The translations under genes and the position numbers were made by a program. The notes under the pieces were generated by a model. The model did no database searches. It was not told where the DNA came from and saw only the letters and a list, made by a program, of their open reading frames with translations. A DNA stretch of 64,000 bases from Chryseobacterium herbae (GTDB lineage: Bacteria > Bacteroidota > Bacteroidia > Flavobacteriales > Weeksellaceae): assembly GCF_025154075.1 (NCBI RefSeq), contig NZ_JAOAMU010000001.1, positions 1,209,608 to 1,273,607 of the forward strand. The letters are read 5' to 3'. Positions 1-64,000 of the stretch are shown one piece after another; position 1 is the first letter of the stretch, and each line of letters opens with the position of its first letter.

Positions 1-200
1 ATTCACTATTGACAATTCACTATTCACTATTTATGTCAATGGTTAATTTTGCTTCGCAAGTGAATGGTCAATTTTTCACTGTACATTTAAAAATTCACTA
101 TTGACAATTCACTATTCACTATTTATGTCAATGGTTAATTTTGCTTCGCAAGTGAATGGTCAATTTTTCGCTGTTATTTAAAAATTCACGATTGACAATT
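1..200. repeat. 92-bp tandem duplication built from interspersed repeat
   Basis: A block starting near position 11 recurs with a 92-base offset near position 103, and a third partial copy begins near 193. Each copy contains TTTTGCTTCGCAAGTGAA flanked by short runs such as TTGACAATTCAC. The same core recurs near 13915, 14045, 14155 and 26775. No coding potential is apparent. It lies just downstream of dapA, which is read towards it. Confidence 0.8.
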
Positions 201-229
201 CACAATTGACTCTTCACTATTCCCATTTT

Positions 230-1102
230 TTAAATCTTCTCCATTTCAGCTTTGATCTTCGCATACAATCCTTCGGAAGCAGGAACTAGCGGAAGTCTGA
301 GATAATTTTTGATGATTCCTTTTTCTGTAAGAATCACTTTAATTCCGCAAGGGTTTCCTTCTGCAAAAATCAGTCTTGTGATGTCTACCAGCTTGTTGCT
401 GATCTCGTAAGCTTCTTTCACTTTTCCTTCAAAAGCAAGCTGAACCATGGTAGAAAACTCTTTCGGATATGCCTGTCCTATTACGGAAATTACTCCGTCT
501 CCACCCGCTAAAGTAACAGCAAGTGCATATTCATCATCTCCGGAAACCAGTGAGAATCCTTCAGGCTTCTTTCTTAAAATATCGAAATACTGAAGAATAT
601 TAGGTGCCGCTTCTTTGATCATGAATAAATTCGGGAATTCTTTTGCAAGACGGATGGTGGTATCTGCTTCAACATTCTGACCTGTTCTGGACGGAACGTT
701 GTACATAATGATATTTTTACCGGTAGCAGCAAGCGCTTTATAATGCTGATAAAGTCCTTCCTGATTAGGTTTGTTGTAGTACGGAGCTACGGAAAGTACC
801 GCTTCAAATGCAGAAAGATCCGTTTCTTCTATCTCTTTCTTAACTCCCAGAGTATTATTACCACCAATTCCTAACACTAAAGGAAGACGTTTATTATTAA
901 CCTTAATGATATGTTCAATCACCTGTTTCTTCTCCTCTTCAGAAAGCGTGGCAGCTTCCCCGGTAGTACCCAAAACAACTAAATAATTGGCTCCGTTTTC
1001 GATATTAAATTCAACAAGTTTCGTTAAACTGTCGAAATCAACGGATAAATCTTCATTAAAGGGTGTTACCAACGCAACACCTACTCCTTTTAAAATGCTC
1101 AT
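230..1102 (-). CDS. dapA: 4-hydroxy-tetrahydrodipicolinate synthase
   Basis: This cytoplasmic enzyme condenses pyruvate with aspartate semialdehyde, the first committed step of lysine and diaminopimelate synthesis. The 290-residue length is normal for the family. The N-terminus has the GVGVALVTPF strand; GTTGEAATLS follows near residue 45, the tyrosine motif (MYNVPSRTG) near 135, the Schiff-base lysine in MIKEA near 160 and SGDD near 188. It is a single gene read towards the repeat block. Upstream on the minus strand, TAAATTTG fits a Bacteroidetes -7 box, but no clear TTTG box lies 19 bases before it. Confidence 0.95.
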   Translation of the reverse strand: MSILKGVGVALVTPFNEDLSVDFDSLTKLVEFNIENGANYLVVLGTTGEAATLSEEEKKQVIEHIIKVNNKRLPLVLGIGGNNTLGVKKEIEETDLSAFEAVLSVAPYYNKPNQEGLYQHYKALAATGKNIIMYNVPSRTGQNVEADTTIRLAKEFPNLFMIKEAAPNILQYFDILRKKPEGFSLVSGDDEYALAVTLAGGDGVISVIGQAYPKEFSTMVQLAFEGKVKEAYEISNKLVDITRLIFAEGNPCGIKVILTEKGIIKNYLRLPLVPASEGLYAKIKAEMEKI

Positions 1103-1297
1103 CTGTTAGAATTATTTTTGTCAAATTTAATAATTTACGATAAGAATTTGTAATAAATAATAATGTTTTATTATACATATAATTATATTTGCATATACTA
1201 AAAGATAGTATGACATTGCTATGACCGAAGTTACTTATAAAAGTACTATAAGCACAGGCGATTACATATGACCTTTAAAAAAAATAATTTGCAACAT

Positions 1298-2056
1298 ATG
1301 AAAAATAAATTCTTGTTACTAGGAATTGCTCTGGCTTCCCTTACTGCCTGCAAGACAGCTTCTACGCTGCAGCTGGCAGAAGCAAAGCCCCAGAAAAATA
1401 TTTCTATTAATAATGAGCTAAAGAATGATGAGGAGTTTGTAAAAGTTATTGAACCCTATAAGTTGAAGCTGGACAAGGAGATGAATCAGAAGATCTCCCA
1501 CACCAGTGTAGACCTTACCAAGCAGGGCAATAACAGCAATCTGGGCAATCTTTTGGCCGATTATACCTTCGAAGGCGCAGATGTGTGGACGAAAAAGAAT
1601 CTTCAGAAAAATGTAGATGCAGCCCTGATCAACATCGGGGGAATCCGTACCACCATCGGGAAAGGAGATATTCTTCTGAAAAGCGTTTTTGAAGTGATGC
1701 CTTTCGAAAATGAAGTGATCATTGTAAAAATGAAAGGTTCAGACCTTCAGGGACTTTTTGACTATTATGCAAAAACTCAGGTGAACAATCCTGTTTCCCA
1801 TTTATACATTGAAACCAATAACGGACAGCTGACCCAATCCAAAATCGATGGAAAGCCTGTAGATCCTTCCAGGGAATATTACATCGCTACTTCCGATTAT
1901 CTGGCGCTGGGTGGTGACAATATGAAATTCTTTTCCAAAGGAGAATCAATTTCTACGGGGATCAGACTGAGGGATCTTTTCATTGAATATTTCAAGAAAA
2001 ATTCTGAAGTGGTTCCGAATACAGATGTTCGTTTAAATTTTACCGGTAAGAAATAA
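1298..2056 (+). CDS. Lipoprotein with 5'-nucleotidase C-terminal domain
   Basis: This is the substrate-recognition half of a 5'-nucleotidase. I chose the ATG at 1298 rather than the in-frame ATG at 1268 because it places a lipoprotein signal (hydrophobic stretch, then LTAC) at the very N-terminus. The mature protein carries the typical SNLGNLLADY, NIGGIRTTIGKGDI and VFEVMPFENEV segments. It should be membrane-anchored, periplasmic or surface-exposed. Its stop overlaps the start of the next gene, which supplies the metallophosphatase half, so the two probably act as one split enzyme. A TATATTTG -7-like box lies at 1184-1191. Confidence 0.88.
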   Translation: MKNKFLLLGIALASLTACKTASTLQLAEAKPQKNISINNELKNDEEFVKVIEPYKLKLDKEMNQKISHTSVDLTKQGNNSNLGNLLADYTFEGADVWTKKNLQKNVDAALINIGGIRTTIGKGDILLKSVFEVMPFENEVIIVKMKGSDLQGLFDYYAKTQVNNPVSHLYIETNNGQLTQSKIDGKPVDPSREYYIATSDYLALGGDNMKFFSKGESISTGIRLRDLFIEYFKKNSEVVPNTDVRLNFTGKK

Positions 2057-3006
2057 TGGATAGAAAAAGTTTTTTAAAAGTAATAGGCGGTGGATCTTTA
2101 GCAGTAGCTTTAGCTCCCAATATGATGATGGCAGAAGAATTGAAACTCAATCCTTTTAAATCTGCGAATAAACTCACCATTCTTCATACCAACGATCAGC
2201 ACAGCAGAATAGAACCTTTTGATGCCAGCTATACCAAAAATCCCAATCAGGGAGGATTTGCCAGAAGAGCAAGTCTGATCCAGCAGATCAGAAGTCAGGA
2301 AAGCAATGTCCTTCTTCTGGATTCCGGAGATATTTTTCAGGGAACTCCCTATTTCAATTTCTTTGGTGGTGAACTGGAATTTAAGCTGATGTCTATGATG
2401 AAATATGATGCTTCCACAATGGGGAATCATGATTTCGACAACAGCCTTGACGGCTTCTTAAAAGTGCTTCCGAATGCGAAGTTTCCTTTCATCTGCTCAA
2501 ACTATGATTTTAAGAATACAGTTCTGGACGGAAAAACTTCGCCGTACAAGATTTTTAATAAGAACGGAATAAAAGTCGGCATTTTCGGAGTGGGTATCCA
2601 GCTGGACGGCCTTGTGGGCAAAAAGCAATATGGCGAAACCGTATACTCGGATCCTGTAGAAGTGGCGCAACATTATTCCAACTTCCTGAAAAACGAACAA
2701 AAATGTGATCTTGTGATCTGCCTTTCCCATATCGGCTACGATTATCACGATGATCCTAATAAAATAAGCGACAAAATTCTGGCTGCCAAAACAGAAAATA
2801 TTGATATTATCTTAGGCGGACACACCCATACTTTTTTATCCGAACCCCAAACTTTTACCAACAGACAGGGTAAAAACGTTCTGGTGAATCAGGTAGGATG
2901 GGCCGGTCTTCTTCTGGGCAGAATAGATTTTTACTTTGACGCCAATAAAAACGTTAAGCATATTTCCTGGAACAACCAGGCGATAGACAGCAGTATAACC
3001 GTATAA
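2056..3006 (+). CDS. Metallophosphatase, N-terminal half of split 5'-nucleotidase
   Basis: This calcineurin-like domain is of the UshA/5'-nucleotidase type and probably hydrolyses nucleotides outside the cytoplasm. All metal-binding motifs are visible: HTNDQHSRI near residue 45, LDSGDIFQG near 93, MGNHDFDN near 120 and GGHTHT near 254. The N-terminus (RKSFLKVIGGGSLAVALAP) resembles a Tat or Sec export signal but lacks the twin arginine. Its start overlaps the stop of the upstream lipoprotein gene, implying translational coupling. At 316 residues it holds only the catalytic domain; the C-terminal domain is encoded separately upstream. Confidence 0.9.
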   Translation: MDRKSFLKVIGGGSLAVALAPNMMMAEELKLNPFKSANKLTILHTNDQHSRIEPFDASYTKNPNQGGFARRASLIQQIRSQESNVLLLDSGDIFQGTPYFNFFGGELEFKLMSMMKYDASTMGNHDFDNSLDGFLKVLPNAKFPFICSNYDFKNTVLDGKTSPYKIFNKNGIKVGIFGVGIQLDGLVGKKQYGETVYSDPVEVAQHYSNFLKNEQKCDLVICLSHIGYDYHDDPNKISDKILAAKTENIDIILGGHTHTFLSEPQTFTNRQGKNVLVNQVGWAGLLLGRIDFYFDANKNVKHISWNNQAIDSSITV

Positions 3007-3007
3007 T

Positions 3008-5269
3008 ATGAAAAAACTCTCTTTAATCTCTCTGGGTATATTAGCATCTCTGCAATTCATGGATGCACAGGTCATTTCATCAAAAAAATGGACGGATCTT
3101 TTTTCCTACAACAATGTCCTGGCCATGAAGGAGGACAATGGGAAAATAATTGCAGCCACAGAAAACGGACTGTTCTACTATACCGTCGCCACCGGAGAAG
3201 TGACCAAGCTGTCCAAAGCCAATGGTCTCCATGATATCAGTATCACGGCCTTCGACTATAATCCACAGACTAAAGTAGGAGTTATAGGATATGCGAACGG
3301 TTCTCTGGACATCATTACGCCGCAGGAGATTAAATACGTTGTTGATATACCTATCGCTACCGGCTATAGCGGGAGCAAAAGTGTCAACCATATTTCTATT
3401 ACGGGAGATCAGGCTGTTGTTTCTGTTGGCTACGGACTGTCTGTATTCAATCTGAAAAAACTGGAATTCGGAGATTCTGCCTTCTTTATGAACGGTGGTG
3501 TTTATGAAGCCAGTAATGAAGCAACTATTTTTGGAAACAAGGTCTATTCTGTGACCAACAGTGGTCTGAAAAGCCACGAAATGAATATCACATTTCCTGT
3601 ATTCTCTACATGGACTACGGAAATTCCAGGCTCATTTAAGCATATTGATGCCGAGCCTTCCTCAATGATCTTTTCTTCCGCTACATCTGCATTCATTTAC
3701 AATAATGGCACCGGTACTCCACTTCCTGCTGCTTTCGGAAATATTAAGGATATCGTTTTAACGGCAAGCAATATTGTAGTAACGGACAGCAGAATTTATA
3801 CTTTTGGCTTAAACGGAGTATCTTTAAATGCAGTAAGTCTTGGAGAAGACTGTAATACAGCCATAACAGTAAACGGAAAAATATACGGAGGAACTATACT
3901 TTCCGGAATAAAAGACGAAGGAAGCAGTACGTTTAAACCGTCCGGTCCTTATGCAAACTCTGCGTATAAACTCAATCTGTATGACAACAACCAGATACTG
4001 GTATCGTCAGGATCAAGGCTAAACAGATTTAATCAGCCGGCCATTAATCCCAAGAAACCGGGATTCTATTATTTCAACGGATCTGAATGGCTTCGTCCTT
4101 CTTTTTTCTCAACAACAACATCTCCCACGAATGTATTGGATGCTGCATTCAACCCTGCTGACAACAGCGAAGTATTTTTCACCAATTATACCACTACTGC
4201 CCAGGGAGTTTATAAAATGAAGTACAATGCCGGAACTAAAGATTTTGATTTTGTAAAACGCTACGACCTTGGGTCTCCGGGAGATTTTTCCCACCGTCCT
4301 GTAGGTTTTACTACGGATGCGCAAAATAATCTATTTGTCTCTTTCGGATTTAACTACGGAAGCCCTTCTATTGGTATTTATGATAGAGGAACCGATGATT
4401 TTATCATTAAAAAATTCGGATTATCAAGTGAAGCTATCCAAAAACCGGTGTATTATGAAAATATGTTGTGGATTCCTATTCCAAGGACGAACAACTTTAT
4501 TGTATATGACTATAAAACTGCGGGTAACCTCTCTGATGACAGTGATTATATATTAAAAGATTCAAACGGATTTGCAGGAAACTCAAAAGGAACATTATCT
4601 GTTGCTTTTAGTAAATCAGGAGATGCCTGGATAGGAACAGACAGTGGTTTAAGAATACTACCCAATGCTGTGGCAGAAATAAAAACCCCGGATCCACAGG
4701 TGGAACCTATCATCATCGAACAGGGCGGACTTGGAGAGGAACTTTTCAGAGACTCTCAGATCCTTCAGGTAGAGGTAGATGCAGGAGATTATAAATGGAT
4801 CTCTGTAGACGGAGGTGGTGTATATTATCTTTCTTCGGACGGCCAGAAGACCATCAAACATTTTACAAAAGAAAATTCCCCGCTTCCTACCAATTCCGTT
4901 ACCGACATCAAGGTGGATAAAAAAACAGGAAAAGTATATTTTGCAACATTTAACGGTGTTGTAGCGTATCAGGGAGATGTGGCTGATGTGACTTCCAACT
5001 TTGGAGATGTAGTGGTTTATCCTAACCCTGTAGTCTATTCCAACTTTAAAGGAAAGGTGACCATAAAAGGTCTTGCAGAAAAAACAAACATCAGAATTGC
5101 TGATGCGGCAGGAAATGTCATACACTCGGCAGTGGCCAGAGGAGGTTATTATGAATGGGATCTTAACAACCAGAAAGGTACCCGTGTAGCGTCAGGTATT
5201 TATTTCGTCCTGATGACCAATGAAGACGGATCAGATAAAGCTACCGCAAAAATAGGTGTGGTTAATTAA
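3008..5269 (+). CDS. porZ: PorZ-like type IX secretion beta-propeller protein
   Basis: The 753-residue exported protein begins with a Sec signal (MKKLSLISLGILASLQFMDAQ). Two-component-regulator-type propeller repeats fill most of the chain (for example GKIIAATENGLFYY near residue 45 and SGDAWIGTDSGLRIL near 540). The last ~85 residues form a T9SS sorting domain, with VVVYPNPV, ITIKGLAEKTN-like strands and ASGIYFVLMTNEDG. PorZ helps attach T9SS cargo to the outer surface. The gene lies directly upstream of recO with overlapping stop and start, an arrangement I associate with porZ in Flavobacteriia. Another propeller protein with a sorting domain remains possible. Confidence 0.82.
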   Translation: MKKLSLISLGILASLQFMDAQVISSKKWTDLFSYNNVLAMKEDNGKIIAATENGLFYYTVATGEVTKLSKANGLHDISITAFDYNPQTKVGVIGYANGSLDIITPQEIKYVVDIPIATGYSGSKSVNHISITGDQAVVSVGYGLSVFNLKKLEFGDSAFFMNGGVYEASNEATIFGNKVYSVTNSGLKSHEMNITFPVFSTWTTEIPGSFKHIDAEPSSMIFSSATSAFIYNNGTGTPLPAAFGNIKDIVLTASNIVVTDSRIYTFGLNGVSLNAVSLGEDCNTAITVNGKIYGGTILSGIKDEGSSTFKPSGPYANSAYKLNLYDNNQILVSSGSRLNRFNQPAINPKKPGFYYFNGSEWLRPSFFSTTTSPTNVLDAAFNPADNSEVFFTNYTTTAQGVYKMKYNAGTKDFDFVKRYDLGSPGDFSHRPVGFTTDAQNNLFVSFGFNYGSPSIGIYDRGTDDFIIKKFGLSSEAIQKPVYYENMLWIPIPRTNNFIVYDYKTAGNLSDDSDYILKDSNGFAGNSKGTLSVAFSKSGDAWIGTDSGLRILPNAVAEIKTPDPQVEPIIIEQGGLGEELFRDSQILQVEVDAGDYKWISVDGGGVYYLSSDGQKTIKHFTKENSPLPTNSVTDIKVDKKTGKVYFATFNGVVAYQGDVADVTSNFGDVVVYPNPVVYSNFKGKVTIKGLAEKTNIRIADAAGNVIHSAVARGGYYEWDLNNQKGTRVASGIYFVLMTNEDGSDKATAKIGVVN

Positions 5270-5955
5270 TGAATTCACAAAACGGATTTTTATTATCTTT
5301 CATAAAATACGGCGAAAATGATGCAGTTCTGCATTGTTTTACAGAAGAAGATGGCTTTCAGACTTATTTCGTAAAAGGGATCTATTCCAAAAGAAATAAA
5401 AAGAAGGCCCTGCTTCAGCCTTTGAGCATGCTCAGCTTTACCATCAATCCCACTAGAGGCAATGGAATTCCTTCCGTTTCAAGATTTGAACTGGTGAAAA
5501 GCCATGATATGTATATGGATATCAAAGCCAATACCGTCATATTCTTCATCTCAGATTTCCTGAATCAGGTTTTAAGACACGAAAATAAAAACCCGGGACT
5601 CTTTTTCAGCATCGATGAATTTATTAATGAACTGAACGGGAAAAACTATCAGTGCCATCTTCTTTTTTTAATTACAATTTTGAAAATTCAGGGAGTTGCC
5701 CCACTGATCAACGACGGGCAATATCTGGATCCGGAAACCGGAACGTTTTCTGTGAATTCTTCCCATCACCTGTTTACCGAAGAAATTTCAGCCATCTGGA
5801 AAACAGCTATGTGCTCTGAAAACCTCTACACGACAAAGATTCCCAACTCTTTAAGAAAAGATTTCCTGGACAGTCTTCTCGTCTATTATCATTATCATAT
5901 TACAGATTTTAAAATCCCGGCATCGCTGGAAGTTATTCAGCAAATCTTTGAGTAG
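5269..5955 (+). CDS. recO: DNA repair protein RecO
   Basis: RecO mediates RecA loading together with RecF and RecR in recombination repair. The 228-residue length fits the family. The N-terminal OB-fold begins with an FLLSFIKYGENDAVLHCFTEE stretch and continues with FVKGIYSKRNKKKALLQPLSML, typical of Bacteroidetes RecO. The start overlaps the stop of the porZ-like gene, so the two are probably cotranscribed. Confidence 0.88.
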   Translation: MNSQNGFLLSFIKYGENDAVLHCFTEEDGFQTYFVKGIYSKRNKKKALLQPLSMLSFTINPTRGNGIPSVSRFELVKSHDMYMDIKANTVIFFISDFLNQVLRHENKNPGLFFSIDEFINELNGKNYQCHLLFLITILKIQGVAPLINDGQYLDPETGTFSVNSSHHLFTEEISAIWKTAMCSENLYTTKIPNSLRKDFLDSLLVYYHYHITDFKIPASLEVIQQIFE

Positions 5956-6006
5956 TTTGAGATCCTAAAAGTAACTCCCATCTTCCCTCTTCCAGCTCCC
6001 AAACTT

Positions 6007-8664
6007 TTACCCCTTCACTTCTCCCGGCATTTCCGTTTCAGACTCTGCCATTTCTTTTTTGGAAAATCTCGGTTGCAGGATTTTTGCGATCAGTCCTGTC
6101 CATCCCGTTTGGTGCGAAGCTCCTACTCCTCTGCCATTATCACCGTGAAAATATTCGTAGAATAAAATATAATCTTTGAAATCCGGATCGGTTTGAAATC
6201 TTTCGTATTGGCCATTCACAGGACGTTTTCCGTTTTCATCCTTTAAAAAGATTTTAGACAGTCTTTTGCTCAATGCATCTGCGATTTGGTCCAGATTGGA
6301 ATAATTTCCACTTCCGGTAGGATATTCCACCATAAAATCCGGGCTGTAATAGAAAAAAAACCGCTGAAGACTTTCAATGATCAGAAAATTGATTGGAAAC
6401 CAGATCGGCCCGCGCCAGTTGCTGTTTCCTCCGAAAAGACCACTATCACTTTCTGCAGGGGTATATTTTACACAATAATCCGTTCCGTTTAAGTTTAAAG
6501 TATAGGGATTATTTTCATATTCTTTGGATAAAGCCCTGACGCCATAATCGCTTAAGAATTCTTCAGGATTCAGCATTCTTTTCAAAAGTCTCTTTAATCT
6601 GTGTCCGCGAAGCAATGACAGAAGGTGTTTGGAATCCTGTCCTTTAACTTCCCATCTCGATACGAGCGAAGCCAGTTCCGGTTTATTGTCAAGAACCCAT
6701 TTCATTCTCTTTTTGAAATTAGGCAACTTTTCGATCATCTCATCATCAATGACCTCAACGGCAAACATCGGAATCAATCCAACGATGGTCCGTAGTCTCA
6801 GATACATATGATCACCGTCGCTGGAAGCAATGGCGTCATAGAAAAATTCATCTTCCTGATCCCAAAGACTGAACTCCTCATCGCCCATATTATCCAGTGA
6901 ATTGGCAATAGAAAGGAAGTGTTCAAAAAACTTCATCGCCATTTCTTCATACACATTATTGTAAAGAGCCAGCTCGAGAGCAATTCTCATCATATTCAGC
7001 GCAAACATAGCCATCCAGCTTGTTCCATCCGACTGTTCCAGCTGCTCACCATTCGGAAGCGTTGTATTCCGGTCAAAAACACCGATATTATCGAGTCCTA
7101 AAAATCCGCCTTCAAAGATATTATTGCCGTTGCTGTCTTTTTTATTCACCCACCAGGTAAAATTCATAAGCAGCTTCTGAAAAGCACTTTCCAGGAATTC
7201 AATATCTGGTTTTCCTTTGATGTATTCATCGATTTTAAACACTCTGAAAACAGCCCAAGCATGAACCGGAGGATTCACATCGCTGAAATTCCATTCATAG
7301 GCAGGAAGCTGTCCGTTGGGATGCATATACCATTCAAACAGGAAAAGTTTCAGCTGGTGTTTCGCAAAATCAGGATCGATCAATGAGAAGCTGATGGTAT
7401 GAAAAGCCAGATCCCATGTCGCATACCAAGGATATTCCCATTTATCGGGCATTGAAATGATATGCTCGTTATTGAGATGTTTCCACTCATAGTTCCGAAT
7501 CTTCTCTCGCGATTTGGGAGGCGGTACTTCTGCAGGATCGCCTTTCAGCCATTTTTCTACATTGTAATGATAAAACATTTTATTCCAGAGCATTCCTGCG
7601 AAAGCTTGCCGCTGAACCAGTTTTTCATCCTCCGTTTTTATTCCGTCCTGAATTTCAGCGTAAAACTCATCGGCTTCTTTTTTTCTTAGTACAAAAATTT
7701 CTTCGAAATCAGCAAACGGTTCCTTCAAATCTTTATCCGTCATCCTGAATTCAAAAGTCCTGGATTCTCCGGCTTTCAGGGTTTCATCAATAAAAAAGGA
7801 AGCTTTCGTTCCGGTACCTTTTGGATCGATCGCCTGAGAATTTCCTTTAATCACAAAATCATTGATCCCGTCTTTACAGTATTTTGCTTCATTAGCCGAC
7901 TGATACAGTCTTTCAATATTGGTTTCATTGTTACAAAACAATGCCTTTGAAGACTTTTTTGCATAGATATTTTTAATGCTAAGATCTTTATGATTAATCT
8001 CAATACGTTCCGCATCTTCACTGTTCAATTGTGGTTTGTAATCATCATATCCCCAATTCCACGTATTCCTGAACCAAACCGTTGGTAATATTACAATCGG
8101 GGCTTCTTTTTCAGATTTATTGATGACCGTCAGTTTTATCAAAATATCATGCTCGCTTTCTTTAGCATATTCAATAAACAGATCGAAGTATTCATTCTGA
8201 TCAAAGATTCCGGTATCGATCAGTTCATATTCCGGTTCATCCTTGCTTCTTTCTGCATTGGTTTTTAAAAGATCTTCGTATGGAAAAGCATTCTGTGGAT
8301 ATTTGTACAGCATTTTCATATAAGAATGCGTAGGCGTGGAATCCAGATAATAGAAATATTCCTTCACATCTTCCCCGTGATTTCCCTGTCCGTTGGTGAG
8401 GCCAAAGAAACGTTCTTTCACCATTTTATCTTTCTTATTCCAAAACCCTATAGAAAAGACCAGCTTCTGAAGATCATCACAGATCCCACAAATGCCTTCC
8501 TCACCCCAACGGTAAGTTTTGGCTTCTGCCGTATCATGATTGGTGTAATTCCAGGCATCCCCGTTTCCGCTGTAATCTTCACGGACGAGCCCCCATTCGC
8601 GGTTGCTGACGTAGGGTCCCCATTTTTTCCATGCGAGATCTGAAAGTCTTTGTTTTTCGGACAT
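6007..8664 (-). CDS. GH63-family glucosidase-like protein
   Basis: This 885-residue protein has no export signal and is probably cytoplasmic. It matches the MGH1-type/GH63 (alpha/alpha)6-barrel enzymes: an N-terminal beta domain (KWGPYVSNREWGLVREDYS), then a barrel with PDKWEYPWYATWDLAFHT near residue 405, HPNGQLPAYEWNFSDVNPP near 450 and NSNWRGPIWFPINFL near 750. The substrate is probably an alpha-glucoside or glucosylglycerate-like compound, but this cannot be read from sequence. It is transcribed with the downstream-facing SDR gene upstream at 8894, separated by 230 bases that include a REP-like hairpin. Confidence 0.82.
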   Translation of the reverse strand: MSEKQRLSDLAWKKWGPYVSNREWGLVREDYSGNGDAWNYTNHDTAEAKTYRWGEEGICGICDDLQKLVFSIGFWNKKDKMVKERFFGLTNGQGNHGEDVKEYFYYLDSTPTHSYMKMLYKYPQNAFPYEDLLKTNAERSKDEPEYELIDTGIFDQNEYFDLFIEYAKESEHDILIKLTVINKSEKEAPIVILPTVWFRNTWNWGYDDYKPQLNSEDAERIEINHKDLSIKNIYAKKSSKALFCNNETNIERLYQSANEAKYCKDGINDFVIKGNSQAIDPKGTGTKASFFIDETLKAGESRTFEFRMTDKDLKEPFADFEEIFVLRKKEADEFYAEIQDGIKTEDEKLVQRQAFAGMLWNKMFYHYNVEKWLKGDPAEVPPPKSREKIRNYEWKHLNNEHIISMPDKWEYPWYATWDLAFHTISFSLIDPDFAKHQLKLFLFEWYMHPNGQLPAYEWNFSDVNPPVHAWAVFRVFKIDEYIKGKPDIEFLESAFQKLLMNFTWWVNKKDSNGNNIFEGGFLGLDNIGVFDRNTTLPNGEQLEQSDGTSWMAMFALNMMRIALELALYNNVYEEMAMKFFEHFLSIANSLDNMGDEEFSLWDQEDEFFYDAIASSDGDHMYLRLRTIVGLIPMFAVEVIDDEMIEKLPNFKKRMKWVLDNKPELASLVSRWEVKGQDSKHLLSLLRGHRLKRLLKRMLNPEEFLSDYGVRALSKEYENNPYTLNLNGTDYCVKYTPAESDSGLFGGNSNWRGPIWFPINFLIIESLQRFFFYYSPDFMVEYPTGSGNYSNLDQIADALSKRLSKIFLKDENGKRPVNGQYERFQTDPDFKDYILFYEYFHGDNGRGVGASHQTGWTGLIAKILQPRFSKKEMAESETEMPGEVKG

Positions 8665-8752
8665 GTATTTGCTTTTTTGTAAAATTTATTGATGAATAGG
8701 GAAAAGACGTGAGATATCAGACATCAGATTTCAGATATTTTAGGCGCTGGTA

Positions 8753-8781
8753 CTGGTGGCTTCGGGAGCCTCAGCCACCGG
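8753..8781. repeat. REP-like hairpin element, copy 1
   Basis: GGTGGCT and AGCCACC pair around the loop TCGGGAGCCTC. A second copy at 21211 keeps the loop but has GGGGGCT and AGCCCCC, a compensated base-pair change that supports a folded element. It lies in the 8665-8893 gap, which otherwise holds only simple repeats such as AAACTCTTAAACTC. Confidence 0.7.
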
Positions 8782-8893
8782 GTATTAGTCGGTTATTCAA
8801 TGCTTTCAGACTCACAGCTTTCAACCCTAAAACTCTCAAACTCTTAAACTCTTAAACCCTAAACCCCTCATACTCTCAAACCCCTAAACCCGC

Positions 8894-9703
8894 CTATCCT
8901 CCCGTAGAAAAGCTCTCGAAAGTTGTCATTCCGCCATCTACAAAAATGCTTGTTCCGGTGATGTAGTCAGCGAGGTCACTTGCGATGAAAGCGGCTAAAT
9001 TTCCAATATCCTTTGGCTGTCCTATTCTATTGTATGGGATAAGGTTCAATAATGAATTCAATGCTTCCGGAGTGCTCCAGGCATCTTTATTGATGGGCGT
9101 TTGAATAGCACCGGGACAAATCGAATTAACACGGATCTTATTGGCTCCGTATTCCTGAGCAAGAGTCTGCATCAGCATTCTGACGGCACCTTTGCTGGAG
9201 GCATAATTGGCATGACCGGCCCACGGAATAATTTCGTGAACAGAACTGATATGAATGATTTTTCCACAGGCAATGGAACGGGAAGTATCTATACCTCTAC
9301 GCAGAAATTCTTTAATGGCTTCGCGGGCGCAGAGAAACTGTCCGGTAAGATTCACGCCTATGACCGCATTCCATTGATCGATGGTCATTTCGGTAAATTT
9401 TGCGTCTTTCTGAATTCCGGCATTATTGATAAGAATATCTACGGTTCCGAATTGGGAAACGGTATCCTGAAACATTTTGATCACCTGATCTTCTTTGGAA
9501 ACATCGCACTGGTATGTGATTCCTTTCCCTCCGGCATCTGTAATTTCTTTTAAAACAGCTTTCGCCTCATCTGTTGATCTCTCTGAAGAATGATTGACGA
9601 TTACTATAGCACCGGCATCTGCCAAAGATTTTGCAATTCCTGAACCTATTCCGCTGGATGCTCCCGTAACGACAGCTACCTGATTGCGAAGTGATATTTC
9701 CAT
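8894..9703 (-). CDS. SDR family oxidoreductase, glucose 1-dehydrogenase type
   Basis: This 269-residue classical short-chain dehydrogenase has the cofactor motif TGASSGIGSGIA near residue 14, NNAG near 96, a catalytic serine in HISSVHE near 155 and YASSKG near 168. The C-terminus (ITGTSIFVDGGMT) is typical of glucose 1-dehydrogenase-like SDRs. It uses NAD(P), but the substrate is not certain. The neighbouring GH63 gene on the same strand suggests a role in sugar oxidation (inference). Confidence 0.88.
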   Translation of the reverse strand: MEISLRNQVAVVTGASSGIGSGIAKSLADAGAIVIVNHSSERSTDEAKAVLKEITDAGGKGITYQCDVSKEDQVIKMFQDTVSQFGTVDILINNAGIQKDAKFTEMTIDQWNAVIGVNLTGQFLCAREAIKEFLRRGIDTSRSIACGKIIHISSVHEIIPWAGHANYASSKGAVRMLMQTLAQEYGANKIRVNSICPGAIQTPINKDAWSTPEALNSLLNLIPYNRIGQPKDIGNLAAFIASDLADYITGTSIFVDGGMTTFESFSTGG

Positions 9704-9776
9704 ATTTTATAATTTGATGTTACTCAAAGTTATGGAAACAATTCACCAGGATGGAATTTTTAAATTTAAAATTTTC

Positions 9777-10250
9777 TTAAAGTTTTTTATACATCAGGTA
9801 TTGGGGACCGCTTCTTCCCATTCTACTTTTACCATCGTACAGGTATCCGGTTTTCAGATAAACATGATAAGCCGGAATATTTTTCTGATTGACTGCAAGG
9901 ACAATTTCATTACAGTCCTGAAAATTTTCCTTTACAAACTCATCAACGATCTGCATCGCTCCTTTTCCAATTCCTCTTCCCTGTAAGCCAGGATTTATGG
10001 ATAAAGACCTTATCAGAACTGATTTTTTATTATCGGTCAGGTCAAGCTTATCTTCTCCAAAGTCCAAAACGAAAAATCCGGAGGGTTGATCATCTTCAAA
10101 TACCGTAATGGCAAACGCTTCAGAATCATTTCTCTCACTGATTCTTTTCAAAGCCTGTTCTACGGTTGACGTATACTGCTGCTGATTTTCATCCAAGGCA
10201 TAATTAAGCCCTGAGAAATCTTCCTGTTTAAAAAAAGCTAAGTTGATCAT
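9777..10250 (-). CDS. GNAT family N-acetyltransferase
   Basis: This 157-residue protein has the GNAT fold. The acetyl-CoA pyrophosphate loop is visible as NPGLQGRGIGKGAMQ near residue 97, after a SVLIRSLSI strand. The C-terminus (AYHVYLKTGYLYDG) is the usual GNAT motif B region. The acceptor substrate is unknown. The start codon is four bases from the end of the DUF1684 gene, so the two probably form an operon. Confidence 0.85.
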   Translation of the reverse strand: MINLAFFKQEDFSGLNYALDENQQQYTSTVEQALKRISERNDSEAFAITVFEDDQPSGFFVLDFGEDKLDLTDNKKSVLIRSLSINPGLQGRGIGKGAMQIVDEFVKENFQDCNEIVLAVNQKNIPAYHVYLKTGYLYDGKSRMGRSGPQYLMYKKL

Positions 10251-10254
10251 ATTC

Positions 10255-10872
10255 TTAATGATGATAAATATCCTGATACATTACACCTGCTCTGATTTCT
10301 ACCGGAAGTCTGTTTTCTTCAGGAACAATCGGGCAGTTGTAATCGTAGGCGTTATAGGCACAATAAGGCTGGTAGGATTGGTTGAAATCCAGAACAATCG
10401 TGTTTCCTTTCGGAATTTTCAGATCCATATATTTTCCGCCGCCGTATGTGTCTTTCTCGTTCGTAGCATCGCGGAAGGGAAGAAAAAGATGGTCTTTATA
10501 CTTTTCCTGTTTGATCAGATCGAGACTTTGGTATAAGGTCAATGTATAAGGTTTCCCGTCCAGTTCAAATGTCGCTTTTCCATATTCACGGTAAGACTTG
10601 GTTTTACCGGAAGAAGTAGGAAGATCAAAAGGCTGTGGATTTTCTGTTTTAACAAATTTAGCAGTCACTCTGTATTTTAAATCAACCAGAAAGAAGGGAT
10701 GTTCTTTAAAATTAGTAAAATTGTCTCCGCGTAAAGGCGTTTCCTTGGGATTAAGATATTCAGCATTAAGTTCTTTTTGAAATTTCTTGATCTCCAAAAT
10801 TTCTTTTGAAGCCTTTTTCTGGGCAAAAATAAACAGTGGGAACAGCAGAAGTATGATTAGGTATTTTTTCAT
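10255..10872 (-). CDS. DUF1684 domain-containing secreted protein
   Basis: The 205-residue product starts with a Sec signal (KKYLIILLLFPLFIFAQ). The body matches DUF1684: GDNFTNFKEHPFFLVDLKYR early, YGKATFELDGKPYTLTLYQ in the middle, and the hallmark C-terminal DFNQSYQPYCAYNAYDYNCP followed by NRLPVEIRAGVMY. The biochemical role of DUF1684 is unknown. It is probably periplasmic and is cotranscribed with the acetyltransferase gene four bases downstream. Confidence 0.85.
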   Translation of the reverse strand: MKKYLIILLLFPLFIFAQKKASKEILEIKKFQKELNAEYLNPKETPLRGDNFTNFKEHPFFLVDLKYRVTAKFVKTENPQPFDLPTSSGKTKSYREYGKATFELDGKPYTLTLYQSLDLIKQEKYKDHLFLPFRDATNEKDTYGGGKYMDLKIPKGNTIVLDFNQSYQPYCAYNAYDYNCPIVPEENRLPVEIRAGVMYQDIYHH

Positions 10873-11006
10873 GAATGCTTCAAATTATAAGTAAAACTAT
10901 GAATTTTTCATGGCATGAAAAGTTAAAATTGTAATAAAAACACACAATCTGTTTTAAATAATACCTGTTCCATTTTCTTTAGCATATTTTTTGACCCAGT
11001 GAGCAC

Positions 11007-12590
11007 ATGGACAGAAAGAAATTCATTAAAACAAGCATTCTCGCTGGAGCAGGTTTTTATTTCCTCAACACGGATCTGTTTAAGGCGATGCAGCCCAAAA
11101 CCGGTCTGCAGGAAAAAGAAATCACCGATGCTCCCATCCTGATTATCGGAAGCGGATATGGAGGTGCTGTTTCTGCCCTGCGTCTCTGTGAAGCCGGAAA
11201 AAAAGTAGTGATGCTGGAGATGGGTCTGAACTGGGAAAAATCAGGAATTCCATTTTCCAATATGCTGAAGCCCGGAAAAAGTGCAGCGTGGCTGAAAAAG
11301 AAAACGATTGCTCCGTTTATGAATATTTTTTCTTTAACCCCATTTACCGGAACGCTGGACAGAATGGATTTTGAGCATATCAATATCTGGGTCGGAAGAG
11401 GTGTTGGCGGCGGTTCTCTTGTCAATGGCGGAATGGCCGTGACTCCCAAGGAAAGCTATTTTAGGGAAGTTTTCCCTGATCTGGATGCTGATAAATTCTA
11501 CAGTACTTATTTCCCATTAGTCCATAAAGAATTAAAAGTCAATGTCATTGGCGAACAGTTTTTAAAAGACTGTCCTTATTACAAATTTACCCGTGTTGGT
11601 GAGGCCGAAGCCCATAAAGCAGGCTTTAAAACAATAAGAGTTCCGAATGTCTACGATTTTCAATACATGGAGAAGGAATATAAAAATGAAGTTCCCCGAT
11701 CGGCTTTCAATACGGAAGTGATTTATGGAAATAATCATGGCAAAAACAGCCTGGATAAAACCTATCTCAAAAAAGCACTGGAAACCGGAAACCTTGAAAT
11801 TCTGGATCTTCACTGTGTAGAAAATATAAAGCTTAATGAAGATAAAACCTATACTTTAAACGTTCAGCAAACGGATACTTCGGGAGCTGTGGTTGCTGAT
11901 AAAGTATTCAACTGTAAAAAACTGATTCTTGCCGCAGGAACTATGGGAACTTTGAGACTGCTGTTAAAATCCAATGCAGTCAATCATTTTCCGATTCATG
12001 AACAGATTGGAAAAAGCTGGGGCAACAATGGTAATTTTATGACCGGCAGAAACTGGGTAAAACCTTTGTCAGGTGGAACTGGTGCCAAACAGTCGACAAT
12101 TCCTGTGGGTGGTATTGATAACTGGGAGGACAAGGAACATCCATTTTTCACAGAGATCGCCCCACTTCCGATGGGCATGGATGTGGCTACCGCTTTATAT
12201 CTGCTGATCAACCGGGTGGATAAAAAAGGAGAAGTTTCTTATAATGTTAATTCCCAAAAACTCAATCTGAACTGGGACCAGAGCAATACTGCGAAAATGA
12301 AGGAGAACGCTGATTATTTCATCAAAAAGATGAACCGGGCCAACGGCGGGACCAGAAGTCATTTTCTGTTTAATAATGGTTTCGGAGCAGATGTGTGCTA
12401 TCATCCGCTGGGAGGCTGTGTATTGGGTAAAGCGACTAATGAATACGGGAAATTAAAGGATCACAACAATCTGTATGTTTTGGATGGCTCTTTAATTCCG
12501 GGAACTATTGGGGTCAATCCGTTTGTAACCATTACGGCTATTGCAGAATACTGTATTGAGAATTTAATCAGACAGAATGAATTTGCCTAA
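11007..12590 (+). CDS. GMC-family FAD oxidoreductase, cholesterol-oxidase-like
   Basis: This 527-residue flavoprotein has the dinucleotide motif PILIIGSGYGGAVSALRL near residue 43, the second FAD signature VGRGVGGGSLVNGGMA near 128, and the GMC C-terminal block CYHPLGGCVLG near 465 followed by LDGSLIPGTIGVNPFVT. The N-terminus (DRKKFIKTSILAGAGFYFL) looks like an export signal without a second arginine, so it may act outside the cytoplasm. The substrate could be a sterol or another alcohol; sequence cannot decide. Its last four bases overlap the convergent aadS-like gene. Confidence 0.82.
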   Translation: MDRKKFIKTSILAGAGFYFLNTDLFKAMQPKTGLQEKEITDAPILIIGSGYGGAVSALRLCEAGKKVVMLEMGLNWEKSGIPFSNMLKPGKSAAWLKKKTIAPFMNIFSLTPFTGTLDRMDFEHINIWVGRGVGGGSLVNGGMAVTPKESYFREVFPDLDADKFYSTYFPLVHKELKVNVIGEQFLKDCPYYKFTRVGEAEAHKAGFKTIRVPNVYDFQYMEKEYKNEVPRSAFNTEVIYGNNHGKNSLDKTYLKKALETGNLEILDLHCVENIKLNEDKTYTLNVQQTDTSGAVVADKVFNCKKLILAAGTMGTLRLLLKSNAVNHFPIHEQIGKSWGNNGNFMTGRNWVKPLSGGTGAKQSTIPVGGIDNWEDKEHPFFTEIAPLPMGMDVATALYLLINRVDKKGEVSYNVNSQKLNLNWDQSNTAKMKENADYFIKKMNRANGGTRSHFLFNNGFGADVCYHPLGGCVLGKATNEYGKLKDHNNLYVLDGSLIPGTIGVNPFVTITAIAEYCIENLIRQNEFA

Positions 12591-13459
12591 GGTTGAGGCA
12601 TTGATTTCACCTCATCCAGGTATTTCCTGATATCATTTTCCAGCTTCTGAGGATATTCAAAATGAAGGTTTTCGGCTAAAGCTGTCCCGAGTTCATGAAA
12701 CAGATCAGCGAAAGCGTACAGTGCACGCCAGTTATCTTCTATATCGCTGGCTGAGAAAGTCGCTTCTACTTTTGTCCAAAGATCTGCAGACAGGTGTTTT
12801 TTGAAAAGGCGGCCGTGTTTATTGGTCGTTATATTGTTCCAGTCGTGGAAACTGGCAATATACCATTCAATGAGCGGAACCAGATAATCTGTCCTGATCA
12901 CATCTTCGGACATGAATTTAGCATAAAAAAGATCACCGCGTTTAAGGCATTTGGCTACATAAGTCGTATCCCACCAGAAATCATTCATCAGTTGCCGGAA
13001 CTTCTGCTCTGTCGGGCGATGGATCATAATGGATTGATAGGTTGGCGGTTTCAAATCTTTAGTCAATTGGTCTTTGTCCACCAAAACTTTATAACCCACA
13101 TCCCAATCCTCCGGAAGAGTGTCTGCCTGAACTTCTTGTATAAACTCTGATTTTTGATATAGTTTAAAATCAACCTTCACATGATCGGTGTACAGCACCA
13201 TTTTCATCGCGTGTTTCCCGTCAAAATAAGTCTCATCTTCTTCCACCATGGAAATGGGTTCGCCAAAAAGGAAGACCCATTGTTTATCTATGACATATTC
13301 CTGCACATTTTCAAAGACCAACTCTACATCAAGGTCACTGAAATCATCTACAGGCGCATAAGGATTCACCAGCGAACTGGTCAGCAGCACAGCACGGACA
13401 TCGGGATTCTTTTCTGCCCAAGTGATGATCTGTTCCAGTTTTTCCTCCCGTGCTTTCAT
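12587..13459 (-). CDS. aadS: Aminoglycoside 6-adenylyltransferase, AadS-like
   Basis: This 290-residue nucleotidyltransferase of the ANT(6) type transfers AMP to streptomycin-like drugs. The N-terminus has the family pattern AVLLTSSLVNP followed by DDFSDLDVELVF, which carries the metal-binding aspartates. HDWNNITTNKHGRLFKKHL near residue 215 is typical of ANT(6). Chryseobacterium and Bacteroides often encode AadS relatives. It lies ten bases downstream of an unknown 135-residue gene on the same strand. No mobile element is next to it, so it is probably resident. Activity on streptomycin is untested. Confidence 0.75.
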   Translation of the reverse strand: MKAREEKLEQIITWAEKNPDVRAVLLTSSLVNPYAPVDDFSDLDVELVFENVQEYVIDKQWVFLFGEPISMVEEDETYFDGKHAMKMVLYTDHVKVDFKLYQKSEFIQEVQADTLPEDWDVGYKVLVDKDQLTKDLKPPTYQSIMIHRPTEQKFRQLMNDFWWDTTYVAKCLKRGDLFYAKFMSEDVIRTDYLVPLIEWYIASFHDWNNITTNKHGRLFKKHLSADLWTKVEATFSASDIEDNWRALYAFADLFHELGTALAENLHFEYPQKLENDIRKYLDEVKSMPQP

Positions 13460-13468
13460 CGTTTTCTG

Positions 13469-13876
13469 TTAAAAAGATTCTGAGATTTTCACCCGATAAA
13501 CATCAAGAGAATTTCTTTTAATAGATTCTACAAAAAATCCGCCTTCTTCAGGAATGACTTCTTTCAGATCAAAGCTTTTACAGTCTCTAGGCAACCCGGA
13601 AAACACTAGTGTAAACCAGAAATCCCGCATAAACGGTACAGCTGTCCAGTTGGGATAAATCGTAATATTTTCAGCATGAATCAGCTTACTTTTATGCTCA
13701 GACTGGTTGTCCAAAAGATAGGTGGAATTCCAGATCCTGATCAGGTTTCCTAAAAACGGTGATGCCGGAAAGCAGCAGTGTACAATGACCTGCTTCTCCT
13801 CTTCTATTTTAGTTTGAAGGGATTCCAGCAGTTCTTTAGCGATAATGGGTTTTACGAGTATTTCTTCAACCTCCAT
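13469..13876 (-). CDS. Conserved hypothetical protein, 135 aa
   Basis: I do not recognise this family. It is a small soluble protein without signal peptide or membrane segment. It has a charged N-terminal helix (AKELLESLQTKIEEEKQ) followed by hydrophobic strands around VIVHCCFPASPFLGNLIRIW and FWFTLVFSGLPRDCKSF. The gene ends ten bases upstream of the aadS-like gene on the same strand, so the two are probably cotranscribed. Codon use looks like its neighbours. Confidence 0.7.
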   Translation of the reverse strand: MEVEEILVKPIIAKELLESLQTKIEEEKQVIVHCCFPASPFLGNLIRIWNSTYLLDNQSEHKSKLIHAENITIYPNWTAVPFMRDFWFTLVFSGLPRDCKSFDLKEVIPEEGGFFVESIKRNSLDVYRVKISESF

Positions 13877-14244
13877 AGATAATGAGTAATAGGTAACGAG
13901 TGGTTAGTTGTGAATTTTGCTTCGCAAGTCAATTGTCAATGGTGAATTTTTCAATTCTGTTTGTAAAATTCACTATTCACATGACAATCGTGAATTTTGG
14001 ATTTTGGATTCTGAATTTCTAAACATGAAGTTAAGAATTGACCATTCACTTGCGAAGCAAAATTGACCATTCACTTTATAATAATTAAATGGTGAATGGG
14101 TCAATTGTGAATTGTGAATTTTTCAATTCTGTCTAAAAGATTCACATTTCACTTGCGAAGCAAAATTCACAATTGACTTTATAATAATTAATGACCTCGA
14201 TAGTCTGAAATCTGATATCTGCCATCTGAAGTCTAATTCACTAT
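13877..14244. repeat. Intergenic block of interspersed repeats
   Basis: No gene is visible. The stretch holds at least three copies of the ACTTGCGAAGCAAAATT core, one forward near 13915 and two reversed near 14045 and 14155. Around them are variants of CAATTGTGAATTTTTCAATTCTGT and TTATAATAATTAA. The copies can pair with each other and would form long imperfect hairpins if transcribed. Confidence 0.75.
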
Positions 14245-15750
14245 TTAATATTCCAATTCCAGTTTTTCTTTTGTATAATTTCTCACTTTCTCAGTAAGTT
14301 CAGCATTGTGAGCTAATTTCTGACCATATGAAGGGACTATTTCCAACAGTTTGTCTTTCCACTCACCCTGTAGTTTTTCAGGGAAGCATTTTTCAAGAAC
14401 GTTCAGCATGGCATACACCGCAGTGGATGCACCCGGAGAAGCACCCAGCAATGAAGCGATAGTTCCGTTTTTATTCACAACCACCTCAGTTCCGAATTCC
14501 AGTTTTCCACCTTCTTTTTCATCTTTTTTGATGATCTGTACTCTCTGTCCGGCTACTTTCAATTCCCAATCTTCTTCGTTAGCGTCTTTGATGAATTCTC
14601 TCAGATGCTGCATTCTCTGGGATTTTGTCATGGCTACCTGCTGAATAAGGTATTTCGTCAGAGGAAGATTATGCCACCAGGCACCAAATAATGATTTTAA
14701 ATTTTTTGTATTAACGCTTTCCGGTAAATCCAAATAACTTCCTTCTTTCAGGAATTTTGTAGAAAATCCGGCAAAAGGTCCGAAAAGTAGGGCTTTTTTA
14801 CCATCAATAATTCTAAGGTCCAGGTGAGGAACAGACATTGGCGGAGCATCTACAGTCGCCTGAGTATATACTTTAGCGTGATGCTTTTCTACCAGTTCCT
14901 GATTATGACTTACCAGCCACTGCCCGGAAACAGGGAAACCTCCGTAACCTTCACTTTCTTTAATATCTGAACTGTCCAAAAGAGGAAGCGCATATCCGCC
15001 GGCACCGATGAATACAAAGTCAGCAACAACTTCCTGCTTGTGATTGTGGATTCTGTCTTTCACCTTCATTTCCCACTTTCCGTTTTCTCTCGGATTAACA
15101 TCTTTTACCTCGTGATATAGGAAAACCTCAACATTGGAATCTTCCAGCAAATGTCTTCCCATTTTTCTGGTTAGCGTTCCAAAATTGACATCGGTCCCCA
15201 TATCCATTTTGGTAGCTGCCATCACTTCAGACTGATTTCTTTTGCTCATCACCAATGGAAGCCATTCTCTGAGTTGCTCATGATCCATAGAATATTCCAT
15301 CCCGGAAAACAGAACGGAATCTGCCATTTTCTCATGACGCTTTCTAAGATATTCAGCATCTTTTTCACCGAACACAAGGCTCATATGCGGACATGAATTG
15401 ATAAAATCTTTAGGATCCTGAACATATCCTTTAGTCACCAGATACGCCCAGAACTGTTTTGACATTTCAAACTGCTCTGCGATACTTTCCGCTTTGGTAA
15501 TATCAACGGTTCCGTCTGGTTTTTCAGGAGTATAATTCAGTTCACAAAAAGCCGAATGCCCCGTCCCTGCGTTATTCCAGGCTGCTGTACTTTCTTTCGC
15601 AAACCTGCCAAGCCTTTCGAATATGGCGATTTCCAGATTGGGATCAAATTCGTGAAGCAGTGTTGCTAAAGTGGCGCTCATGATTCCGCCGCCTATCAGT
15701 ACAACGTCATATTTTGGTTTCGGTGTTCTGCTTGTAAGCGAGTGTGGCAT
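14245..15750 (-). CDS. mqo: Malate:quinone oxidoreductase
   Basis: This peripheral membrane FAD enzyme oxidises malate to oxaloacetate and feeds electrons to the quinone pool. I use the internal ATG at 15750 (MPHSLTSRTP) because it leaves a 501-residue protein that starts shortly before the FAD motif YDVVLIGGGIMSATLATLL; the longer reading frame adds an unlikely 23-residue leader. Other family signatures are AAWNNAGTGHSA near residue 57, TDVNFGTLTRKMG near 185 and LLGASPGASTAVYAMLNVL near the C-terminus. Confidence 0.93.
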   Translation of the reverse strand: MPHSLTSRTPKPKYDVVLIGGGIMSATLATLLHEFDPNLEIAIFERLGRFAKESTAAWNNAGTGHSAFCELNYTPEKPDGTVDITKAESIAEQFEMSKQFWAYLVTKGYVQDPKDFINSCPHMSLVFGEKDAEYLRKRHEKMADSVLFSGMEYSMDHEQLREWLPLVMSKRNQSEVMAATKMDMGTDVNFGTLTRKMGRHLLEDSNVEVFLYHEVKDVNPRENGKWEMKVKDRIHNHKQEVVADFVFIGAGGYALPLLDSSDIKESEGYGGFPVSGQWLVSHNQELVEKHHAKVYTQATVDAPPMSVPHLDLRIIDGKKALLFGPFAGFSTKFLKEGSYLDLPESVNTKNLKSLFGAWWHNLPLTKYLIQQVAMTKSQRMQHLREFIKDANEEDWELKVAGQRVQIIKKDEKEGGKLEFGTEVVVNKNGTIASLLGASPGASTAVYAMLNVLEKCFPEKLQGEWKDKLLEIVPSYGQKLAHNAELTEKVRNYTKEKLELEY

Positions 15751-16106
15751 AATTCTAAAATTTACATCAAATTTCGGGAAAAGTTTTATAAGTATGGATG
15801 GGTTTAACGATTTTAACACGTTAATTTTTATTGTTAAAACAGTTTCCGAACAGGCAAAAAATTTCTATGGATACGGTCTATGATTTTCTATCGAAACAAG
15901 CAATCAAATCGTTCGTTGATTTCCTGAAATGACCATTTACAGCCAATCCTAAAATTTTACAAAAATTAAGTAAGATCAATTAAAATATATGCTAACTTTA
16001 ATATCTTAGCTTATAATTTGCCTATACCACCCATATTTTAACCATTCACCTTTATAGGGTTTAATGAATAATCATTTTTGGGGATATTTGCTTAATACTT
16101 AATGAT
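15751..16106. other. Divergent intergenic region mqo/pepP
   Basis: It separates the divergent mqo and M24 peptidase genes. I see no open reading frame with coding character and no RNA hairpin. AT-rich stretches such as TTATAATTTGC near 16012 could be -7 promoter elements for the peptidase gene, but no TTTG box at the right distance is evident. Confidence 0.5.
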
Positions 16107-17504
16107 ATGTTTGAAAAAAAGGTGTACCTCCAAAGACGTGCTGCGTTACAGTCGAAATTAAATTCCGGGATATTGCTCTTTTTGGGTAATGAAGACAGCC
16201 CGATGAATTTTAAAGATAATATCTATCATTTCAGACAGGACAGTACCTTTTTGTATTATTTTGGAATCAATGAGCCTTCACTAGCCGCTATCATTGATCT
16301 TGACGAAGATGTAACCATTCTCTTCGGAAATGAAATGAGTATTGATGATATTGTATGGATGGGCAGGCAGAAAACATTAGCCGAAAAAAGTGCTGATTCC
16401 GGTCTATCAAAAATTCTTCCGTTGGATCAGCTCGGGAACTATCTCAAAAAATATCAGGAGAAAAACCGTTCCGTTCATTTTTTACCGCCTTACCGCCCGG
16501 AAAATATAATTAAACTGACGAACTGGTTTAATATCCCTACAGATCAGCTGAAAGAGCGCGCATCATTAAGCTTCATAAAAGCCGTTGTCGCACAGCGTTC
16601 AATTAAATCAACTGAGGAAATTGCAGAATTAGACCGTGCAGCAGCAATCTCGGCTGATATCCATTTAATGGTCATGCAACATACAAAACCAGGAATGTAC
16701 GAACGTGAACTTGCCGCTAAGATACAAAGTGAAGCACTGGCTTCAGGAGGGAATCTGGCTTATCCTGTTATTTTAACGGTTCAGGGGGAAATTCTTCATA
16801 ATCATTATTATGGCAATCAGCTTAAGGAAGGACAATTGGTTTTAAATGATTCCGGAGTGGAAACCGCTTTAGGATATGCCGGCGACCTTACGCGTACTTT
16901 TCCTGTGGGTAAGACATTCAGTGCTGAACAAAAGGATGTGTATGATATTGTACTGAATGCCTATCATCATGCTAAAGACTTATTAGCACCCGGTGTAAGA
17001 TATCTGGATGTACACCTGGCTTCGTGCAAAATTCTGGCACAGGGATTAAAAGATATCGGTCTGATGAATGGAAATATTGATGATGCCGTACAAGCTGGTG
17101 CTCATGCGATGTTTTTTCAATGCGGTACAGGTCATATGATGGGTCTGGATGTTCATGATATGGAAGATTTAGGCGAACAGTACGTAGGTTATACGGATGA
17201 TCTTATTAAAAATACAACCCAGTTTGGTCTTAAATCTTTAAGATTAGGCAAAGAACTAGAAGCAGGTTATGTACTAACCGTTGAGCCGGGTATTTATATC
17301 ATTCCTGAACTCATCGACCGTTGGAAAGCATCCAATCAGTTTGCTGAGTATATCAATTACGATAAACTGGAAACATTCAGAAATTTCAGCGGCATCAGAG
17401 TGGAAGATGACTTTATGATTACTGACAGTGGAAGCAGAATGTTGGGTAAACATTTGGCCGTAACTACTGAAGAAATCGAATCGATCAGAAGTGAGGCTTA
17501 CTAA
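16107..17504 (+). CDS. Aminopeptidase P / prolidase-type M24 metallopeptidase
   Basis: This 465-residue protein has a creatinase-like N-terminal domain (FRQDSTFLYYFGINEPSLAA near residue 42) and a pita-bread M24 catalytic domain. The five metal ligands can be placed: Asp in LNDSGVE, Asp in YAGDLTRTFPVG, His in GTGHMMGLDVHD, Glu in TVEPGIYI and Glu in SGIRVEDDF. It should cleave N-terminal Xaa-Pro bonds in the cytoplasm. It is a single gene followed by an AraC regulator 160 bases downstream. Confidence 0.9.
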   Translation: MFEKKVYLQRRAALQSKLNSGILLFLGNEDSPMNFKDNIYHFRQDSTFLYYFGINEPSLAAIIDLDEDVTILFGNEMSIDDIVWMGRQKTLAEKSADSGLSKILPLDQLGNYLKKYQEKNRSVHFLPPYRPENIIKLTNWFNIPTDQLKERASLSFIKAVVAQRSIKSTEEIAELDRAAAISADIHLMVMQHTKPGMYERELAAKIQSEALASGGNLAYPVILTVQGEILHNHYYGNQLKEGQLVLNDSGVETALGYAGDLTRTFPVGKTFSAEQKDVYDIVLNAYHHAKDLLAPGVRYLDVHLASCKILAQGLKDIGLMNGNIDDAVQAGAHAMFFQCGTGHMMGLDVHDMEDLGEQYVGYTDDLIKNTTQFGLKSLRLGKELEAGYVLTVEPGIYIIPELIDRWKASNQFAEYINYDKLETFRNFSGIRVEDDFMITDSGSRMLGKHLAVTTEEIESIRSEAY

Positions 17505-17663
17505 AAAATCTTTTATCGGAGGTATTATTATCATTAGAACTTTCTTCTAAAGGTTTTTTCAAATATTACCAAACTATAGCAGGATTTTAACCCAATTAAA
17601 TATTCGTTCTGTATTTTTAGGTTAATATTATTAATTTCGCCTAAGTTAATTAGTCAAATTAAT

Positions 17664-18566
17664 ATGAAAGTATTGCCATTTACGATCCTTGTACCTCAGG
17701 ACAAAAGTGTGATATCGGAGTATATCGAACTTCCTTATTTTTACCAGTATCTTCACAGGCACGATGAATGGCAGATTACCTATATAGAAAGCGGTGAAGG
17801 AACTTTGATTGCTGGTAATGATATGCACGCTTTCCGTCCCGGAGATGTCTTTGTGATCGGTGCTAAGCTTCCCCATTTATTTAAAAGCAATGCCGAATAT
17901 TTTGCCGATGACAAAGAAAAGGTGATCAAAGCCTGTTCCGTCTACTTCAACCCCAATGGTATTCTCGCTCCTTTGTTCGGCCTGCCAGAAATGAAGATGG
18001 CCTGTGCTTTTTTGAACAAGAATAAGCACGGTTTTAAAGTTCCCTCCGGCGTTGCAGAAGATATAATTCCACAAATATTTACGGTTCATCAGGCAACAGG
18101 TGTGGATGTATTATTAAGTTTTGTGAAACTGATTAATACATTACAGGATCTGAATGAAAATATAGAATTGCTCTGTTCCGATCTGTATTCATCCAATTTC
18201 AGTGAGAATGAAGGGATGCGGCTGAGTAAAATCATTAATTTCATTACGGACAATTATAGTAATCCTATCTCCCTGGAAGATGTCGCCAACACTGCTTTTA
18301 TGACGCCACAGGCTTTTTGCAGGTATTTCAAGAAACATACAGGCCATACCTTTATTTCTTTTCTGAATGAAGTAAGGATTAATGCTGCATGTAAAAACCT
18401 TATTACCGGAGAAAATGCAGACTGCATTTCAGAAGCGGCCTATAAAGCCGGTTTTAATAGCATTACCAATTTCAACAGGGTATTTAAAAGTATTATTGGT
18501 CAGTCTCCAAGAATGTACATCAATACGTACCATAACGTGAGCAAGGTAAACCATATGGATTATTAA
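17664..18566 (+). CDS. AraC family transcriptional regulator with cupin sensor domain
   Basis: This 300-residue regulator has an N-terminal cupin-like domain (HRHDEWQITYIESGEGTLI near residue 32, FRPGDVFVIGAKLPHLF near 57) and a C-terminal AraC DNA-binding domain with two helix-turn-helix motifs (ISLEDVANTAFMTPQAFCRY near 200 and ISEAAYKAGFNSITNFNRVF near 252). It probably senses a small ligand, perhaps a sugar. Its target is not evident from the neighbours. The sequence TAATTTCG lies 25 bases upstream. A bidirectional terminator follows. Confidence 0.9.
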   Translation: MKVLPFTILVPQDKSVISEYIELPYFYQYLHRHDEWQITYIESGEGTLIAGNDMHAFRPGDVFVIGAKLPHLFKSNAEYFADDKEKVIKACSVYFNPNGILAPLFGLPEMKMACAFLNKNKHGFKVPSGVAEDIIPQIFTVHQATGVDVLLSFVKLINTLQDLNENIELLCSDLYSSNFSENEGMRLSKIINFITDNYSNPISLEDVANTAFMTPQAFCRYFKKHTGHTFISFLNEVRINAACKNLITGENADCISEAAYKAGFNSITNFNRVFKSIIGQSPRMYINTYHNVSKVNHMDY

Positions 18567-18578
18567 CAGACAAAAAAA

Positions 18579-18604
18579 CCGCCATTATACTAAATGACGG
18601 TTAA
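18579..18604. terminator. Bidirectional intrinsic terminator
   Basis: AACCG and CGGTT with inner CAT and ATG pair around TATACTAA. A-rich sequence lies on the left and T-rich sequence on the right. It sits between the convergent AraC and gpsA genes and can serve both. Confidence 0.75.
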
Positions 18605-18626
18605 TTATTTTTAAGTTGTATTAAAT

Positions 18627-19667
18627 TTAATTCAGTTTTGCCGTTAATTTTTTAAACTGCTTTTCCGCATTCTTGCCTTCATAAAGAATGGCGTAAACGG
18701 TATCAATGATCGGAAGTTTAAGATGTTTCTGCTTGGCTGTTTTATAGATAGAATCTGCTGCATAATACCCTTCTGCCACCATGTTCATAGACTGGATTGC
18801 AGATTTTACGGTATATCCTTTTCCGATAAGGTTTCCTAAGCTTCGGTTTCTGGAGAAAAGAGAATATGCCGTTACCAGAAGATCCCCCAGATAAGCACTT
18901 TCGTTCACATCTCTTGGCGCTTCGTATACCGCTTCCAGGAAGATTTCCATTTCACGGATCGCATTAGAAACAAAAACGGCAGTGAAGTTATCCCCATAAC
19001 CAAGTCCACTTGCTATTCCCGCTCCGATGGCGAAAATATTTTTAAGAATCGCACTGTATTCATTTCCTAAAATATCTTTACTGGAATGTACTTTGATAAA
19101 ATCTGAACCGAAAATTCCTGCCAGTTTATCAGCTGTCTCATCCTCCACGGCAGCAACGGTAAGGTAAGAAAGTCTTTCCATAGCGACTTCTTCCGCGTGA
19201 CATGGTCCTGCAATAACAGCCTGGTTTCTGAAGCCGATTTTAAATTCGTCTCTTAAATAATGCGCTACCACATCATTTACTTTAGGAATAATCCCTTTAA
19301 TTGCAGAAACAAAAATTTTGTCCCCATATTCACAGGTCATTTTATCCATCGTATCCGACAGGTAAATGGAAGGTGTGGCCAATACGATGACATCGCAGGC
19401 GCTCACCAACTCGTTGATATCTGTGGTAAGTTTTAGACTTTTAAGATTAAAATTAACGGCTGTAAGATAAGATGGGTTGTGTCCGCGGAGTTCAATAGCT
19501 CCTTTTACGAATTCACTTCTTACGCACCAGTGTACCGTTTTACAGTTTTCAACCAGCATTTTTACGATAGCGGTAGCAAAACTTCCGCTTCCTACTACTC
19601 CTACAGAAACGTCGTTCTTATTCTTTTTTGGATTAGAAGATTCTGAAATTATTTTCTTTTTAGCCAT
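18627..19667 (-). CDS. gpsA: NAD(P)-dependent glycerol-3-phosphate dehydrogenase
   Basis: It reduces dihydroxyacetone phosphate to glycerol-3-phosphate for phospholipid synthesis. I use the ATG at 19667 (MAKKKIISES) because the cofactor motif VGVVGSGSFATAIVKML then falls near residue 22, after a short lysine-rich tail; the longer frame has an implausible hydrophobic leader. Further signatures are VSAIKGIIP near 120, GPCHAEEVAMERLS near 150 and the catalytic-lysine region EYSAILKNIFAIGAGIASGL near 205. Confidence 0.93.
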   Translation of the reverse strand: MAKKKIISESSNPKKNKNDVSVGVVGSGSFATAIVKMLVENCKTVHWCVRSEFVKGAIELRGHNPSYLTAVNFNLKSLKLTTDINELVSACDVIVLATPSIYLSDTMDKMTCEYGDKIFVSAIKGIIPKVNDVVAHYLRDEFKIGFRNQAVIAGPCHAEEVAMERLSYLTVAAVEDETADKLAGIFGSDFIKVHSSKDILGNEYSAILKNIFAIGAGIASGLGYGDNFTAVFVSNAIREMEIFLEAVYEAPRDVNESAYLGDLLVTAYSLFSRNRSLGNLIGKGYTVKSAIQSMNMVAEGYYAADSIYKTAKQKHLKLPIIDTVYAILYEGKNAEKQFKKLTAKLN

Positions 19668-19893
19668 AATTGGAATGTGAACTGCAAATATATTAAAACA
19701 AAGGCGGAACAAGGACTTTGGGACTATGATAAAAACTACTTTCTGAAAAAATTAACACTTCAACACAATTAAATATCTAATTAGACGTTAAATACAAAAA
19801 AAACTAACTTTTATTTAAAAATATGCCTCAAATAGTATTTTTAATTAAATTTGCAGGCTTAAAACCGTTTTGTAATTTACTAAGAGAAGAAAT

Positions 19894-20922
19894 ATGAAGA
19901 AATTTCTAAACAGCAGGAAGAACGTGAATATTCTCCTTGGAGGACTTTTGCTAGTAGTTTTTGCACAGGCTATCTTTATCGCAAGGTTATTTTCTGGAAA
20001 GGATGACAAGATGTATGAAGTGAACCTCGTCAAAATAAACACTGAAAAAGACAGTGTAGATTATTTAAAAATGAAAACTGATCTTACCATGGTAGATCAG
20101 ACTGTAGCTGAGCTGAATTCATTCCTGAAATCCAAAAACATCACAGATCAGAAGCTGATGATCCTCGCCAAAGACAGTATCTCCAATTCTGTATATCTGG
20201 CAAAACAGGCCAACCGCTACAGCCAGTACTTAATGAATCTCCAAAAAAAGCTGATGGAAGTTCCCCTGGGAATGCCTACCGATGGATATATCTCCTCTAA
20301 TTTCGGCATCAGAAAAAATCCAATTCCTTTTAAAACTGTATATGCCTCTGTAAAACCTGGTGCCGCAGAATCCAAGCCCATGGCTGCTGCCGCACCAAAA
20401 CCGGAAGTAAAAGCTGAACCTGTTGAAAGAATTATTGAATTAACGGACAGCTACGGTAATAAAAGAGAAGTAAAAGTAATGGTCACTCCGAAAGCGGCAC
20501 CTGCTGCTCCGGCGCCATCTCCAGCAGCTGCTTCAACGAAAGCTGTAGCAGGAAACACCTCAGCGAAAGCGCCGATGGAAAAAAACAATCCACCTGCTGA
20601 AGCAGATCAGATGCAGTTCCACAAAGGACTGGACATTGCAGTGGCTTACGGATCAGACGTGAGAGCTGCTGCTGCAGGAACCATTATTTTCTCAGGCCAG
20701 AAAGGCGGTTATGGAAACTGTGTCATTGTTTCTCATGGAAATGGACTGGCTACCCTTTACGGTCACCTTTCACAACTGGTTTCAAAAGTAAATGAGAAAG
20801 TAAAAGTAGGACAGGTTATCGCCAAATCCGGTAACTCCGGACGTTCTACAGGCCCACACCTTCACTACGAAGTACACAAAAATAACACCCCGGTCAATCC
20901 GAAACTGTTTATGAATTTATAA
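19894..20922 (+). CDS. M23 metallopeptidase with inserted Pro/Ala-rich segment
   Basis: This 342-residue protein has an N-terminal membrane anchor (NILLGGLLLVVFAQAIFIARLF), a helical stalk and a LytM/M23 endopeptidase domain that acts on peptidoglycan. The domain is split. GYISSNFGIRKNPIPF lies near residue 130, but the first metal site, FHKGLDI, comes only near 246. About 100 residues rich in Ala, Pro and Lys lie between them, including an ELTDSYGNKREVKVMV segment. The remaining ligands are present in GNGLATLYGHLS and STGPHLHYEVH, so it is probably active. A terminator follows. Confidence 0.88.
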   Translation: MKKFLNSRKNVNILLGGLLLVVFAQAIFIARLFSGKDDKMYEVNLVKINTEKDSVDYLKMKTDLTMVDQTVAELNSFLKSKNITDQKLMILAKDSISNSVYLAKQANRYSQYLMNLQKKLMEVPLGMPTDGYISSNFGIRKNPIPFKTVYASVKPGAAESKPMAAAAPKPEVKAEPVERIIELTDSYGNKREVKVMVTPKAAPAAPAPSPAAASTKAVAGNTSAKAPMEKNNPPAEADQMQFHKGLDIAVAYGSDVRAAAAGTIIFSGQKGGYGNCVIVSHGNGLATLYGHLSQLVSKVNEKVKVGQVIAKSGNSGRSTGPHLHYEVHKNNTPVNPKLFMNL

Positions 20923-20927
20923 AAAAA

Positions 20928-20956
20928 ATGGCTGTCTGTTGGACGGCCATTTTTTA
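20928..20956 (+). terminator. Intrinsic terminator of the M23 peptidase gene
   Basis: AATGGCTGTC pairs with GACGGCCATT (one G-T wobble) around TGTTG and is followed by a run of T. Confidence 0.88.
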
Positions 20957-21042
20957 TGTAATAACATCAAAATAAAATCTGTGTATTCTGAGAAATGTGT
21001 GGGAGATTCTATGGAGAATTATTTTATAAGACAATTTTTTTA

Positions 21043-21166
21043 AACCATTAAGATCCTATTAAGCTTTTAAGAATATTAAGTTGAGCTACGCCTTAAGCAG
21101 TGCTGATTTAAAAATCTATTTGATTTTTCTTAATGGAACTTAACCTCTTCAATATTCTTAATGGTT
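21043..21166. repeat. Long inverted repeat in intergenic region
   Basis: AACCATTAAGA at 21043-21053 is the exact reverse complement of TCTTAATGGTT at 21156-21166, and further AAGAATATTAAG-like segments lie inside. With the REP-like copy at 21211 and two terminators, it fills the 400-base gap between the M23 peptidase and the MBL gene. No reading frame with coding character is present. Confidence 0.6.
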
Positions 21167-21210
21167 CAAATTAAAATCGGTGCCTTTTGTGGTTTAAATA
21201 ATTGAAGTGC

Positions 21211-21239
21211 ATGGGGGCTTCGGGAGCCTCAGCCCCCAG
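21211..21239. repeat. REP-like hairpin element, copy 2
   Basis: GGGGGCT and AGCCCCC pair around TCGGGAGCCTC. The loop is identical to the copy at 8753 while one stem pair is changed on both sides. Confidence 0.7.
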
Positions 21240-21294
21240 AAATGCTTGTCACCAATGATCTTGTTGTCGGAAAGTATCCTGTATTATTAATAAA

Positions 21295-21322
21295 AAAAAC
21301 TGCTATCATTAGACAGCAGTTT
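21295..21322 (-). terminator. Intrinsic terminator of the Rrf2/MBL operon
   Basis: On the minus strand AAACTGCTGTC pairs with GATAGCAGTTT around TAAT and is followed by T residues. It lies just past the MBL gene stop. Confidence 0.88.
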
Positions 21323-21328
21323 CTATAA

Positions 21329-22504
21329 TTATTTCAGAATTTTAAGCGTTCCTTTCAGATGCGTAAAAGATCCGTTCGGTTCTGCAATATTGGTATAAAT
21401 AATATTCTTGTTATAATCCTGAATGTGGGTAACATTAGAACCCAGTTTAGGTTCATGCCAGTACACCATAAAGACATTTCTGGATAATTCTGTCGCCGTA
21501 TACTGTACGGTATCCGTATTTCCCTTTACATTTCCGGAAACTCCTGTGAAGGACATTTCTTTATTGTTTTTGAAATCCAGAACGAATTTAAATGTTCCGA
21601 AATCTACTTCCACTTTGTTGCCTATTGCCGGATAAGGTGACTTCAGGTCCCAGTTGATTTCTCCAAAGAAAACTTTCGCTCCCATTTCCAGTTCATCTTT
21701 TCCGTGAAGATCAGGATATTGTTTCACCATAAAATCTACAACACCTGAAGATGTTTTGTTTTCAGTGACTGCCTTTTTATAATTTTCCAGATAGTTTTTA
21801 ACGAAATCCAGAGCCTGTGGAGACAGAGATAATTTTGCAAAATGGGAAGGAACTACCTGTTCAGGCTTTAATGCCTTCATCGCATCAATCTGTCCGATCC
21901 ACTGATCAATGGCTTTGACATTCTGTGTATCTGCCATCCATATATGGGAATCTACGGAAACAGAAATACCGCCGGCCACTGTTTTTAAAGATGGAATCCA
22001 TACAAAACTATGTGCAGGATCTTCAGCATTCTGTCTGATCTCAATTTTATTTCCTTCCAGATCAGGAATAGCACTGGAAGCTTCCGGAACAATGATCCCT
22101 GAGGGAGCATCTTCTTTCAACTGTGGTTTCCATACCGCCATCTTATCATCTTTTGAAGCAGATATAAGATACGCGGTTTGTGCTGTGGAAATGATTTTTA
22201 CATTGGGAAATGCTTTTTTGATCACATCAAGTCCAAAATAAAAATCCGGGTCGCTGTGGGAAATAAAAACGGTCTTCAGATTTTTTCCTGTTGCTTTAAT
22301 TTCCTTCACCAACTGTTCTGCATACTGCTTCTGAAACTGGGCATCGATGAGCATAGCATCTTTATCTCCGTAAATAATGGTCGAAGTAATAGGAAAAATA
22401 GCTTTGGAACCTGGATTGTATACTTTGATCTTCAAATTTCCTGCGAACATCATACTTATCAATCCCAGCACTGCTGCCAGTGATAATAATTTCTTTTTTA
22501 ACAT
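21329..22504 (-). CDS. Exported MBL-fold metallo-hydrolase
   Basis: This 391-residue protein has a Sec signal peptide (KKKLLSLAAVLGLISMMFAG). An MBL core follows, with DAMLIDAQFQ near residue 50 and FISHSDPDFYFGLD near 80. The usual HxHxDH signature is replaced by HSDPD, a variant found in a family of exported MBL proteins, so metal binding may differ. The last ~100 residues form an extra beta domain. It begins 18 bases after the NAD(P)-binding gene and is probably in the same Rrf2-controlled operon. The substrate is unknown. Confidence 0.82.
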   Translation of the reverse strand: MLKKKLLSLAAVLGLISMMFAGNLKIKVYNPGSKAIFPITSTIIYGDKDAMLIDAQFQKQYAEQLVKEIKATGKNLKTVFISHSDPDFYFGLDVIKKAFPNVKIISTAQTAYLISASKDDKMAVWKPQLKEDAPSGIIVPEASSAIPDLEGNKIEIRQNAEDPAHSFVWIPSLKTVAGGISVSVDSHIWMADTQNVKAIDQWIGQIDAMKALKPEQVVPSHFAKLSLSPQALDFVKNYLENYKKAVTENKTSSGVVDFMVKQYPDLHGKDELEMGAKVFFGEINWDLKSPYPAIGNKVEVDFGTFKFVLDFKNNKEMSFTGVSGNVKGNTDTVQYTATELSRNVFMVYWHEPKLGSNVTHIQDYNKNIIYTNIAEPNGSFTHLKGTLKILK

Positions 22505-22522
22505 TGTCTCTTTTTTTATGAA

Positions 22523-23176
22523 TTAATAAGCTGCTGTAAAACGCTCGCGGATATGGTTGTTCTGTTCCAGTTCGTCTACCAATACGGCTGCGACATCTTC
22601 TACAGAAAGACGGCTTCTTCCGTTTTCGTCAAAAACAGGTGTTTCCAGAGAGGTTCTGTATTTTCCGGTTCTTTCCCCTACATTCGCCTGACTCATTTCG
22701 ATAGCCGGGCTGAAGAATGTCCAGTCAAGCGTATTATTTTCTTTGATTTTGTTTAAATAATCTCTTGCTGCCGTTGCACCCGGTTTGTAAGCTTCAGGGA
22801 AATCGGGCGTATCTACGATTTGTATATTGTCCGGTGTATAAAGACTTCCGGCTCCTCCTACTACGATCAGTCTTTTTACGCCTGACTGTTCAACTGCTTT
22901 TTCAATATTTACGGAACCGTTCAGGAAATCGTTATATAGATTTGGGTTCGTCCAGCCTGCGTTGAATGCACTGATTACCGCATCACTTCCTTTCAAAGCT
23001 TCCGCAAGTTCTTCCGTATTGTTTACATCGACACTTTTTGCTGTTACATTTTCTTTGGATTCTACTTTAGAAGCGTCTCTTACCAAAGCTTCTACCGCAT
23101 ATCCTCTTGATGTTAATTCGTTTACTACTTTTGTTCCTACAAAACCGGTCGCACCGATTACTGATACTTTTTTCAT
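22523..23176 (-). CDS. NAD(P)H-binding Rossmann protein, YwnB-like
   Basis: This 217-residue atypical SDR begins with the cofactor motif KKVSVIGATGFVGTKVV and has GSDAVISAFNAGW near residue 66 and VKRLIVVGGAGSLY near 98. It lacks the catalytic YxxxK of classical SDRs. It resembles B. subtilis YwnB, whose gene is paired with an Rrf2-type regulator (ywnA). The same pairing is seen here, with the operator-like repeat at 23198-23216 just upstream of the start. Confidence 0.85.
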   Translation of the reverse strand: MKKVSVIGATGFVGTKVVNELTSRGYAVEALVRDASKVESKENVTAKSVDVNNTEELAEALKGSDAVISAFNAGWTNPNLYNDFLNGSVNIEKAVEQSGVKRLIVVGGAGSLYTPDNIQIVDTPDFPEAYKPGATAARDYLNKIKENNTLDWTFFSPAIEMSQANVGERTGKYRTSLETPVFDENGRSRLSVEDVAAVLVDELEQNNHIRERFTAAY

Positions 23177-23197
23177 ACTATTTTATTTTAAATTAAT

Positions 23198-23216
23198 TGT
23201 AATAACTTTTGTTACA
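23198..23216. promoter_or_regulatory. Putative Rrf2 operator 2
   Basis: TGTAA-N9-TTACA lies 22 bases upstream of the NAD(P)H-binding gene. It matches the palindrome over the Rrf2 gene promoter in both half-sites and spacing. Confidence 0.65.
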
Positions 23217-23234
23217 TTTACGGGTAAAAAATTT

Positions 23235-23645
23235 TTATTCAAACTGATCGCTGAATTCCTGCAATGACTTATCTCCTAAAAAGTTAATTACCAACTGATC
23301 TGTTTCTTCAAACAGTGTATTTAAATGAACATTGACTTCTTTTCCTACGCTGCATGCCGGATTGGGATTCTGATTCTTTTTCCCCAAAACATCCGTATTT
23401 TTCACTGATCTGTAAATCTCCGAAATGCTGATTTGATCTGCATTTCTCGCCAACTGAGTTCCTCCGTCTTTTCCCTGTCTGCTTATAATCAAACCAGCTT
23501 CTCTCAATACGCTTAACTCCTTTCTTACAATCACCGGATTTACATTCACGCTGCCCGCAATCCATTCAGAAGTGAGCCACTCCTGAGGACTTTTAGCCAA
23601 CAAGGTCAAAATATGTATCGCCGTAGCAAATCTTGTATTGTTCAT
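23235..23645 (-). CDS. Rrf2 family transcriptional regulator, YwnA-like
   Basis: This 136-residue protein has a winged-helix domain with ARFATAIHILTLLAK-type N-terminus (NNTRFATAIHILTLLA), WLTSEWIAGSVNVNPVIVRKE near residue 23 and LSVLREAGLIISRQGKDGG near 44. It has a single cysteine in ACSVGKEV, so it lacks the three-cysteine Fe-S set of IscR/NsrR and probably senses thiols or another signal. Its own promoter is overlapped by a palindrome that recurs ahead of the next gene, which suggests autoregulation plus control of the NAD(P)H-binding and MBL genes. Confidence 0.88.
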   Translation of the reverse strand: MNNTRFATAIHILTLLAKSPQEWLTSEWIAGSVNVNPVIVRKELSVLREAGLIISRQGKDGGTQLARNADQISISEIYRSVKNTDVLGKKNQNPNPACSVGKEVNVHLNTLFEETDQLVINFLGDKSLQEFSDQFE

Positions 23646-23658
23646 TTTAATTACAGGG

Positions 23659-23689
23659 CAAAGATAGACAAATTTTTAACTGTAACAAA
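23659..23689 (-). promoter_or_regulatory. Bacteroidetes-type promoter of the Rrf2 gene
   Basis: On the minus strand TTTG (23689 to 23686) is followed after exactly 19 bases by TATCTTTG (23666 to 23659), a full match to TTTG-N19-TAnnTTTG. The gene start is 14 bases further on. Confidence 0.8.
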
Positions 23690-23703
23690 TTTTATTACAG
23701 TTA
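23677..23703. promoter_or_regulatory. Putative Rrf2 operator 1
   Basis: TAACTGTAA and TTACAGTTA form a perfect 9-base inverted repeat with a 9-base spacer. It covers the -33 box of the Rrf2 promoter, so binding should block transcription. Confidence 0.75.
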
Positions 23704-23711
23704 AATTTTTC

Positions 23712-24662
23712 TTAAAGAATTAATTTGTCCAGATCCAACAGCAGATAATTGATATTCTGATTGATCGTTCTCGTGGCCGATTGCATCTGATTGAGCATCG
23801 CTGCCCGGTTGTGAAGATCATCGGCCCTGTAAAAACCTCCGTCGCTGAAAATCACAGACTGATCAGCTTCCGTTGTGCTGTCGTCAAACTGGTAATGAAG
23901 CCATCTCTCCTTCATGCTGCTGATAATGGAATGTTTTTCTTTATTGGAAAACTTTTTCTCCGTATACATATACCAGATGAATGGCGGAAAATTCGGAGAC
24001 TCCAGTTTTTCTCTCCAGATATCTCTCAAAAGATTTCGTTGGTGAATAAACTCTACTTTTTTCCCTTTCGGATTCAGCGTGGCAAGACCGAAACCGGCTC
24101 CCACAACACCCCCACTGATATCAATCGCGTTGCTCCATCCTCCATCGGATACAATACCGCCGGCAATGGATGCTGCAGCACCCGTTACAATGGAATAAAG
24201 GATCATTTTATTGTTTCTGGAATCATTGAGGTTATCTACATAATTTCCGATCTGCGCTACCCTTTCTCCCTCACAGTCAAATTCTGCGGCTACGGCATCC
24301 AATTCTGTCAACGCAATTGTGATTTTACTGTTGATCTTGCTTTTAAGCTGTAAAACTTTGACCTGGGCGGCTATGGAAGAGTCTTTTTTCAAATCAATGA
24401 TCTTATGAACTTCATCAAGGTTATCGAGGGCATTCAGGATAAGAATACTCTGATCAGAAAACATTTCCTGCAGTTCTTTATTAGCCGCTAAAATAGAATC
24501 CGAATTATAGGACGGAACCCTGTTACTGTAGTTATACTGAAAAGGTGCTTTGCAGTAGCTGTCTTTCAGCGTAAGGATGTTCTGCCTGATGACCTGGTTC
24601 TTTTTTGAAACACAGGAAGTCAATAAGCTGAATACGGCCAAAAGGTAAAAGAGTTTTTTCAT
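23712..24662 (-). CDS. Hypothetical lipoprotein, 316 aa
   Basis: I do not recognise the family. The N-terminus is a lipoprotein signal (KKLFYLLAVFSLLTSC) with the cysteine at residue 17. A long helical region (residues ~55-155) is followed by a glycine-rich hydrophobic stretch (ILYSIVTGAAASIAGGIVSDGG near 165) that may be a membrane or packing segment, then a mixed C-terminal part. It is probably an outer- or inner-membrane lipoprotein. It lies upstream of the Rrf2 gene on the same strand but is separated from it by that gene's promoter. Confidence 0.75.
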   Translation of the reverse strand: MKKLFYLLAVFSLLTSCVSKKNQVIRQNILTLKDSYCKAPFQYNYSNRVPSYNSDSILAANKELQEMFSDQSILILNALDNLDEVHKIIDLKKDSSIAAQVKVLQLKSKINSKITIALTELDAVAAEFDCEGERVAQIGNYVDNLNDSRNNKMILYSIVTGAAASIAGGIVSDGGWSNAIDISGGVVGAGFGLATLNPKGKKVEFIHQRNLLRDIWREKLESPNFPPFIWYMYTEKKFSNKEKHSIISSMKERWLHYQFDDSTTEADQSVIFSDGGFYRADDLHNRAAMLNQMQSATRTINQNINYLLLDLDKLIL

Positions 24663-24885
24663 TCAGTTTATATTTTTTCTTTGTGTGGTGTGGTGGTTGG
24701 ATAATCGCAAAGGACGCAAGTCTTTTAAACAAATTCGAACGCTTTAAGGCGCGAGGATTTTATTTTCTATAAAATTTAATCTGCCTATTTTGTACAATGT
24801 TCTTTGATTCGCAAAAATCCTTTAAAAAAATTTACAGCCATCTTCGTTCTTTGAAATTGATCCATACGAATATAGTACAAATAAA

Positions 24886-24916
24886 AAAATTTACCTGAAT
24901 TCAGGTAAATTTTTAA
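24886..24916 (-). terminator. Intrinsic terminator of the FKBP gene
   Basis: AATTTACCTG and CAGGTAAATT form a perfect palindrome with A/T runs on both sides, shortly after the FKBP stop. Confidence 0.85.
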
Positions 24917-24933
24917 GCTATTTTTAAGCAGGA

Positions 24934-25368
24934 TTATTTAATATCCAGCAATTCCACTTCGAAAACCAATGTAGAATTCGGTCCGATTTCTTTGCTGATC
25001 TGCTGATCTCCATAGGCTAAGTGCGGAGGAATAATTAATCTCCATTTGCTTCCAACAGACATTAGCTGAAGTGCTTCCGTCCATCCTTTAATCACCTTGT
25101 TTAAAGGGAAAGATGCCGGCGTTCCTCTTTTTACAGAGCTGTCGAAAATCTTACCGGAAATCGTAGTTCCGTGGTAATGGCATTTTACTGTGGATTTAGG
25201 TCCCGGCTGTGCACCATCGCCTTCGGTAATGATCTCGTATTGTAAACCGCTTGGCAATTGTACAACACTTTCTCTTTTACCGTATTCCACCATGTATTCC
25301 TTACCGTCATTAAGGTTCTTCTCTGCCTGTTCTTTTTTCTTTTTAAATAACATATCTGCTACTCCCAT
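24934..25368 (-). CDS. FKBP-type peptidyl-prolyl isomerase
   Basis: This 144-residue protein catalyses cis-trans isomerisation of proline bonds. The FKBP domain runs from about residue 35 to the end: VKCHYHGTTISGKIFDSS, the hallmark VIKGWTEALQLMSVGSKWRL, IIPPHLAYGD, and TLVFEVELLDI at the C-terminus. No signal peptide is present, so it is cytoplasmic unless exported in another way. A short charged segment precedes the domain. It is a single gene with its own terminator. Confidence 0.92.
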   Translation of the reverse strand: MGVADMLFKKKKEQAEKNLNDGKEYMVEYGKRESVVQLPSGLQYEIITEGDGAQPGPKSTVKCHYHGTTISGKIFDSSVKRGTPASFPLNKVIKGWTEALQLMSVGSKWRLIIPPHLAYGDQQISKEIGPNSTLVFEVELLDIK

Positions 25369-25698
25369 TGTTGATATTTTTTACAAAGATAGGGGTTTTT
25401 GAGAAGATGGAAGGATGGGAGTTATGGTGGTGGGTGGTAGGATACGAGTTACGGGATACGAGGTTTTAGTTGCGGGTTTAATGTATAATTAAGAAAATAA
25501 ATTTAAAAGCCTTTTGGTTAAAGGCTAAACCAGGAGTCCTTCCCTCTTCCGGCTCCAGTCTTCCATCTTTTCAGTTAAAATACAGATTAGCAACAACTTC
25601 TGCCCCAACCTCCCTGTCTGCTGCAAAATTCAAATAATTTTAACATTAGGTTAACGCGGATTCAGAAACTTGGCGTTATAATTGAATTTAAAAACTAA
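25369..25698. other. Intergenic region without recognised gene
   Basis: It separates divergent genes. A GT-rich low-complexity part (25405-25480) is followed by a small inverted repeat, AGCCTTT and AAAGGCT at 25508-25526, and a copy of the CTTCC/CTCTTCC/GCTCC-type repeat near 25545. TATAATTG near 25677 may be a -7 box for the catalase-like gene. I see no small coding frame. Confidence 0.5.
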
Positions 25699-26703
25699 AT
25701 GCCAGAACCACTAAAATATAATAAGAAATTTGACGAGCTCACCGAAGAGGAAAAAAAGCTTTTCGAAATCAATAAAAAGACCATTGCTGATTTCGTTGAA
25801 CAGTCTTCTTCCATAAGTGATGTCGACTATGCCACCAGAAATGCCCATGCAAAAACTTATGCCGCAGCTGATGGTACATTTTTAATTGATAAAAACATTC
25901 CTGAAGAACTTCTTCCTTTTTTTGACATTGAAAAATTTGATTTAACCATCAGACTTTCCAATGCCAATCTGAAAATTAAGAACTCAGAAAAAGATATTCC
26001 TGCTTACGGATTTGCCGTCAAAATAAAGGACGAGAAAGGCGGACTGATCGCGAATTTCCCTTTGGTTAATTTTCCTCTATTTCCCACCAATTCAGTTTCC
26101 CATTTTCTGAAATTGTTTACTGCGGTAAACCGGTTTTACATGAAAAAATGGAGCAGTTTCTTTTCACTGGCCACTCAGATGCTCAAAGTAATTCCTTCCG
26201 TTTGTACGTTGTCGTTTGCTAGAAATATTTTAAAACTGCTGGGAAAAAGAAATGATTTTATTCTGTCTTTTGATTATCATTCTGTAGGCGCGTACCGTTT
26301 TGGTGACCACATGATCAAAATAAAGCTGGTTCCAAAATCTGTAGATAAAAATTTTGGTAAGAAATTAAAAATGAAGGAAGCCCTGAAAAATTATTTCCAG
26401 GATCATGATTATACCACCGATGTTCTTATTCAGTTTTGTTATAACCTGAAAGACCAGCCGATCAACAGATTGAATGTAGAATGGAAAAATTCTCCCTTTA
26501 TTAAAATCGGGGAAGTAAAAATAAACAAAGGTCAGCTTCTGGATCCTCCTAACTGCACCACTGAGCTCCTTTCATTCAATCCATTTGAAAGCAAGATCTT
26601 TTTCCAGCCTGTAGGAAAAATTCAGAAACTGCGTGATGAAGCGTATAAAGTCTCTGTGCAGACCAGGAGGAAAATTAATAAGCTGCTGCACAAACATCAA
26701 TGA
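25699..26703 (+). CDS. Catalase-superfamily (catalase-like) protein
   Basis: This 334-residue protein shows the heme-catalase-like fold pattern at low similarity. TRNAHAKTYAAADGTFLI near residue 46 corresponds to the distal-histidine region, PAYGFAVKIKDEKG near 103 to the catalase strand motif, and FNPFESKIFFQPVGKIQKLR near 295 to the region after the heme tyrosine. A clear RxxxY proximal motif is not evident. It may be one of the divergent catalase-related proteins that act on organic peroxides or not on peroxide at all. It is a single gene. Confidence 0.6.
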   Translation: MPEPLKYNKKFDELTEEEKKLFEINKKTIADFVEQSSSISDVDYATRNAHAKTYAAADGTFLIDKNIPEELLPFFDIEKFDLTIRLSNANLKIKNSEKDIPAYGFAVKIKDEKGGLIANFPLVNFPLFPTNSVSHFLKLFTAVNRFYMKKWSSFFSLATQMLKVIPSVCTLSFARNILKLLGKRNDFILSFDYHSVGAYRFGDHMIKIKLVPKSVDKNFGKKLKMKEALKNYFQDHDYTTDVLIQFCYNLKDQPINRLNVEWKNSPFIKIGEVKINKGQLLDPPNCTTELLSFNPFESKIFFQPVGKIQKLRDEAYKVSVQTRRKINKLLHKHQ

Positions 26704-26770
26704 TGATTGATGTGAATGGTGAAGGGTCAATTGTGAATGGTGAATTTCTAAAAACACAGTTAAGAATTGA

Positions 26771-26806
26771 CAATTCACTTGCGAAGCAAAATTGACCATT
26801 GACGTG
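26771..26806. repeat. Interspersed repeat copy
   Basis: It contains ACTTGCGAAGCAAAATTG, the same core as the repeats at 1-200 and 13877-14244, here in reverse orientation downstream of the catalase-like gene. Confidence 0.7.
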
Positions 26807-26844
26807 ATCATCATGAATTCTGGTGTTTTTTTTTGAAATAAAAA

Positions 26845-26878
26845 AAGGCTTTACAGATTGTAAAGCCTTTTACTATAA
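26845..26878 (-). terminator. Intrinsic terminator of the Ter operon
   Basis: On the minus strand AAAAGGCTTTACA and TGTAAAGCCTTTT pair perfectly around ATC and run into T residues, just past the terC stop. Confidence 0.9.
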
Positions 26879-26894
26879 TAAGGTTTTGTTGTTT

Positions 26895-27935
26895 TTATTT
26901 TTCTGATTTCTCTTTTTCCTCATCTTCCTTTTCAGGGAACATAATGGATATAAGAACAGAAAGCACCAATACTCCTCCTACGATTCCCAACGAAACCGGA
27001 GACGGAATATGAATCCATGGTGCGATCAGCATTTTTACCCCGATAAATGACAGGATAATCGCCAGTCCATAAGGAAGCTTGCTGAACATATGGATAAAGT
27101 TCGCCAATAGGAAATATAAAGATCTTAATCCTAAGATCGCGAAAATATTCGATGTATACAGGATGAACGGGTCATTGGAGATCGCAAAAATCGCCGGAAT
27201 AGAGTCTACCGCGAAAAGAACGTCGGTAAATTCAATAACCCCAACCACTACTAGAAGCGGTGTTGCCATTTTGATTCCGTTTTGGATCGTGAAGAATTTA
27301 TCACCATCATAATTATCGGAAACTTTCCAGAAGCTTTTGATCAGTCTTGCACCGGCAGTGTTGCTGTAATCTTCGTCGTCATCGTCGCCTCCGTCACCCC
27401 AGGATTTGATCCCGGCATAGACAAGGAACAGACCGAATAGGGCCATTACCACGTTGATCTGTACTGCTTTTCCGAAAACATTCATTTCAGGAAGATACGT
27501 CAGGTTAATCAATCCAACTCCAGCAAAGATAAATATCGCTCTGAATACCAATGCTCCAATAATTCCCCAGAAGAGCACTTTGTGGTGAAGATATTTCGGA
27601 ACTTTAAAGAACCCGAAAACAAGGATAAATACGAATAAGTTATCCACAGAGAGGGCCTTTTCAATCCAGTAGGCAGCCTGATACTGCGTAAATTTCTCTA
27701 CGGCTATAGCATGACTTCCTGCAGTTCCGTCTGTATTGAAAACCCAATACACTACTCCGGAGAATATCATGGATAGTGAAATCCATACGATAGACCAGAT
27801 GGTAGCTTCTTTGGATGATACTTCATGGCTTTTTTTGTTGAATACTCCTAAATCCAGGAGCAGCATGATAACTACCGTTATCGCAAATCCCCACACCAAG
27901 CCCGGGTGCAATTCTAAAATACTTTGATGTTCCAC
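26895..27935 (-). CDS. terC: TerC-family integral membrane protein
   Basis: This 346-residue protein has eight or so membrane segments and the TerC signatures: ALSVDNLFVFILVFGFF near residue 90 and FTDVLFAVDSIPAIFAIS near 235, each with conserved acidic residues in the membrane. An acidic cytosolic loop (GDGGDDDDEDY) lies near 180 and a charged tail at the C-terminus. TerC proteins function in metal (Mn) export and in tellurite/stress complexes. It is the last gene of the Ter operon and is followed by a strong terminator. Confidence 0.9.
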   Translation of the reverse strand: MEHQSILELHPGLVWGFAITVVIMLLLDLGVFNKKSHEVSSKEATIWSIVWISLSMIFSGVVYWVFNTDGTAGSHAIAVEKFTQYQAAYWIEKALSVDNLFVFILVFGFFKVPKYLHHKVLFWGIIGALVFRAIFIFAGVGLINLTYLPEMNVFGKAVQINVVMALFGLFLVYAGIKSWGDGGDDDDEDYSNTAGARLIKSFWKVSDNYDGDKFFTIQNGIKMATPLLVVVGVIEFTDVLFAVDSIPAIFAISNDPFILYTSNIFAILGLRSLYFLLANFIHMFSKLPYGLAIILSFIGVKMLIAPWIHIPSPVSLGIVGGVLVLSVLISIMFPEKEDEEKEKSEK

Positions 27936-28110
27936 TTCAGTTTATGTTATTATATGATAAAAGCAATAGATGTACAGTATGCACAAATATTGCTAATTTT
28001 TAATGTTTTTTATTTGATATCAATAGGGTCAATAATTTTGAGCTCAAGCCTGTAAAACTATTCATTTTTTTTGAATGAACCAAAGCTCATTCTTACTGAT
28101 GATCTACTGA

Positions 28111-28719
28111 TTATAAATAATTGGCCTGAACCGTCTGGATCGTCTGTTCCAGCTTTCTGTCTGAAGTAGGATCTCCGATCGCGTTGAATTTCCATTCTCC
28201 GTTTCTTTTGTAGAAAACGCCCATTACCATGGCAACGTGTCCTTTGAAAGAAGCATCATTAGCGATATCATATTTAGCGAAAACCTCTCTTACATTGGTA
28301 GGCGTTCCTTCATAGATACGGATAGAAGCGAAAGGAATTGTTCCGAAATCCTGTCCCTGGTAGCTGTTCAGTACCAATGCCACATATTCTACATTCGGTT
28401 CCAGCTGGCTGAAATCTACCGTGATCACTTCATTATCCAATCCGTCATCTCCATTTACGTCTCCGGTAAGGTCATCACCGCTATGTTTTACAGAACCGTT
28501 TCTTGATTTCAGGTTTCCGAAATAAATCACTTCCGTAAGCGTTTTGGTTGAATCAAATAAGATACAGCTTCCATCTAAGTCTACTGCTTCTTTTTTAGTT
28601 CCGAAAAGTCCTTTTTTCTCAATTGCTCCCCAGTTGATTCCCACACAGGCTTGGGTAAGCTCGGCACCGTTTTCCTTTTTCAGGTTGATTCTTTGACCTT
28701 TTTGTAAGTTAATAGCCAT
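28111..28719 (-). CDS. TerD-family Ca2+-binding stress protein
   Basis: This 202-residue TerD-domain protein starts like its paralogue at 30912 (AINLQKGQRINL). The calcium-binding core is visible in VDLDGSCILFDSTKT and SGDDLTGDVNGDDGLDNE. C-terminal strands VAMVMGVFYKRNGEWKFNAIG complete the domain. TerD proteins are thought to assemble at the inner membrane surface with TerC. It lies between the 307-residue Ter-associated gene and terC. Confidence 0.9.
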   Translation of the reverse strand: MAINLQKGQRINLKKENGAELTQACVGINWGAIEKKGLFGTKKEAVDLDGSCILFDSTKTLTEVIYFGNLKSRNGSVKHSGDDLTGDVNGDDGLDNEVITVDFSQLEPNVEYVALVLNSYQGQDFGTIPFASIRIYEGTPTNVREVFAKYDIANDASFKGHVAMVMGVFYKRNGEWKFNAIGDPTSDRKLEQTIQTVQANYL

Positions 28720-28778
28720 CTTTTTATGTTTAATATTGTTATGTATTCTAAGGCGAAATGATTGGTTTTTCTTTCGCT

Positions 28779-29702
28779 TTAATTATTATTCAAATTTAAA
28801 TTAAGCATTGCGCGCAGGATATTCGTTTCTTCGTCGAAATCAAATATTTTGCTCATAATATCTATATTTTCCAGGTTTTTGAGATAGTCTTTCAGCACAT
28901 TTCCCACTTCTGCAGGAATCGTTCTTTTCCTTTCAGTAATGGTGTTTTCCAGCAGATCATTTTTACTTTTCAGCTGATTGATAATTGAACTCTGATTCGA
29001 CTGGTTCTCGGAAACATCCAGTTTTTCAAGATCCCCGTCAAACAGGTAGAGTTTTTTATCATCGATGCCGAAAATAAAATAATCATCGGACTGAAATATC
29101 TTGAAGAGCTCATACTCATAAGTCCCGATCAGATAACCGCAGACAAAACGTACTTTAAAACTCTGGATATTCAGTCTTCCCAAAAGCTTCCTTTCTATCG
29201 TATAATCTTTGTACTGATAGGCCGGAAAAGGCTGGGGCTTGAGCTGTTCTTCATCTGCATTGTTCCTGTAGAATTCCTGTCCGTATTTTTTATGGAAATA
29301 CAGGACATTGTTCCAGTCTGCCGTAAAAATATCTTCGGTAAGGTCTTTATAAAGCATTTTCAGATGCTGGGAAAATATACCGCTGTACATCTTCCGGTCG
29401 GTCTGAAAACTGTCTACCCTTCTTTCCTCGAACCCTTCAATATATTTATTATTAACGTCTATTTCATTAATTACAGCCAGCATATCATTTTCCTTCTGCC
29501 GCTTTATTTTGGTGAGAAGTTCTATGAGGCTGTCGGTATACTGCAGGTGGAAAAGTTCCAGCTTATTGTAGTCCAGCGCTGTATTTTCCTGAAACAAATT
29601 GTGGATGATATCCGTTTTAATGTAAATAGATATGATATCAATATGTTCAAAAAAATTAGCAAGAAGTTTAAGCTTTGTTAATCTTCTTTTGCTCTGAGAC
29701 AT
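28779..29702 (-). CDS. Ter-operon-associated hypothetical protein
   Basis: I do not know a name for this family. I prefer the ATG at 29702 (MSQSKRRLTK) over a GTG eight codons earlier. The ~307-residue protein is largely helical and charged, without a signal peptide or membrane span, with a beta-rich middle (LNIQSFKVRFVCGYLIGTYE near residue 185). Its place between telA and terD in a tight operon suggests that it works with the Ter complex at the membrane. Confidence 0.8.
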   Translation of the reverse strand: MSQSKRRLTKLKLLANFFEHIDIISIYIKTDIIHNLFQENTALDYNKLELFHLQYTDSLIELLTKIKRQKENDMLAVINEIDVNNKYIEGFEERRVDSFQTDRKMYSGIFSQHLKMLYKDLTEDIFTADWNNVLYFHKKYGQEFYRNNADEEQLKPQPFPAYQYKDYTIERKLLGRLNIQSFKVRFVCGYLIGTYEYELFKIFQSDDYFIFGIDDKKLYLFDGDLEKLDVSENQSNQSSIINQLKSKNDLLENTITERKRTIPAEVGNVLKDYLKNLENIDIMSKIFDFDEETNILRAMLNLNLNNN

Positions 29703-29742
29703 TATGGTTGCTGCATCATCCCCCACCTTGGTATCCTGTTAA

Positions 29743-30909
29743 TTAACCTCTGACGTTTGCTTTTAATTCATGCTCCAGTGTCTGAAGATCCTGATCCAGT
29801 TTTCTTCTTCCTTCGGCACCCTGTTTTTGGATCTGTTTCACTTCATTCAATGTATTAATAAGCATTGAAGTCGTTTCTCTCAATGTTTCTACAGATACGA
29901 TCGTCTGCTCGTTGGCTCTCGCTACATTCACTGAATTCTGACCCAGACGTTCTGCATTTTTCTTCAGAATCGCTTCCGTAGTAGAAGATACCTTCTGCTG
30001 GATCTCGATATTCTGCTGCTGTCTGTACATCGCTACTGCCAGTGAAAGCTGGTTTTTCCAAACCGGAAGTGTTGTGGTAAGGATCGTCTGTGCTTTTTCA
30101 GCGATAGAAACGTTGTTATTCTGTACCAGTCTGATCTGTGGAAGGGATTGCATCATGATGATACGCACCACTTTAAGATCAGCCATTCTTCGGTCTAATC
30201 TCGCGATAAAATCTCTCTTATCCGCGATCTGGTAATCCTGGTAGGTCTGCGGATCCGCTTCCATTTGCGCTAATTCTGCAGCAGCTCTTTCCATTCTTAC
30301 ATTTCCTGCGATCACCAATTCTTCAATAGCCTTAATGGAATTCACATTGCTCTCAAAAATAGTCTGAAGAACAGCGTTATCTTTGGTAGAAGTGATGATT
30401 CCTGCATTTACTTTATGAGCAATTTGCTCGATATTGTTGATGATCTTATCATATTTCGTGAACAGATTTTCCACCTGCGTGATCACCTTTTTCATGAACG
30501 GGATCTTGCTCAGAAAGCTTTTCACTTTATTCTGCTGAAGCTCATCAACATCTACGTAGTTTAATTCTACCAATAGGTCATTGATAAGTACGCCCACTTC
30601 CCCTGAGTTGGATCTTCTTACATTTCCTAAGAAGCTATCACTCTGATTGGATAAAGTTTTCTGAAGCTCAGCTCCGTAATTCACGATGGAACCAGGATTG
30701 GTCTCATCAATAGAATTGGCAAGAACTTCATATTTCTTACGCTCTTCTATCTGCAACTGAGTCAGATTTACATTCCCTTCTCTGTCCACAAGAACTGCCG
30801 GTGCTATATTTTGTACAGGCTGGCTCGGTGGAGTCGGAGCAGGTTCGAATGTTTTAAGAGGTTCAATGGATCCCATTGGATCTATAGGTTGATTTTCCTG
30901 ATTGTCCAT
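29743..30909 (-). CDS. TelA-family toxic anion resistance protein
   Basis: This 388-residue protein belongs to the TelA family linked to tellurite and related stress. It is almost entirely helical with long coiled-coil stretches. Family segments include FLSKIPFMKKVITQVENLFTKYD-like residues near 128 and LTTTLPVWKNQLSLAVAMYRQQ near 275. The N-terminal 40 residues are proline-rich. It starts three bases after the upstream terD gene ends, so translation is probably coupled. Confidence 0.88.
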   Translation of the reverse strand: MDNQENQPIDPMGSIEPLKTFEPAPTPPSQPVQNIAPAVLVDREGNVNLTQLQIEERKKYEVLANSIDETNPGSIVNYGAELQKTLSNQSDSFLGNVRRSNSGEVGVLINDLLVELNYVDVDELQQNKVKSFLSKIPFMKKVITQVENLFTKYDKIINNIEQIAHKVNAGIITSTKDNAVLQTIFESNVNSIKAIEELVIAGNVRMERAAAELAQMEADPQTYQDYQIADKRDFIARLDRRMADLKVVRIIMMQSLPQIRLVQNNNVSIAEKAQTILTTTLPVWKNQLSLAVAMYRQQQNIEIQQKVSSTTEAILKKNAERLGQNSVNVARANEQTIVSVETLRETTSMLINTLNEVKQIQKQGAEGRRKLDQDLQTLEHELKANVRG

Positions 30910-30911
30910 AA

Positions 30912-31469
30912 TTACTTTTGATAAATTGATACGAATTTGTCAAGGCCGTCTCTCTGTCCTGCCCCAACAGCTTCAAATTTCCATTCTCCGTTCTTGTTGT
31001 AGATTCTTCCGAATTCTACAGCCGTTTCAATAGAGAAATCTTCATCTAATTCATATTTCAGAATTTCTTCGTTCGTCTCTGAGTTGAAAATTCTGATGAA
31101 AGAATTTCTCACCTGTCCGAAGTTCTGCTTTCTTGCATCAGCATCGTGGATGGTTACCACTACTGTAATTTCCTGAATAGCTGCATCTATTTTTGTAAGA
31201 TCGATCTTGATCTGCTCATCATCTCCTGAACCTTCACCGGTAAGGTTGTCTCCTGTGTGGATCACAGATTTGTCTGGAGATTCTAAATTATTATAGAAAA
31301 TAAAGTGACTGTCTGAAACCAGTTTTTTGTCCTCGCCCAACAAAAATAATGAAGCGTCAAGGTCAAAACCTGTTCCTGTAGAAGTATTATTGATATCCCA
31401 TCCTAAACCTACTGTGAATTTAGGTGCGTTAATGTTTTCTCTCTGTCCTTTTTGTAAGTTAATAGCCAT
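30912..31469 (-). CDS. TerD-family stress protein, upstream paralogue
   Basis: This 185-residue TerD-domain protein has the complete pattern: GLGWDINNTSTGTGFDLDAS near residue 22, SGDDLTG-like HTGDNLTGEGSGDDEQIKID near 75 and EWKFEAVGAG near the C-terminus. Several aspartates form the calcium sites. The start overlaps the end of the phosphoribosyltransferase-like gene by 11 bases. It is more typical in length than the downstream paralogue. Confidence 0.92.
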   Translation of the reverse strand: MAINLQKGQRENINAPKFTVGLGWDINNTSTGTGFDLDASLFLLGEDKKLVSDSHFIFYNNLESPDKSVIHTGDNLTGEGSGDDEQIKIDLTKIDAAIQEITVVVTIHDADARKQNFGQVRNSFIRIFNSETNEEILKYELDEDFSIETAVEFGRIYNKNGEWKFEAVGAGQRDGLDKFVSIYQK

Positions 31470-32283
31470 AATATAGTTCCGTTTGTGTTAAAGTATTGAT
31501 GTTATTTTCGTATTCTTTTATTAAATGATAATTGTTGCTGATCGCCAGCTCCAGAAGCAGGTCCATCTGCTCCTTTTTTACTTTAGACGTAAGATAGTCA
31601 AAATTACTTGAATCCAGGCCTAAAATATATTTCACGATCCTTGTGTTAAATTCAAAACTCGGCTTTATCATTACTTCTGCCACGTGTTTGATATTTTTCA
31701 CAGCATAATAATTAAAGTGGTTTTCAATTTTCGGATCGATGTCAAAATTCATCAGTTCCGCATAATAGAGGAACATAAAATCTGCCTCTACCTGATATTC
31801 GTTCAAAATCCTGTTCACCGTAAACTCATGGCTTCCCGTGATTTTTATATCGTCTATAAAAATACAAAGTTTTCCGCGTAAAAAATCCTTATCGATATAA
31901 TAAGTATCATTCGCGATCAGATTTTTACGGTCTTCAAAATTAAGATTCCCATAATCCGTGATATATGTGTGATTACGGTTGATTTTTGAGATAATACTGG
32001 ATCTCATTCCTTTCTGAAACAGGTACAGATCCAGATGCTTTTTAAAGAAAAAACATAAAAAATTGGAAGCCGTAGGAATGGCCATATACGGACTTGGAAG
32101 AACCACGATCTCTTTTTCTGTATTTAAAAGTTCCGCATGTTCTGCAATAAATCCGTCGAATAATTCTTTAGCAAACTTTTCAGCATACGACTTATCGCCA
32201 TATTTGAAATAGCTGTATTCTGCGGGTGAAAAAGTGAACTCATCCGCCGAATGAATGTGGTGTAAGCTGTATCTTTTATTCAT
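31459..32283 (-). CDS. Ter-associated phosphoribosyltransferase-like protein
   Basis: This 274-residue protein has a PRTase-like core. FIDDIKITGSHEFTVNRIL near residue 140 matches the DD-x-x-TG phosphoribosyl-diphosphate loop, and IVVLPSPYMAIPTASNFL near 60 is an earlier strand-loop. In Ter systems such PRTases, together with HAD phosphatases, are proposed to make or modify a nucleotide-like product. The HAD gene lies immediately upstream, with seven bases between them. Confidence 0.7.
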   Translation of the reverse strand: MNKRYSLHHIHSADEFTFSPAEYSYFKYGDKSYAEKFAKELFDGFIAEHAELLNTEKEIVVLPSPYMAIPTASNFLCFFFKKHLDLYLFQKGMRSSIISKINRNHTYITDYGNLNFEDRKNLIANDTYYIDKDFLRGKLCIFIDDIKITGSHEFTVNRILNEYQVEADFMFLYYAELMNFDIDPKIENHFNYYAVKNIKHVAEVMIKPSFEFNTRIVKYILGLDSSNFDYLTSKVKKEQMDLLLELAISNNYHLIKEYENNINTLTQTELYYGY

Positions 32284-32289
32284 ATCAAT

Positions 32290-32958
32290 TTAGTGTTTAA
32301 GTAAATGGGCACTGAAGCCGAAATCTTTCGCTCCCTTATAATCTGCCACGGGATTGTCTCCAATATGCAGGATACGGTGCATCGGGAGATCCCGGTCTTT
32401 AAGATTGTTTTTCACTTCCTGAAAAATAAGAGGATTCGGTTTTGAAATATTGATTTCATCCGAATAAATATGGAAGTCTATATACTGATCCAACTCTTCC
32501 TGAATCAGAAATTTCCTCATCGTTCTCCCTTTGATAAATCCTGTATTGCTCAGAATATTTACCGTCTTCCCCTGATTTTTGATCTGATCAAAAAATTCTT
32601 TAATATTTTCGAAAATAACAACTGGTTTATATTCTAAAAACAGTTCTTCACTTTTCAGATAAAACCCATCCAGTTTTTCCTTATCCAATTGTTTTACATC
32701 TACATCCAGCGAACCCAGAATCAGTAAATACATTTCAAAAGTATCAATATTCCCTCCTGTAACCTCATTGATCGTATTGCAGAGATCATCGTAATATTTT
32801 ACAGTTTTCGCAACCTCAGCAATCGTTTTGTCAATATTAAAAAACGAGGAGAACAGCTCAACTCTTTTTGTTTTAAATTCAGGGTGAGATTTGATTAGGG
32901 TGAGCCACAGATCAAAAGAAAAATGACAGTGGTTGTGAATGTCGATATCCGTTTTCAA
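32290..32958 (-). CDS. HAD-family hydrolase of the Ter operon
   Basis: This 222-residue HAD phosphatase is the first gene of the Ter operon. The catalytic loop appears as HCHFSFDLWLTL, in which the second nucleophile position is modified from the usual DxDxT pattern. Motif II is ILSNTGF, and motif III/IV is KPNPLIF with HIGDNPVADYKGAKDFG. A C1-type cap lies between. TATCTTTG on the minus strand near 33048-33055 is a likely -7 box for the operon, although no TTTG is found 19 bases before it. Confidence 0.82.
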   Translation of the reverse strand: MKTDIDIHNHCHFSFDLWLTLIKSHPEFKTKRVELFSSFFNIDKTIAEVAKTVKYYDDLCNTINEVTGGNIDTFEMYLLILGSLDVDVKQLDKEKLDGFYLKSEELFLEYKPVVIFENIKEFFDQIKNQGKTVNILSNTGFIKGRTMRKFLIQEELDQYIDFHIYSDEINISKPNPLIFQEVKNNLKDRDLPMHRILHIGDNPVADYKGAKDFGFSAHLLKH

Positions 32959-33191
32959 TAGTTTTAAGTTAAAAGTTTTATTTAGCTTTCTTGAAAAAGA
33001 TTTAAAATTGTTTAATCATCAACAAGTGTTTAATTAGGTATTCTTCCCAAAGATAAAATTTTTCTCATAAAAGCATTACGTACTTCTCTGTTTTAAGAAA
33101 TTTTTATGAATTTTCACCTACTTTTCTATTGATGACAGTCGGGCTTAACAATTTGTTTAAATTCATAGACCAAAAAATTTTCCTAAAAAAT

Positions 33192-33222
33192 TTTGGACAA
33201 TTAAAAAATTTATCTAATTTCG
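33192..33222 (+). promoter_or_regulatory. Bacteroidetes-type promoter of the EF-G leader transcript
   Basis: TTTG at 33192-33195 is followed after exactly 19 bases by TAATTTCG at 33215-33222, one mismatch from TAnnTTTG. Transcription should start near 33230, just ahead of the leader peptide. Confidence 0.75.
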
Positions 33223-33242
33223 CAACCGATTAAAAATCAACA

Positions 33243-33329
33243 ATGTCAACAACAATGATAAATATAATAACTTTAAGTAACCCTGTGAGAGCTGTGTACT
33301 CTGGCAGCACTCAATATTTATCTGAATAG
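33243..33329 (+). CDS. 28-residue leader peptide upstream of EF-G gene
   Basis: This short frame starts with ATG 13 bases or so after the predicted transcription start and ends with TAG. It encodes 28 residues, including LSNPVRAVYSGSTQYLSE at the end. An imperfect hairpin (GAG-GCTG with CAGC-CTC) lies inside its last third. A strong intrinsic terminator follows 32 bases later, before the EF-G gene. The position, size and terminator fit a translation-sensing attenuator; the peptide itself has no other evident function. Confidence 0.65.
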   Translation: MSTTMINIITLSNPVRAVYSGSTQYLSE

Positions 33330-33361
33330 TCCTTAGATCTTTTATTACTAAAAATATATTG

Positions 33362-33391
33362 AAGACCTATCTGTTCAGATGGGTCTTTTTT
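33362..33391 (+). terminator. Intrinsic terminator / attenuator in the EF-G leader
   Basis: AAGACCTATCTG at 33362-33373 pairs with CAGATGGGTCTT at 33376-33387 (12 pairs, one T-G) and runs into T residues. It lies upstream of the EF-G start, so it would end transcription before the gene. Its 5' arm can also pair with TAGATCTT near 33334, a possible antiterminator. Confidence 0.85.
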
Positions 33392-33420
33392 GCTGCCTTA
33401 TTTTCAGACCTCAAAACGAG

Positions 33421-33442
33421 GAGAATACCTATCCGTATTCTC
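33421..33442 (+). promoter_or_regulatory. Second leader hairpin before EF-G
   Basis: GAGAATAC and GTATTCTC form a perfect 8-base stem around CTATCC. It has no T run and ends 26 bases before the ATG, so it may stabilise the mRNA or affect initiation. Confidence 0.6.
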
Positions 33443-33468
33443 AAAATCAACAATTTAAATTCAGCAAA

Positions 33469-35535
33469 ATGAAATATAACACAAGAAATATAGGAATTAT
33501 AGCACACGTAGATGCAGGAAAAACCACTTTAACAGAAAGGCTTCTCTATTACACAGGTCTCATTCATAAGATCGGAAATGTAGACGATGGAAATACCACC
33601 ATGGATAAAGACATTCAGGAGAAAAACAGAGGAATCACCATTTCATCTGCGGCAGTTTCCACCCAATGGGAAAAAGGAGAAACAGTTTATAACATCAATA
33701 TCATCGATACACCCGGACACATCGATTTCGCAGTAGAAGTCGAACGTTCGTTAAGAGTTCTGGATAGCGTTGTTGCTGTTTTCTGTGCCTCATCAGGGGT
33801 TCAGCCACAGACCGAGAATGTTTGGTTCCAGGCTGAGAAACATGGAATTTCCAAGATCTGTTTCATCAATAAAATGGACAGGATCGGAGCCGATTTCTTC
33901 GCCGTTCTTAAGGAAATTGAAACGAAACTTAATACAGTTCCTATGGCACTTCAAATTCCTATCGGAGCCGAAGTCCAATTTGAAGGAGTGATTGATTTAA
34001 TCAGACAGAAAGCTTTATACTGGACCGATGAAAACGGGGAAACCATTATTGAGAAGGAAATTCCTGAGGATCACAAAGCGGATGCCGATGAGTACAGAAT
34101 GAAATTAATGGAAACCCTCGCGGAATATGATGAAACATTCTTTGAGATGTTCATGGATCCGGACAATAAGATCACAGAACAAATGATCATGGATGCTTTA
34201 CAAAAAGTTTGCATATCAGGAGCTGCGGTTCCGGTTCTCTGTGGTTCTGCCTTTAAAAACAAAGGAGTACAGCCTCTTTTGGATGCGGTCGTCACTTATT
34301 TTCCGGCACCGGATCAGCTTCCAGCCGTCCAGGGGAAAGATCCCGATACGGAAGAAGCTGTAGAACTGGTAAGAAACGAAACGGAAACTTTTTCAGGACT
34401 TGTTTTTAAAGTCGTGATCGATAAACATATGGGAAGACTTGCCATGCTCCGTCTGTATTCCGGTTCGATAAAATCCGGCGATACGGTTCTGAATGTAAGA
34501 ACAGGAGAAAGTTTCAGGATATCGAGAATTCTGAAGATGCAGTCTGATAAAACCTTATCGATAGAGGAAGGAAAAGCAGGTGATATTGTGGCTTTAACAG
34601 GAATTAAGGATGCTAAAACCGGAGATTCTTTATCAGCGGTTGAAAAACCTGTCCTTCTGGAAGCCATTACCATTCCTGCTCCTGTAATCAGGGTTTCGAT
34701 AGAGCCTAAAACGAACAGTGATGAGAAATCTTTCGGTTTGGTTCTGGCTAAAATTCAGGAAGAAGATCCTTCTTTAGTGGTTGAAAGAGACCAGCAAACC
34801 GGAGAAACTTTGTTGAGTGGCTTGGGTGAGCTTCATCTTGAGGTCACTCTTGAAAAGATTCGTTTGAATCACGGGATAGAAGTCAATCAGGGGAAACCTA
34901 AAGTGTCTTACCGTGAGGTTTTAACGGAAACCAGAACCCACAGGGAAAAGCTTTCGAAGCAGAATGGTGGAAGCGGGCAGTTTGCCGATATCACTTTTGA
35001 AATCGGGCCAAGGGAAAATAATGAACCCGGACTGGAATTCATTAATCTGATCAAAGGAGGTGTGATTCCCGGTGAATTCATTCCTTCTGTAGAAAAAGGT
35101 TTCAGAGAAGCCATGGAAAACGGACCACTGAAAGGTTATCCTTTGGAAAGTATGAAGATCAGACTTCTGGACGGTTCTTTCCATGATCAGGATTCTGGTG
35201 CATTTGATTTTGAAAATGCCGCGAGAGACGGATTCAGAGCGGCTGCTTTATCATGCAGTCCTAAGCTTCTGGAACCGGTCATGCAGGTGGAAATCCAGAG
35301 TATTGAAGAATACACAGGCGCTGTAACGGCTGATATCAACCGGAGAAGAGGTATTATTTCGTCCATCGATGAAAGATCAGGAAGAAAGATTTTCACGGCT
35401 GAAGTTCCGTTGGCTTCAACGTTCGGATATATTTCCGATCTGAGAACGCTGACGAGCGGAAGAGCTTCGATCAGTATGAAACTGTCGCACTATGCTTTGG
35501 TGCCTGATTTCATTGCAAATACATTAATAACCTAA
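33469..35535 (+). CDS. Elongation factor G paralogue
   Basis: This translational GTPase promotes ribosomal translocation and possibly recycling. I start at the ATG at 33469 (MKYNTRNIGI), giving 688 residues; the longer frame runs back into the leader terminator. All GTPase motifs are intact: AHVDAGKTTLTE, RGITISS, DTPGHIDF, NKMD and GSAF. EF-G domains II-V follow. It stands alone, not beside rpsL, rpsG or tufA, so it is probably an accessory EF-G (fusA2-like), which I cannot prove from one window. Its long leader with peptide and terminator implies induction when translation is disturbed. Confidence 0.88.
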   Translation: MKYNTRNIGIIAHVDAGKTTLTERLLYYTGLIHKIGNVDDGNTTMDKDIQEKNRGITISSAAVSTQWEKGETVYNINIIDTPGHIDFAVEVERSLRVLDSVVAVFCASSGVQPQTENVWFQAEKHGISKICFINKMDRIGADFFAVLKEIETKLNTVPMALQIPIGAEVQFEGVIDLIRQKALYWTDENGETIIEKEIPEDHKADADEYRMKLMETLAEYDETFFEMFMDPDNKITEQMIMDALQKVCISGAAVPVLCGSAFKNKGVQPLLDAVVTYFPAPDQLPAVQGKDPDTEEAVELVRNETETFSGLVFKVVIDKHMGRLAMLRLYSGSIKSGDTVLNVRTGESFRISRILKMQSDKTLSIEEGKAGDIVALTGIKDAKTGDSLSAVEKPVLLEAITIPAPVIRVSIEPKTNSDEKSFGLVLAKIQEEDPSLVVERDQQTGETLLSGLGELHLEVTLEKIRLNHGIEVNQGKPKVSYREVLTETRTHREKLSKQNGGSGQFADITFEIGPRENNEPGLEFINLIKGGVIPGEFIPSVEKGFREAMENGPLKGYPLESMKIRLLDGSFHDQDSGAFDFENAARDGFRAAALSCSPKLLEPVMQVEIQSIEEYTGAVTADINRRRGIISSIDERSGRKIFTAEVPLASTFGYISDLRTLTSGRASISMKLSHYALVPDFIANTLIT

Positions 35536-35537
35536 AA

Positions 35538-35577
35538 AAACGAGGGCTGTAAAGTGATTTTACAGTCCTTGTTTGGT
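35538..35577 (+). terminator. Intrinsic terminator of the EF-G gene
   Basis: GGGCTGTAAA and TTTACAGTCC pair around GTGATT, extended by AAC and GTT outside, immediately after the stop codon. Confidence 0.8.
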
Positions 35578-35836
35578 TATTGTCGGTGAATAGTGAATGG
35601 TCAATTGTGAATTTTACATTCCACAGATTTTCCATCTCTACCTCTTCATGAGATCATTTTTAATTTCACGCTGATTGAGCAGATCATACAGATTTCCTTT
35701 TGCGACCTCTTCCAGCTCCCAGCTCCCCTCTTCCTTTCCCTAATAATTGACTGTTATTTTTCATTTACAACAAATATTACATATGACGCAGACTTTTAAA
35801 TTTTTAAATGATTAAATCTTTCAATCTTTCAATCCT

Positions 35837-37375
35837 CTACCTCTCCGGCATCACCTTATACGTAGGATCCTCCTGAATATTCACCTCAATAACAGCTTCT
35901 GCATTTTTCAGCATGGCACGGCAATCTTCACTGAGGTGGCGCAGATAGAGTTTTTTATTTTGCTGGCTGTAGCGTTTGGACAATTTATCCAAAGCATCAA
36001 TGGCACTCATATCTACGATGCGGCTTTCCCTGAAATCTACGACTACTTCATCCGGATCATCCATCAAATCAAATTTATCTATGAATGCTGTTACCGAACC
36101 GAAAAACAAGGGACCATATATTTCATAATGTTTTACTCCTTTTTCATCAATGGATTTTCTTGCACGAATTCTTTTCGCATTATCCCACGCAAAGACCAGA
36201 GCGGCGATCACCACTCCTACGAGAACGGCCAATGCCAGATTATGAAGGATTACTGTTATTAAAGCCACTGTAACTCCAACCACGATGTCAGATTTCGGCA
36301 TTTTGTTGACGATCCGGATGGACACCCACTGAAATGTTCCTATAGCAACCATCATCATCACCCCAACCAGTGCAGCCATCGGTATTCTTTCAATAAACGG
36401 GGCTCCGAATAAAATAATGAGCAAGATCATTACTGATCCGATAATTCCGGAAAGTCTGGCTCTTGAACCTGCATTGAGATTGACTAATGTTTGTGCTACC
36501 ATAGCACAGCCTCCCATTCCTCCGAAAAAACCATTCGTGATATTTGCAATACCCTGAGCTACTGATTCTTTATTGGCATTTCCTTTTGAATTGGTAATTT
36601 CGTCTACCATGGACAGGGTCAGAAGGGATTCGATAAGCCCGACTCCTGCCATCACCATGGCATACGGAAATATGATCTGCAATGTTTCAAAAGTAAAAGG
36701 AATATGAGGAATATGAAAACTGGGAAGACTTCCGCTGATGTGTGCGATATCCGCTACGGTTTTAGTAGGAATATTAAAACCAAAAACCACCGCAAAAACT
36801 ACGATAATGGCAACTAATGATGCAGGAACTGCTTTTGTGATCTTTGGAAAAAAGTATACGATAGCAATTGTCAAAGCTGTCAATCCCGTCATAATATACA
36901 AAGGCATTCCCTGAAGCCAGCCGGAAGTTCCGGTACTGTCTGTCATTTTAAACTGCTCGACCTGAGCCATAAAAATAATGATCGCGAGACCATTTAAAAA
37001 ACCGTACATCACGGGCTGCGGAATGAGCCTGACAAATTTCCCAAGTTTGAAAATCCCTACCAGCATCTGAAAGATTCCGGCAAGGGCAACGGCGGCGAAA
37101 AGGTATTCTATGCCGTGAGATTTTATTAAAGCAATCAGTACAACAATGGTAGCGCCTGCACCTCCTGAAACCATTCCGGGACGACCACCCAAAACGGCGG
37201 TCACAATCCCCATCATAAAGGCTGCATAAAGCCCGGTAAGCGGAGAAATTCCGGCCAGAATTGCAAACGAGAGCGATTCCGGAATCATGGTCATGGCTAC
37301 TGTAAAGCCGGCCAACAGTTCATTTTTATAATTTATTTTTTTCGAAAAATCGAATAAGCTTATGGTATTTTTCAT
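35837..37375 (-). CDS. SulP-family inorganic anion transporter
   Basis: This 512-residue inner-membrane protein has about ten to twelve membrane segments and a C-terminal STAS domain. The SulP signature lies in ELLAGFTVAMTMIPESLSFA and GLYAAFMMGIVTAVLGGRPG, with NGFFGGMGGCAMVAQTLVN near residue 280. The STAS domain holds VVDFRESRIVDMSAIDALDKL near 440. Substrates of the family are sulfate or bicarbonate; which applies here is not known. TACCTTTG on the minus strand at 37383-37390 fits a -7 promoter box. Confidence 0.9.
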   Translation of the reverse strand: MKNTISLFDFSKKINYKNELLAGFTVAMTMIPESLSFAILAGISPLTGLYAAFMMGIVTAVLGGRPGMVSGGAGATIVVLIALIKSHGIEYLFAAVALAGIFQMLVGIFKLGKFVRLIPQPVMYGFLNGLAIIIFMAQVEQFKMTDSTGTSGWLQGMPLYIMTGLTALTIAIVYFFPKITKAVPASLVAIIVVFAVVFGFNIPTKTVADIAHISGSLPSFHIPHIPFTFETLQIIFPYAMVMAGVGLIESLLTLSMVDEITNSKGNANKESVAQGIANITNGFFGGMGGCAMVAQTLVNLNAGSRARLSGIIGSVMILLIILFGAPFIERIPMAALVGVMMMVAIGTFQWVSIRIVNKMPKSDIVVGVTVALITVILHNLALAVLVGVVIAALVFAWDNAKRIRARKSIDEKGVKHYEIYGPLFFGSVTAFIDKFDLMDDPDEVVVDFRESRIVDMSAIDALDKLSKRYSQQNKKLYLRHLSEDCRAMLKNAEAVIEVNIQEDPTYKVMPER

Positions 37376-37390
37376 TGAACTGCAAAGGTA

Positions 37391-38000
37391 TATACTTGAA
37401 GGATGGAATACAATGAGTATTTTTTTGTTTTTTCAAATCATTAAAGGATTATAAAAATAATTCACACATACGTGTATTTAATTTGTTAATTTTAATTAAA
37501 TTTCGCCTTTAAGTAGATTTTTTATGCGTTTTTAAGAATTAGGTTCTATTTTTTATTTAAATTTGAAAACGAACAAACAGATTATTTACTTATTAATTAA
37601 AAATTTACAGGCACAATAATCTATTTACACTAAGGTCAATAGTTAAAAATATTACGAATAAAACTGCATGAAAGAGCGTTAATGGGTTATATATATTCTT
37701 ACAAAAAAGAAGTCTGAAACATGAAAGAGGTCTTCCCTGCACCAATTGAATAAGGATATTACAGAAGAAAATGGAAGATAAAAAGTATTCTTAAGACACA
37801 TAACCTGAAAACTAATTTATCGGCAGACTGCCGGCTGTACGCATATCAAGTATAGTACAGAGCTTAAAATTCCCCTTTTTGCCGCTGAGATTTTCTTAGC
37901 GTAATTTTATTTTTCAGACAGTCCATTCATTCACCGTAAGTGTGAAATATATGATCTGTTGATTTTAATTCGTGAATTAACAAGAAATAGTACTCAAAAC
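37391..38000. other. Long intergenic region upstream of HTH gene pair
   Basis: About 600 AT-rich bases lie between the divergent SulP and HTH genes. I find no convincing reading frame, tRNA or stable hairpin. Direct repeats of TTTAATTTGTTAATT type occur near 37480. It may contain a long promoter or untranslated region for the HTH genes. Confidence 0.45.
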
Positions 38001-38438
38001 ATGTTATATAAAGAAATTCATATAGGAAAGTTTATCAAGGAGATGGTTGATGAAAATGAGGTACCCATGGAGAGGATCTGTAATTTTCTCAATAAGGATG
38101 ATGAGTTTATTGAAAACGTTTACAAAAGCAAATCCATTGATGCGGAACTGCTTTTAAGATGGAGCAAACTGCTGGAATATGATTTTTTCAGGCTGTACAG
38201 TTCACATCTTATCCTCTATGCACCGCCATCTGCCGTGAAGAAAAACCAGGACCAGAAGAAATCTGATAAAATCCCTTATTTCAGGAAAAATATTTATACC
38301 CAAGAGATTAAAGATTTTATCATGAAAAGGATTTTGTCCGGGGAAATGACGTATAGCGAAGTGATCAAAGAATACTCTATTCCGAAAAGTACGCTTCACC
38401 GATGGCTTCAGAAAAATAATGATAATACTAACGGATAA
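38001..38438 (+). CDS. Helix-turn-helix protein, transposase-OrfA-like
   Basis: I chose the ATG at 38001 (MLYKEIHIGKFIKEM). The 145-residue protein has an N-terminal helical part (VPMERICNFLNKDDEFIENVY) and a C-terminal helix-turn-helix (MTYSEVIKEYSIPKSTLHRWLQK) of the type found in IS3-like OrfA proteins and small regulators. No transposase catalytic gene or inverted repeats lie nearby. Such genes occur in pairs in Chryseobacterium, as with the next gene 12 bases downstream. The role is unknown. Confidence 0.75.
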   Translation: MLYKEIHIGKFIKEMVDENEVPMERICNFLNKDDEFIENVYKSKSIDAELLLRWSKLLEYDFFRLYSSHLILYAPPSAVKKNQDQKKSDKIPYFRKNIYTQEIKDFIMKRILSGEMTYSEVIKEYSIPKSTLHRWLQKNNDNTNG

Positions 38439-38450
38439 ACAGAACTCACT

Positions 38451-38798
38451 ATGCGTCCCAATTACAAGAAGATCTACTACGATATGCTGAGGCTGGAACA
38501 TCCGGAAAAGCTGAAAGACCCGAAAATCAAGGAGCTCCTCGGAAAACTCAACACGACTGAAGATATACTGAATTTCAATGACAAGATTTTTGCACAGTCG
38601 AAAGAGAGCCAGATCAACAATCAAAAGCTTAAAACCTATGATAAAAAAACAATGTTCAAGCTTTTGCAGTATCAAAACAAACATGGTTTTTCTACCAGTT
38701 ATATGTCCAGGACCTATAAGATCAGCAGAACAACGATCATGAACTGGAAAAAAACTTTCGAAGAAGAAATAGAACAAGTAATCAATGCCGGCGAATAA
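38451..38798 (+). CDS. Small helix-turn-helix protein
   Basis: This 115-residue charged protein has a C-terminal helix-turn-helix (HGFSTSYMSRTYKISRTTIMNWKK, about residues 75-100) and a helical N-terminal part (YKKIYYDMLRLEHPEKLKDP). It pairs with the previous gene, 12 bases upstream. The stop codon is within the loop of a terminator. It converges with the Y-RNA array on the other strand. Its function is unknown; it may bind DNA as a partner of the upstream protein. Confidence 0.75.
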   Translation: MRPNYKKIYYDMLRLEHPEKLKDPKIKELLGKLNTTEDILNFNDKIFAQSKESQINNQKLKTYDKKTMFKLLQYQNKHGFSTSYMSRTYKISRTTIMNWKKTFEEEIEQVINAGE

Positions 38799-38814
38799 TT
38801 CACCGGCATTTTGA
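38784..38814. terminator. Bidirectional terminator between HTH gene and Y-RNA array
   Basis: AATGCCGG and CCGGCATT form a perfect 8-base stem around 11 bases that contain the HTH gene stop codon. It lies within a few bases of the 3' end of the last Y RNA and can end transcripts from both sides. Confidence 0.75.
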
Positions 38815-38816
38815 TT

Positions 38817-38950
38817 GTAAAAGGTAATGGACCAGGAAAACCGGGGCTGTCGTTTGCCGGATTCGAACCGGATAACCTTGCCGGATTGACCGACTTCGCT
38901 ATTCCTCCCCAAGAGATGGTACGATGTATTTTTCCTGTACGACACTTTAA
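38817..38950 (-). ncRNA. Y-RNA-like transcript 8 (array end)
   Basis: The 5' and 3' ends pair (TAAAG with CTTTTA). After the conserved GTGTCGTA comes a strong second stem, CAGGAAAA with TTTTCCTG. An inner stem TTGGGG/CCCCGG follows. A T-arm-like hairpin CCGG-TTCGAAT-CCGG is present, but the D-arm part (AGCGAAGTCGGTCAATCC) is atypical, and a T-arm/acceptor/D-arm order cannot be shown. It is the most diverged member and the last of the array. Confidence 0.6.
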
Positions 38951-38957
38951 TTTTTTA

Positions 38958-39110
38958 AAACAAGGCAACAGCTGAGCGTGTATAGTCGTGCTCTAACCAA
39001 CTGAGCTACTCTTCCTATTGACAGATTGTGTTTTTTTGTGGAAGAGACGGGACTCGAACCCGTGACCCCGTCGTGATGAGCGAAGTAACACTGTTCTACG
39101 GCACTTGTTT
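38958..39110 (-). ncRNA. Y-RNA-like transcript 7 with permuted tRNA module
   Basis: The outer stem is AAACAAG/CTTGTTT. The conserved GTGCCGTAG follows, then a second stem AACAG/CTGTT, then TTACTTCG. The tRNA-like part is permuted: T arm CGGG-TTCGAGT-CCCG, acceptor 3' strand CTCTTCC, a 24-base loop, acceptor 5' strand GGAAGAG (7 perfect pairs), then D arm GCTC-AGTTGGTTA-GAGC. No anticodon arm is present; the Y stem takes its place. The large loop joining the acceptor strands is unusual. Confidence 0.8.
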
Positions 39111-39122
39111 ATTTTTTTAAAC

Positions 39123-39257
39123 TAAAACAGAGGCAAAAGGCGAAAAGACAGACATGCACCTTTTTCCTTACTGTTATTCGGGGATATTGCATTTTTCTTA
39201 GATTTTGAGGTCTAATTTCCTACTCGAAGTAAGCCTTTTCTACGGCACTCTTTTATT
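39123..39257 (-). ncRNA. Y-RNA-like transcript 6 without tRNA module
   Basis: It has the same frame as its neighbours: outer AAAAGAG with CTC-TG-TTTT, conserved GTGCCGTA, second stem AAAAGGC/GCCTTTT, then TTACTTCG. No T-loop or D-loop sequence is recognisable inside. Instead there is a TTAGA/TCTAA hairpin and a loose A-rich part. It may be a simple Y RNA with a different effector region. Confidence 0.65.
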
Positions 39258-39259
39258 GA

Positions 39260-39403
39260 AGTCAAGGTTATAATGAAAGAATCTTTTCTGCGTTTTGCTC
39301 TACCTGCTGAGCTACAATCCCGTTTACAACAGGGAAGGCAGGGATCGAACCTGCGACCTAAACGTTTAACAATCGAAGTATGATTCTAAAACGACACCTG
39401 ACT
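39260..39403 (-). ncRNA. Y-RNA-like transcript 5 with permuted tRNA module
   Basis: Outer stem AGTCAGG pairs with CC-T-TGACT (one bulge). Then come GTGTCGTTTT, second stem GAATC/GATTC and ATACTTCG. Inside are the T arm GCAGG-TTCGATC-CCTGC, an acceptor-like stem CCC-GTT/AACGGG with a bulged T and a 3-base loop, and the D arm GCTC-AGCAGGTA-GAGC. It is the nearest relative of transcript 4 and probably arose by tandem duplication. Confidence 0.78.
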
Positions 39404-39473
39404 TTTTCTATTTTACTTTAATGACTCGTTTTACATTGAGCCTGTTTTATCTAAATGATACCTTTTATTTTTA

Positions 39474-39616
39474 AATCAAGGTAATACTGAAAGGATCTTC
39501 CGTGCATGCGCTCTACCTGCTGAGCTACCTCTCCTTTTCGAGGGAAAGGGCAGGAATCGAACCTGCGACCCAATGTTTCTAAATCCCGAAGTATGATCCT
39601 AAAACGACACTTGATT
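39474..39616 (-). ncRNA. Y-RNA-like transcript 4 with permuted tRNA module
   Basis: Outer stem AATCAAG/CTTGATT is perfect. GTGTCGTTTT follows, then second stem AGGATC/GATCCT and ATACTTCG. The tRNA-like module has T arm GCAGG-TTCGATT-CCTGC, acceptor CCTTTCC/GGAGAGG (7 pairs, one wobble) closed by an 8-base loop, and D arm GCTC-AGCAGGTA-GAGC. The D-loop GG and T-loop TTCGA needed for the tRNA elbow are kept. This is the clearest example in the array. Confidence 0.85.
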
Positions 39617-39622
39617 ATTTGT

Positions 39623-39750
39623 AAGCAAGGCATTTGGCCAAACAGAAACTTACGACAGAGTGATACCCTTACACCATCTGTTTCCAGAACAGGAGTCGAA
39701 CCTGTATTGCTGCCTCCCAACGAAGCAATTCTGTTTTACGGCACCTGCTT
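39623..39750 (-). ncRNA. Y-RNA-like transcript 3 with permuted tRNA module
   Basis: Outer stem AAGCAGG pairs with CC-T-TGCTT. GTGCCGTAA follows, then second stem AACAGAA/TTCTGTT and GCTTCG. The T arm is ACAGG-TTCGACT-CCTGT. The acceptor is shortened to TCTG/CAGA closed by the tetraloop GAAA. The D arm is GTG-TAAGGGTAT-CAC. The 5' strand overlaps the last codons of the 78-residue gene upstream, whose UAA stop lies in the conserved motif. Only seven bases separate it from transcript 4. Confidence 0.78.
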
Positions 39751-39972
39751 TATATTTTTCCAACGGGTCTTTCTGTATTTTTTCCAGTTTCTCTGGTAAT
39801 TTTCCTGATGGGAATTCACCGTTTCAATACCGTGCGGAAAGCAATACGAACAGCCCATTTCATTTCCATACTTTAATCTTGAGATCTGTATTCCGGAAAT
39901 TTTCTTTGGAAAATCTATGAGTCCGTATTCATTGATCCCGAAAGAGTGTTTTAATGTCTTGAATTTTTTCAT
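39736..39972 (-). CDS. Small protein with CxxC motif inside Y-RNA unit
   Basis: This 78-residue basic protein is not a family I can name. It has GNEMGCSYCFPHGIETVN near residue 37, with a Cys-x-x-Cys pair and a nearby His that might bind zinc, and a lysine/arginine/tryptophan-rich tail (NWKKYRKTRWKNIKQ). It starts with ATG 87 bases after the DUF6584 gene ends and stops inside Y-RNA 3. The basic tail would suit RNA binding (inference). It looks real because codon use and composition are protein-like up to the RNA. Confidence 0.6.
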   Translation of the reverse strand: MKKFKTLKHSFGINEYGLIDFPKKISGIQISRLKYGNEMGCSYCFPHGIETVNSHQENYQRNWKKYRKTRWKNIKQVP

Positions 39973-40058
39973 GTCTATTGAGAATTAACCTCAATACACC
40001 GTTCCTTTAAGACATGGTTTATACATTTTCATGGTTACTATTTTTTATATGGTAAAAT

Positions 40059-40583
40059 CTACCTAAATAATGAAATGAAAAGTTCAAAAAGCTTAACAAG
40101 TCCCAAAACCGGCAGTACGATTACCATTCCTATTAATAAGCAGATTCCCACTTTACTTAGGAAGCTTTGTTTACTTTTTGGCTCTGCTAGTCCCTGTTTA
40201 TATTTCTGTTTATATTCAGGAATATGATTGGTCTTTTTCAAACTATCTATTTCGAGATCTTTTAAAACATTCAGGGCATATTCATTAAGAATATTTTTAT
40301 TGCCTCTGAAAACAATGTCTTTTAAAATAGCGTTTCCAGAATAGCTTAAAGAACTTTTATAAATTTCCACAGCATTTTCCATTTCTTTATCTTGCGGTTC
40401 AGATAAAATCCAAAACTTTCCTGCTTCATCTAAAAATCCTGCTTCATAATAAATCCGTCCCAGTTTTTTTCTTAAAGAAAGGTCATCAGGATATTGATTA
40501 ATCGCATTTCTGAGCCTGTCACATGCTTTTTTCTTTCTTCCTTCTTCAAGATCCTTCTCAATTTTGTAAAAGATATTTTCCAT
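40059..40583 (-). CDS. DUF6584-family protein with C-terminal membrane segment
   Basis: I start at the ATG at 40583 (MENIFYKIEKDLEEG); the longer frame would begin with TTG inside Y-RNA 2. The 174-residue protein has a TPR-like helical repeat region (GRKKKACDRLRNAINQYPDD, then LSLRKKLGRIYYEAGFLDEAG) characteristic of DUF6584, and ends in a hydrophobic anchor (VGICLLIGMVIVLPVLGLVKLF). The gene is embedded between Y-RNA 2 (11 bases upstream) and the 78-residue gene, so it belongs to the Y-RNA transcription unit. It may tether or scaffold; this is inference. Confidence 0.78.
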   Translation of the reverse strand: MENIFYKIEKDLEEGRKKKACDRLRNAINQYPDDLSLRKKLGRIYYEAGFLDEAGKFWILSEPQDKEMENAVEIYKSSLSYSGNAILKDIVFRGNKNILNEYALNVLKDLEIDSLKKTNHIPEYKQKYKQGLAEPKSKQSFLSKVGICLLIGMVIVLPVLGLVKLFELFISLFR

Positions 40584-40593
40584 AGTGATAATT

Positions 40594-40680
40594 AAAAAAC
40601 CAAGCAATAAGTCATAAACATTTTTGAATGTATTCAAATTCGAAGTTTGACGATGAAACGTTTATTGTACGGCATTGGTC
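40594..40680 (-). ncRNA. Y-RNA-like transcript 2, short form
   Basis: Outer stem ACCAA/TTGGT, conserved TGCCGTA, second stem CAATAA/TTATTG and then CTTCGAA in the inner part. The 3' stem runs straight into TTTTTT, so it is also an intrinsic terminator. Inner hairpins are TCAAA/TTTGA and ACATT/AATGT; there is no tRNA-like module. Its end is 11 bases before the DUF6584 start, so downstream expression needs readthrough or processing. Confidence 0.7.
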
Positions 40681-40684
40681 TGTT

Positions 40685-40757
40685 TTTACCGGACATCTGG
40701 CGAAAAGACTCTGTTCAATGAAAAGTCGAAGAAGTTCTTTTCTTACGGCACCGGATG
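40685..40757 (-). ncRNA. Y-RNA-like transcript 1, short form at array promoter
   Basis: It begins at the predicted start of the array promoter. Outer stem CCGG/CCGG, conserved GTGCCGTAA, second stem GAAAA/TTTTC, bulge with ACTTCTTCG, third stem GACT/AGTC and a loop TTTCATTGAACAG. It has no tRNA-like module and resembles the minimal Y-RNA form: a bulged stem closed by a loop. Confidence 0.7.
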
Positions 40758-40765
40758 AATAACAA

Positions 40766-40803
40766 TGCAAAGTTATTTTAGAAGTGCGCATTCTTTTTAC
40801 GCA
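40766..40803 (-). promoter_or_regulatory. Shared 38-base RNA-island promoter, site D (Y-RNA array)
   Basis: Read on the minus strand, TGCGTA and TGCGCA boxes lie 13 bases apart with AAAAG between them, followed at fixed distance by TAACTTTGCA, which contains a TAnnTTTG -7 box. There is no TTTG -33 box, as expected for an activator-dependent promoter. The sequence AAAATAAACT just before the boxes also recurs at site C. Y-RNA 1 starts about ten bases downstream. Confidence 0.82.
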
Positions 40804-40825
40804 GTTTATTTTTATTTGTATTTTT

Positions 40826-41275
40826 TTAAATATCGATATAGAGTTTCTGTCCTTTTTCCATGGCCTCTTCTGCAAATTTTTTCAAAACAGGATAATAATA
40901 GTTTTCAAAATCATCATACAGATATTCTTTCCTATTACAATTTTTTATAGATTCTAAAGTCAGCAGAAAATCGTCTGCATCGATCTCAGTACATTGAGCA
41001 CTGATATCCTGCCAGCCGGTGCATTCATTGTTTTGTCTCACAAATTCGGGCAGTCTGTTGTATTCTTCCGGCGCAATCCCTTCATAAAACCAATAATTTA
41101 AATATCCTCTGAAAGTTCCGCCTCCAAAAAGTACCGCTTCCTGCTTGCCTTCCGATTTTGTCAGAAGCATATATTCTTCACCACAATCGGGCGCTCCGCA
41201 GCAAGGACACAAGCATAGATGTGTTAAATCTTCTTTTATAAAAGGGTTTCCTTGATATTGATAGGTTTCGGGCAT
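40826..41275 (-). CDS. Hypothetical protein with cysteine cluster, 149 aa
   Basis: I do not recognise it. The N-terminal third has THLCLCPCCGAPDCGEEYML, a dense cysteine cluster that could bind zinc. The rest is acidic and aromatic (GTFRGYLNYWFYEGIAPEEY; YLYDDFENYYYPVLKKFAEE). It is cytoplasmic by composition. It ends just upstream of promoter site D, and a degenerate copy of the island promoter may lie near 41500, but that is too weak to call. Confidence 0.65.
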   Translation of the reverse strand: MPETYQYQGNPFIKEDLTHLCLCPCCGAPDCGEEYMLLTKSEGKQEAVLFGGGTFRGYLNYWFYEGIAPEEYNRLPEFVRQNNECTGWQDISAQCTEIDADDFLLTLESIKNCNRKEYLYDDFENYYYPVLKKFAEEAMEKGQKLYIDI

Positions 41276-41529
41276 AGGTTTATGGTTTTTGTCATTGCGA
41301 GGAACGACGAAATAATTTTAAAATTAAGATATTTGTTCGTTTTGCCTTGAAGCAAAAGAACCAAAAATTCAAGACTTGCAAACTCCGGCTAAAAATAATC
41401 TCTACTCTCTAAAAATTGTAAAACTCGTGCGAATTATATAGTGTTATCTTCGTTCAGAATGGGTCTCGCACTCAGACAGTAGAATTTTCTTAACGTTCGC
41501 ATAGTTTATTTTTTTAACGCCTCCCTTTC

Positions 41530-42195
41530 CTAGGTCGCTTTGTTTACGCCAGCCAATATTTCTGAGATTACATCAAAATTTTTAATCTCCATCTTTTCCA
41601 AAATTTTTGAAATTCTATTTTTAAAATTGATTTGTTGTTTTTCTGCTTTCTCCAATTCAGTTTTCAATTCCAATTCATCAACTTCGATATGCGCTTGTAT
41701 ATTTTTTGCATCTTTAAGATTTACATCAGAATAATCAGACAACTGAATCTTTCCGTTCACTTTTTTATAAAAAATCCATGGATGACCGATCCACAGCTCA
41801 TTCCATTCTTCGGTTTTATCTTCAAGAATTTTTTTCCACTCTTTGATATTCCCAATATCTCCACAGCATGTAGGCAAAACCCATGCTTTATTATCTTCCA
41901 TCAAAGCTATTCCTCCATCAAAAGCTGTAAGCATATCTTCTTCAAGCTCTGTTGGTTTAATTCCTTTAAAATCCGTTCCTAAAATAATTTCTAAATTACC
42001 GTCATCAATCATTTCAATATCAATAAGATAAGAATCTTCATCTATCGGACTAAAATTAAAATTCAGACTAGACACAGACTTTACCCATTCCTTATACCAA
42101 ATTTCAGAATCTGGAAAATCAGAACTATCTGGTAATTCAGAATCTTCTTTTGAATATTTTAATGGGTAGATTTCAATTACATTAATAAGTTTCAT
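41530..42195 (-). CDS. Hypothetical protein, 221 aa
   Basis: I do not recognise it. The product is acidic and soluble, with a beta-rich first half (INVIEIYPLKY; YLIDIEMIDDGNLEIILG), a central WVLPTCCGDIGNIKEWKKIL region and a lysine/glutamate-rich C-terminal coiled stretch. The central part resembles the small single-domain proteins often found beside toxins or in SMI1/KNR4-like groups, but the match is only an impression. It follows Ro60 on the same strand, with about 115 bases between. Confidence 0.65.
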   Translation of the reverse strand: MKLINVIEIYPLKYSKEDSELPDSSDFPDSEIWYKEWVKSVSSLNFNFSPIDEDSYLIDIEMIDDGNLEIILGTDFKGIKPTELEEDMLTAFDGGIALMEDNKAWVLPTCCGDIGNIKEWKKILEDKTEEWNELWIGHPWIFYKKVNGKIQLSDYSDVNLKDAKNIQAHIEVDELELKTELEKAEKQQINFKNRISKILEKMEIKNFDVISEILAGVNKAT

Positions 42196-42312
42196 ACTCT
42201 GGAGAATTCAAGTTTGAGTTTTATTTATATTTATTCGCTCATTTTGTAATGAAGATGGATCATCATTCATCAATCATCATTCATAATTCATCATTTATAA
42301 AAGCAGTGCCTT

Positions 42313-43830
42313 TTACAGCACCACTTTTTTAATTAATTGCACGGCAGACGTTCTATCTTCCACTGCATTCAATACATCGAAAATCTTATCTGACCAACCC
42401 GCAATTAGATATACATCATTTTTTCTGACATCCAATGGCTGGTTTCCATAACCTGCTAAATCAAAAATATATAATTTCGCGTCCGGAGCTATCTTCTTAT
42501 AACGATTCCAGGAATCTTCAAAAGAATGTTTGGTATTTTTGCTGTTCCACAACTGTGTGTCGGTAAACAACATCACCTTATCTGTTTTTTCTCGACTTCT
42601 AATAAGATCCTCGATCACCAGATAACCGTTGGTAGAATAACCTACTTCACCCTCACGTTTGTAAAACTCATTGACGTTTCTCAAAATACCGCTTTTAGGC
42701 ATAGGAACTCTCAGCCATCTGTCACCGAAAATACCCGTGATCACATTTTTGCATTGTGACTGTAAAATCATAGACATCAATAATCCGATATCATAAAGCA
42801 ATACTTTACTTTTAGGAGAAACCGACTTCTGCATAGAACCTGAAACATCCGCCGCGATTACCACCGAAGTGTCAAAACCAAAACCTTTGATATTTTTCGC
42901 ACTCAACATTACCGCATCTTCCAATGCTTCTAAAACAGATGAAAGATAAGGTGATTTCATAATTTTCAATTCTCTGTAGGCCGCCAAAAATCTGAACGGA
43001 AGCTGCTTTGAATTGATGACAGCCTTTTCATTGGATAGATAGCTGCAAACTTTAGCCATCACATCAGAAGAAACTTCTGATTCCAAAATATTTCTCATGT
43101 TTCTCAGCGTAGCCATATAACCCAGTTTATTGCTAAGGATCAATTCTTCCCACTTATTTTTAAAAGCCAGTTTTTTTTCCGCCTCATCTGCAAATTTCGT
43201 CTGACCCAACACTGAAAGTTCAACTTCCCATGTGTAAGGAGTTTCCAAAGTATCACCCACAATTTTATTAAAAACAGCCTGCTGATTTTCATCTTTTGCT
43301 TTCGGGTGAACCAGGAACAATGCATCTCTAAGTGTTACTTCTGCTTTTCTGTTGTATTTTGCAAACTGGTATTCATCAAATTTATTGAAAGACTTCGCAA
43401 GACCTTTCTGGATCTGTTTTGAAAGTCTGTTCAGTTTTTTCATTTCCGTTCTCTCATTGGTCGTCTGGTAATACGCCAGAAGTTCAGTGATCTCATCCGC
43501 TCTCTGGATTACACCATCAACCGTTCTGCTTATTAAGTCTGTACCGGAGGTTTGTTTTGCCAATTCAGCAGTCAATACCAATGGAATGGAACGTAAGTAC
43601 ATATCTTTCCTTGCATACACGGCTAACTTCGCTACGAATTCCGGATCGTTTTTTTTGATCAGAGACTGAATTCTCACCAATCTGTCGCTCCCTTTTTCAT
43701 AAGAAGTTCTGGATAATCCTGTTGTAACAACAGCACTGTATAATTCTTCAGCAGGTGTCATGGTAAATGCCTTGGCACCTTCGTAGTTCATTACGGTATT
43801 TTTCTCTTTGTTTAAAAAATTAAATTTCAT
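42313..43830 (-). CDS. rsr: Ro60 (TROVE-domain) RNA-binding protein
   Basis: This 505-residue ring-shaped protein binds Y RNAs and the ends of misfolded RNAs. The TROVE domain spans about residues 1-320 (GLSRTSYEKGSDRLVRIQSL near 38, HeRKAEVTLRDALFLVHPKA-like segment near 165, SKQLPFRFLAAYRE near 280). The vWA domain follows with an intact metal site: AADVSGSMQ near 330 and LFTDTQLW near 423. The 38-base island promoter lies about 60 bases upstream, and the same element precedes the Y-RNA array, which supports a Ro60-Y RNA particle. Confidence 0.93.
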   Translation of the reverse strand: MKFNFLNKEKNTVMNYEGAKAFTMTPAEELYSAVVTTGLSRTSYEKGSDRLVRIQSLIKKNDPEFVAKLAVYARKDMYLRSIPLVLTAELAKQTSGTDLISRTVDGVIQRADEITELLAYYQTTNERTEMKKLNRLSKQIQKGLAKSFNKFDEYQFAKYNRKAEVTLRDALFLVHPKAKDENQQAVFNKIVGDTLETPYTWEVELSVLGQTKFADEAEKKLAFKNKWEELILSNKLGYMATLRNMRNILESEVSSDVMAKVCSYLSNEKAVINSKQLPFRFLAAYRELKIMKSPYLSSVLEALEDAVMLSAKNIKGFGFDTSVVIAADVSGSMQKSVSPKSKVLLYDIGLLMSMILQSQCKNVITGIFGDRWLRVPMPKSGILRNVNEFYKREGEVGYSTNGYLVIEDLIRSREKTDKVMLFTDTQLWNSKNTKHSFEDSWNRYKKIAPDAKLYIFDLAGYGNQPLDVRKNDVYLIAGWSDKIFDVLNAVEDRTSAVQLIKKVVL

Positions 43831-43889
43831 GAGTTACTGTTTTTGGTTAAACATTTTTGGAGGATCGCCTTTTCCTCTCTGATTTCTGA

Positions 43890-43927
43890 TGCAAAGTAAA
43901 AACAGTATTGCGCATTCTTTTTGCGTA
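43890..43927 (-). promoter_or_regulatory. Shared 38-base RNA-island promoter, site A (Ro60)
   Basis: On the minus strand TACGCA and TGCGCA lie 13 bases apart around AAAAGAA; TTACTTTGCA follows at the same distance as in the three other sites. The Ro60 start codon is 60 bases downstream, leaving a leader of about 50 bases. Confidence 0.85.
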
Positions 43928-44028
43928 GTTAATTTTTAATCATATTTTTTATTTTTTTAGAAAATTAGGGGATATTTAATCGTTGGTTGATATTTTATCA
44001 GTATTGAAAGGCTGTGGTTCGTGTTTCT

Positions 44029-44345
44029 TTATTAACCACAGATTTCGCAGATGAACACAGATGATTGTGTTTATTTGTGGAAAGGATTTGTGACATTTGT
44101 GTTTAAATTTAGATTTTGGCTAAAGCCAGATGAATAACATTCTTTCACAAGCGGGCTAAAGCCCGCTTCTATTGATGTATAGATCATTTTTTATTAACCG
44201 TAGATTTCGCAGATGTACACAGATGATTGTGTTATTTGTGAAAAGGATTTGTGACATTTGGGTTTAAATTTGGAATTTGGCTAAAGCCAGATGAATATGC
44301 CTATTTTTTAAGCGGGCTAAAGCCCGCTCCTATTGATGTTTAACG
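44029..44345. repeat. 162-bp tandem duplication with hairpins
   Basis: Two copies, starting near 44029 and 44191, each contain an ATTTCGCAGATG...ACACAGATGATTGTG part and then AGCGGGCT-AAA-GCCCGCT, a GC-rich 7-8-base hairpin. Related CACAGATT/ACACAGATG sequence recurs at 60358-60385 and 60448-60485. It lies in the 660-base gap between Ro60 and the VOC gene; no coding frame is apparent. Confidence 0.75.
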
Positions 44346-44352
44346 ACAAAAT

Positions 44353-44387
44353 CTGTTATCTGTTATCTGTTATCTGTTATCTGTTAT
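44353..44387. repeat. Five-copy 7-bp tandem repeat
   Basis: CTGTTAT is repeated five times without interruption. It may change in copy number by slippage. It lies about 105 bases before the VOC gene start. Confidence 0.85.
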
Positions 44388-44491
44388 CCTTTAAATAAAA
44401 TTTTTCTATCACTTAATTCAAATAAAGGAATCAGTTGCTTTCTATTTTTGAAAATGCATTGTCTAGCTTTGTGTACATTAAAATTCAGGCT

Positions 44492-44938
44492 ATGATAAAA
44501 GGATTATATGAAACCCATGTTCAGGTAAGCAGTTTGGAAAATTCCATCCGGTTTTATACTGAGGTATTGGGATTGAAACTGGCTCATATGGATAAAACGC
44601 GTCCCATTGCATTTTTATGGGTCGGTGAAGGCAAAGAATTTATGCTGGGATTATGGGAACAGAAAGAAAATCTGCAGCCAAGACATTTTGCGTTCTCCAC
44701 CAGCCAAGAAGATATTTTAAATTATTCCGTAGACTTTTTGAAAAATAAAGATCTGAAGCCTTACAACTTTCTGAAAGACGGCATCGATGAACCTATGGTT
44801 TTTGCATGGATGCCCGCGCTGGCCATTTATTTCAATGATCCGGACGGCAATCAACTTGAGTTTATTTCTATCCTTGAAGGTGAAGGAAAGCCCGAGCTGG
44901 GTGTCATTTCTTACGAAGAATGGATGAAACATCAATAA
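44492..44938 (+). CDS. VOC-family (glyoxalase-like) protein
   Basis: I start at the ATG at 44492 (MIKGLYETHVQVS). The 148-residue protein has two beta-alpha-beta-beta-beta units: NSIRFYTEVLGLKLAH near residue 17 and the C-terminal IYFNDPDGNQLEFISIL near 110. The Glu in QLEFIS is the usual metal ligand. The substrate is unknown; such proteins include dioxygenases and antibiotic-binding proteins. TAGCTTTG lies 20 bases upstream as a possible -7 box. Confidence 0.82.
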   Translation: MIKGLYETHVQVSSLENSIRFYTEVLGLKLAHMDKTRPIAFLWVGEGKEFMLGLWEQKENLQPRHFAFSTSQEDILNYSVDFLKNKDLKPYNFLKDGIDEPMVFAWMPALAIYFNDPDGNQLEFISILEGEGKPELGVISYEEWMKHQ

Positions 44939-44980
44939 ATAAAAAGGACAGTCTTCATTTCACAAGCTGTCCTTTTTTTC

Positions 44981-46324
44981 TTAAGTATGTACTAATTTCT
45001 TTACGGCAAGAACATGTTTGCATGGTCCTCTTTCGCCTTGGTATTTACTGAACCATTCACAGGTACAGCGTTCTTTACCATTATCGATAATAACCGTATG
45101 ATGTACTCCGGTTCCTTCTACTCTGGCTTCGGTTCTTGCTACACTTTTATTTAAAATTTCCACCTTCCCTTCTGCAATGAGCTTTTCTGCATTTTTCATC
45201 CTTGGATTCAACCCGATGATCCGGTTGAGTTTAAATGGCAATCTGCGGTAGAAAAATCCGTTATCATCAAGGTCGTAGCCTAAAAGTCCCATGGCAGCCA
45301 ATCTTCCCGTCAGGTTATCCGTTGTTTTCAGACTTATGTTTTCCTCCAAAGCAAACGCGGAAGGATTAAAAGACTGGTTCGCATAAGCATATTTATCCAG
45401 TGCATCGATCCATTCATCGGAAATATCATCGATCAGGCTGTCCAAAACGGCTCCTTCTCCCGAAAATCCTCTCCAGCTCTCTCTTGACAATGAAAAACTA
45501 AACCTGATGTTCCCCATATACAACTGCCAAGTGGTAGACTGCATATCTGCATGCGGAAATACCTTCATTTGATCGATATAAGGCAGGAGCGGTTCCAGTA
45601 AACGTAATCTATTCAGTCCGCCGATACATACAGCATCTGCTGATTTCACAGGAGAAAACATAGGTTTATTTCCTCTGATGATCAGGTAATAATCTGATTT
45701 TACCGGACCTTTCGGTATTCCTCTGAACAACTGCTGGGTTTGGATTTTATTGAAAGTATGAAGCTTTTCCGACTCGGAAAGATAGATTTGAACCGTACTG
45801 AGTCCTTTGATCCATTTTACAGGCAGCGGAACTTTTCTTTCCACTACTTTTTCTTCTTCTTTGTACAATCCTACTTCTTTTTCCCCTACCGAAAGCATTA
45901 TTTTTTCATTCGGGCGAATGCTTCCCAGCGCAGTGATCATGGGTTGATTAAAATCCACATTGGTAGTTCCGTTTTCCAGAAACTCACCGTGGAGTCCGTC
46001 CGGCAAGACATCTACCCTGGCGTAAACACCAGCACAGTGTGAAAATCCTTCAAACCTTAACCTCTCGTTTCCGGCAGTAACGATGGGATCTTTAAGCAGC
46101 GCCATCTGAAACGGCGACAGATTAAAGCTGGATTTCACAATATTGGAAAGTGTGATGAGGCATCTCGCCAGTATAAACGGCTGACTAACATCTCCCCAGA
46201 AAAAGCAGGGAGCATCCGTATTCTTCTGAATTTCGCTGTACTTGGACAGAAATAATTCTTCAGATGCATCTTTTTTTATCAAAGACGATGGTCTCTGATA
46301 ATTGTAAACAAGCGTATCTTCCAT
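44981..46324 (-). CDS. SWIM zinc-finger family protein
   Basis: This 447-residue protein ends in a SWIM finger (RCTCEWFSKYQGERGPCKHVLAVKKL), with the CxC...CxH ligands all present. The preceding region has typical SWIM-family partner segments (LVYNYQRPSSLIKKDASEEL at the N-terminus). SWIM domains bind DNA or proteins. The gene is two bases downstream of a DUF6493 gene, forming a SWIM-DUF6493-DUF6493 operon similar in layout to the yehQ/MolR-type clusters. The function is unknown; a conflict or stress role has been proposed for related clusters. Confidence 0.85.
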   Translation of the reverse strand: MEDTLVYNYQRPSSLIKKDASEELFLSKYSEIQKNTDAPCFFWGDVSQPFILARCLITLSNIVKSSFNLSPFQMALLKDPIVTAGNERLRFEGFSHCAGVYARVDVLPDGLHGEFLENGTTNVDFNQPMITALGSIRPNEKIMLSVGEKEVGLYKEEEKVVERKVPLPVKWIKGLSTVQIYLSESEKLHTFNKIQTQQLFRGIPKGPVKSDYYLIIRGNKPMFSPVKSADAVCIGGLNRLRLLEPLLPYIDQMKVFPHADMQSTTWQLYMGNIRFSFSLSRESWRGFSGEGAVLDSLIDDISDEWIDALDKYAYANQSFNPSAFALEENISLKTTDNLTGRLAAMGLLGYDLDDNGFFYRRLPFKLNRIIGLNPRMKNAEKLIAEGKVEILNKSVARTEARVEGTGVHHTVIIDNGKERCTCEWFSKYQGERGPCKHVLAVKKLVHT

Positions 46325-46326
46325 AT

Positions 46327-49023
46327 CTATTTTTTTAGAAGAAGATTGCAGATTTTTTTCAGACTGGAATTCTCTTTCCAGCTATTCAGTTTTTCTTTTA
46401 AGTTTTTATCGGCTTCAGATTGGTTTAAAGCCAGAACCTCGTGGTAAATATCCAATATTTTTTTAAGATTGGTAACAGGTGTTTCCATCTGCAGCAAAAT
46501 ATGGGTAAGAAGCTGTTCCAGCGCCAGATTGTGGTCTTTGCTGACATTGAGCATCTGATGCTGTACCAGATCTGTAAATCTCTTCACAGGTGCCCATTCC
46601 AGTTTCTCGTGCAGACCGGTCACACGGCCCAGCTGTACATTATCCAGTACTTTATGGGAAACATGTTCCAGCCAGATCTCAGCAGCAGTTCCACGAATGA
46701 CTTTGTCTCCGTCCAGGAAAATGGTTCCCAAAAACAGATATCCCATCGCATCCAGAGGCTTTTTCATCTGATGAAGGGCCTGTGCTGTATTCAGAACAAG
46801 ACCTCTTTCGTAAACCTCTGCTATTCCGGAATAAAACAGGCAGTCTTTGATGATCTTCGCAAAAACATTTCCAAGGGTATTCGGGAAACTCCACATGAAT
46901 GAAGGGGTTTCAGAGAAATGTTTCTGTTCTGCAATAAAATATTCCAGAAAAAGCGGATGTTCTCTTTTTTTCAGGTGATATTTAGGAACGTTGATATTAA
47001 GTTCAACCGGATAATAGGAGTTCTTTTTACTGTCAATAGTTTTCCATTCATATGAACCGGTAAGAAATTCTTTTGGAATATCATCATAACCGAAATCTTT
47101 GAATTCTTTAAAAACGGTTCCGGGAGAACGGGTAATTCCAGCAGTCATCCACCATGACGGATGTTCAAATTTTCCTTTCGGTGCTGCATTTGGATTAAAA
47201 AAGAAAAGAAGCAAGTCTTTATATTCTCCTTTCAGTTTTTCTTCAACCCGTTTTAATCTGTCTGATGTTCTTTCAAGGGAACAACGTTGTAATGCCAACT
47301 GTACATCCAGATCATCAGGCTTTTTATTTTCGTTCTGATAGATTTCAAATCTTTCTACCAATGCGTCCGGGCTTACCCAACATGGCTCATGGGTTACCGT
47401 AGATAACAACGGAGTTTTATCTCCTGATTTTATCTTATTGAAAACCTGTACCGCAATATGTTTGAAGGGCTTCATAGCCAGACCTCCGGCATAGATATCC
47501 TGAATTGGTCCTAACTTTTTATGGTAGGTGGAATATACCTCTCTTGTAGCTTCGTCCTCCTGCGTCCTTTTGTATATTTTTTCTAGATTCTTAAGCTGAA
47601 CCGGAAATTTTTCCAATAAAGAAAGTCCGTAATTAATGATTAGATTACACAGCAGTACATTAAAATGATGTACTTCCCATTTAGCAATGGTTTTACACGC
47701 TTTCTGAAACACGGGTTCAAAAAGTTTTACGGAGGCGTCGTCTGCGTCATCTGCAAACTTGACAAGTCCACCGAGCGCTAAATCATAATAATACGTCCCC
47801 GGCTTTTCTATCGCCTGCGGAAGGAAAAACATCAGGTCTTCAAAACTTGCAGGCTCCTTAGCCAGGCTTTCTTCGCTGATTAGCTCCAGCTTTTCCTGCT
47901 GTACAGCATCCAGTTCTAACTGTTTATTGTCAATGTATTGAGCAAGTCCTGGTCTTACATTAGCCAAAACATTATCAGCATAATGCGATAACGCTTCCTT
48001 GATATCTTCGGAAACGGGGATGTATTTCTGGATGATCTTTGCGGCTTTGGTCTGTATGCTTTCATCTTTGCTTACAAACGCAGCACTCAAAGCCATTCCA
48101 AGGTTTTCAGTATCGGTTTTCTTTTTCTGAAAGATATTTTCTGTCACAACAAGACTGGCTGCCACAACGGTTTTGACCTCTGAACTTAACAGGTTCGGAA
48201 GGAAATGAGAAAACTCACTGGTTTTAAATTCCGGCTCTGTAACTATTTTTTTCAGATGAGCCAGCATGGTATTCACCGCCTTCGACTGTACAGAGGCTAA
48301 TCCGGCCATCAGTTCGTCCTGAAGCATGATTAGTTCTTCGTTTGAAGGTTTCAGGATATTGAATGCATCCATGAACCATCCGGTCACGTTTTTATTAAAA
48401 TTTCTATTGGCTGCCAAAAGGCATTCTTTGAGAAATCTTTTTCTTTCAATTTTATTTTCGGCAATCAGCTTTTGAACTAAAGGAAGCCATTCTCTTGTAA
48501 AAGGAAGTGATTTCGATGGAAATTCGCATAAATACCAAAAGTGGGTATTCAGCGTCTCCGGAGATTTATCCAGGTCATAAGGCTGAAGGCTTAAATGGTA
48601 TCCCAGTAGCTCAGGTCTGGGTTTTACATAGCCTTTTTCTGCCCATTCCAGAATATCCTGATAATTAAATGCTGTAAATTCAGCTTCTATAGAATCATTG
48701 ATAAATTCTGAAAACCACGGTGGGCATCCCCATTCCAGTATTTTACGGGTCTGTTCTTTGTCTCTGAAAAGGCTCCAGTAGTTTTTCCCGTAATGCTTCT
48801 GATCCATGCAGACAAATGATGCGATATCAATGATAGAATGCTGATCTGCAGAACCGGCAGTGTGGTAGGAGTTTTTCGTCATTACAATCTTACTGATCTC
48901 CCGGTCCAGCTTTTTTATCGTGGGTACCAGGGTTTTTCTTTCTTCTGTGCTTAGCTGCTTCAGAAACGGAATAATCTCATGTGCTTTTTCCTCATTAAGG
49001 ATCTCATAAAGTCTTTCTTTCAT
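46327..49023 (-). CDS. DUF6493-family protein, 898 aa
   Basis: This large, mostly helical cytoplasmic protein has HEAT-like repeats (LGMALSAAFVSKDESIQTKAAK near residue 310). It starts LYEILNEEKAHEIIPFLKQL and ends with NLKKILDIYHEVLALNQSEAD. It shares the overall plan and several motifs with the 848-residue protein encoded upstream, so the two are diverged paralogues. Its start overlaps that gene by 20 bases and the SWIM gene follows two bases later. No catalytic motif is visible. Confidence 0.82.
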   Translation of the reverse strand: MKERLYEILNEEKAHEIIPFLKQLSTEERKTLVPTIKKLDREISKIVMTKNSYHTAGSADQHSIIDIASFVCMDQKHYGKNYWSLFRDKEQTRKILEWGCPPWFSEFINDSIEAEFTAFNYQDILEWAEKGYVKPRPELLGYHLSLQPYDLDKSPETLNTHFWYLCEFPSKSLPFTREWLPLVQKLIAENKIERKRFLKECLLAANRNFNKNVTGWFMDAFNILKPSNEELIMLQDELMAGLASVQSKAVNTMLAHLKKIVTEPEFKTSEFSHFLPNLLSSEVKTVVAASLVVTENIFQKKKTDTENLGMALSAAFVSKDESIQTKAAKIIQKYIPVSEDIKEALSHYADNVLANVRPGLAQYIDNKQLELDAVQQEKLELISEESLAKEPASFEDLMFFLPQAIEKPGTYYYDLALGGLVKFADDADDASVKLFEPVFQKACKTIAKWEVHHFNVLLCNLIINYGLSLLEKFPVQLKNLEKIYKRTQEDEATREVYSTYHKKLGPIQDIYAGGLAMKPFKHIAVQVFNKIKSGDKTPLLSTVTHEPCWVSPDALVERFEIYQNENKKPDDLDVQLALQRCSLERTSDRLKRVEEKLKGEYKDLLLFFFNPNAAPKGKFEHPSWWMTAGITRSPGTVFKEFKDFGYDDIPKEFLTGSYEWKTIDSKKNSYYPVELNINVPKYHLKKREHPLFLEYFIAEQKHFSETPSFMWSFPNTLGNVFAKIIKDCLFYSGIAEVYERGLVLNTAQALHQMKKPLDAMGYLFLGTIFLDGDKVIRGTAAEIWLEHVSHKVLDNVQLGRVTGLHEKLEWAPVKRFTDLVQHQMLNVSKDHNLALEQLLTHILLQMETPVTNLKKILDIYHEVLALNQSEADKNLKEKLNSWKENSSLKKICNLLLKK

Positions 49024-51550
49024 TTGTTTTTAATTTGATGATAATTTTTTTCAGGTTATTTTCGTTTTTCCATTCTTTCAGCTTGACAGCCACCACATCA
49101 TCAACTTCGGACTGATTAAGGTGCAGCAGTTCGTAGTACATCTCTAAAATCTTTTTGAGATTAAAAACGGGATGATCTATCGCTATAAGAATGGGTATCA
49201 ATAGTTTTTCAAGAGCGCGGTTATGACTGGGATTCAATCCTATAAGGCCGGAAAGTCCATCCGTAAGTCTTTTCACCGTAGCCAGTCCGTGACTGATCTT
49301 TTCGCCGATCATTATTCCTAATATTCCGGGGTCAAAATCCTCTGAAACTATCTTGTGAATTATCGCTTCAAAAGCCGTACCAGAGAAGGTTTTATCCTTA
49401 CTGAACATGGCCGCGGACAGGAATAAATAATGCGCCTTCTGGCATGGAAGATCCAGCTTCATCCATGCATCTAAAAATTCGGTATTGGTCCGGCTGTCAT
49501 ATTGATAAACGGCATTGGACAATGTTTCGTTGTATTTTTTAGCAAAAACAGACCCCGAAAAGCACGGAGCTGTGTATAAAATCCTGATCAGATCCTGATC
49601 ATAAATACCGTGATAAGAGTTAAATAAATGATCCAGCAGAGGGGCATCACCAGGAATTTCTTTATTTTCAATCGTTACCGTAAGCTCCGGAATTTCTTCT
49701 GTTACGTAGCCTTTATATATTTTTCTGATGCCTAATTTTCTATCAAAACTGCCCTCCAGATGAGATTCCTCATAAAGGTTTTTATAATATTCCGGATTAA
49801 AAACAGGATCCAGCAATTGTACATATTCTTCGGTAAGCTGTTTTTGAGCGTACTTTTGGGCTTCTCCGAAATTCTCTTTTCGTACCCGAAGCACCGCTCT
49901 CTGTAGATCGAAAGGAACCGGAAATTCTTTCTGATCCTGGTATATTTTTAATTTATCGATTAGTAGACGGATATCAATCCAGCAAGGTGTATGATCCGCG
50001 ATTGAGAGTAACGGAAGGATTTTCTCTTGTTTTAAAAGATCAAATATTCCCAATAGGAACTGATGATAGGCTTTAAAGATCAAAGGTGTGCGTTTTCCAA
50101 TCCAGTTTTCAAGGGCTGGAAATTCTTTTTTTGCTTCATTGAGTACCGGAGCTCCTTTTTTCAGTTTTAAAAGTCCATAGGCAATAAAAAATGTAGCATA
50201 CAAATGGTGCATCCCTACACTTCCTTTTACTTTAAGAGCTGCTTTGAAAGCCGGTTCCAGCTGTGTAAAGTGTTCTTCACTGATCTCTGTATTGAACCTC
50301 AGCAGAGCATCCAGGAAAAGATCAAAATCATTGGGTTCGTTTTTACTGAAAACCTGTGGTGCAAAGAATATAAAATCACTGATGTTTTCAATAGGAGAAA
50401 TCGGTTGAGATACATGCCAAGAATCTAGTTCTTCAGTTTCTACAAGTTCAGTAGCTTCATTATTATTGCTGATAAGGAATTTTTCAAGCGCTATTTTTGT
50501 GTCCGAAAGCAAAGATTCTGTGTAAGCCTGTAATTCATTCTTAAACTTTTCAGAATTGGAATCGCCATATTTCAAAATAATCTTTACGGCCTTAGTCTGT
50601 ATAGAAGCGTCTTTGCTCATAAAAACAGGCAGTACAAAAAGACAGATTTCTTCCCTGTATTTTTTATTATTCTTCGCTATTTTCTCAACAGTCTGAAGCC
50701 ATGTATTCAAAATATTTTTGATCTGAAGACCAGGTAACGTCGATGAAGCATTAAGAAAATCGTTTTCCTTGAAATCAGAATCTGTAATGACAGAATTTAA
50801 AATTTTAAGTACCGGAACAAAAAGCGACTGTTGTGGAGCATGGAAAACTGAAAAGAGACTGTCCTGGAGTGCTAAAACCTCCTTTGAGGAAGGTTCTAAG
50901 TAAGAAAAAAGTTCCAGAAACCACATATTATGATCTTTGGAAAAATTGAGACTCACTGCATCCAGACAGGATTGTAAAACTTTTAAACGGTCAATTTTAT
51001 TTTTATGGATCAGATCTTTAAAGAAAACTTTCCAGTTTTTTTCGTTTTTATAATGGTAAGTGATATTGGAGTTATACTGAAAAAGGAGCCAGATATGAGC
51101 ATCCAGTGTTTCAGGATAGGTAAAAAGAATTTCGTCAGCGGTATGGTTTGAAACCAGTGATTCCGAAAGAAGATGGGCAGCGATTTCATCATTCAGGGTA
51201 AGATAACCTGTGTGTTGCCATTCCATGACTTTCAGATAGTCTATATTCCTGAGAAACTGATAGCTGTTTCCGAGCCATTCCGGAGTATAAGATTCGAATA
51301 ATTCATCAGCGAGATGTATTGGTACAGCGTAATAACCGGGTGACAGTTTTGCGTATTCGTCCCGGTGAGTGCTGCAGGCCAGAGCGGCAAGCATAGAAAC
51401 GTGATTGTGCCCCCAGTCTTTATTTAAAAATTTCTTTAAAACAACTGCAGTTTCTTTCTTTTCTTTTGGGGTCAGCTTTATGAGAAAAGGAACAATTTCC
51501 TTGATTCTATAATTTAAATAAATCGACTTCAATTCATCTTCAATAAGCAT
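49004..51550 (-). CDS. DUF6493-family protein, 848 aa
   Basis: This paralogue of the downstream 898-residue protein shares LKKILEMYYELLHLNQSEVD near the C-terminus and VFMSKDASIQTKAVKIILKYG in the helical middle. It starts with IEDELKSIYLNYRIKEIVPFLI. Both probably form elongated helical scaffolds. It is the first gene of the SWIM cluster or follows the 752-residue gene, which ends 84 bases upstream. I see no promoter signature. Confidence 0.82.
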   Translation of the reverse strand: MLIEDELKSIYLNYRIKEIVPFLIKLTPKEKKETAVVLKKFLNKDWGHNHVSMLAALACSTHRDEYAKLSPGYYAVPIHLADELFESYTPEWLGNSYQFLRNIDYLKVMEWQHTGYLTLNDEIAAHLLSESLVSNHTADEILFTYPETLDAHIWLLFQYNSNITYHYKNEKNWKVFFKDLIHKNKIDRLKVLQSCLDAVSLNFSKDHNMWFLELFSYLEPSSKEVLALQDSLFSVFHAPQQSLFVPVLKILNSVITDSDFKENDFLNASSTLPGLQIKNILNTWLQTVEKIAKNNKKYREEICLFVLPVFMSKDASIQTKAVKIILKYGDSNSEKFKNELQAYTESLLSDTKIALEKFLISNNNEATELVETEELDSWHVSQPISPIENISDFIFFAPQVFSKNEPNDFDLFLDALLRFNTEISEEHFTQLEPAFKAALKVKGSVGMHHLYATFFIAYGLLKLKKGAPVLNEAKKEFPALENWIGKRTPLIFKAYHQFLLGIFDLLKQEKILPLLSIADHTPCWIDIRLLIDKLKIYQDQKEFPVPFDLQRAVLRVRKENFGEAQKYAQKQLTEEYVQLLDPVFNPEYYKNLYEESHLEGSFDRKLGIRKIYKGYVTEEIPELTVTIENKEIPGDAPLLDHLFNSYHGIYDQDLIRILYTAPCFSGSVFAKKYNETLSNAVYQYDSRTNTEFLDAWMKLDLPCQKAHYLFLSAAMFSKDKTFSGTAFEAIIHKIVSEDFDPGILGIMIGEKISHGLATVKRLTDGLSGLIGLNPSHNRALEKLLIPILIAIDHPVFNLKKILEMYYELLHLNQSEVDDVVAVKLKEWKNENNLKKIIIKLKTNERKTL

Positions 51551-51634
51551 AATTCCAATCTTGGGGACTAAAATAACAAAAAATGCCTGACAGACATTGA
51601 AATATCCCAGTAAAGTGATTTTTTTAACAAAAAA

Positions 51635-53893
51635 TTATGCTTTCAGCAGCAGTTCTGCAAGCATTTCTGAATAAAAGTTAAATGGAATTCTTCTTTCATC
51701 CTTGAAAAAACCATAGATATCGGTTTTCTCGTTGGACGTTGTTTTTCTGAAGGTTATGTGATCGCCGTGACCGTCGTGAAACTGGCAATTGATTTCTTTA
51801 TCTTCGAGGTCAATTGAAAAATGGGCAGTGATTCCATATCCAAAAAAGTCGGATTCCACGGTATGCTTTTCTTTCTTTATATTATGAAAAAAAATGTTAA
51901 AAAATCCGTCTGGAAATATTCTCAGATAATCATTTAAGGATTGATTAGCACCCAGGAAATAATAAGTGTCAAATTTATTGACGGCAATGGTAACTCCTGA
52001 ATCACCTCTCAAAACTGTCATCTCGCTTTCTGACGCGATTTCATCCCCAAATTTCAATTTTCTACTTGTAAAATTCATAAACGGGAACGCCGGATTTTCA
52101 GGAACCAGGCTGTCCAGATTTCTATAATAATTCATAAAAAACGGATTTCTTCCCGAATTGTTAGCCATAAATTTTTCCTTGGAATTCGTATGTGGAATAT
52201 CGTAACGGCTGTCCATATAACTTTCCACATCTCCTTCCTTGTTGAAATTTACTCTGACAAAATTTTGTCCCAATAAAGGAGAAACCTGCATATAGATCAC
52301 TTTGAAAGCTTCTATCAACTTTTTCGAAAGACGGTCACAGGTGATTCTGGAAACGACTCTGTAATAGTTGTCATACACCACTGTTCCTGATAACTCAGCT
52401 GCTTTCATGGTCCAGTCATTCCGGATGATAAAATCGTAAACCATATAATTATTGATCCTCCTTTTGTTGTAGTATATTTCCTCATCATAGTTTGGCGACT
52501 TTTCCAGATCGGAACTGTCTTGTATGTGATCATGATAGGAAGCAGTGATAGCAAAATATTTTCTTTTTCTAAGATCTTCTTTTGAATGAGCTTTGTAGGT
52601 TTTCCTTTTAACGAGGTTGCCATTTTGATAGATTTCCTCGGAATATTCATAAAGTGATTGGGTATCTTTTTTCGAAATTACCTCATCCAGATGATTTTTG
52701 TAAATGGTTTCATGTATTTTTACGGGGTCTGAAATTTCAGGAATTTCGGGTAAAGCGGACAGGAAATATTTTCCATATTCAGAATTAAAAAAACCATTTT
52801 CATACATTTCTTCAACTGTATACGATTCACCATCCCAATCGTCATATACGATTCTACAGTCCGGATCCAGCTGCCCGTCTTCCTTATATCTGAAATCTTC
52901 TAAGTTTGAATATCCTGAATCATAATAATAAGCATCTTTTTCAAACGCTACGGTTTTTCCGGTAGTGACGTCAATGTATTGTGCAAAGATTTTTTTTTCC
53001 AGTACATCAGTGACCCATATTTTCTTTTCGCACAGTATATTTTTTCTGTATAAATCAGATTCCCATTGGGTAAAACCATTTCTTTTTTCCTTTACATACT
53101 GCACTTCAACTTCAATAGAAAAGTCTCCCTCTTTTGGTTCAAAACTCGTATCGTCATAGATGAAATAGGTCTTTTTGATCCTTTGAAGATTCTCAAAATG
53201 TTCAATATGGGTAAGCTTCTGATCTCTGTATACTTTTTTGTCAAAATTCCGTTTAAAGAAAGCTTCTCTAAGCGTCATTTCCTGATCTTCATAGTCCGTT
53301 GAAAAATAACGGACGGTTTCAATTTCTAAGCTTTCATCTGAAAAAGGGAATGGGTAAAACTGCAGATAAAGATTCCATGAAGGATCTACACTGTTCATTT
53401 CGGATGCCTCCATAAGGGACTGGAGAATTTCTTGCTTTTTCAGGTAAGGTCTTCCGTCTTCGAAATATTTAAATTCCCTTGAATCTCCATTATTCAGATA
53501 GAAAAATTTCTTCAGAAATACATTACCGTTTGCATCGTATATACTATAAGAAGCCACCACTCTATCCTGCTGGTCATACACAGAAAAATTTTCAATATCA
53601 AGTTCAAAACTTTTATACCTTCTCTCATGGACGAATTGACCTTCTCTATGGTTTTTAGTCCTTATAATTTTCACTCCGCCGGCCAATACATGCTCCATCA
53701 GGATGTCTTCATCAGGCGTTTCTTCATCTGTAAGATACACCTTAACGGAATGGATAGTCTGAAAATAAAACTGTTCGGTCTTTTTCAGCACATCATTAAT
53801 ATAGGTATGCTTCAAATATGCTTTTTGTTCATGAAGATGACTTTCTTCAAGTATTGTTTTATCTCTCTTTGTATATACTATCCGTGTTTTCAT
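51635..53893 (-). CDS. Large hypothetical protein, 752 aa
   Basis: I do not recognise the family. The chain is rich in charged and aromatic residues and in short strand-like repeats of the form YDANGNVFLKKFFYLNNGD, SIYDANG, YEDGQLD and YENGFF, reminiscent of toxR/MORN-type antitoxin or YD-like repeat proteins, without signal peptide. The C-terminal ~250 residues are less repetitive (LAMLAEL-like end EMLAELLLKA). It lies between the slipin operon terminator and the DUF6493 genes on the same strand. Confidence 0.7.
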   Translation of the reverse strand: MKTRIVYTKRDKTILEESHLHEQKAYLKHTYINDVLKKTEQFYFQTIHSVKVYLTDEETPDEDILMEHVLAGGVKIIRTKNHREGQFVHERRYKSFELDIENFSVYDQQDRVVASYSIYDANGNVFLKKFFYLNNGDSREFKYFEDGRPYLKKQEILQSLMEASEMNSVDPSWNLYLQFYPFPFSDESLEIETVRYFSTDYEDQEMTLREAFFKRNFDKKVYRDQKLTHIEHFENLQRIKKTYFIYDDTSFEPKEGDFSIEVEVQYVKEKRNGFTQWESDLYRKNILCEKKIWVTDVLEKKIFAQYIDVTTGKTVAFEKDAYYYDSGYSNLEDFRYKEDGQLDPDCRIVYDDWDGESYTVEEMYENGFFNSEYGKYFLSALPEIPEISDPVKIHETIYKNHLDEVISKKDTQSLYEYSEEIYQNGNLVKRKTYKAHSKEDLRKRKYFAITASYHDHIQDSSDLEKSPNYDEEIYYNKRRINNYMVYDFIIRNDWTMKAAELSGTVVYDNYYRVVSRITCDRLSKKLIEAFKVIYMQVSPLLGQNFVRVNFNKEGDVESYMDSRYDIPHTNSKEKFMANNSGRNPFFMNYYRNLDSLVPENPAFPFMNFTSRKLKFGDEIASESEMTVLRGDSGVTIAVNKFDTYYFLGANQSLNDYLRIFPDGFFNIFFHNIKKEKHTVESDFFGYGITAHFSIDLEDKEINCQFHDGHGDHITFRKTTSNEKTDIYGFFKDERRIPFNFYSEMLAELLLKA

Positions 53894-54002
53894 AATCTTT
53901 TCTAAATAATAAAATCCTTATCCTAAGCCAATGCTAAAAATATGGATTTATCTCTTTTCCTTAGGTGTCTTTATATCTTTTCTCTTCTTTTCATGATTTG
54001 GA

Positions 54003-54040
54003 AATAAAAAGGGCAGACTGTTTTTACACTAGCCTACCCC
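54003..54040 (-). terminator. Intrinsic terminator of the slipin operon
   Basis: On the minus strand GGGTAGGCT pairs with AGTCTGCCC (two wobbles) around a loop and is followed by TTTTT. It lies shortly past the slipin stop. Confidence 0.75.
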
Positions 54041-54062
54041 ATATAGTAACAGTTATTAGTTT

Positions 54063-55574
54063 TTATTTTGTGAAAATTTCTTTCAGCTGGGAAACGATGT
54101 TGCTGTTTCCTGAAACGGTAATATCACCAATCTTTTCTGCGATTTTTTCCATATACTCCATTTCTTTCAGCTTCCATAAAACTTCATTTTCTTCCATCAG
54201 TTTTGCGGTGTTCAGCAAACTTCTTGTGGAAGCCGTTTCTTCACGGCGCATGATGCTGTTGGCCTGAGCTTTTTTCTCAGCGATCAAAACCTGGTTCATA
54301 ATTTCCTTCATTTCACCGGTTAAGATCACGTCACGGATACCCGCATCAAAAGCTCTGATACCTAAATCTCCGGCTTTTTCACCCAGATTTTCAAGAATTT
54401 CTTTACCTACCGAATCTTTTTTCAGCAACAGTTCATCCAATGTTAAAGCGCCTACAAACTCACGCAATGCCAGCTGCATCAGAATATACAATTGCTTATC
54501 ATATTCTTTATTTTCCATTAATGCTTTTTCGATACTCTGTACCTGAAAACTCACATAAAAATTGATTCTTAGCATCGCTTTATCCTTAGTCAAAAGCTCC
54601 TGACCTGCAATTTCCATTTGCTGCATTCGCATATCAACCGTGTTGACATCGATGGAAATTTCATTATTCCAAAAACTGTAGGTTCCCGCTTCCAGAGTGT
54701 TCACCAATTTACCACCAATGATCAATAGTCCTTTATATTGATTCGGTACAATAAATTTTCTTACGTAATGTCTCAGCCTTGAATTTTCCAGGATGGTATT
54801 CGGGATATCCTCTGTGATTTCAACTTTCGTTAAATCCACTTTCTGGAAAGCCCTTTCTGTAATATCTGTCCAGAATGCATATTGTCCTACGTTCAGAACA
54901 TCCTTTAAAGTACCGTTTTCATACATCAAAAGGATTTCACCATCTTTTACCTCTACGATTTCCAAAAGGTTTTTCAGGGTTTCATTTTTTAATAAAGCAG
55001 CTACATTTTCATGCGTTCCAAACTGGGATTTTATCTCATAATTGGGATCGATTAGCTTAACTTCAACTGAAATTTCATTGTTCCAGAAGGAGTAAGTACC
55101 GCTTTCCAACACCTGAGTCAGTTTTCCGTCAATTAACAATAATCCTTTATAGTGATGAGGCACAACAAACTTTCTTACAAAGCTTTTCACCTTTATATTT
55201 TCCAGAATTGGTTTAGAAATTTCTTCCGGGATCTCAATCTTTGTTAAGTCTATTTTTTGAAATTCTCTGTTGACCATTCCTTTCCAGAATGCATACTGTC
55301 CAACAGTCAAAACATCTTTAAGAGTTCCGTTTTCATGCACTAAAATGATTTCTCCGTCTTTTACTTCTACCGTTTCCAAAAGGCTTTTCAGCGTTTCATT
55401 TTTCAACAGAATCGGTAAATCTTCACCAGCTTCAAACCGGGATTTCATTTCATAGATTGTGACCGATTTATTTCCGAAGACATAATGATTACCTTCTTTG
55501 AGAACTTCAATTAAGTTTCGGTTTTTGAAGACCAAACCCATTTGGTATGCTTTAATGTGTACATTTTTTATCAT
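54063..55574 (-). CDS. Slipin (SPFH/band 7) protein with duplicated N-terminal domain
   Basis: The C-terminal part (from about residue 310) is an SPFH domain: LTKDKAMLRINFYVSFQVQS, LALREFVGALTLDELL and a helical AEKKAQANSIMRREETASTR oligomerisation stretch. The first 310 residues are built from two near-identical units of 138 residues (about 5-142 and 143-280) plus the start of a third. Repeated signatures are LLKNETLK.LLE.VEVKDGE, GTLKDVL.VGQYAFW and GTYSFWNNEIS. Slipins are found in RNA-repair neighbourhoods with Ro60 or RtcB. Its start overlaps the stop of a 116-residue frame (ATGA). Confidence 0.88.
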   Translation of the reverse strand: MIKNVHIKAYQMGLVFKNRNLIEVLKEGNHYVFGNKSVTIYEMKSRFEAGEDLPILLKNETLKSLLETVEVKDGEIILVHENGTLKDVLTVGQYAFWKGMVNREFQKIDLTKIEIPEEISKPILENIKVKSFVRKFVVPHHYKGLLLIDGKLTQVLESGTYSFWNNEISVEVKLIDPNYEIKSQFGTHENVAALLKNETLKNLLEIVEVKDGEILLMYENGTLKDVLNVGQYAFWTDITERAFQKVDLTKVEITEDIPNTILENSRLRHYVRKFIVPNQYKGLLIIGGKLVNTLEAGTYSFWNNEISIDVNTVDMRMQQMEIAGQELLTKDKAMLRINFYVSFQVQSIEKALMENKEYDKQLYILMQLALREFVGALTLDELLLKKDSVGKEILENLGEKAGDLGIRAFDAGIRDVILTGEMKEIMNQVLIAEKKAQANSIMRREETASTRSLLNTAKLMEENEVLWKLKEMEYMEKIAEKIGDITVSGNSNIVSQLKEIFTK

Positions 55575-55921
55575 TTTATTATATTTTTAAGGGTTATTAT
55601 TTCAATTAAAAAGAGAAAACCGAGTTTCTTTCTTCCAAAAAATGGCGGAAGCAAAGGAGTTTCAAAAAGCTCCAATCGTTTCAAAATACTGTTCTTAAAC
55701 TTCTTTTTCCAATCCGTAAGATCTTGGGCGTGTCCCTGGCCACCGCTGAAAGCAACAACCTGGGTCGCTACGTTCACTGCTATCTTTTTTGCGTACAAAA
55801 AAGGATATCCGTTACCATCGCTCACGCGGAAAACCGTCCTCATTAGAAAATTCCGTTCAATTGGGGTATTCATCAACTGAATTTCACTTTCAGAAAAAAT
55901 CTTTCTTACTGGCTTTTTCAA
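55571..55921 (-). CDS. Possible small protein coupled to slipin
   Basis: This frame of up to 116 codons has no ATG at its 5' end: it starts at TTG 55921, or at the internal ATG at 55873 (MNTPIERNFLMRTVF). Its TGA stop overlaps the slipin ATG. The middle (KKIAVNVATQVVAFSGGQGHAQ) looks protein-like, but I know no family. It lies between the tRNA-like RNA terminator and slipin, so it would be translated only from readthrough transcripts. It may instead be untranslated leader. Confidence 0.4.
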   Translation of the reverse strand: MKKPVRKIFSESEIQLMNTPIERNFLMRTVFRVSDGNGYPFLYAKKIAVNVATQVVAFSGGQGHAQDLTDWKKKFKNSILKRLELFETPLLPPFFGRKKLGFLFLIEIITLKNIIK

Positions 55922-56000
55922 AAATGTTGATTCAACAACTGAAAAAACTCAGATTTTCTCTAAAGGAATGTTTTTAAAGAAAAACATTGAAAACTTTGTA

Positions 56001-56024
56001 AAAAATAGATTTTCAGTCTATTTT
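56001..56024 (-). terminator. Terminator between tRNA-like RNA and slipin operon
   Basis: On the minus strand AAAATAGA pairs with TCTATTTT around CTGAAA and runs into T residues. Slipin expression from site C needs readthrough. Confidence 0.8.
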
Positions 56025-56026
56025 CA

Positions 56027-56100
56027 ACTACATGGGAAATGTAGTGCTCTAACCAACTGAGCTATCTCAAACTTGTTGAGAGAAGGAGTCGAACCTTCGC
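56027..56100 (-). ncRNA. Permuted tRNA-like module with anticodon-like arm
   Basis: Order on the RNA: T arm GAAGG-TTCGACT-CCTTC, acceptor TCTCAA/TTGAGA closed by CAAGT, D arm GCTC-AGTTGGTTA-GAGC, then a hairpin CTACA-TTTCCCA-TGTAG that occupies the anticodon-arm position. Together this is almost a complete circularly permuted tRNA. The 7-base loop has T at the second position but C before the last base, so it is not a usual anticodon loop. Confidence 0.7.
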
Positions 56101-56198
56101 AAAAAAAACTATTTACTCTAACCTCCTGAGTTATATTTCCCCTTAAGGAAACAGAAGGATTCGAACCTCCGTACAATAGCTAATGGTAGAAGTTTTTT
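56101..56198 (-). ncRNA. Permuted tRNA-like module, upstream copy
   Basis: A stem AAAAAA/TTTTTT and then CTATT/AATAG encloses T arm GGAGG-TTCGAAT-CCTTC, acceptor TTTCC/GGAAA with a short loop, and D arm ACTC-AGGAGGTTA-GAGT. After the first stem strand comes CTTCTACC, where the Y-RNA array has CTTCG. The layout equals that of Y-RNAs 4 and 7. Confidence 0.65.
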
Positions 56199-56360
56199 GG
56201 TCAACTCCTCAAACCTTCGGGCCAAGTTGAACAGAACGAAAACAATGTTTTTCAACAAATTCTTCTGCAATGGTGTTATACAGAAACACACAACCTGACT
56301 TGCCTGATATGGTAACTGAAACCTGTTTTTCAAAATTTCAGTGTTGTTTCATTTTGATAA

Positions 56361-56398
56361 TGCAAAGTAAGAATATAATTACGCAATGTTTTTGCGCA
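56361..56398 (-). promoter_or_regulatory. Shared 38-base RNA-island promoter, site C (tRNA-like RNA/slipin)
   Basis: On the minus strand TGCGCA and TGCGTA lie 13 bases apart around AAAACAT; TTACTTTGCA follows at the standard distance. AAAATAAAC precedes the boxes as at site D. The divergent MarR gene starts 154 bases away. Confidence 0.85.
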
Positions 56399-56551
56399 GT
56401 TTATTTTATACCCGTTTTTATTTATATTCTTTCGTACATCTATTCTAGAAATTACATAAAATTGAAAATAAAAGTTCCTGTTAAAAACATTAACTCATTA
56501 AATTTTATATATTTGCATTAAATAAATAGTTGATAACTCAAATATAAATCA

Positions 56552-56977
56552 ATGATAAGTACCGAATTATTATTTTTAATAAACATTAATAAGCTGCAGT
56601 CGGTGATAGCAAGGAAATTTGATTCTTTGAGTGTACATGGGCTGGGAATGAATGATTTTGTGATTCTTTATATTCTTTATCATTCTTCTGAGAGTAAAAT
56701 GCGAAGAATAGATCTTGCCGAAAAAACAGGCCTTACTGCTTCCGGAATTACAAGGTTGCTTAATCCTTTAGAAAAAATCGGACTCGTATCCAGGGAAGCT
56801 AATGAAAGGGATGCAAGGGTAAGTTATGTTGTCATAACAGAGATTGGAAAAAAGGTCTTTGGAGAAGCTCTTAAAACCGCTGAAAACATCAGTCAGGAAA
56901 TCCTTTCACCCAAGAAAAGCAAAGCGCTTCAGGCTGCCTCCGAATTTATTCATCAACTTGGAGGCAATATTCAATAA
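56552..56977 (+). CDS. MarR-family transcriptional regulator
   Basis: This 141-residue winged-helix protein has MRRIDLAEKTGLTASGITRLL near residue 50 and the wing GLVSREANERDARVSYVVITEIG near 75. MarR proteins respond to small phenolic or oxidising ligands. It is divergent from the tRNA-like RNA and is followed by an alpha/beta hydrolase gene, its likely target. TATATTTG at 56508-56515 is a good -7 box. Whether it also binds the island promoter is unknown. Confidence 0.9.
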   Translation: MISTELLFLININKLQSVIARKFDSLSVHGLGMNDFVILYILYHSSESKMRRIDLAEKTGLTASGITRLLNPLEKIGLVSREANERDARVSYVVITEIGKKVFGEALKTAENISQEILSPKKSKALQAASEFIHQLGGNIQ

Positions 56978-57033
56978 TAAATTACTGAAACTTGTGTCTG
57001 AATTCTTCAATTTTGAACAGAATAAAGGCTATA

Positions 57034-57122
57034 TGAAAATCACGGGACATCGTACTGCAGCGATTGAAGATTCAAGACTGCTGCCTCTTGAAGGAGTCAT
57101 ATTTAATTATTTAAGATCATGA
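57034..57122 (+). CDS. Possible 29-residue peptide between MarR and hydrolase
   Basis: A short ATG frame (MKITGHRTAAIEDSRLLPLE and nine more residues) ends in TGA that overlaps the hydrolase ATG. The upstream bases in the same frame also look protein-like (LLKLVSEFFNFEQNKGY), so it could be the tail of a lost gene or a small coupled peptide. There is no family match. Confidence 0.3.
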
Positions 57123-58015
57123 AAAAGACAGCAAGCATTAATAATATAAACCTGTGCTATGAGATTTTCGGAACGAATGATGACCAGAACATTATTCTCA
57201 TTTCAGGATTGGGAAGCCAAATGATCCGGTGGGATGATGCCTTCTGCAACCTGCTCGTTGAAAAAGGATTCCGTGTAATCCGCTTTGACAACAGAGATTC
57301 AGGATCTTCAGTTTTTAATCCCGAAAAGAAGTTGAATTTTGATAATGATGTTCAGCAAACATTTGCGAACCTCAAAAAAGAAGATATTCCCTATTCTCTG
57401 AGGAATATGGCTGAGGATGTGATTGGGCTTCTGGATTACCTGCATATTGAAAAAGCTCATATTGCAGGCCGTTCTATGGGTGGTATCATTGCTCAACTGT
57501 TGGGATCTTATTTTCCGGAAAGAGTCTTGACACTGACTATCATCATGTCGACTACTTTACGTCCTTCCCTACCTTCTTCAGATCCTGAAGTAATGGCTAT
57601 GATGCTCCGTCCAAAAATGAATCCTGTGATGGATAAAGAAGGTTACATTAAAGAAAAATTGTTTTTTGCCGAAAAAACCAATGGAAGTGGCTATTTTTTT
57701 AACCAAAAACTTGAAACAGCGATCATTGAGGAAGAATTAAGCCGTTCCCAAGTTAAAAACGGAGTTTTGAGGCAGCTGCTCGCTATGGGTTCATTTCGGT
57801 ATCATTCTGAAATTTCGGGAAAAATAACGGCTCCGGTTTTAGTCATTCACGGAACGGAAGATCCAATTTTCCACCCAGACTGTGGCAAAGACATTGCAGA
57901 TTCAATCCCAAATTCTGAACTGATTTTAATAGATGGAATGGGACATTCCATTCCTGTTGAACTATATGGTTTTGTTTGTAAAAGCATTGGAACTTGGTGT
58001 ATGGGACTTAAGTAA
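57119..58015 (+). CDS. Alpha/beta-hydrolase fold protein
   Basis: This 298-residue hydrolase has the oxyanion region LISGLGSQMIRWDDAFC near residue 26, the nucleophile elbow GRSMGG near 117, the acid in GTEDPIFHPDCG near 246 and the histidine in DGMGHSIP near 278. It resembles the tetracycline/aclacinomycin-methylesterase-like group, although the substrate is unknown. It lies 141 bases after marR on the same strand and is probably regulated by it. Confidence 0.87.
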   Translation: MKKTASINNINLCYEIFGTNDDQNIILISGLGSQMIRWDDAFCNLLVEKGFRVIRFDNRDSGSSVFNPEKKLNFDNDVQQTFANLKKEDIPYSLRNMAEDVIGLLDYLHIEKAHIAGRSMGGIIAQLLGSYFPERVLTLTIIMSTTLRPSLPSSDPEVMAMMLRPKMNPVMDKEGYIKEKLFFAEKTNGSGYFFNQKLETAIIEEELSRSQVKNGVLRQLLAMGSFRYHSEISGKITAPVLVIHGTEDPIFHPDCGKDIADSIPNSELILIDGMGHSIPVELYGFVCKSIGTWCMGLK

Positions 58016-58093
58016 TGAGTTTTAAATTATTTTATGTTAAATCACAACATCTAGATTTATTGTTTTTTTTACCCAAAAACTAAAAATTAAACA

Positions 58094-58249
58094 ATGAAAA
58101 ATTTAAGGAGAATTTCAAGAGATTGATTAAAAACAGTTAAAGGCGGGGTGAAGACATGCCCTCCCGGAATACATTCATATCATTGCCCGGGAAGCCCTAC
58201 TCCTCAATGTTATTGGGATACCAATACTCTTGAGTGTCCTGAATTATAA
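58094..58249 (+). pseudogene. GG-leader bacteriocin-like peptide gene with in-frame TGA
   Basis: A 51-codon frame from ATG to TAA reads MKNLRRISRD, then TGA at 58124-58126, then LKTVKGG and a cysteine/proline-rich core (four Cys, ending TLECPEL). This matches the bacteriocin-like GG-leader peptides common in Chryseobacterium, in which the leader ends in a double glycine cut by a C39-type transporter. The stop at codon 11 breaks it. It has its own terminator. Either the gene is dead, the stop is read through, or it is a sequencing error. Confidence 0.7.
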
Positions 58250-58256
58250 TAAGCCG

Positions 58257-58290
58257 AGGCTGTCCCATTTTTGAGACAGCCTCTTTTTAT
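58257..58290 (+). terminator. Intrinsic terminator after GG-leader peptide
   Basis: GAGGCTGTC and GACAGCCTC pair perfectly around a loop and are followed by TTTTT. Confidence 0.9.
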
Positions 58291-58329
58291 AGATTACTGA
58301 TTAAATTATTGTATTTCCAAGCTGATCAA

Positions 58330-58881
58330 TTAGCTTTGGTTAAGACACCAATGCAAGATCTTCGCAATATTCTTAGCATCATCCACACCTCTGTGGTGCG
58401 TACCTTCCAGCTTGAGATTCAGCTCACCTAAAGCTCTGCTCATGCCTACACTTTTTCTTACGGTAGGATGCAACTGCCCGAACAATGTTTTCACATTGAT
58501 ATGGTCATCGCTCAATGGATAATCCACATTAAATCTTCTGGCCTGATTCTGAAGCATATTCAGGTCATAATTGCCGTAGCTCGCCCAGGTAAGGTCCTCA
58601 GAATCGTATTCTGCCCTCAGGATATCCAGAGCGTCTTCCAGCATGATGCCTTCATCATCCAGCATATTTTGTGTAATGGAAGTCAGTTCCGTACAGAAAG
58701 GACTCACCTTTGAATACTGTGGTTTCACTAAAATGCCTTCATTTTTGGAGACCTTGCCGGTAGCTGCATTCATGATGCACACCCCAATCTCAATGATCTC
58801 GCTTTCCTGGCCTCTGGGCGGTCTGTCATCCCAGCAGGTGGCTTCCAGGTCTATAATTAATATATTTTCTGTTGTTTTCAT
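58330..58881 (-). CDS. DEDDh 3'-5' exonuclease, ERI-1/KapD-like
   Basis: This 183-residue exonuclease has Exo I (IIDLEATCWDD, with the D and E ligands), Exo II (TWASYGNYDLNML) and Exo III (HHRGVDDAKNIAKIL, with H and D). The DLEATCW start places it with the ERI-1/KapD group that trims RNA 3' ends. A close paralogue lies at 59098 in the same orientation. In this neighbourhood a role in RNA 3'-end trimming is plausible (inference). Confidence 0.88.
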   Translation of the reverse strand: MKTTENILIIDLEATCWDDRPPRGQESEIIEIGVCIMNAATGKVSKNEGILVKPQYSKVSPFCTELTSITQNMLDDEGIMLEDALDILRAEYDSEDLTWASYGNYDLNMLQNQARRFNVDYPLSDDHINVKTLFGQLHPTVRKSVGMSRALGELNLKLEGTHHRGVDDAKNIAKILHWCLNQS

Positions 58882-59097
58882 TTGTTTAAAATTTAATGTT
58901 TTAAAAGAGGGAAGATGGGAGCTGGAGGATGGAAGTTAATTTTGTACATCCATCACTGCCTGTTTCCCGCAGTCAACTTTTCTCCTATCTTTTAAAGGAT
59001 GAAAGACTGGAGCTTGAGAATATTATCTTCCGGTATTGGACTTCCATCTTCTAATTTCTAATTTCTAGTTTCTAACCTCTAACTTCTATCTTTATTT

Positions 59098-59643
59098 CTA
59101 CTCCAAAATCTTCCGTAAAATTTTGGCTGCGTTGTAAGCATCGTCTGCTCCGCTGTGGTGGTTGCCTTCAAAATCCATTTTCAGGTACTCAAGAGCTCTT
59201 TTCAGACCTATCATTTTATGAAGTCTGAAATGCTCTCTGAATTCTTCCATCACATTCAGATATTGTCCGCCAAAAGGAATTTCTATTCCGAGCCAGTCAC
59301 ACTGCTCGAAAATCTGTTCCTTGTCGAAGTTTCCGAAACCCGCCCAGGTAAGATCTGAAGAATGATATTCATCCACAATCTTTTCACAGGCTTCTTCAAA
59401 ATAGATTCCTTTCTCTTCAATAAGCTGCGACGTAATTCCGGTCAGTTTTGTACAGAATTCATTGATCTCTGATCTTTCCGGAATAACATAAATGCTCTGT
59501 TTCTGGGAAATAGCTTTTGATTTTAAATCCAATTTGCAGATCCCTATTTCTATAATATCGACTTTCTCGCCAATGGGGATTCTGTCATTTTCCCAGCACG
59601 TAGCTTCCAGATCGATGATTAATATTTCGTTTGTTGTGTTCAT
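59098..59643 (-). CDS. DEDDh 3'-5' exonuclease, second paralogue
   Basis: This 181-residue enzyme has Exo I (IIDLEATCWEND), Exo II (TWAGFGNFDKEQI) and Exo III (HHSGADDAYNAAKIL), all ligands kept. It shares the ERI-1/KapD-like start with the downstream copy and similar length, so the pair arose by duplication. It is about 110 bases downstream of the phosphoesterase gene and may belong to the same transcription unit. Confidence 0.88.
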   Translation of the reverse strand: MNTTNEILIIDLEATCWENDRIPIGEKVDIIEIGICKLDLKSKAISQKQSIYVIPERSEINEFCTKLTGITSQLIEEKGIYFEEACEKIVDEYHSSDLTWAGFGNFDKEQIFEQCDWLGIEIPFGGQYLNVMEEFREHFRLHKMIGLKRALEYLKMDFEGNHHSGADDAYNAAKILRKILE

Positions 59644-59750
59644 AGTTTTTTTTTAAAATGTACAATGTAAAAAAGTACAATGTAAAATGTATTCATGATT
59701 GTGGTACTCCAGTGCAATTAGAATGGCTGACACTCATTACTCATTACTCA

Positions 59751-60317
59751 TTACTCCTCTCTTGCTCCAAACGGGGGTGTCCATTTTTTTCGCTTCATCA
59801 ATTCTTTGACTTCTTCGTAAGAAATCGGGTAAAAATCGTGACAATCTACTCCCACGTCGAAGCTTAAAGCCATTTCGTCATCGGGTAAAGTTCCGTGTGA
59901 ATGGCCGTAGAGCTGCCAAACTCCGCGGTGTGAACCGTTCCAGCTACGCATGGCGTAATGCAGGAGAATGATTTTCTGCTTGCCGTTGCTGTTTTCCGGT
60001 TCATCAATTTTCAATTCATGATAATCTCTTACGGATTCGAATCGTTTGGGGTATGTGAGTGCGGCACCTTCGTGGTTTCCTCTGATCAAATGGATATTCC
60101 CGTTTAATCTGTCGAGAATTTCTTTGGTGAAATCCGGTTTTCCTAAACTGATATCACCAAGGTGGTAGACGGTATCATTGGTACCGATTCTTTCATTCCA
60201 TCTTTTAATCAGTTCTTCATTCATATGGTCTAAGGACTCGAATGGTCTGTCTGAAAATTTTATAATATTAGCGTGACCGAAATGATGGTCCGCTGTAAAA
60301 AATATATTAGGTTTCAT
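59751..60317 (-). CDS. Calcineurin-like metallophosphoesterase
   Basis: This 188-residue single-domain enzyme has the metal motifs TADHHFGHANII near residue 7, HLGDISLGKP near 56, IRGNHEGA near 78 and LYGHSHGTLPDDE near 137. Members of this small group act as phosphodiesterases or on RNA-end phosphates; its neighbours (ligase, MBL, cREC) favour RNA ends, but this is inference. It is cytoplasmic. Confidence 0.85.
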   Translation of the reverse strand: MKPNIFFTADHHFGHANIIKFSDRPFESLDHMNEELIKRWNERIGTNDTVYHLGDISLGKPDFTKEILDRLNGNIHLIRGNHEGAALTYPKRFESVRDYHELKIDEPENSNGKQKIILLHYAMRSWNGSHRGVWQLYGHSHGTLPDDEMALSFDVGVDCHDFYPISYEEVKELMKRKKWTPPFGAREE

Positions 60318-60551
60318 TTTTTTTAATTTGTTTGTTTAATTTTTACTACGTTTTTTTCCACAGATTACACAGAATACACAGATGTTCTGTTGGTTTGTGT
60401 AAATAACTGGTGGTATTTGTTTTTAAAAAAAAGACCGTTTTTCTTAACCACGGATTTCACAGATTTACACAGATGATTGTGTTTATTTGTGAAGATTATT
60501 AGTGGTATTTGTGTTTAAGAAAATCAATTCTTTTGTAGTTCAAATTTTTAA

Positions 60552-61496
60552 TTAATTTTCGTGAAATGCTTTATAAAAAGCAGTTTCAATTTCAATAACA
60601 TCAGTTTCCGTATATCTTCTTGAAAAGTGAATAGGAACGGCTTCTTTCACCTGACAGTCTTTCATGATCTTTCCGGATGCAGAAGCAAAACTGTGATAAT
60701 TAAGTTTTGCAAATTCCTGATCTGAATCTTTATAAAAACTCTCAATATAAACGAGATCTGCCTCGCTGAACACCGTTTTTATTTTTTCATAATTTCCCTG
60801 ATCTGCCGCATGATCCATGATTACCCCAAGCCTGTAACCTTGATTTCTGGTCAGTAAATGAAACAGATCAGATGCTTTGTAAACGGTTCCTTCAATCTCA
60901 ATTTCCTTATCTTCATCATTATTTTCAAAAGCTGATTTCAGTTCGCTGATCCATTTTCCTTTTCTGAAGCCGGAAGCCTCTTCATGAAAGGTGACTGAAT
61001 CTTTTTCTTTGAACAGATACGCAATGGAATCTGTTTTATGATCAAGAATCGCAAACTCTACTTTTACCTGATCATCTTCAAAAAGGAAATTCTGCATCTT
61101 GATCAGTTCCAGGTTCCAGTGTGGTGGACGAAGGATATACACATTAATTTCTTCAGGGGAAATAATCTCCCGGATCTCATATTCAATAGCCTTTTCATCG
61201 ATCAGGTTCCAGGTGTAAGATTTTAACCGTGCTTCAATCTGGTGATGGATATTTTTCGGTCCGCAGATCACAACTCTTTCTCCGCTACCAATCTGATGTC
61301 TGAAAATTCCGTCAAAATTTGAAAAATGATCAATGTGTGTATGGCTGATGAATATTGCTGAAACCGACTGTATTTCTTTTACCGTCAGCTGGCTGGCTTC
61401 ACCGCAGTCACACAAATAGTGTTTTCCTGAATTTGCAATTTTTATTAATATGCTGATGTCTTCTCTCAAAAGACTTTTTATCTCTGCCAGTATCAT
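60552..61496 (-). CDS. RNase Z-like MBL-fold protein
   Basis: This 314-residue protein has the complete zinc motif IFISHTHIDHFSNFDG near residue 50 and later ligands IMDHAADQ near 228 and IHFSRRY near 290. The pattern is that of RNase Z-type nucleases or related phosphodiesterases acting on RNA or cyclic phosphates. It lies between the phosphoesterase and the RNA-ligase gene, 48 bases downstream of the latter but separated from it by a terminator. Confidence 0.85.
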   Translation of the reverse strand: MILAEIKSLLREDISILIKIANSGKHYLCDCGEASQLTVKEIQSVSAIFISHTHIDHFSNFDGIFRHQIGSGERVVICGPKNIHHQIEARLKSYTWNLIDEKAIEYEIREIISPEEINVYILRPPHWNLELIKMQNFLFEDDQVKVEFAILDHKTDSIAYLFKEKDSVTFHEEASGFRKGKWISELKSAFENNDEDKEIEIEGTVYKASDLFHLLTRNQGYRLGVIMDHAADQGNYEKIKTVFSEADLVYIESFYKDSDQEFAKLNYHSFASASGKIMKDCQVKEAVPIHFSRRYTETDVIEIETAFYKAFHEN

Positions 61497-61518
61497 TGTA
61501 TTAGTTTTTAAACATAAA

Positions 61519-61543
61519 AAAGTTCCGGTAAAAATATACCGAA
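61519..61543 (-). terminator. Terminator after RNA-ligase gene
   Basis: On the minus strand GTTTCGGTA pairs with TACCGGAAC (one wobble) around TATTTT and is followed by T residues. It separates the ligase gene from the MBL gene. Confidence 0.85.
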
Positions 61544-61544
61544 A

Positions 61545-62561
61545 CTAAACTTTAAGAGTCATCAACTCTTCTTTTATAAAATCAATCACTAAAGTATTCA
61601 ACTTTTTGTTGATTCTTTTCTGTTCGTCTTTTTCCACTGAAGCGAAAGCATCCGGAAAATCTTTTCCAAAGTCTTCCAAAATGTCCTGAGCAAAAAGACC
61701 TATGATCTTGCCTATCATTTTGGATTCAAATTCTCCAACTTTGCTCACCACATTATGCAATCTGTTGACTGTAGCATACCTTTGAATTTCCTCCCAGATA
61801 TTCTGAGCATTTTCTGAAAAATCTGCCGGTTTTTGGACTTCTTTACGGTCTTTTTTAACCATTTTAGATTTTTCGACCCACTTATCATTCTTGTTTTTAA
61901 GAATAACTCTGGCGCCATTTCCAAAATATCTGGTTTTCAAAGTTTTGACAATCGTTCCTTCGCACATATTGTTGTCCATTTCGGGTAGGCCCAACCAAGC
62001 CGGAATTTTAGAGTCAAATACATTCGGGAACCTCAAAGCGTCTTCCAAACTGCCCTGAAACACAATTTTAGCGTAGAAAAATCCGGTTTGCTCAAAAATC
62101 TGATTCACCACATCGGTGTCCAAATAAGTAGTTCCGTTCAACTTAATATCGAATCCATAAAATTCGTTATAAGGTGCGTATTCAATACCTTTTTGTACTT
62201 TGATAGCCTCTTTTACGGGTTCTACTTCTGTATGTTTGTAGCCACCTCCGAACAGTTCACCGTAGATCACTACCGTTTCCAATTCCGGGTGATTGGTTTT
62301 CACTTTTTGGAACAAATCAATTACATTTTTTCTGTAACGTTCTAAAATTTGGTGTGCGTTGTAGAATTTTTCATCCTTTTCAATAAAGGCGGTTCTCTTC
62401 GCGATCTTAATTTCCTTTCCATCGGTAAAGAAAGAGAAATTAGCCCCGTGAACCTTTTCCTGCACGATGAAAATCTCATCCCCAAAACCCTGCAACCTGA
62501 TCTGATCGATCACGCGGGTTTGGTAAGCATTTTCTATAGAGTTATATGTTTTGAAAATCAT
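61545..62561 (-). CDS. Rnl2-family RNA ligase
   Basis: This 338-residue ATP-dependent RNA ligase seals 3'-OH/5'-phosphate nicks through a lysyl-AMP intermediate. Nucleotidyltransferase motifs are visible: motif I EKVHGANFSF near residue 35 (lysine nucleophile), motif III YGELFGGGY near 100, motif IV EGTIVKTL near 203 and motif V VILKNKNDKW near 220. A C-terminal helical domain follows. It is headed by island promoter site B, with about 105 bases of leader. It is the core repair enzyme of the locus. Confidence 0.93.
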   Translation of the reverse strand: MIFKTYNSIENAYQTRVIDQIRLQGFGDEIFIVQEKVHGANFSFFTDGKEIKIAKRTAFIEKDEKFYNAHQILERYRKNVIDLFQKVKTNHPELETVVIYGELFGGGYKHTEVEPVKEAIKVQKGIEYAPYNEFYGFDIKLNGTTYLDTDVVNQIFEQTGFFYAKIVFQGSLEDALRFPNVFDSKIPAWLGLPEMDNNMCEGTIVKTLKTRYFGNGARVILKNKNDKWVEKSKMVKKDRKEVQKPADFSENAQNIWEEIQRYATVNRLHNVVSKVGEFESKMIGKIIGLFAQDILEDFGKDFPDAFASVEKDEQKRINKKLNTLVIDFIKEELMTLKV

Positions 62562-62587
62562 TTTTTTAGTTTTTAGTTTTTTTATAG

Positions 62588-62610
62588 TTTTCCAAAAGGC
62601 TTAGAACATT
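62588..62610. repeat. Direct repeat, copy 1 (relic of cREC 3' end)
   Basis: A 23-base segment that matches 62744-62766 with one change. On the minus strand it encodes VLSLLENYKK, almost the C-terminus of the cREC protein upstream. It lies in the leader of the RNA-ligase mRNA. Confidence 0.75.
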
Positions 62611-62673
62611 TTCCGGCCTTTAGATCAATCATCTTCAGATTCTTCCTTTCCATCATCTTTGATATGATGATTC

Positions 62674-62711
62674 TGCAAAGTAAAAAAGTAATTACGCAAT
62701 CTTTTTGCGCT
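62674..62711 (-). promoter_or_regulatory. Shared 38-base RNA-island promoter, site B (RNA ligase)
   Basis: On the minus strand AGCGCA and TGCGTA lie 13 bases apart around AAAAGAT; TTACTTTGCA follows at the same distance as in sites A, C and D. The RNA-ligase start is 113 bases downstream. Confidence 0.85.
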
Positions 62712-62727
62712 GATCTAAAAATGTTGA

Positions 62728-63099
62728 TTATAGTTGTTTAAAATTTTCCAAAAGGCTTAGAATATTCTTCTTGCCCACCGGATTCATGGAATGACAATAG
62801 AATTTTGGGAGATCCAAATAGTTATCCATACAATATTCTACCAGCCATTTGGCACAATCGTAGCCTGTTTTTTCAGTGTACTCGTCAGCATTGGGCTTCA
62901 GATAATGTACATCTGCCAGGTCATGGTCAAAAGAAATGAGTTCCGGAAGTCCTTTTTCCATAATTCTGTTAACAAACTGCTCGTAATTTCGAACAATATG
63001 CCAGTCTTTTTTGAGGAAAATATCCTGTTTGGTATAATGAAACGCCTCAATCGGGTATCTTATATCATCCAGAAATAATAATCTTTTGGTGATTTCCAT
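62728..63099 (-). CDS. Cyclic-phosphate-processing receiver-domain protein (cREC)
   Basis: This 123-residue protein has a receiver-like fold: RLLFLDDIRYPIEAF at the N-terminus with two Asp, ELISFDHDLADVHYL near residue 52 and FYCHSMNPVGKKNI near 102. The DHDL and HSMNP motifs define the cREC group, predicted to process 2',3'-cyclic phosphate RNA ends. It is next to the RNA ligase, which fits that role. Its last codons (direct repeat 2 at 62744) are duplicated in the ligase leader. Confidence 0.82.
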   Translation of the reverse strand: MEITKRLLFLDDIRYPIEAFHYTKQDIFLKKDWHIVRNYEQFVNRIMEKGLPELISFDHDLADVHYLKPNADEYTEKTGYDCAKWLVEYCMDNYLDLPKFYCHSMNPVGKKNILSLLENFKQL

Positions 63100-63146
63100 C
63101 CTGTTATTTTTTAAGCCCGAAAGCCTTTGAATACAATCTTTATTTA

Positions 63147-63632
63147 TTAAACCATCATATCAGCACAATTGGTACTTGCGAATGCGTAAGGTTTTGCTTT
63201 AAACACATAGCCCATTCCCAGAATATAGCCCATAGCATCTTTCAATGCTGCATTTGACTTAAAATCAGGGTCGGTATTAATGTCTGCGTGTACCTCCATT
63301 TCCACACCATAAGCATCCAGAACGGCACAGATAGCGTAAGCAATTTCTACGGATCTGTTGACCTCGTTCAGCATTCGTTCTTTGATACTGATCTTCTGTA
63401 TTTCTCTTTCTTTTCTGATAAAGGTAAACGCTCCTTTTCCCTCACGGACAAATACTACTGCTGTAGCATAATTGATCGCTTCGCCGTACACGTGGGAATC
63501 TGAGCCCACACATACTTTCAGGCGGTGACCGTTAGCCTGTTCGCGGATGATGGCTTCTTCTACCAGCTGTGTGATAGGTTTTTGGAAAAAATTTCCTTTC
63601 ATATTCTGCCATACTTCTTGTTGCGTTTCCAT
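63147..63632 (-). CDS. YkuK/DUF458 RNase H-like protein
   Basis: This 161-residue protein of the YkuK family has an RNase H-type fold with acidic residues in CVGSDSHVYG near residue 42, KERMLNEVNRSVEIA near 83 and VHADINTDPDFKSN near 113. The family is predicted to bind or cleave RNA. It lies 47 bases upstream of cREC and 120 bases downstream of the odd tRNA-Trp gene on the same strand, so tRNA and protein genes may be cotranscribed. Confidence 0.82.
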   Translation of the reverse strand: METQQEVWQNMKGNFFQKPITQLVEEAIIREQANGHRLKVCVGSDSHVYGEAINYATAVVFVREGKGAFTFIRKEREIQKISIKERMLNEVNRSVEIAYAICAVLDAYGVEMEVHADINTDPDFKSNAALKDAMGYILGMGYVFKAKPYAFASTNCADMMV

Positions 63633-63752
63633 TTTTTTACATGTTTTAAATTCTGTTTTATATTAATTTATCAATTGTGAATTGTCAATCCGTTTTACGG
63701 TCAATTTTATAAAATTCACCATTGACAATTCACTATTGACCTTCATTTTTTG

Positions 63753-63823
63753 CACTCCGAACCGGACTCGAACCGATACCATCAGTTTTGGAGACTGAGA
63801 TGCTGCCATTACACTATCAGAGT
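63753..63823 (-). tRNA. tRNA-Trp (anticodon CCA), atypical
   Basis: The 71-base minus-strand cloverleaf can be drawn in full: acceptor ACTCTGA/TCGGAGT with A1-U72 and G73, D arm GTGT-AATGGCA-GCAT, anticodon arm TCAGT-CTCCAAA-ACTGA, variable TGGT and T arm ATCGG-TTCGAGT-CCGGT. A1-U72, G73 and CCA are Trp identity elements. The CCA end is not encoded. The weak D arm differs from ordinary bacterial tRNA-Trp, so it may be a second, specialised copy. Confidence 0.75.
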
Positions 63824-63886
63824 TTTTTTATAATTGATGGATGATGATTGATAATTGATACTATCTTGTCATCATCATTTATGTTT

Positions 63887-63962
63887 TGGTGGAACAGACA
63901 GGAATCGAACCTGTACCTCTAGTTTTTCAGACTAGCGTGCACACCTTGTACACCACTCTTCC
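63887..63962 (-). tRNA. tRNA-Phe (anticodon GAA), atypical
   Basis: The 76-base minus-strand cloverleaf has acceptor GGAAGAG/CTGTTCC (one G-G mismatch at the fifth pair), D arm GTGT-ACAAGGTGT-GCAC, anticodon arm CTAGT-CTGAAAA-ACTAG, variable AGGT, T arm ACAGG-TTCGATT-CCTGT, A73 and an encoded CCA. The mismatch and unusual D arm set it apart from a standard tRNA-Phe. It lies 63 bases upstream of the tRNA-Trp gene. Confidence 0.78.
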
Positions 63963-64000
63963 TTGGTTATTAATAATGAGTAATTGGTAATGAGCAATGA

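Follow-up and report, generated by a model that had tools for sequence, protein, structure and literature searches.

A set of genes in Chryseobacterium herbae probably forms an RNA-repair, most likely tRNA-repair, network under the control of a WYL protein, comprising RtcB, RlaP, Ro60 and slipin together with an Rnl2 ligase arm restricted to one clade. Within the 64,000-nucleotide stretch that was analysed (hereafter, the window), the Rnl2, Ro60 and slipin genes are linked by a putative shared cis-element, which the original prediction had not noticed, and the same element brings in a distant predicted RtcB/RlaP/WYL locus. Judged from sequence, the Chryseobacterium genes appear equipped to trim and heal broken tRNAs, to hold them and to seal them again.

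The Rnl2 gene cluster

The seven-gene cluster originally predicted at 58330-63632 was confirmed, as all seven genes are intact minus-strand open reading frames with Pfam matches at those coordinates, and Pfam and Rfam-model searches also placed Ro60, slipin and tRNA-like RNAs within the same 25 kb, as had been claimed.

63147..63632, minus strand: YkuK-like RNase H-fold protein, the first protein gene past a tRNA array (YkuK/RNaseH_like PF04308, 6.3e-31; in 77/77 Rnl2 loci of relatives)
62728..63099, minus strand: cREC, predicted cyclic-phosphate-processing receiver domain (PF20274, 1.2e-23, 84 bits against a cut-off of 27; 71/77 loci)
61545..62561, minus strand: predicted Rnl2-type ATP-dependent RNA ligase (TIGR02307, 198.4 bits, barely above the NCBIfam cut-off of 197.15; RNA_ligase PF09414, 8.5e-23; T4_Rnl2_C PF18043, 8.4e-22)
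60552..61496, minus strand: RNase Z-like metallo-beta-lactamase, MBL (PF12706, 2.2e-8; PRK02126, 217.1 bits, cut-off 315)
59751..60317, minus strand: calcineurin-like phosphoesterase (PF12850, 2.9e-7, and PF00149, both over cut-off; 67/77 loci)
59098..59643, minus strand: KapD-like DEDDh 3'-5' exonuclease 1 (RNase_T PF00929, 7.1e-15; 65/77 loci)
58330..58881, minus strand: KapD-like DEDDh 3'-5' exonuclease 2 (RNase_T PF00929, 1.4e-19; 75/77 loci)

Residues 2-330 of Rnl2 align to T4 RNA ligase 2 (8.8e-29), placing EKVHGANF, with the nucleotidyl-lysine motif KxxG, over EKIHGTNF, and the downstream ligase motifs EGTIVK and VILKNKN are likewise in register. The cluster MBL lies below the NCBIfam RNase Z cut-off (TIGR02651, about 110.6-111.9 bits vs 292.95), while the genome has a canonical RNase Z at another place, C2:653191 (305.3 bits, vs 110.6 for the cluster MBL). 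The two KapD-like exonucleases are 43% identical to each other, and both score under the NCBIfam cut-off of the KapD equivalog NF005838 (73.7 and 90.9 bits vs 169). For the phosphoesterase, the MBL and the KapD-like proteins, the matches are to broad families only.

RtcB takes breaks with a 5'-OH and Rnl2 needs a 5'-phosphate, and by gene family the genome encodes two predicted ligases of opposite end chemistry, Rnl2 and, outside the cluster, RtcB. No AAA_33 kinase scores above the Pfam cut-off in this genome, and such a kinase is present in 14/14 control genomes; Rnl2 would therefore need breaks already carrying a 5'-phosphate. The "full pathway" for broken tRNAs in the original prediction was thus an overstatement, while its central idea, RNA (most likely tRNA) repair by a conserved gene unit with Ro60 and tRNA mimics, is still the best reading.

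Ro60, Y RNAs and the slipin leader

Six Y RNAs, of which several contain permuted tRNA modules, are arrayed beyond Ro60, and slipin is preceded by a tRNA-like leader of its own.

54063..55574, minus strand: slipin/SPFH protein (Band_7, 5e-27)
56011..56210, minus strand: slipin leader RNA, two permuted tRNA-like modules plus an anticodon-like arm
42313..43830, minus strand: Ro60/TROVE protein (TROVE PF05731, 5.2e-28, 98.8 bits vs cut-off 23)
40694..40757, minus strand: possible short Y RNA without a tRNA module, weak (model R1, 11.8 bits, E 0.49; GTGCCGT box by eye)
40597..40681, minus strand: possible short Y RNA, weak (R1, 29.8 bits, E 4e-5; ATGCCGT box by eye)
40059..40637, minus strand: DUF6584 protein, encoded between Ro60 and the six Y RNAs (PF20225, 5.3e-45)
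39623..39750, minus strand: Y RNA 1, tRNA-like (R1, 70.8 bits)
39474..39616, minus strand: Y RNA 2, permuted tRNA-like (R1, 110.3 bits; training member)
39260..39403, minus strand: Y RNA 3, permuted tRNA-like (R1, 103.3 bits; training member)
39126..39254, minus strand: Y RNA 4, without a T-arm (R1, 49.2 bits; training member)
38958..39110, minus strand: Y RNA 5, permuted tRNA-like (R1, 107.8 bits; training member)
38817..38951, minus strand: Y RNA 6, tRNA-like, other arm order by eye (R1, 51.7 bits)

Ro60 itself is far under the NCBIfam cut-off of the Rsr equivalog NF041674 (25 bits vs 900). The Y RNAs have a YrlA-type architecture of terminal stem plus permuted tRNA-like domain, and compensatory changes occur in 17 of 19 consensus pairs among 42 chosen members, the terminal stem having been partly selected for. 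Both arms are recognised by pattern in 35 of 111 unique boxes, with T before D in 35/35. In the array YrlA RF02553 reaches 37.0, 34.4 and 25.5 bits, and ahead of slipin 30.6 bits; 37 bits is the best in the window, under the gathering score of 69, and no match at that score was found in five array-bearing relatives. The slipin leader runs in the order T-arm, acceptor-like stem, D-arm, and two T-loops are found in 24/24 distinct site-to-slipin blocks; an alignment of 20 of these 24 blocks has 43 pairs, 18 with compensatory change. A tRNA-model match before slipin (55996-56071) reaches 33.1 bits against a gathering score of 29 in a permissive search, the default search not listing it. The expectation of many RNA mimics is thus well matched by six Y RNAs, two weak further matches and a double tRNA-like slipin leader.

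A shared element and its targets

A 37-bp palindrome-plus-promoter element has four sites at ≤3 mismatches in the 5.13-Mb genome, preceding Rnl2, Ro60, the tRNA-like leader of slipin, and RlaP about 400 kb away.

62674..62710, minus strand: element before Rnl2, putative operator/promoter (0 mismatches; pattern source site)
56361..56397, minus strand: element before the slipin leader (0 mismatches; pattern source site)
43890..43926, minus strand: element before Ro60 (0 mismatches; pattern source site)
40766..40802, minus strand: weaker copy directly before two Y-RNA-like stretches and DUF6584 (23.8 bits, by a matrix trained on partly mis-oriented sites)
62578..62610, no strand: 33-bp direct repeat, copy by Rnl2 (88% identical to 62734-62766)
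62734..62766, no strand: 33-bp direct repeat, other copy, in the cREC 3' end (start-to-start spacing 156)

The reversed pattern gave 0 sites in the whole genome. The window holds three copies where 100 shuffles gave 0.00 on average, a comparison in which the pattern was written from those three sites themselves, so that independent support comes from the fourth genomic site and from sites in relatives. The palindrome, CGCAA-N5-TTGCG, stands before a -7-like box, TTACTTTG, one base off TANNTTTG, and TTACTTTGCA is nearly invariant over 113 distinct sites, pre-selected at ≤3 mismatches. The element occurs in 33/296 genomes of the order and in 0/247 outside the family, many of the latter being small. 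Among 46 unique sites in relatives (46 of the 47 listed for genomes G015-G035), 43 precede Ro60, slipin, RtcB, RlaP, Rnl2 or a TROVE paralogue, and three precede unknown or unrelated open reading frames. For two of the 43, the Ro60 or slipin gene that follows is shortened. With a looser pattern, 27 chosen genomes yielded 36 sites; 28 of the 29 examined precede rtcB, rlaP, Ro60, a TROVE paralogue or the gene after rtcB, and one is without a known target. The element is found before Rnl2 in only 11/77 loci, in a clade-specific manner, and is absent from the other 66 even with 5 mismatches allowed, which means that the Rnl2 arm is no core target. In the window it sits in an insertion of about 156 bp flanked by the repeats above.

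The RlaP locus (PF10127, predicted RNA-repair nucleotidyltransferase, 237.6 bits vs cut-off 23) also encodes RtcB (PF01139, 122.5 bits vs cut-off 27), with a weaker element copy, and a candidate regulator whose WYL (44 bits) and WCX (32 bits) domains are both over cut-off, with no HTH family reported at E<=0.001. WYL factors have been predicted to sense cyclic-ended RNA, according to the available text of PMC9503650. Outside the genus, a WYL orthologue at E<1e-130 was found in 24/25 element-positive vs 4/122 element-negative genomes (24/25 vs 6/122 at E<1e-100), the former threshold having been set post hoc with the values already known, and the genomes being related, so that the Fisher P overstates their independence. 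Five genomes outside the genus have RtcB without WYL and none has the element, whereas the one with WYL and without RtcB (G223) retains it. A WYL match is present in 22/30 looser-pattern loci, divergent from the site in 19 of these 22, and one element copy in relatives usually lies between WYL and the divergent rtcB. There are exceptions: G193, which lacks a close WYL orthologue and also this RtcB, has the element before Ro60; G276 and G289 have WYL and no element even by the looser pattern; and in four same-genus genomes the element goes together with weak matches to WYL, the assembly of G152 being complete and the other three not.

Another regulator might instead act on the element, such as the MarR protein at 56552-56977, encoded divergently from the slipin leader in the window, or an alternative sigma factor, of which the near-invariant TTACTTTGCA in the pre-selected sites could be the signature. 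This appears distinctly unlikely: MarR is present in only 18/77 Rnl2 loci, slipin and Ro60 sites occur without it, and the element tracks WYL and is often placed between WYL and divergent rtcB.

Conservation of the cluster and its link to a tRNA array

Conservation in other genomes had been suggested as a check on the cluster, and its gene order is indeed kept across 77 Rnl2 loci of relatives, with YkuK and Rnl2 in 77/77 and the other members in 49-75; MBL was not found in 28/77 (tblastn, 1e-8). In the window the cluster follows 12 same-strand tRNA genes that extend past the window end.

63752..63962, minus strand: tRNA-Trp (63752-63823) and tRNA-Phe (63887-63962), the last two genes of the array

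In 76/77 loci the 600 bp upstream of YkuK contain a tRNA, and the gap measures 59-195 nt in 68/77; the gap lacks a TAHHTTTG box in all 77, and 978 of 987 tRNAs within 4.5 kb upstream are on the strand of the cluster. By position, the Rnl2 cluster in relatives is mainly the tail of a tRNA gene array.

This linkage, the RNase Z-like and KapD-like genes, which fit 3'-end processing, and the 66 element-free Rnl2 loci would all suit a housekeeping tail of a tRNA operon serving tRNA maturation rather than repair, with the closeness of Ro60 incidental. We consider that reading fairly improbable, as canonical RNase Z is encoded elsewhere, MBL was not found by tblastn in 28/77 loci, and in the clade of the window the ligase bears the same element as Ro60 and RlaP; moreover, we know of no need for a ligase or a cyclic-phosphate enzyme in bacterial tRNA maturation.

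Proposed repair network

In the repair network that we favour, the WYL regulator encoded beside rtcB would bind CGCAA-N5-TTGCG before the -7-like box, sense damaged RNA ends and switch its target genes on, both the ligand and the direction of control being suppositions. RtcB would then seal 5'-OH to 3'-P or cyclic phosphate, RlaP may work as a nucleotidyltransferase on damaged 3' ends, Ro60 and the Y RNAs might together serve as a platform where tRNA-shaped RNAs are docking mimics or decoys, and slipin, which is preceded by a double tRNA-like leader, could be a membrane scaffold. In this clade Rnl2-MBL-phosphoesterase-KapD-KapD would also be switched on. Here, cREC may open 2',3'-cyclic phosphates before the phosphoesterase takes the phosphate off, the KapD-like exonucleases and RNase Z-like MBL may trim, and Rnl2 would then join 3'-OH to 5'-P; this arm is probably also transcribed by read-through from the tRNA array upstream of it. 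That the enzymes have these activities, act in this order and work on tRNA is what we infer from sequence. PMC7824862 describes a link of cRec to RNA ligases and presents TROVE, together with a tRNA-like partner, as a platform for repair.

The same genes might instead serve mainly anti-phage or anti-toxin immunity as an RNA-based conflict system, with the Y RNAs being anticodon-nuclease decoys and not repair cofactors. Jumbo phages carry cREC, RNA ligases and TROVE, read as counter-defence in the accessible text of PMC7824862, and that of PMC7790460 suggests the YrlA tRNA-like domain as a possible competitive inhibitor of an anticodon nuclease. However, when ten proteins (those of the seven-gene cluster plus Ro60, slipin and WYL) were scanned against PADLOC, the only matches were to generic DEDDh-exonuclease and WYL (plus Cas3c, for the WYL protein) CRISPR-linked models, the other seven proteins having no match, and the cluster is kept in 77 loci; this explanation is on the unlikely side.

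A more specific version of the repair network is possible, though somewhat short of an even chance. In the family of Chryseobacterium, a WYL sensor would govern a dispersed dual-chemistry regulon with RtcB for 5'-OH and a newly captured Rnl2 for 5'-P ends; Ro60 would carry diverse Y RNAs, each the mimic or decoy of a different tRNA class; the leader of the membrane protein slipin, as a double tRNA mimic, could be a cis-acting sensor of tRNA damage or Ro60; and the ~156-bp element-bearing segment before Rnl2 would show a second ligase in the course of being recruited to the damage response.

To our knowledge, the cellular role of bacterial Ro60, Y RNAs, cellular Rnl2 and RlaP is largely open. 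Now that there is a shared element with a candidate sensor and a defined set of targets, ordinary experiments can address this role, and what several poorly understood RNA proteins of bacteria are for becomes directly testable. Multi-member arrays of tRNA-mimicking Y RNAs also offer a handle on whether Y RNAs direct Ro60 to particular tRNAs.

Comparison with known systems

The Salmonella rsr-yrlBA-rtcBA operon (RtcR/sigma-54), a single switch turned on when tRNAs are damaged, resembles the present system, as far as the available text of PMC7790460 describes it, in its Ro60 orthologue, tRNA-like Y RNA and RtcB, and in the common switch proposed here. It differs in its regulator, since no RtcR domain (PF06956) was matched in this genome (E. 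coli control positive) and the WYL protein is the candidate, in its single operon against targets in at least two loci here, including slipin, RlaP and in one clade Rnl2, and in its two named Y RNAs against six. Rnl2 aligns with T4 RNA ligase 2 over almost the whole length, and the nucleotidyl-lysine motifs of the two are in register; unlike it, Rnl2 is cellular and tRNA-array linked, in a genome with no AAA_33 kinase over cut-off. The Y RNAs share with YrlA RF02553 the order T-arm, acceptor-like stem, D-arm and the closing long terminal stem, but have an invariant GTG[TC]CGT...AC[TA]TCG box, score below gathering, and form arrays with up to seven recognisable boxes per locus and varied tRNA-like middles. 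Burroughs and Aravind reportedly put the same enzyme families forward for RNA repair by gene context in 2016. The cREC/RNA-ligase/TROVE neighbourhoods of the Aravind group likewise comprise the same enzyme families, with repair proposed from gene context (available text of PMC7824862 and PMC9503650), and KapD and YkuK are not mentioned in the main texts of these papers as available. Beyond such gene-context predictions, as those texts present them, the present analysis adds a cis-element, its genomic targets, a candidate regulator and a linkage to tRNA arrays.

Conservation and setting of the Rnl2 gene cluster

The seven genes that the original prediction had placed around the Rnl2 ligase are all intact ORFs on the minus strand according to ORF and Pfam/NCBIfam evidence, arranged as YkuK, cREC, Rnl2, an RNase Z-like metallo-beta-lactamase (MBL), a calcineurin-like phosphoesterase and two KapD-like exonucleases (KapD1 and KapD2, 43% identical to each other). 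The slipin leader RNA (about 2 kb from the cluster), slipin (about 3 kb), Ro60 (about 14 kb) and a Y-RNA array (about 19 kb) lie on the same strand. Conservation of the cluster in other genomes, which had been put forward as a check, was also found. Among the 77 Rnl2 loci listed (76 from Chryseobacterium and one from a Flavobacteriaceae bacterium, with ligases at most 96% identical to the window's), tblastn at 1e-8 located YkuK and Rnl2 in 77, KapD2 in 75, cREC in 71, the phosphoesterase in 67, KapD1 in 65 and MBL in 49, while Ro60 falls inside the fetched flank in 33, nine of the 77 loci being shorter than the full 21 kb. The species of these loci overlap with those of the numbered genomes (G-handles) compared below.

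Between slipin and Ro60, and on their strand, the window also carries two tandem DUF6493-DUF7824-DUF7825 proteins and a SWIM zinc-finger protein (44981-51550); DUF6493 matches occur in 39 and 37, and SWIM matches in 26, of the 77 listed loci. A tellurite-resistance-type stress cluster of TerC, two TerD, TelA, ComF-like PRTase and HAD genes is present at 26895-32958. Searched against Pfam at E<=5, the window ORFs at 40829, 41533 and 51638 gave no match over the cut-off.

A run of same-strand tRNA genes (12 in this genome) precedes the Rnl2 cluster. In 76 of the 77 listed loci, the 600 bp upstream of YkuK contain a tRNA; the tRNA-to-YkuK gap is 59-195 nt in 68 of the 77, and 978 of the 987 tRNAs in the upstream 4.5 kb are on the cluster's strand. 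The motif TAHHTTTG was found in none of the 77 gaps. Because of these close same-strand tRNAs and gaps without TAHHTTTG, the Rnl2 cluster is likely to be read through from the tRNA array.

A promoter element shared by RNA-repair genes

Three segments of the same length and layout precede Rnl2, the slipin leader and Ro60. Each contains a 37-bp element composed of the palindrome CGCAA-N5-TTGCG followed at a fixed distance by TTACTTTGCA; in the Ro60 copy, one palindrome arm reads ATGCG. The search pattern was derived from these three sites, so zero mismatches there prove nothing alone. At up to three mismatches the genome has four sites, and the reversed-pattern control has none. The fourth is on the same contig at a distance of about 400 kb, directly 5' of RlaP (PF10127, 2.2e-70; Pfam title 'RNA repair pathway DNA polymerase beta family'), with RtcB, a WYL/WCX protein and a second RlaP-like protein as neighbours. 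Two weaker copies were pointed at by a position weight matrix, which served only for this purpose (35 training sites, some on the wrong strand), and were then read by eye.

Element copies and the second RNA-repair locus
62674-62710, minus strand: element before Rnl2
56361-56397, minus strand: element before the slipin leader
43890-43926, minus strand: element before Ro60
40766-40802: weaker copy before two Y-RNA-like stretches and DUF6584
Own genome, C2:796000-812000, about 400 kb away: second RNA-repair locus (L006) with RtcB, an uncharacterised protein after RtcB, WYL, RlaP, R2K ATP-grasp and a second RlaP-like protein
L006 6666-6702: weaker copy before rtcB

In this second locus, the gene after rtcB (L006 3126-4880) and L006 9773-10423 had no Pfam match at E<=0.001 and none over the cut-off at E<=5.

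The promoter part of the element resembles the Bacteroidota -7 element, given as TANNTTTG in PMC6847099, with one base different, and the palindrome is located at about the expected position of the -33 element. Since the -7 part is off by one base and the palindrome sits at about -33, this layout would suit an activator-dependent promoter. The element consensus came from 113 distinct sites pre-selected at up to three mismatches and is, therefore, inflated at the seed positions. The element occurs at this stringency in 189 of 320 family genomes, and in 33 of 296 genomes of an order sample. An ordinary promoter match was considered as an explanation and rejected, in that none of the 247 sampled genomes outside the family has the element and a looser pattern matches in only one of 43 family genomes without a close WYL orthologue, a control set that includes G292 (WYL match 2e-115). 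Both sites in that single positive genome are without the CGC half.

Targets of the element in relatives

The relatives' sites fetched were 46 of the 47 listed for genomes G015-G035 (G035:C146 omitted); overlap of two stretches makes them count as 47, of which 46 are unique. For 41 of them, the next recognised gene, within about 0.8 kb, is Ro60, slipin, Rnl2, RtcB, RlaP or a 31%-identical TROVE paralogue, and the leader always intervenes where slipin is the target. The site in L134 (these L-handles denote fetched loci) precedes a shortened Ro60, that in L151 the leader's two T-loops and a remnant of slipin, and the three in L128, L130 and L143 unknown or unrelated ORFs. The looser pattern, run in 27 hand-chosen genomes, gave 36 sites, of which 29 were examined as a set and L191 separately. 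Among the 29, 28 precede rtcB, rlaP, Ro60, a TROVE paralogue or, in G223, which is without this RtcB, the gene that normally follows rtcB; the remaining site, L189, is without a recognised target. The thirtieth, L191, has a 32%-identical TROVE match downstream. The ORFs behind the copies in L128, L143, L130 and L189 may be further regulon members.

As side observations, L116, L147, L173 and L191 each carry near RlaP a second TROVE protein (31-32% identical) with an element copy upstream, and by eye the leaders of L128 and L143 resemble each other.

A WYL protein as candidate regulator

The WYL protein beside rtcB is a candidate regulator of these sites. Of 147 genomes outside the window's genus, 24 of the 25 with the element and 4 of the 122 without it have an orthologue at E<1e-130 (24 of 25 versus 6 of 122 at E<1e-100); because the genomes share ancestry, the Fisher P of 2e-22 cannot be taken as a real probability. 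Among the four WYL-positive, element-negative genomes, the looser pattern gains a site in G221 and G287 and none in G276 and G289. In G193, which has neither a close WYL orthologue nor this RtcB, a site precedes Ro60. Five genomes outside the genus have this RtcB (E<1e-190) without WYL (G274, G292, G307, G310, G311), and none carries the element; G223, with WYL and without this RtcB, has kept it.

Within the genus, nine genomes are without the strict element, and the looser pattern recovers a site in seven; the other two, G056 and G089, have poor WYL matches (2e-16 and 4e-63). Counting against the link, G128, G142, G149 and G152 have the element despite weaker WYL matches (2e-41 to 3e-111), assembly completeness being 73-89% for the first three and 99% for G152. 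Of 25 tabulated genomes of the genus, 14 have the WYL gene no more than 1 kb from a site. In the looser-pattern loci with a WYL match, gene and site are arranged divergently in 19 of 22; the other three sites are those of rlaP, which lies downstream of WYL. Others have predicted that WYL proteins sense RNA with cyclic ends (PMC9503650, PMC4012209). The other candidate, the MarR protein at 56552-56977, was rejected as regulator, being found in 18 of the 77 listed Rnl2 loci.

Probable acquisition of the element by the Rnl2 operon

The element stands before Rnl2 in 11 of the 77 listed loci, and none was found there in the other 66 at up to five mismatches, for which reason Rnl2 as an ancestral target was rejected. 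It is carried by all ten of the most similar ligases among the listed loci (88-96%) and by one at 85%, a distribution from which its place before Rnl2 is taken to be probably recent ('young'). The cREC-Rnl2 gap measures 152-166 nt in four and 696-755 nt in seven of the eleven element-bearing loci, and at most 16 nt in 26, 563-570 nt in 21 and other values in 13 of the 60 element-free loci with a cREC match; by eye, the longer classes seem to contain a further ORF. In both size classes the lengths differ by about 150 nt, consistent with an added segment. In the window, the two copies of a 33-bp direct repeat derived from the cREC tail (88%, spacing 156) bracket the promoter segment; the element-free relatives L047 and L053 have a single copy of this tail directly 5' of Rnl2. 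Given the gap step, the flanking repeat and the single tail copy, it is most likely that the tRNA-linked operon received the element-bearing promoter by insertion.

Slipin leader and Y-RNA array

Two T-loops occupy fixed positions of the slipin leader (56011-56210 in the window) in 24 of 24 distinct blocks with a site within 1 kb of slipin, T-loop density in site-to-slipin blocks being 2.6 per kb versus 0.27 per kb overall. Twenty of these blocks have 43 consensus pairs in common, 18 of them with compensatory change, which form two permuted tRNA-like modules and an anticodon-like arm. The Rfam tRNA model exceeds its gathering score in the leader of the window (33.1 bits, permissive search) and of L095 (36.8 bits). 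A sub-threshold Flavo-1 RNA match (32.5 bits) lies between leader and slipin at 55759-55835.

Six RNAs, 128-153 nt long, are located on the far side of Ro60 and DUF6584. Their 5' box, GTG[TC]CGT...AC[TA]TCG, derived from the window's own RNAs, is exact in five (shuffled expectation 0.08 per 64 kb) and recurs in 30 of 117 scanned relatives' loci, at 1-7 per locus and mostly where loci reach past Ro60. The RNAs were trimmed by complementarity of the terminal stem, a filter that 91 of 120 boxes passed and that biases the covariation seen in this stem. From the 91, 42 were hand-chosen for an alignment; its consensus structure contains 19 pairs, of which 17 show compensatory changes. Columns 10/170 switch between U-A (26) and C-G (15); like the inner stems they were not selected for pairing, but column 170 could hold only A or G, and column 10 only T or C. 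T-arm and D-arm were both found by pattern in 35 of 111 unique boxes, the T-arm first in all 35, which is the permuted order of YrlA.

A covariance model recovers all six RNAs, four of them training members, and the slipin leader at 36 bits. Two further stretches follow the weaker element at 40766-40802.

Possible short Y RNAs
40597-40681: 29.8 bits, weak, just after the 40766 element; TGCCGT box by eye
Second match within 40597-40757: 11.8 bits, E 0.49, very weak; TGCCGT box by eye

These may be short Y RNAs without the tRNA module. The rest of the genome gave partial matches of at most 33.5 bits among 150 of 1515 candidates scored, in a search that overlooked the 40597-40681 match found in the window. 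At Rfam gathering scores no family was assigned to the array RNAs, either in the window or in five relatives that carry an array. In four of five relatives scanned (L052, L089, L101, L103), full Flavo-1 matches precede the Y-RNA array by 1-2.5 kb on the opposite strand.

Repair chemistry and comparison with known systems

The chemistry of RtcB, Rnl2 and cyclic phosphates is established, and the two ligases require opposite RNA ends. One switch over both would, therefore, cover metal-independent breaks (5'-OH, cyclic phosphate) as well as metal-dependent ones (5'-P, 3'-OH). Because no AAA_33 kinase was found over the cut-off in this genome (present in 14 of 14 control genomes), Rnl2 is probably inactive on 5'-OH breaks, barring an unrecognised kinase. 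A PADLOC scan of ten proteins returned generic DEDDh and WYL models only, plus Cas3c for the WYL protein.

No paper on the regulon, the element or Chryseobacterium Y RNAs was found in full-text searches of open-licence papers. The gene-context part likely overlaps the survey of Burroughs and Aravind (2016) and is not claimed as new. The nearest described system is the RtcR-controlled rsr-yrlBA-rtcBA operon (PMC7790460).
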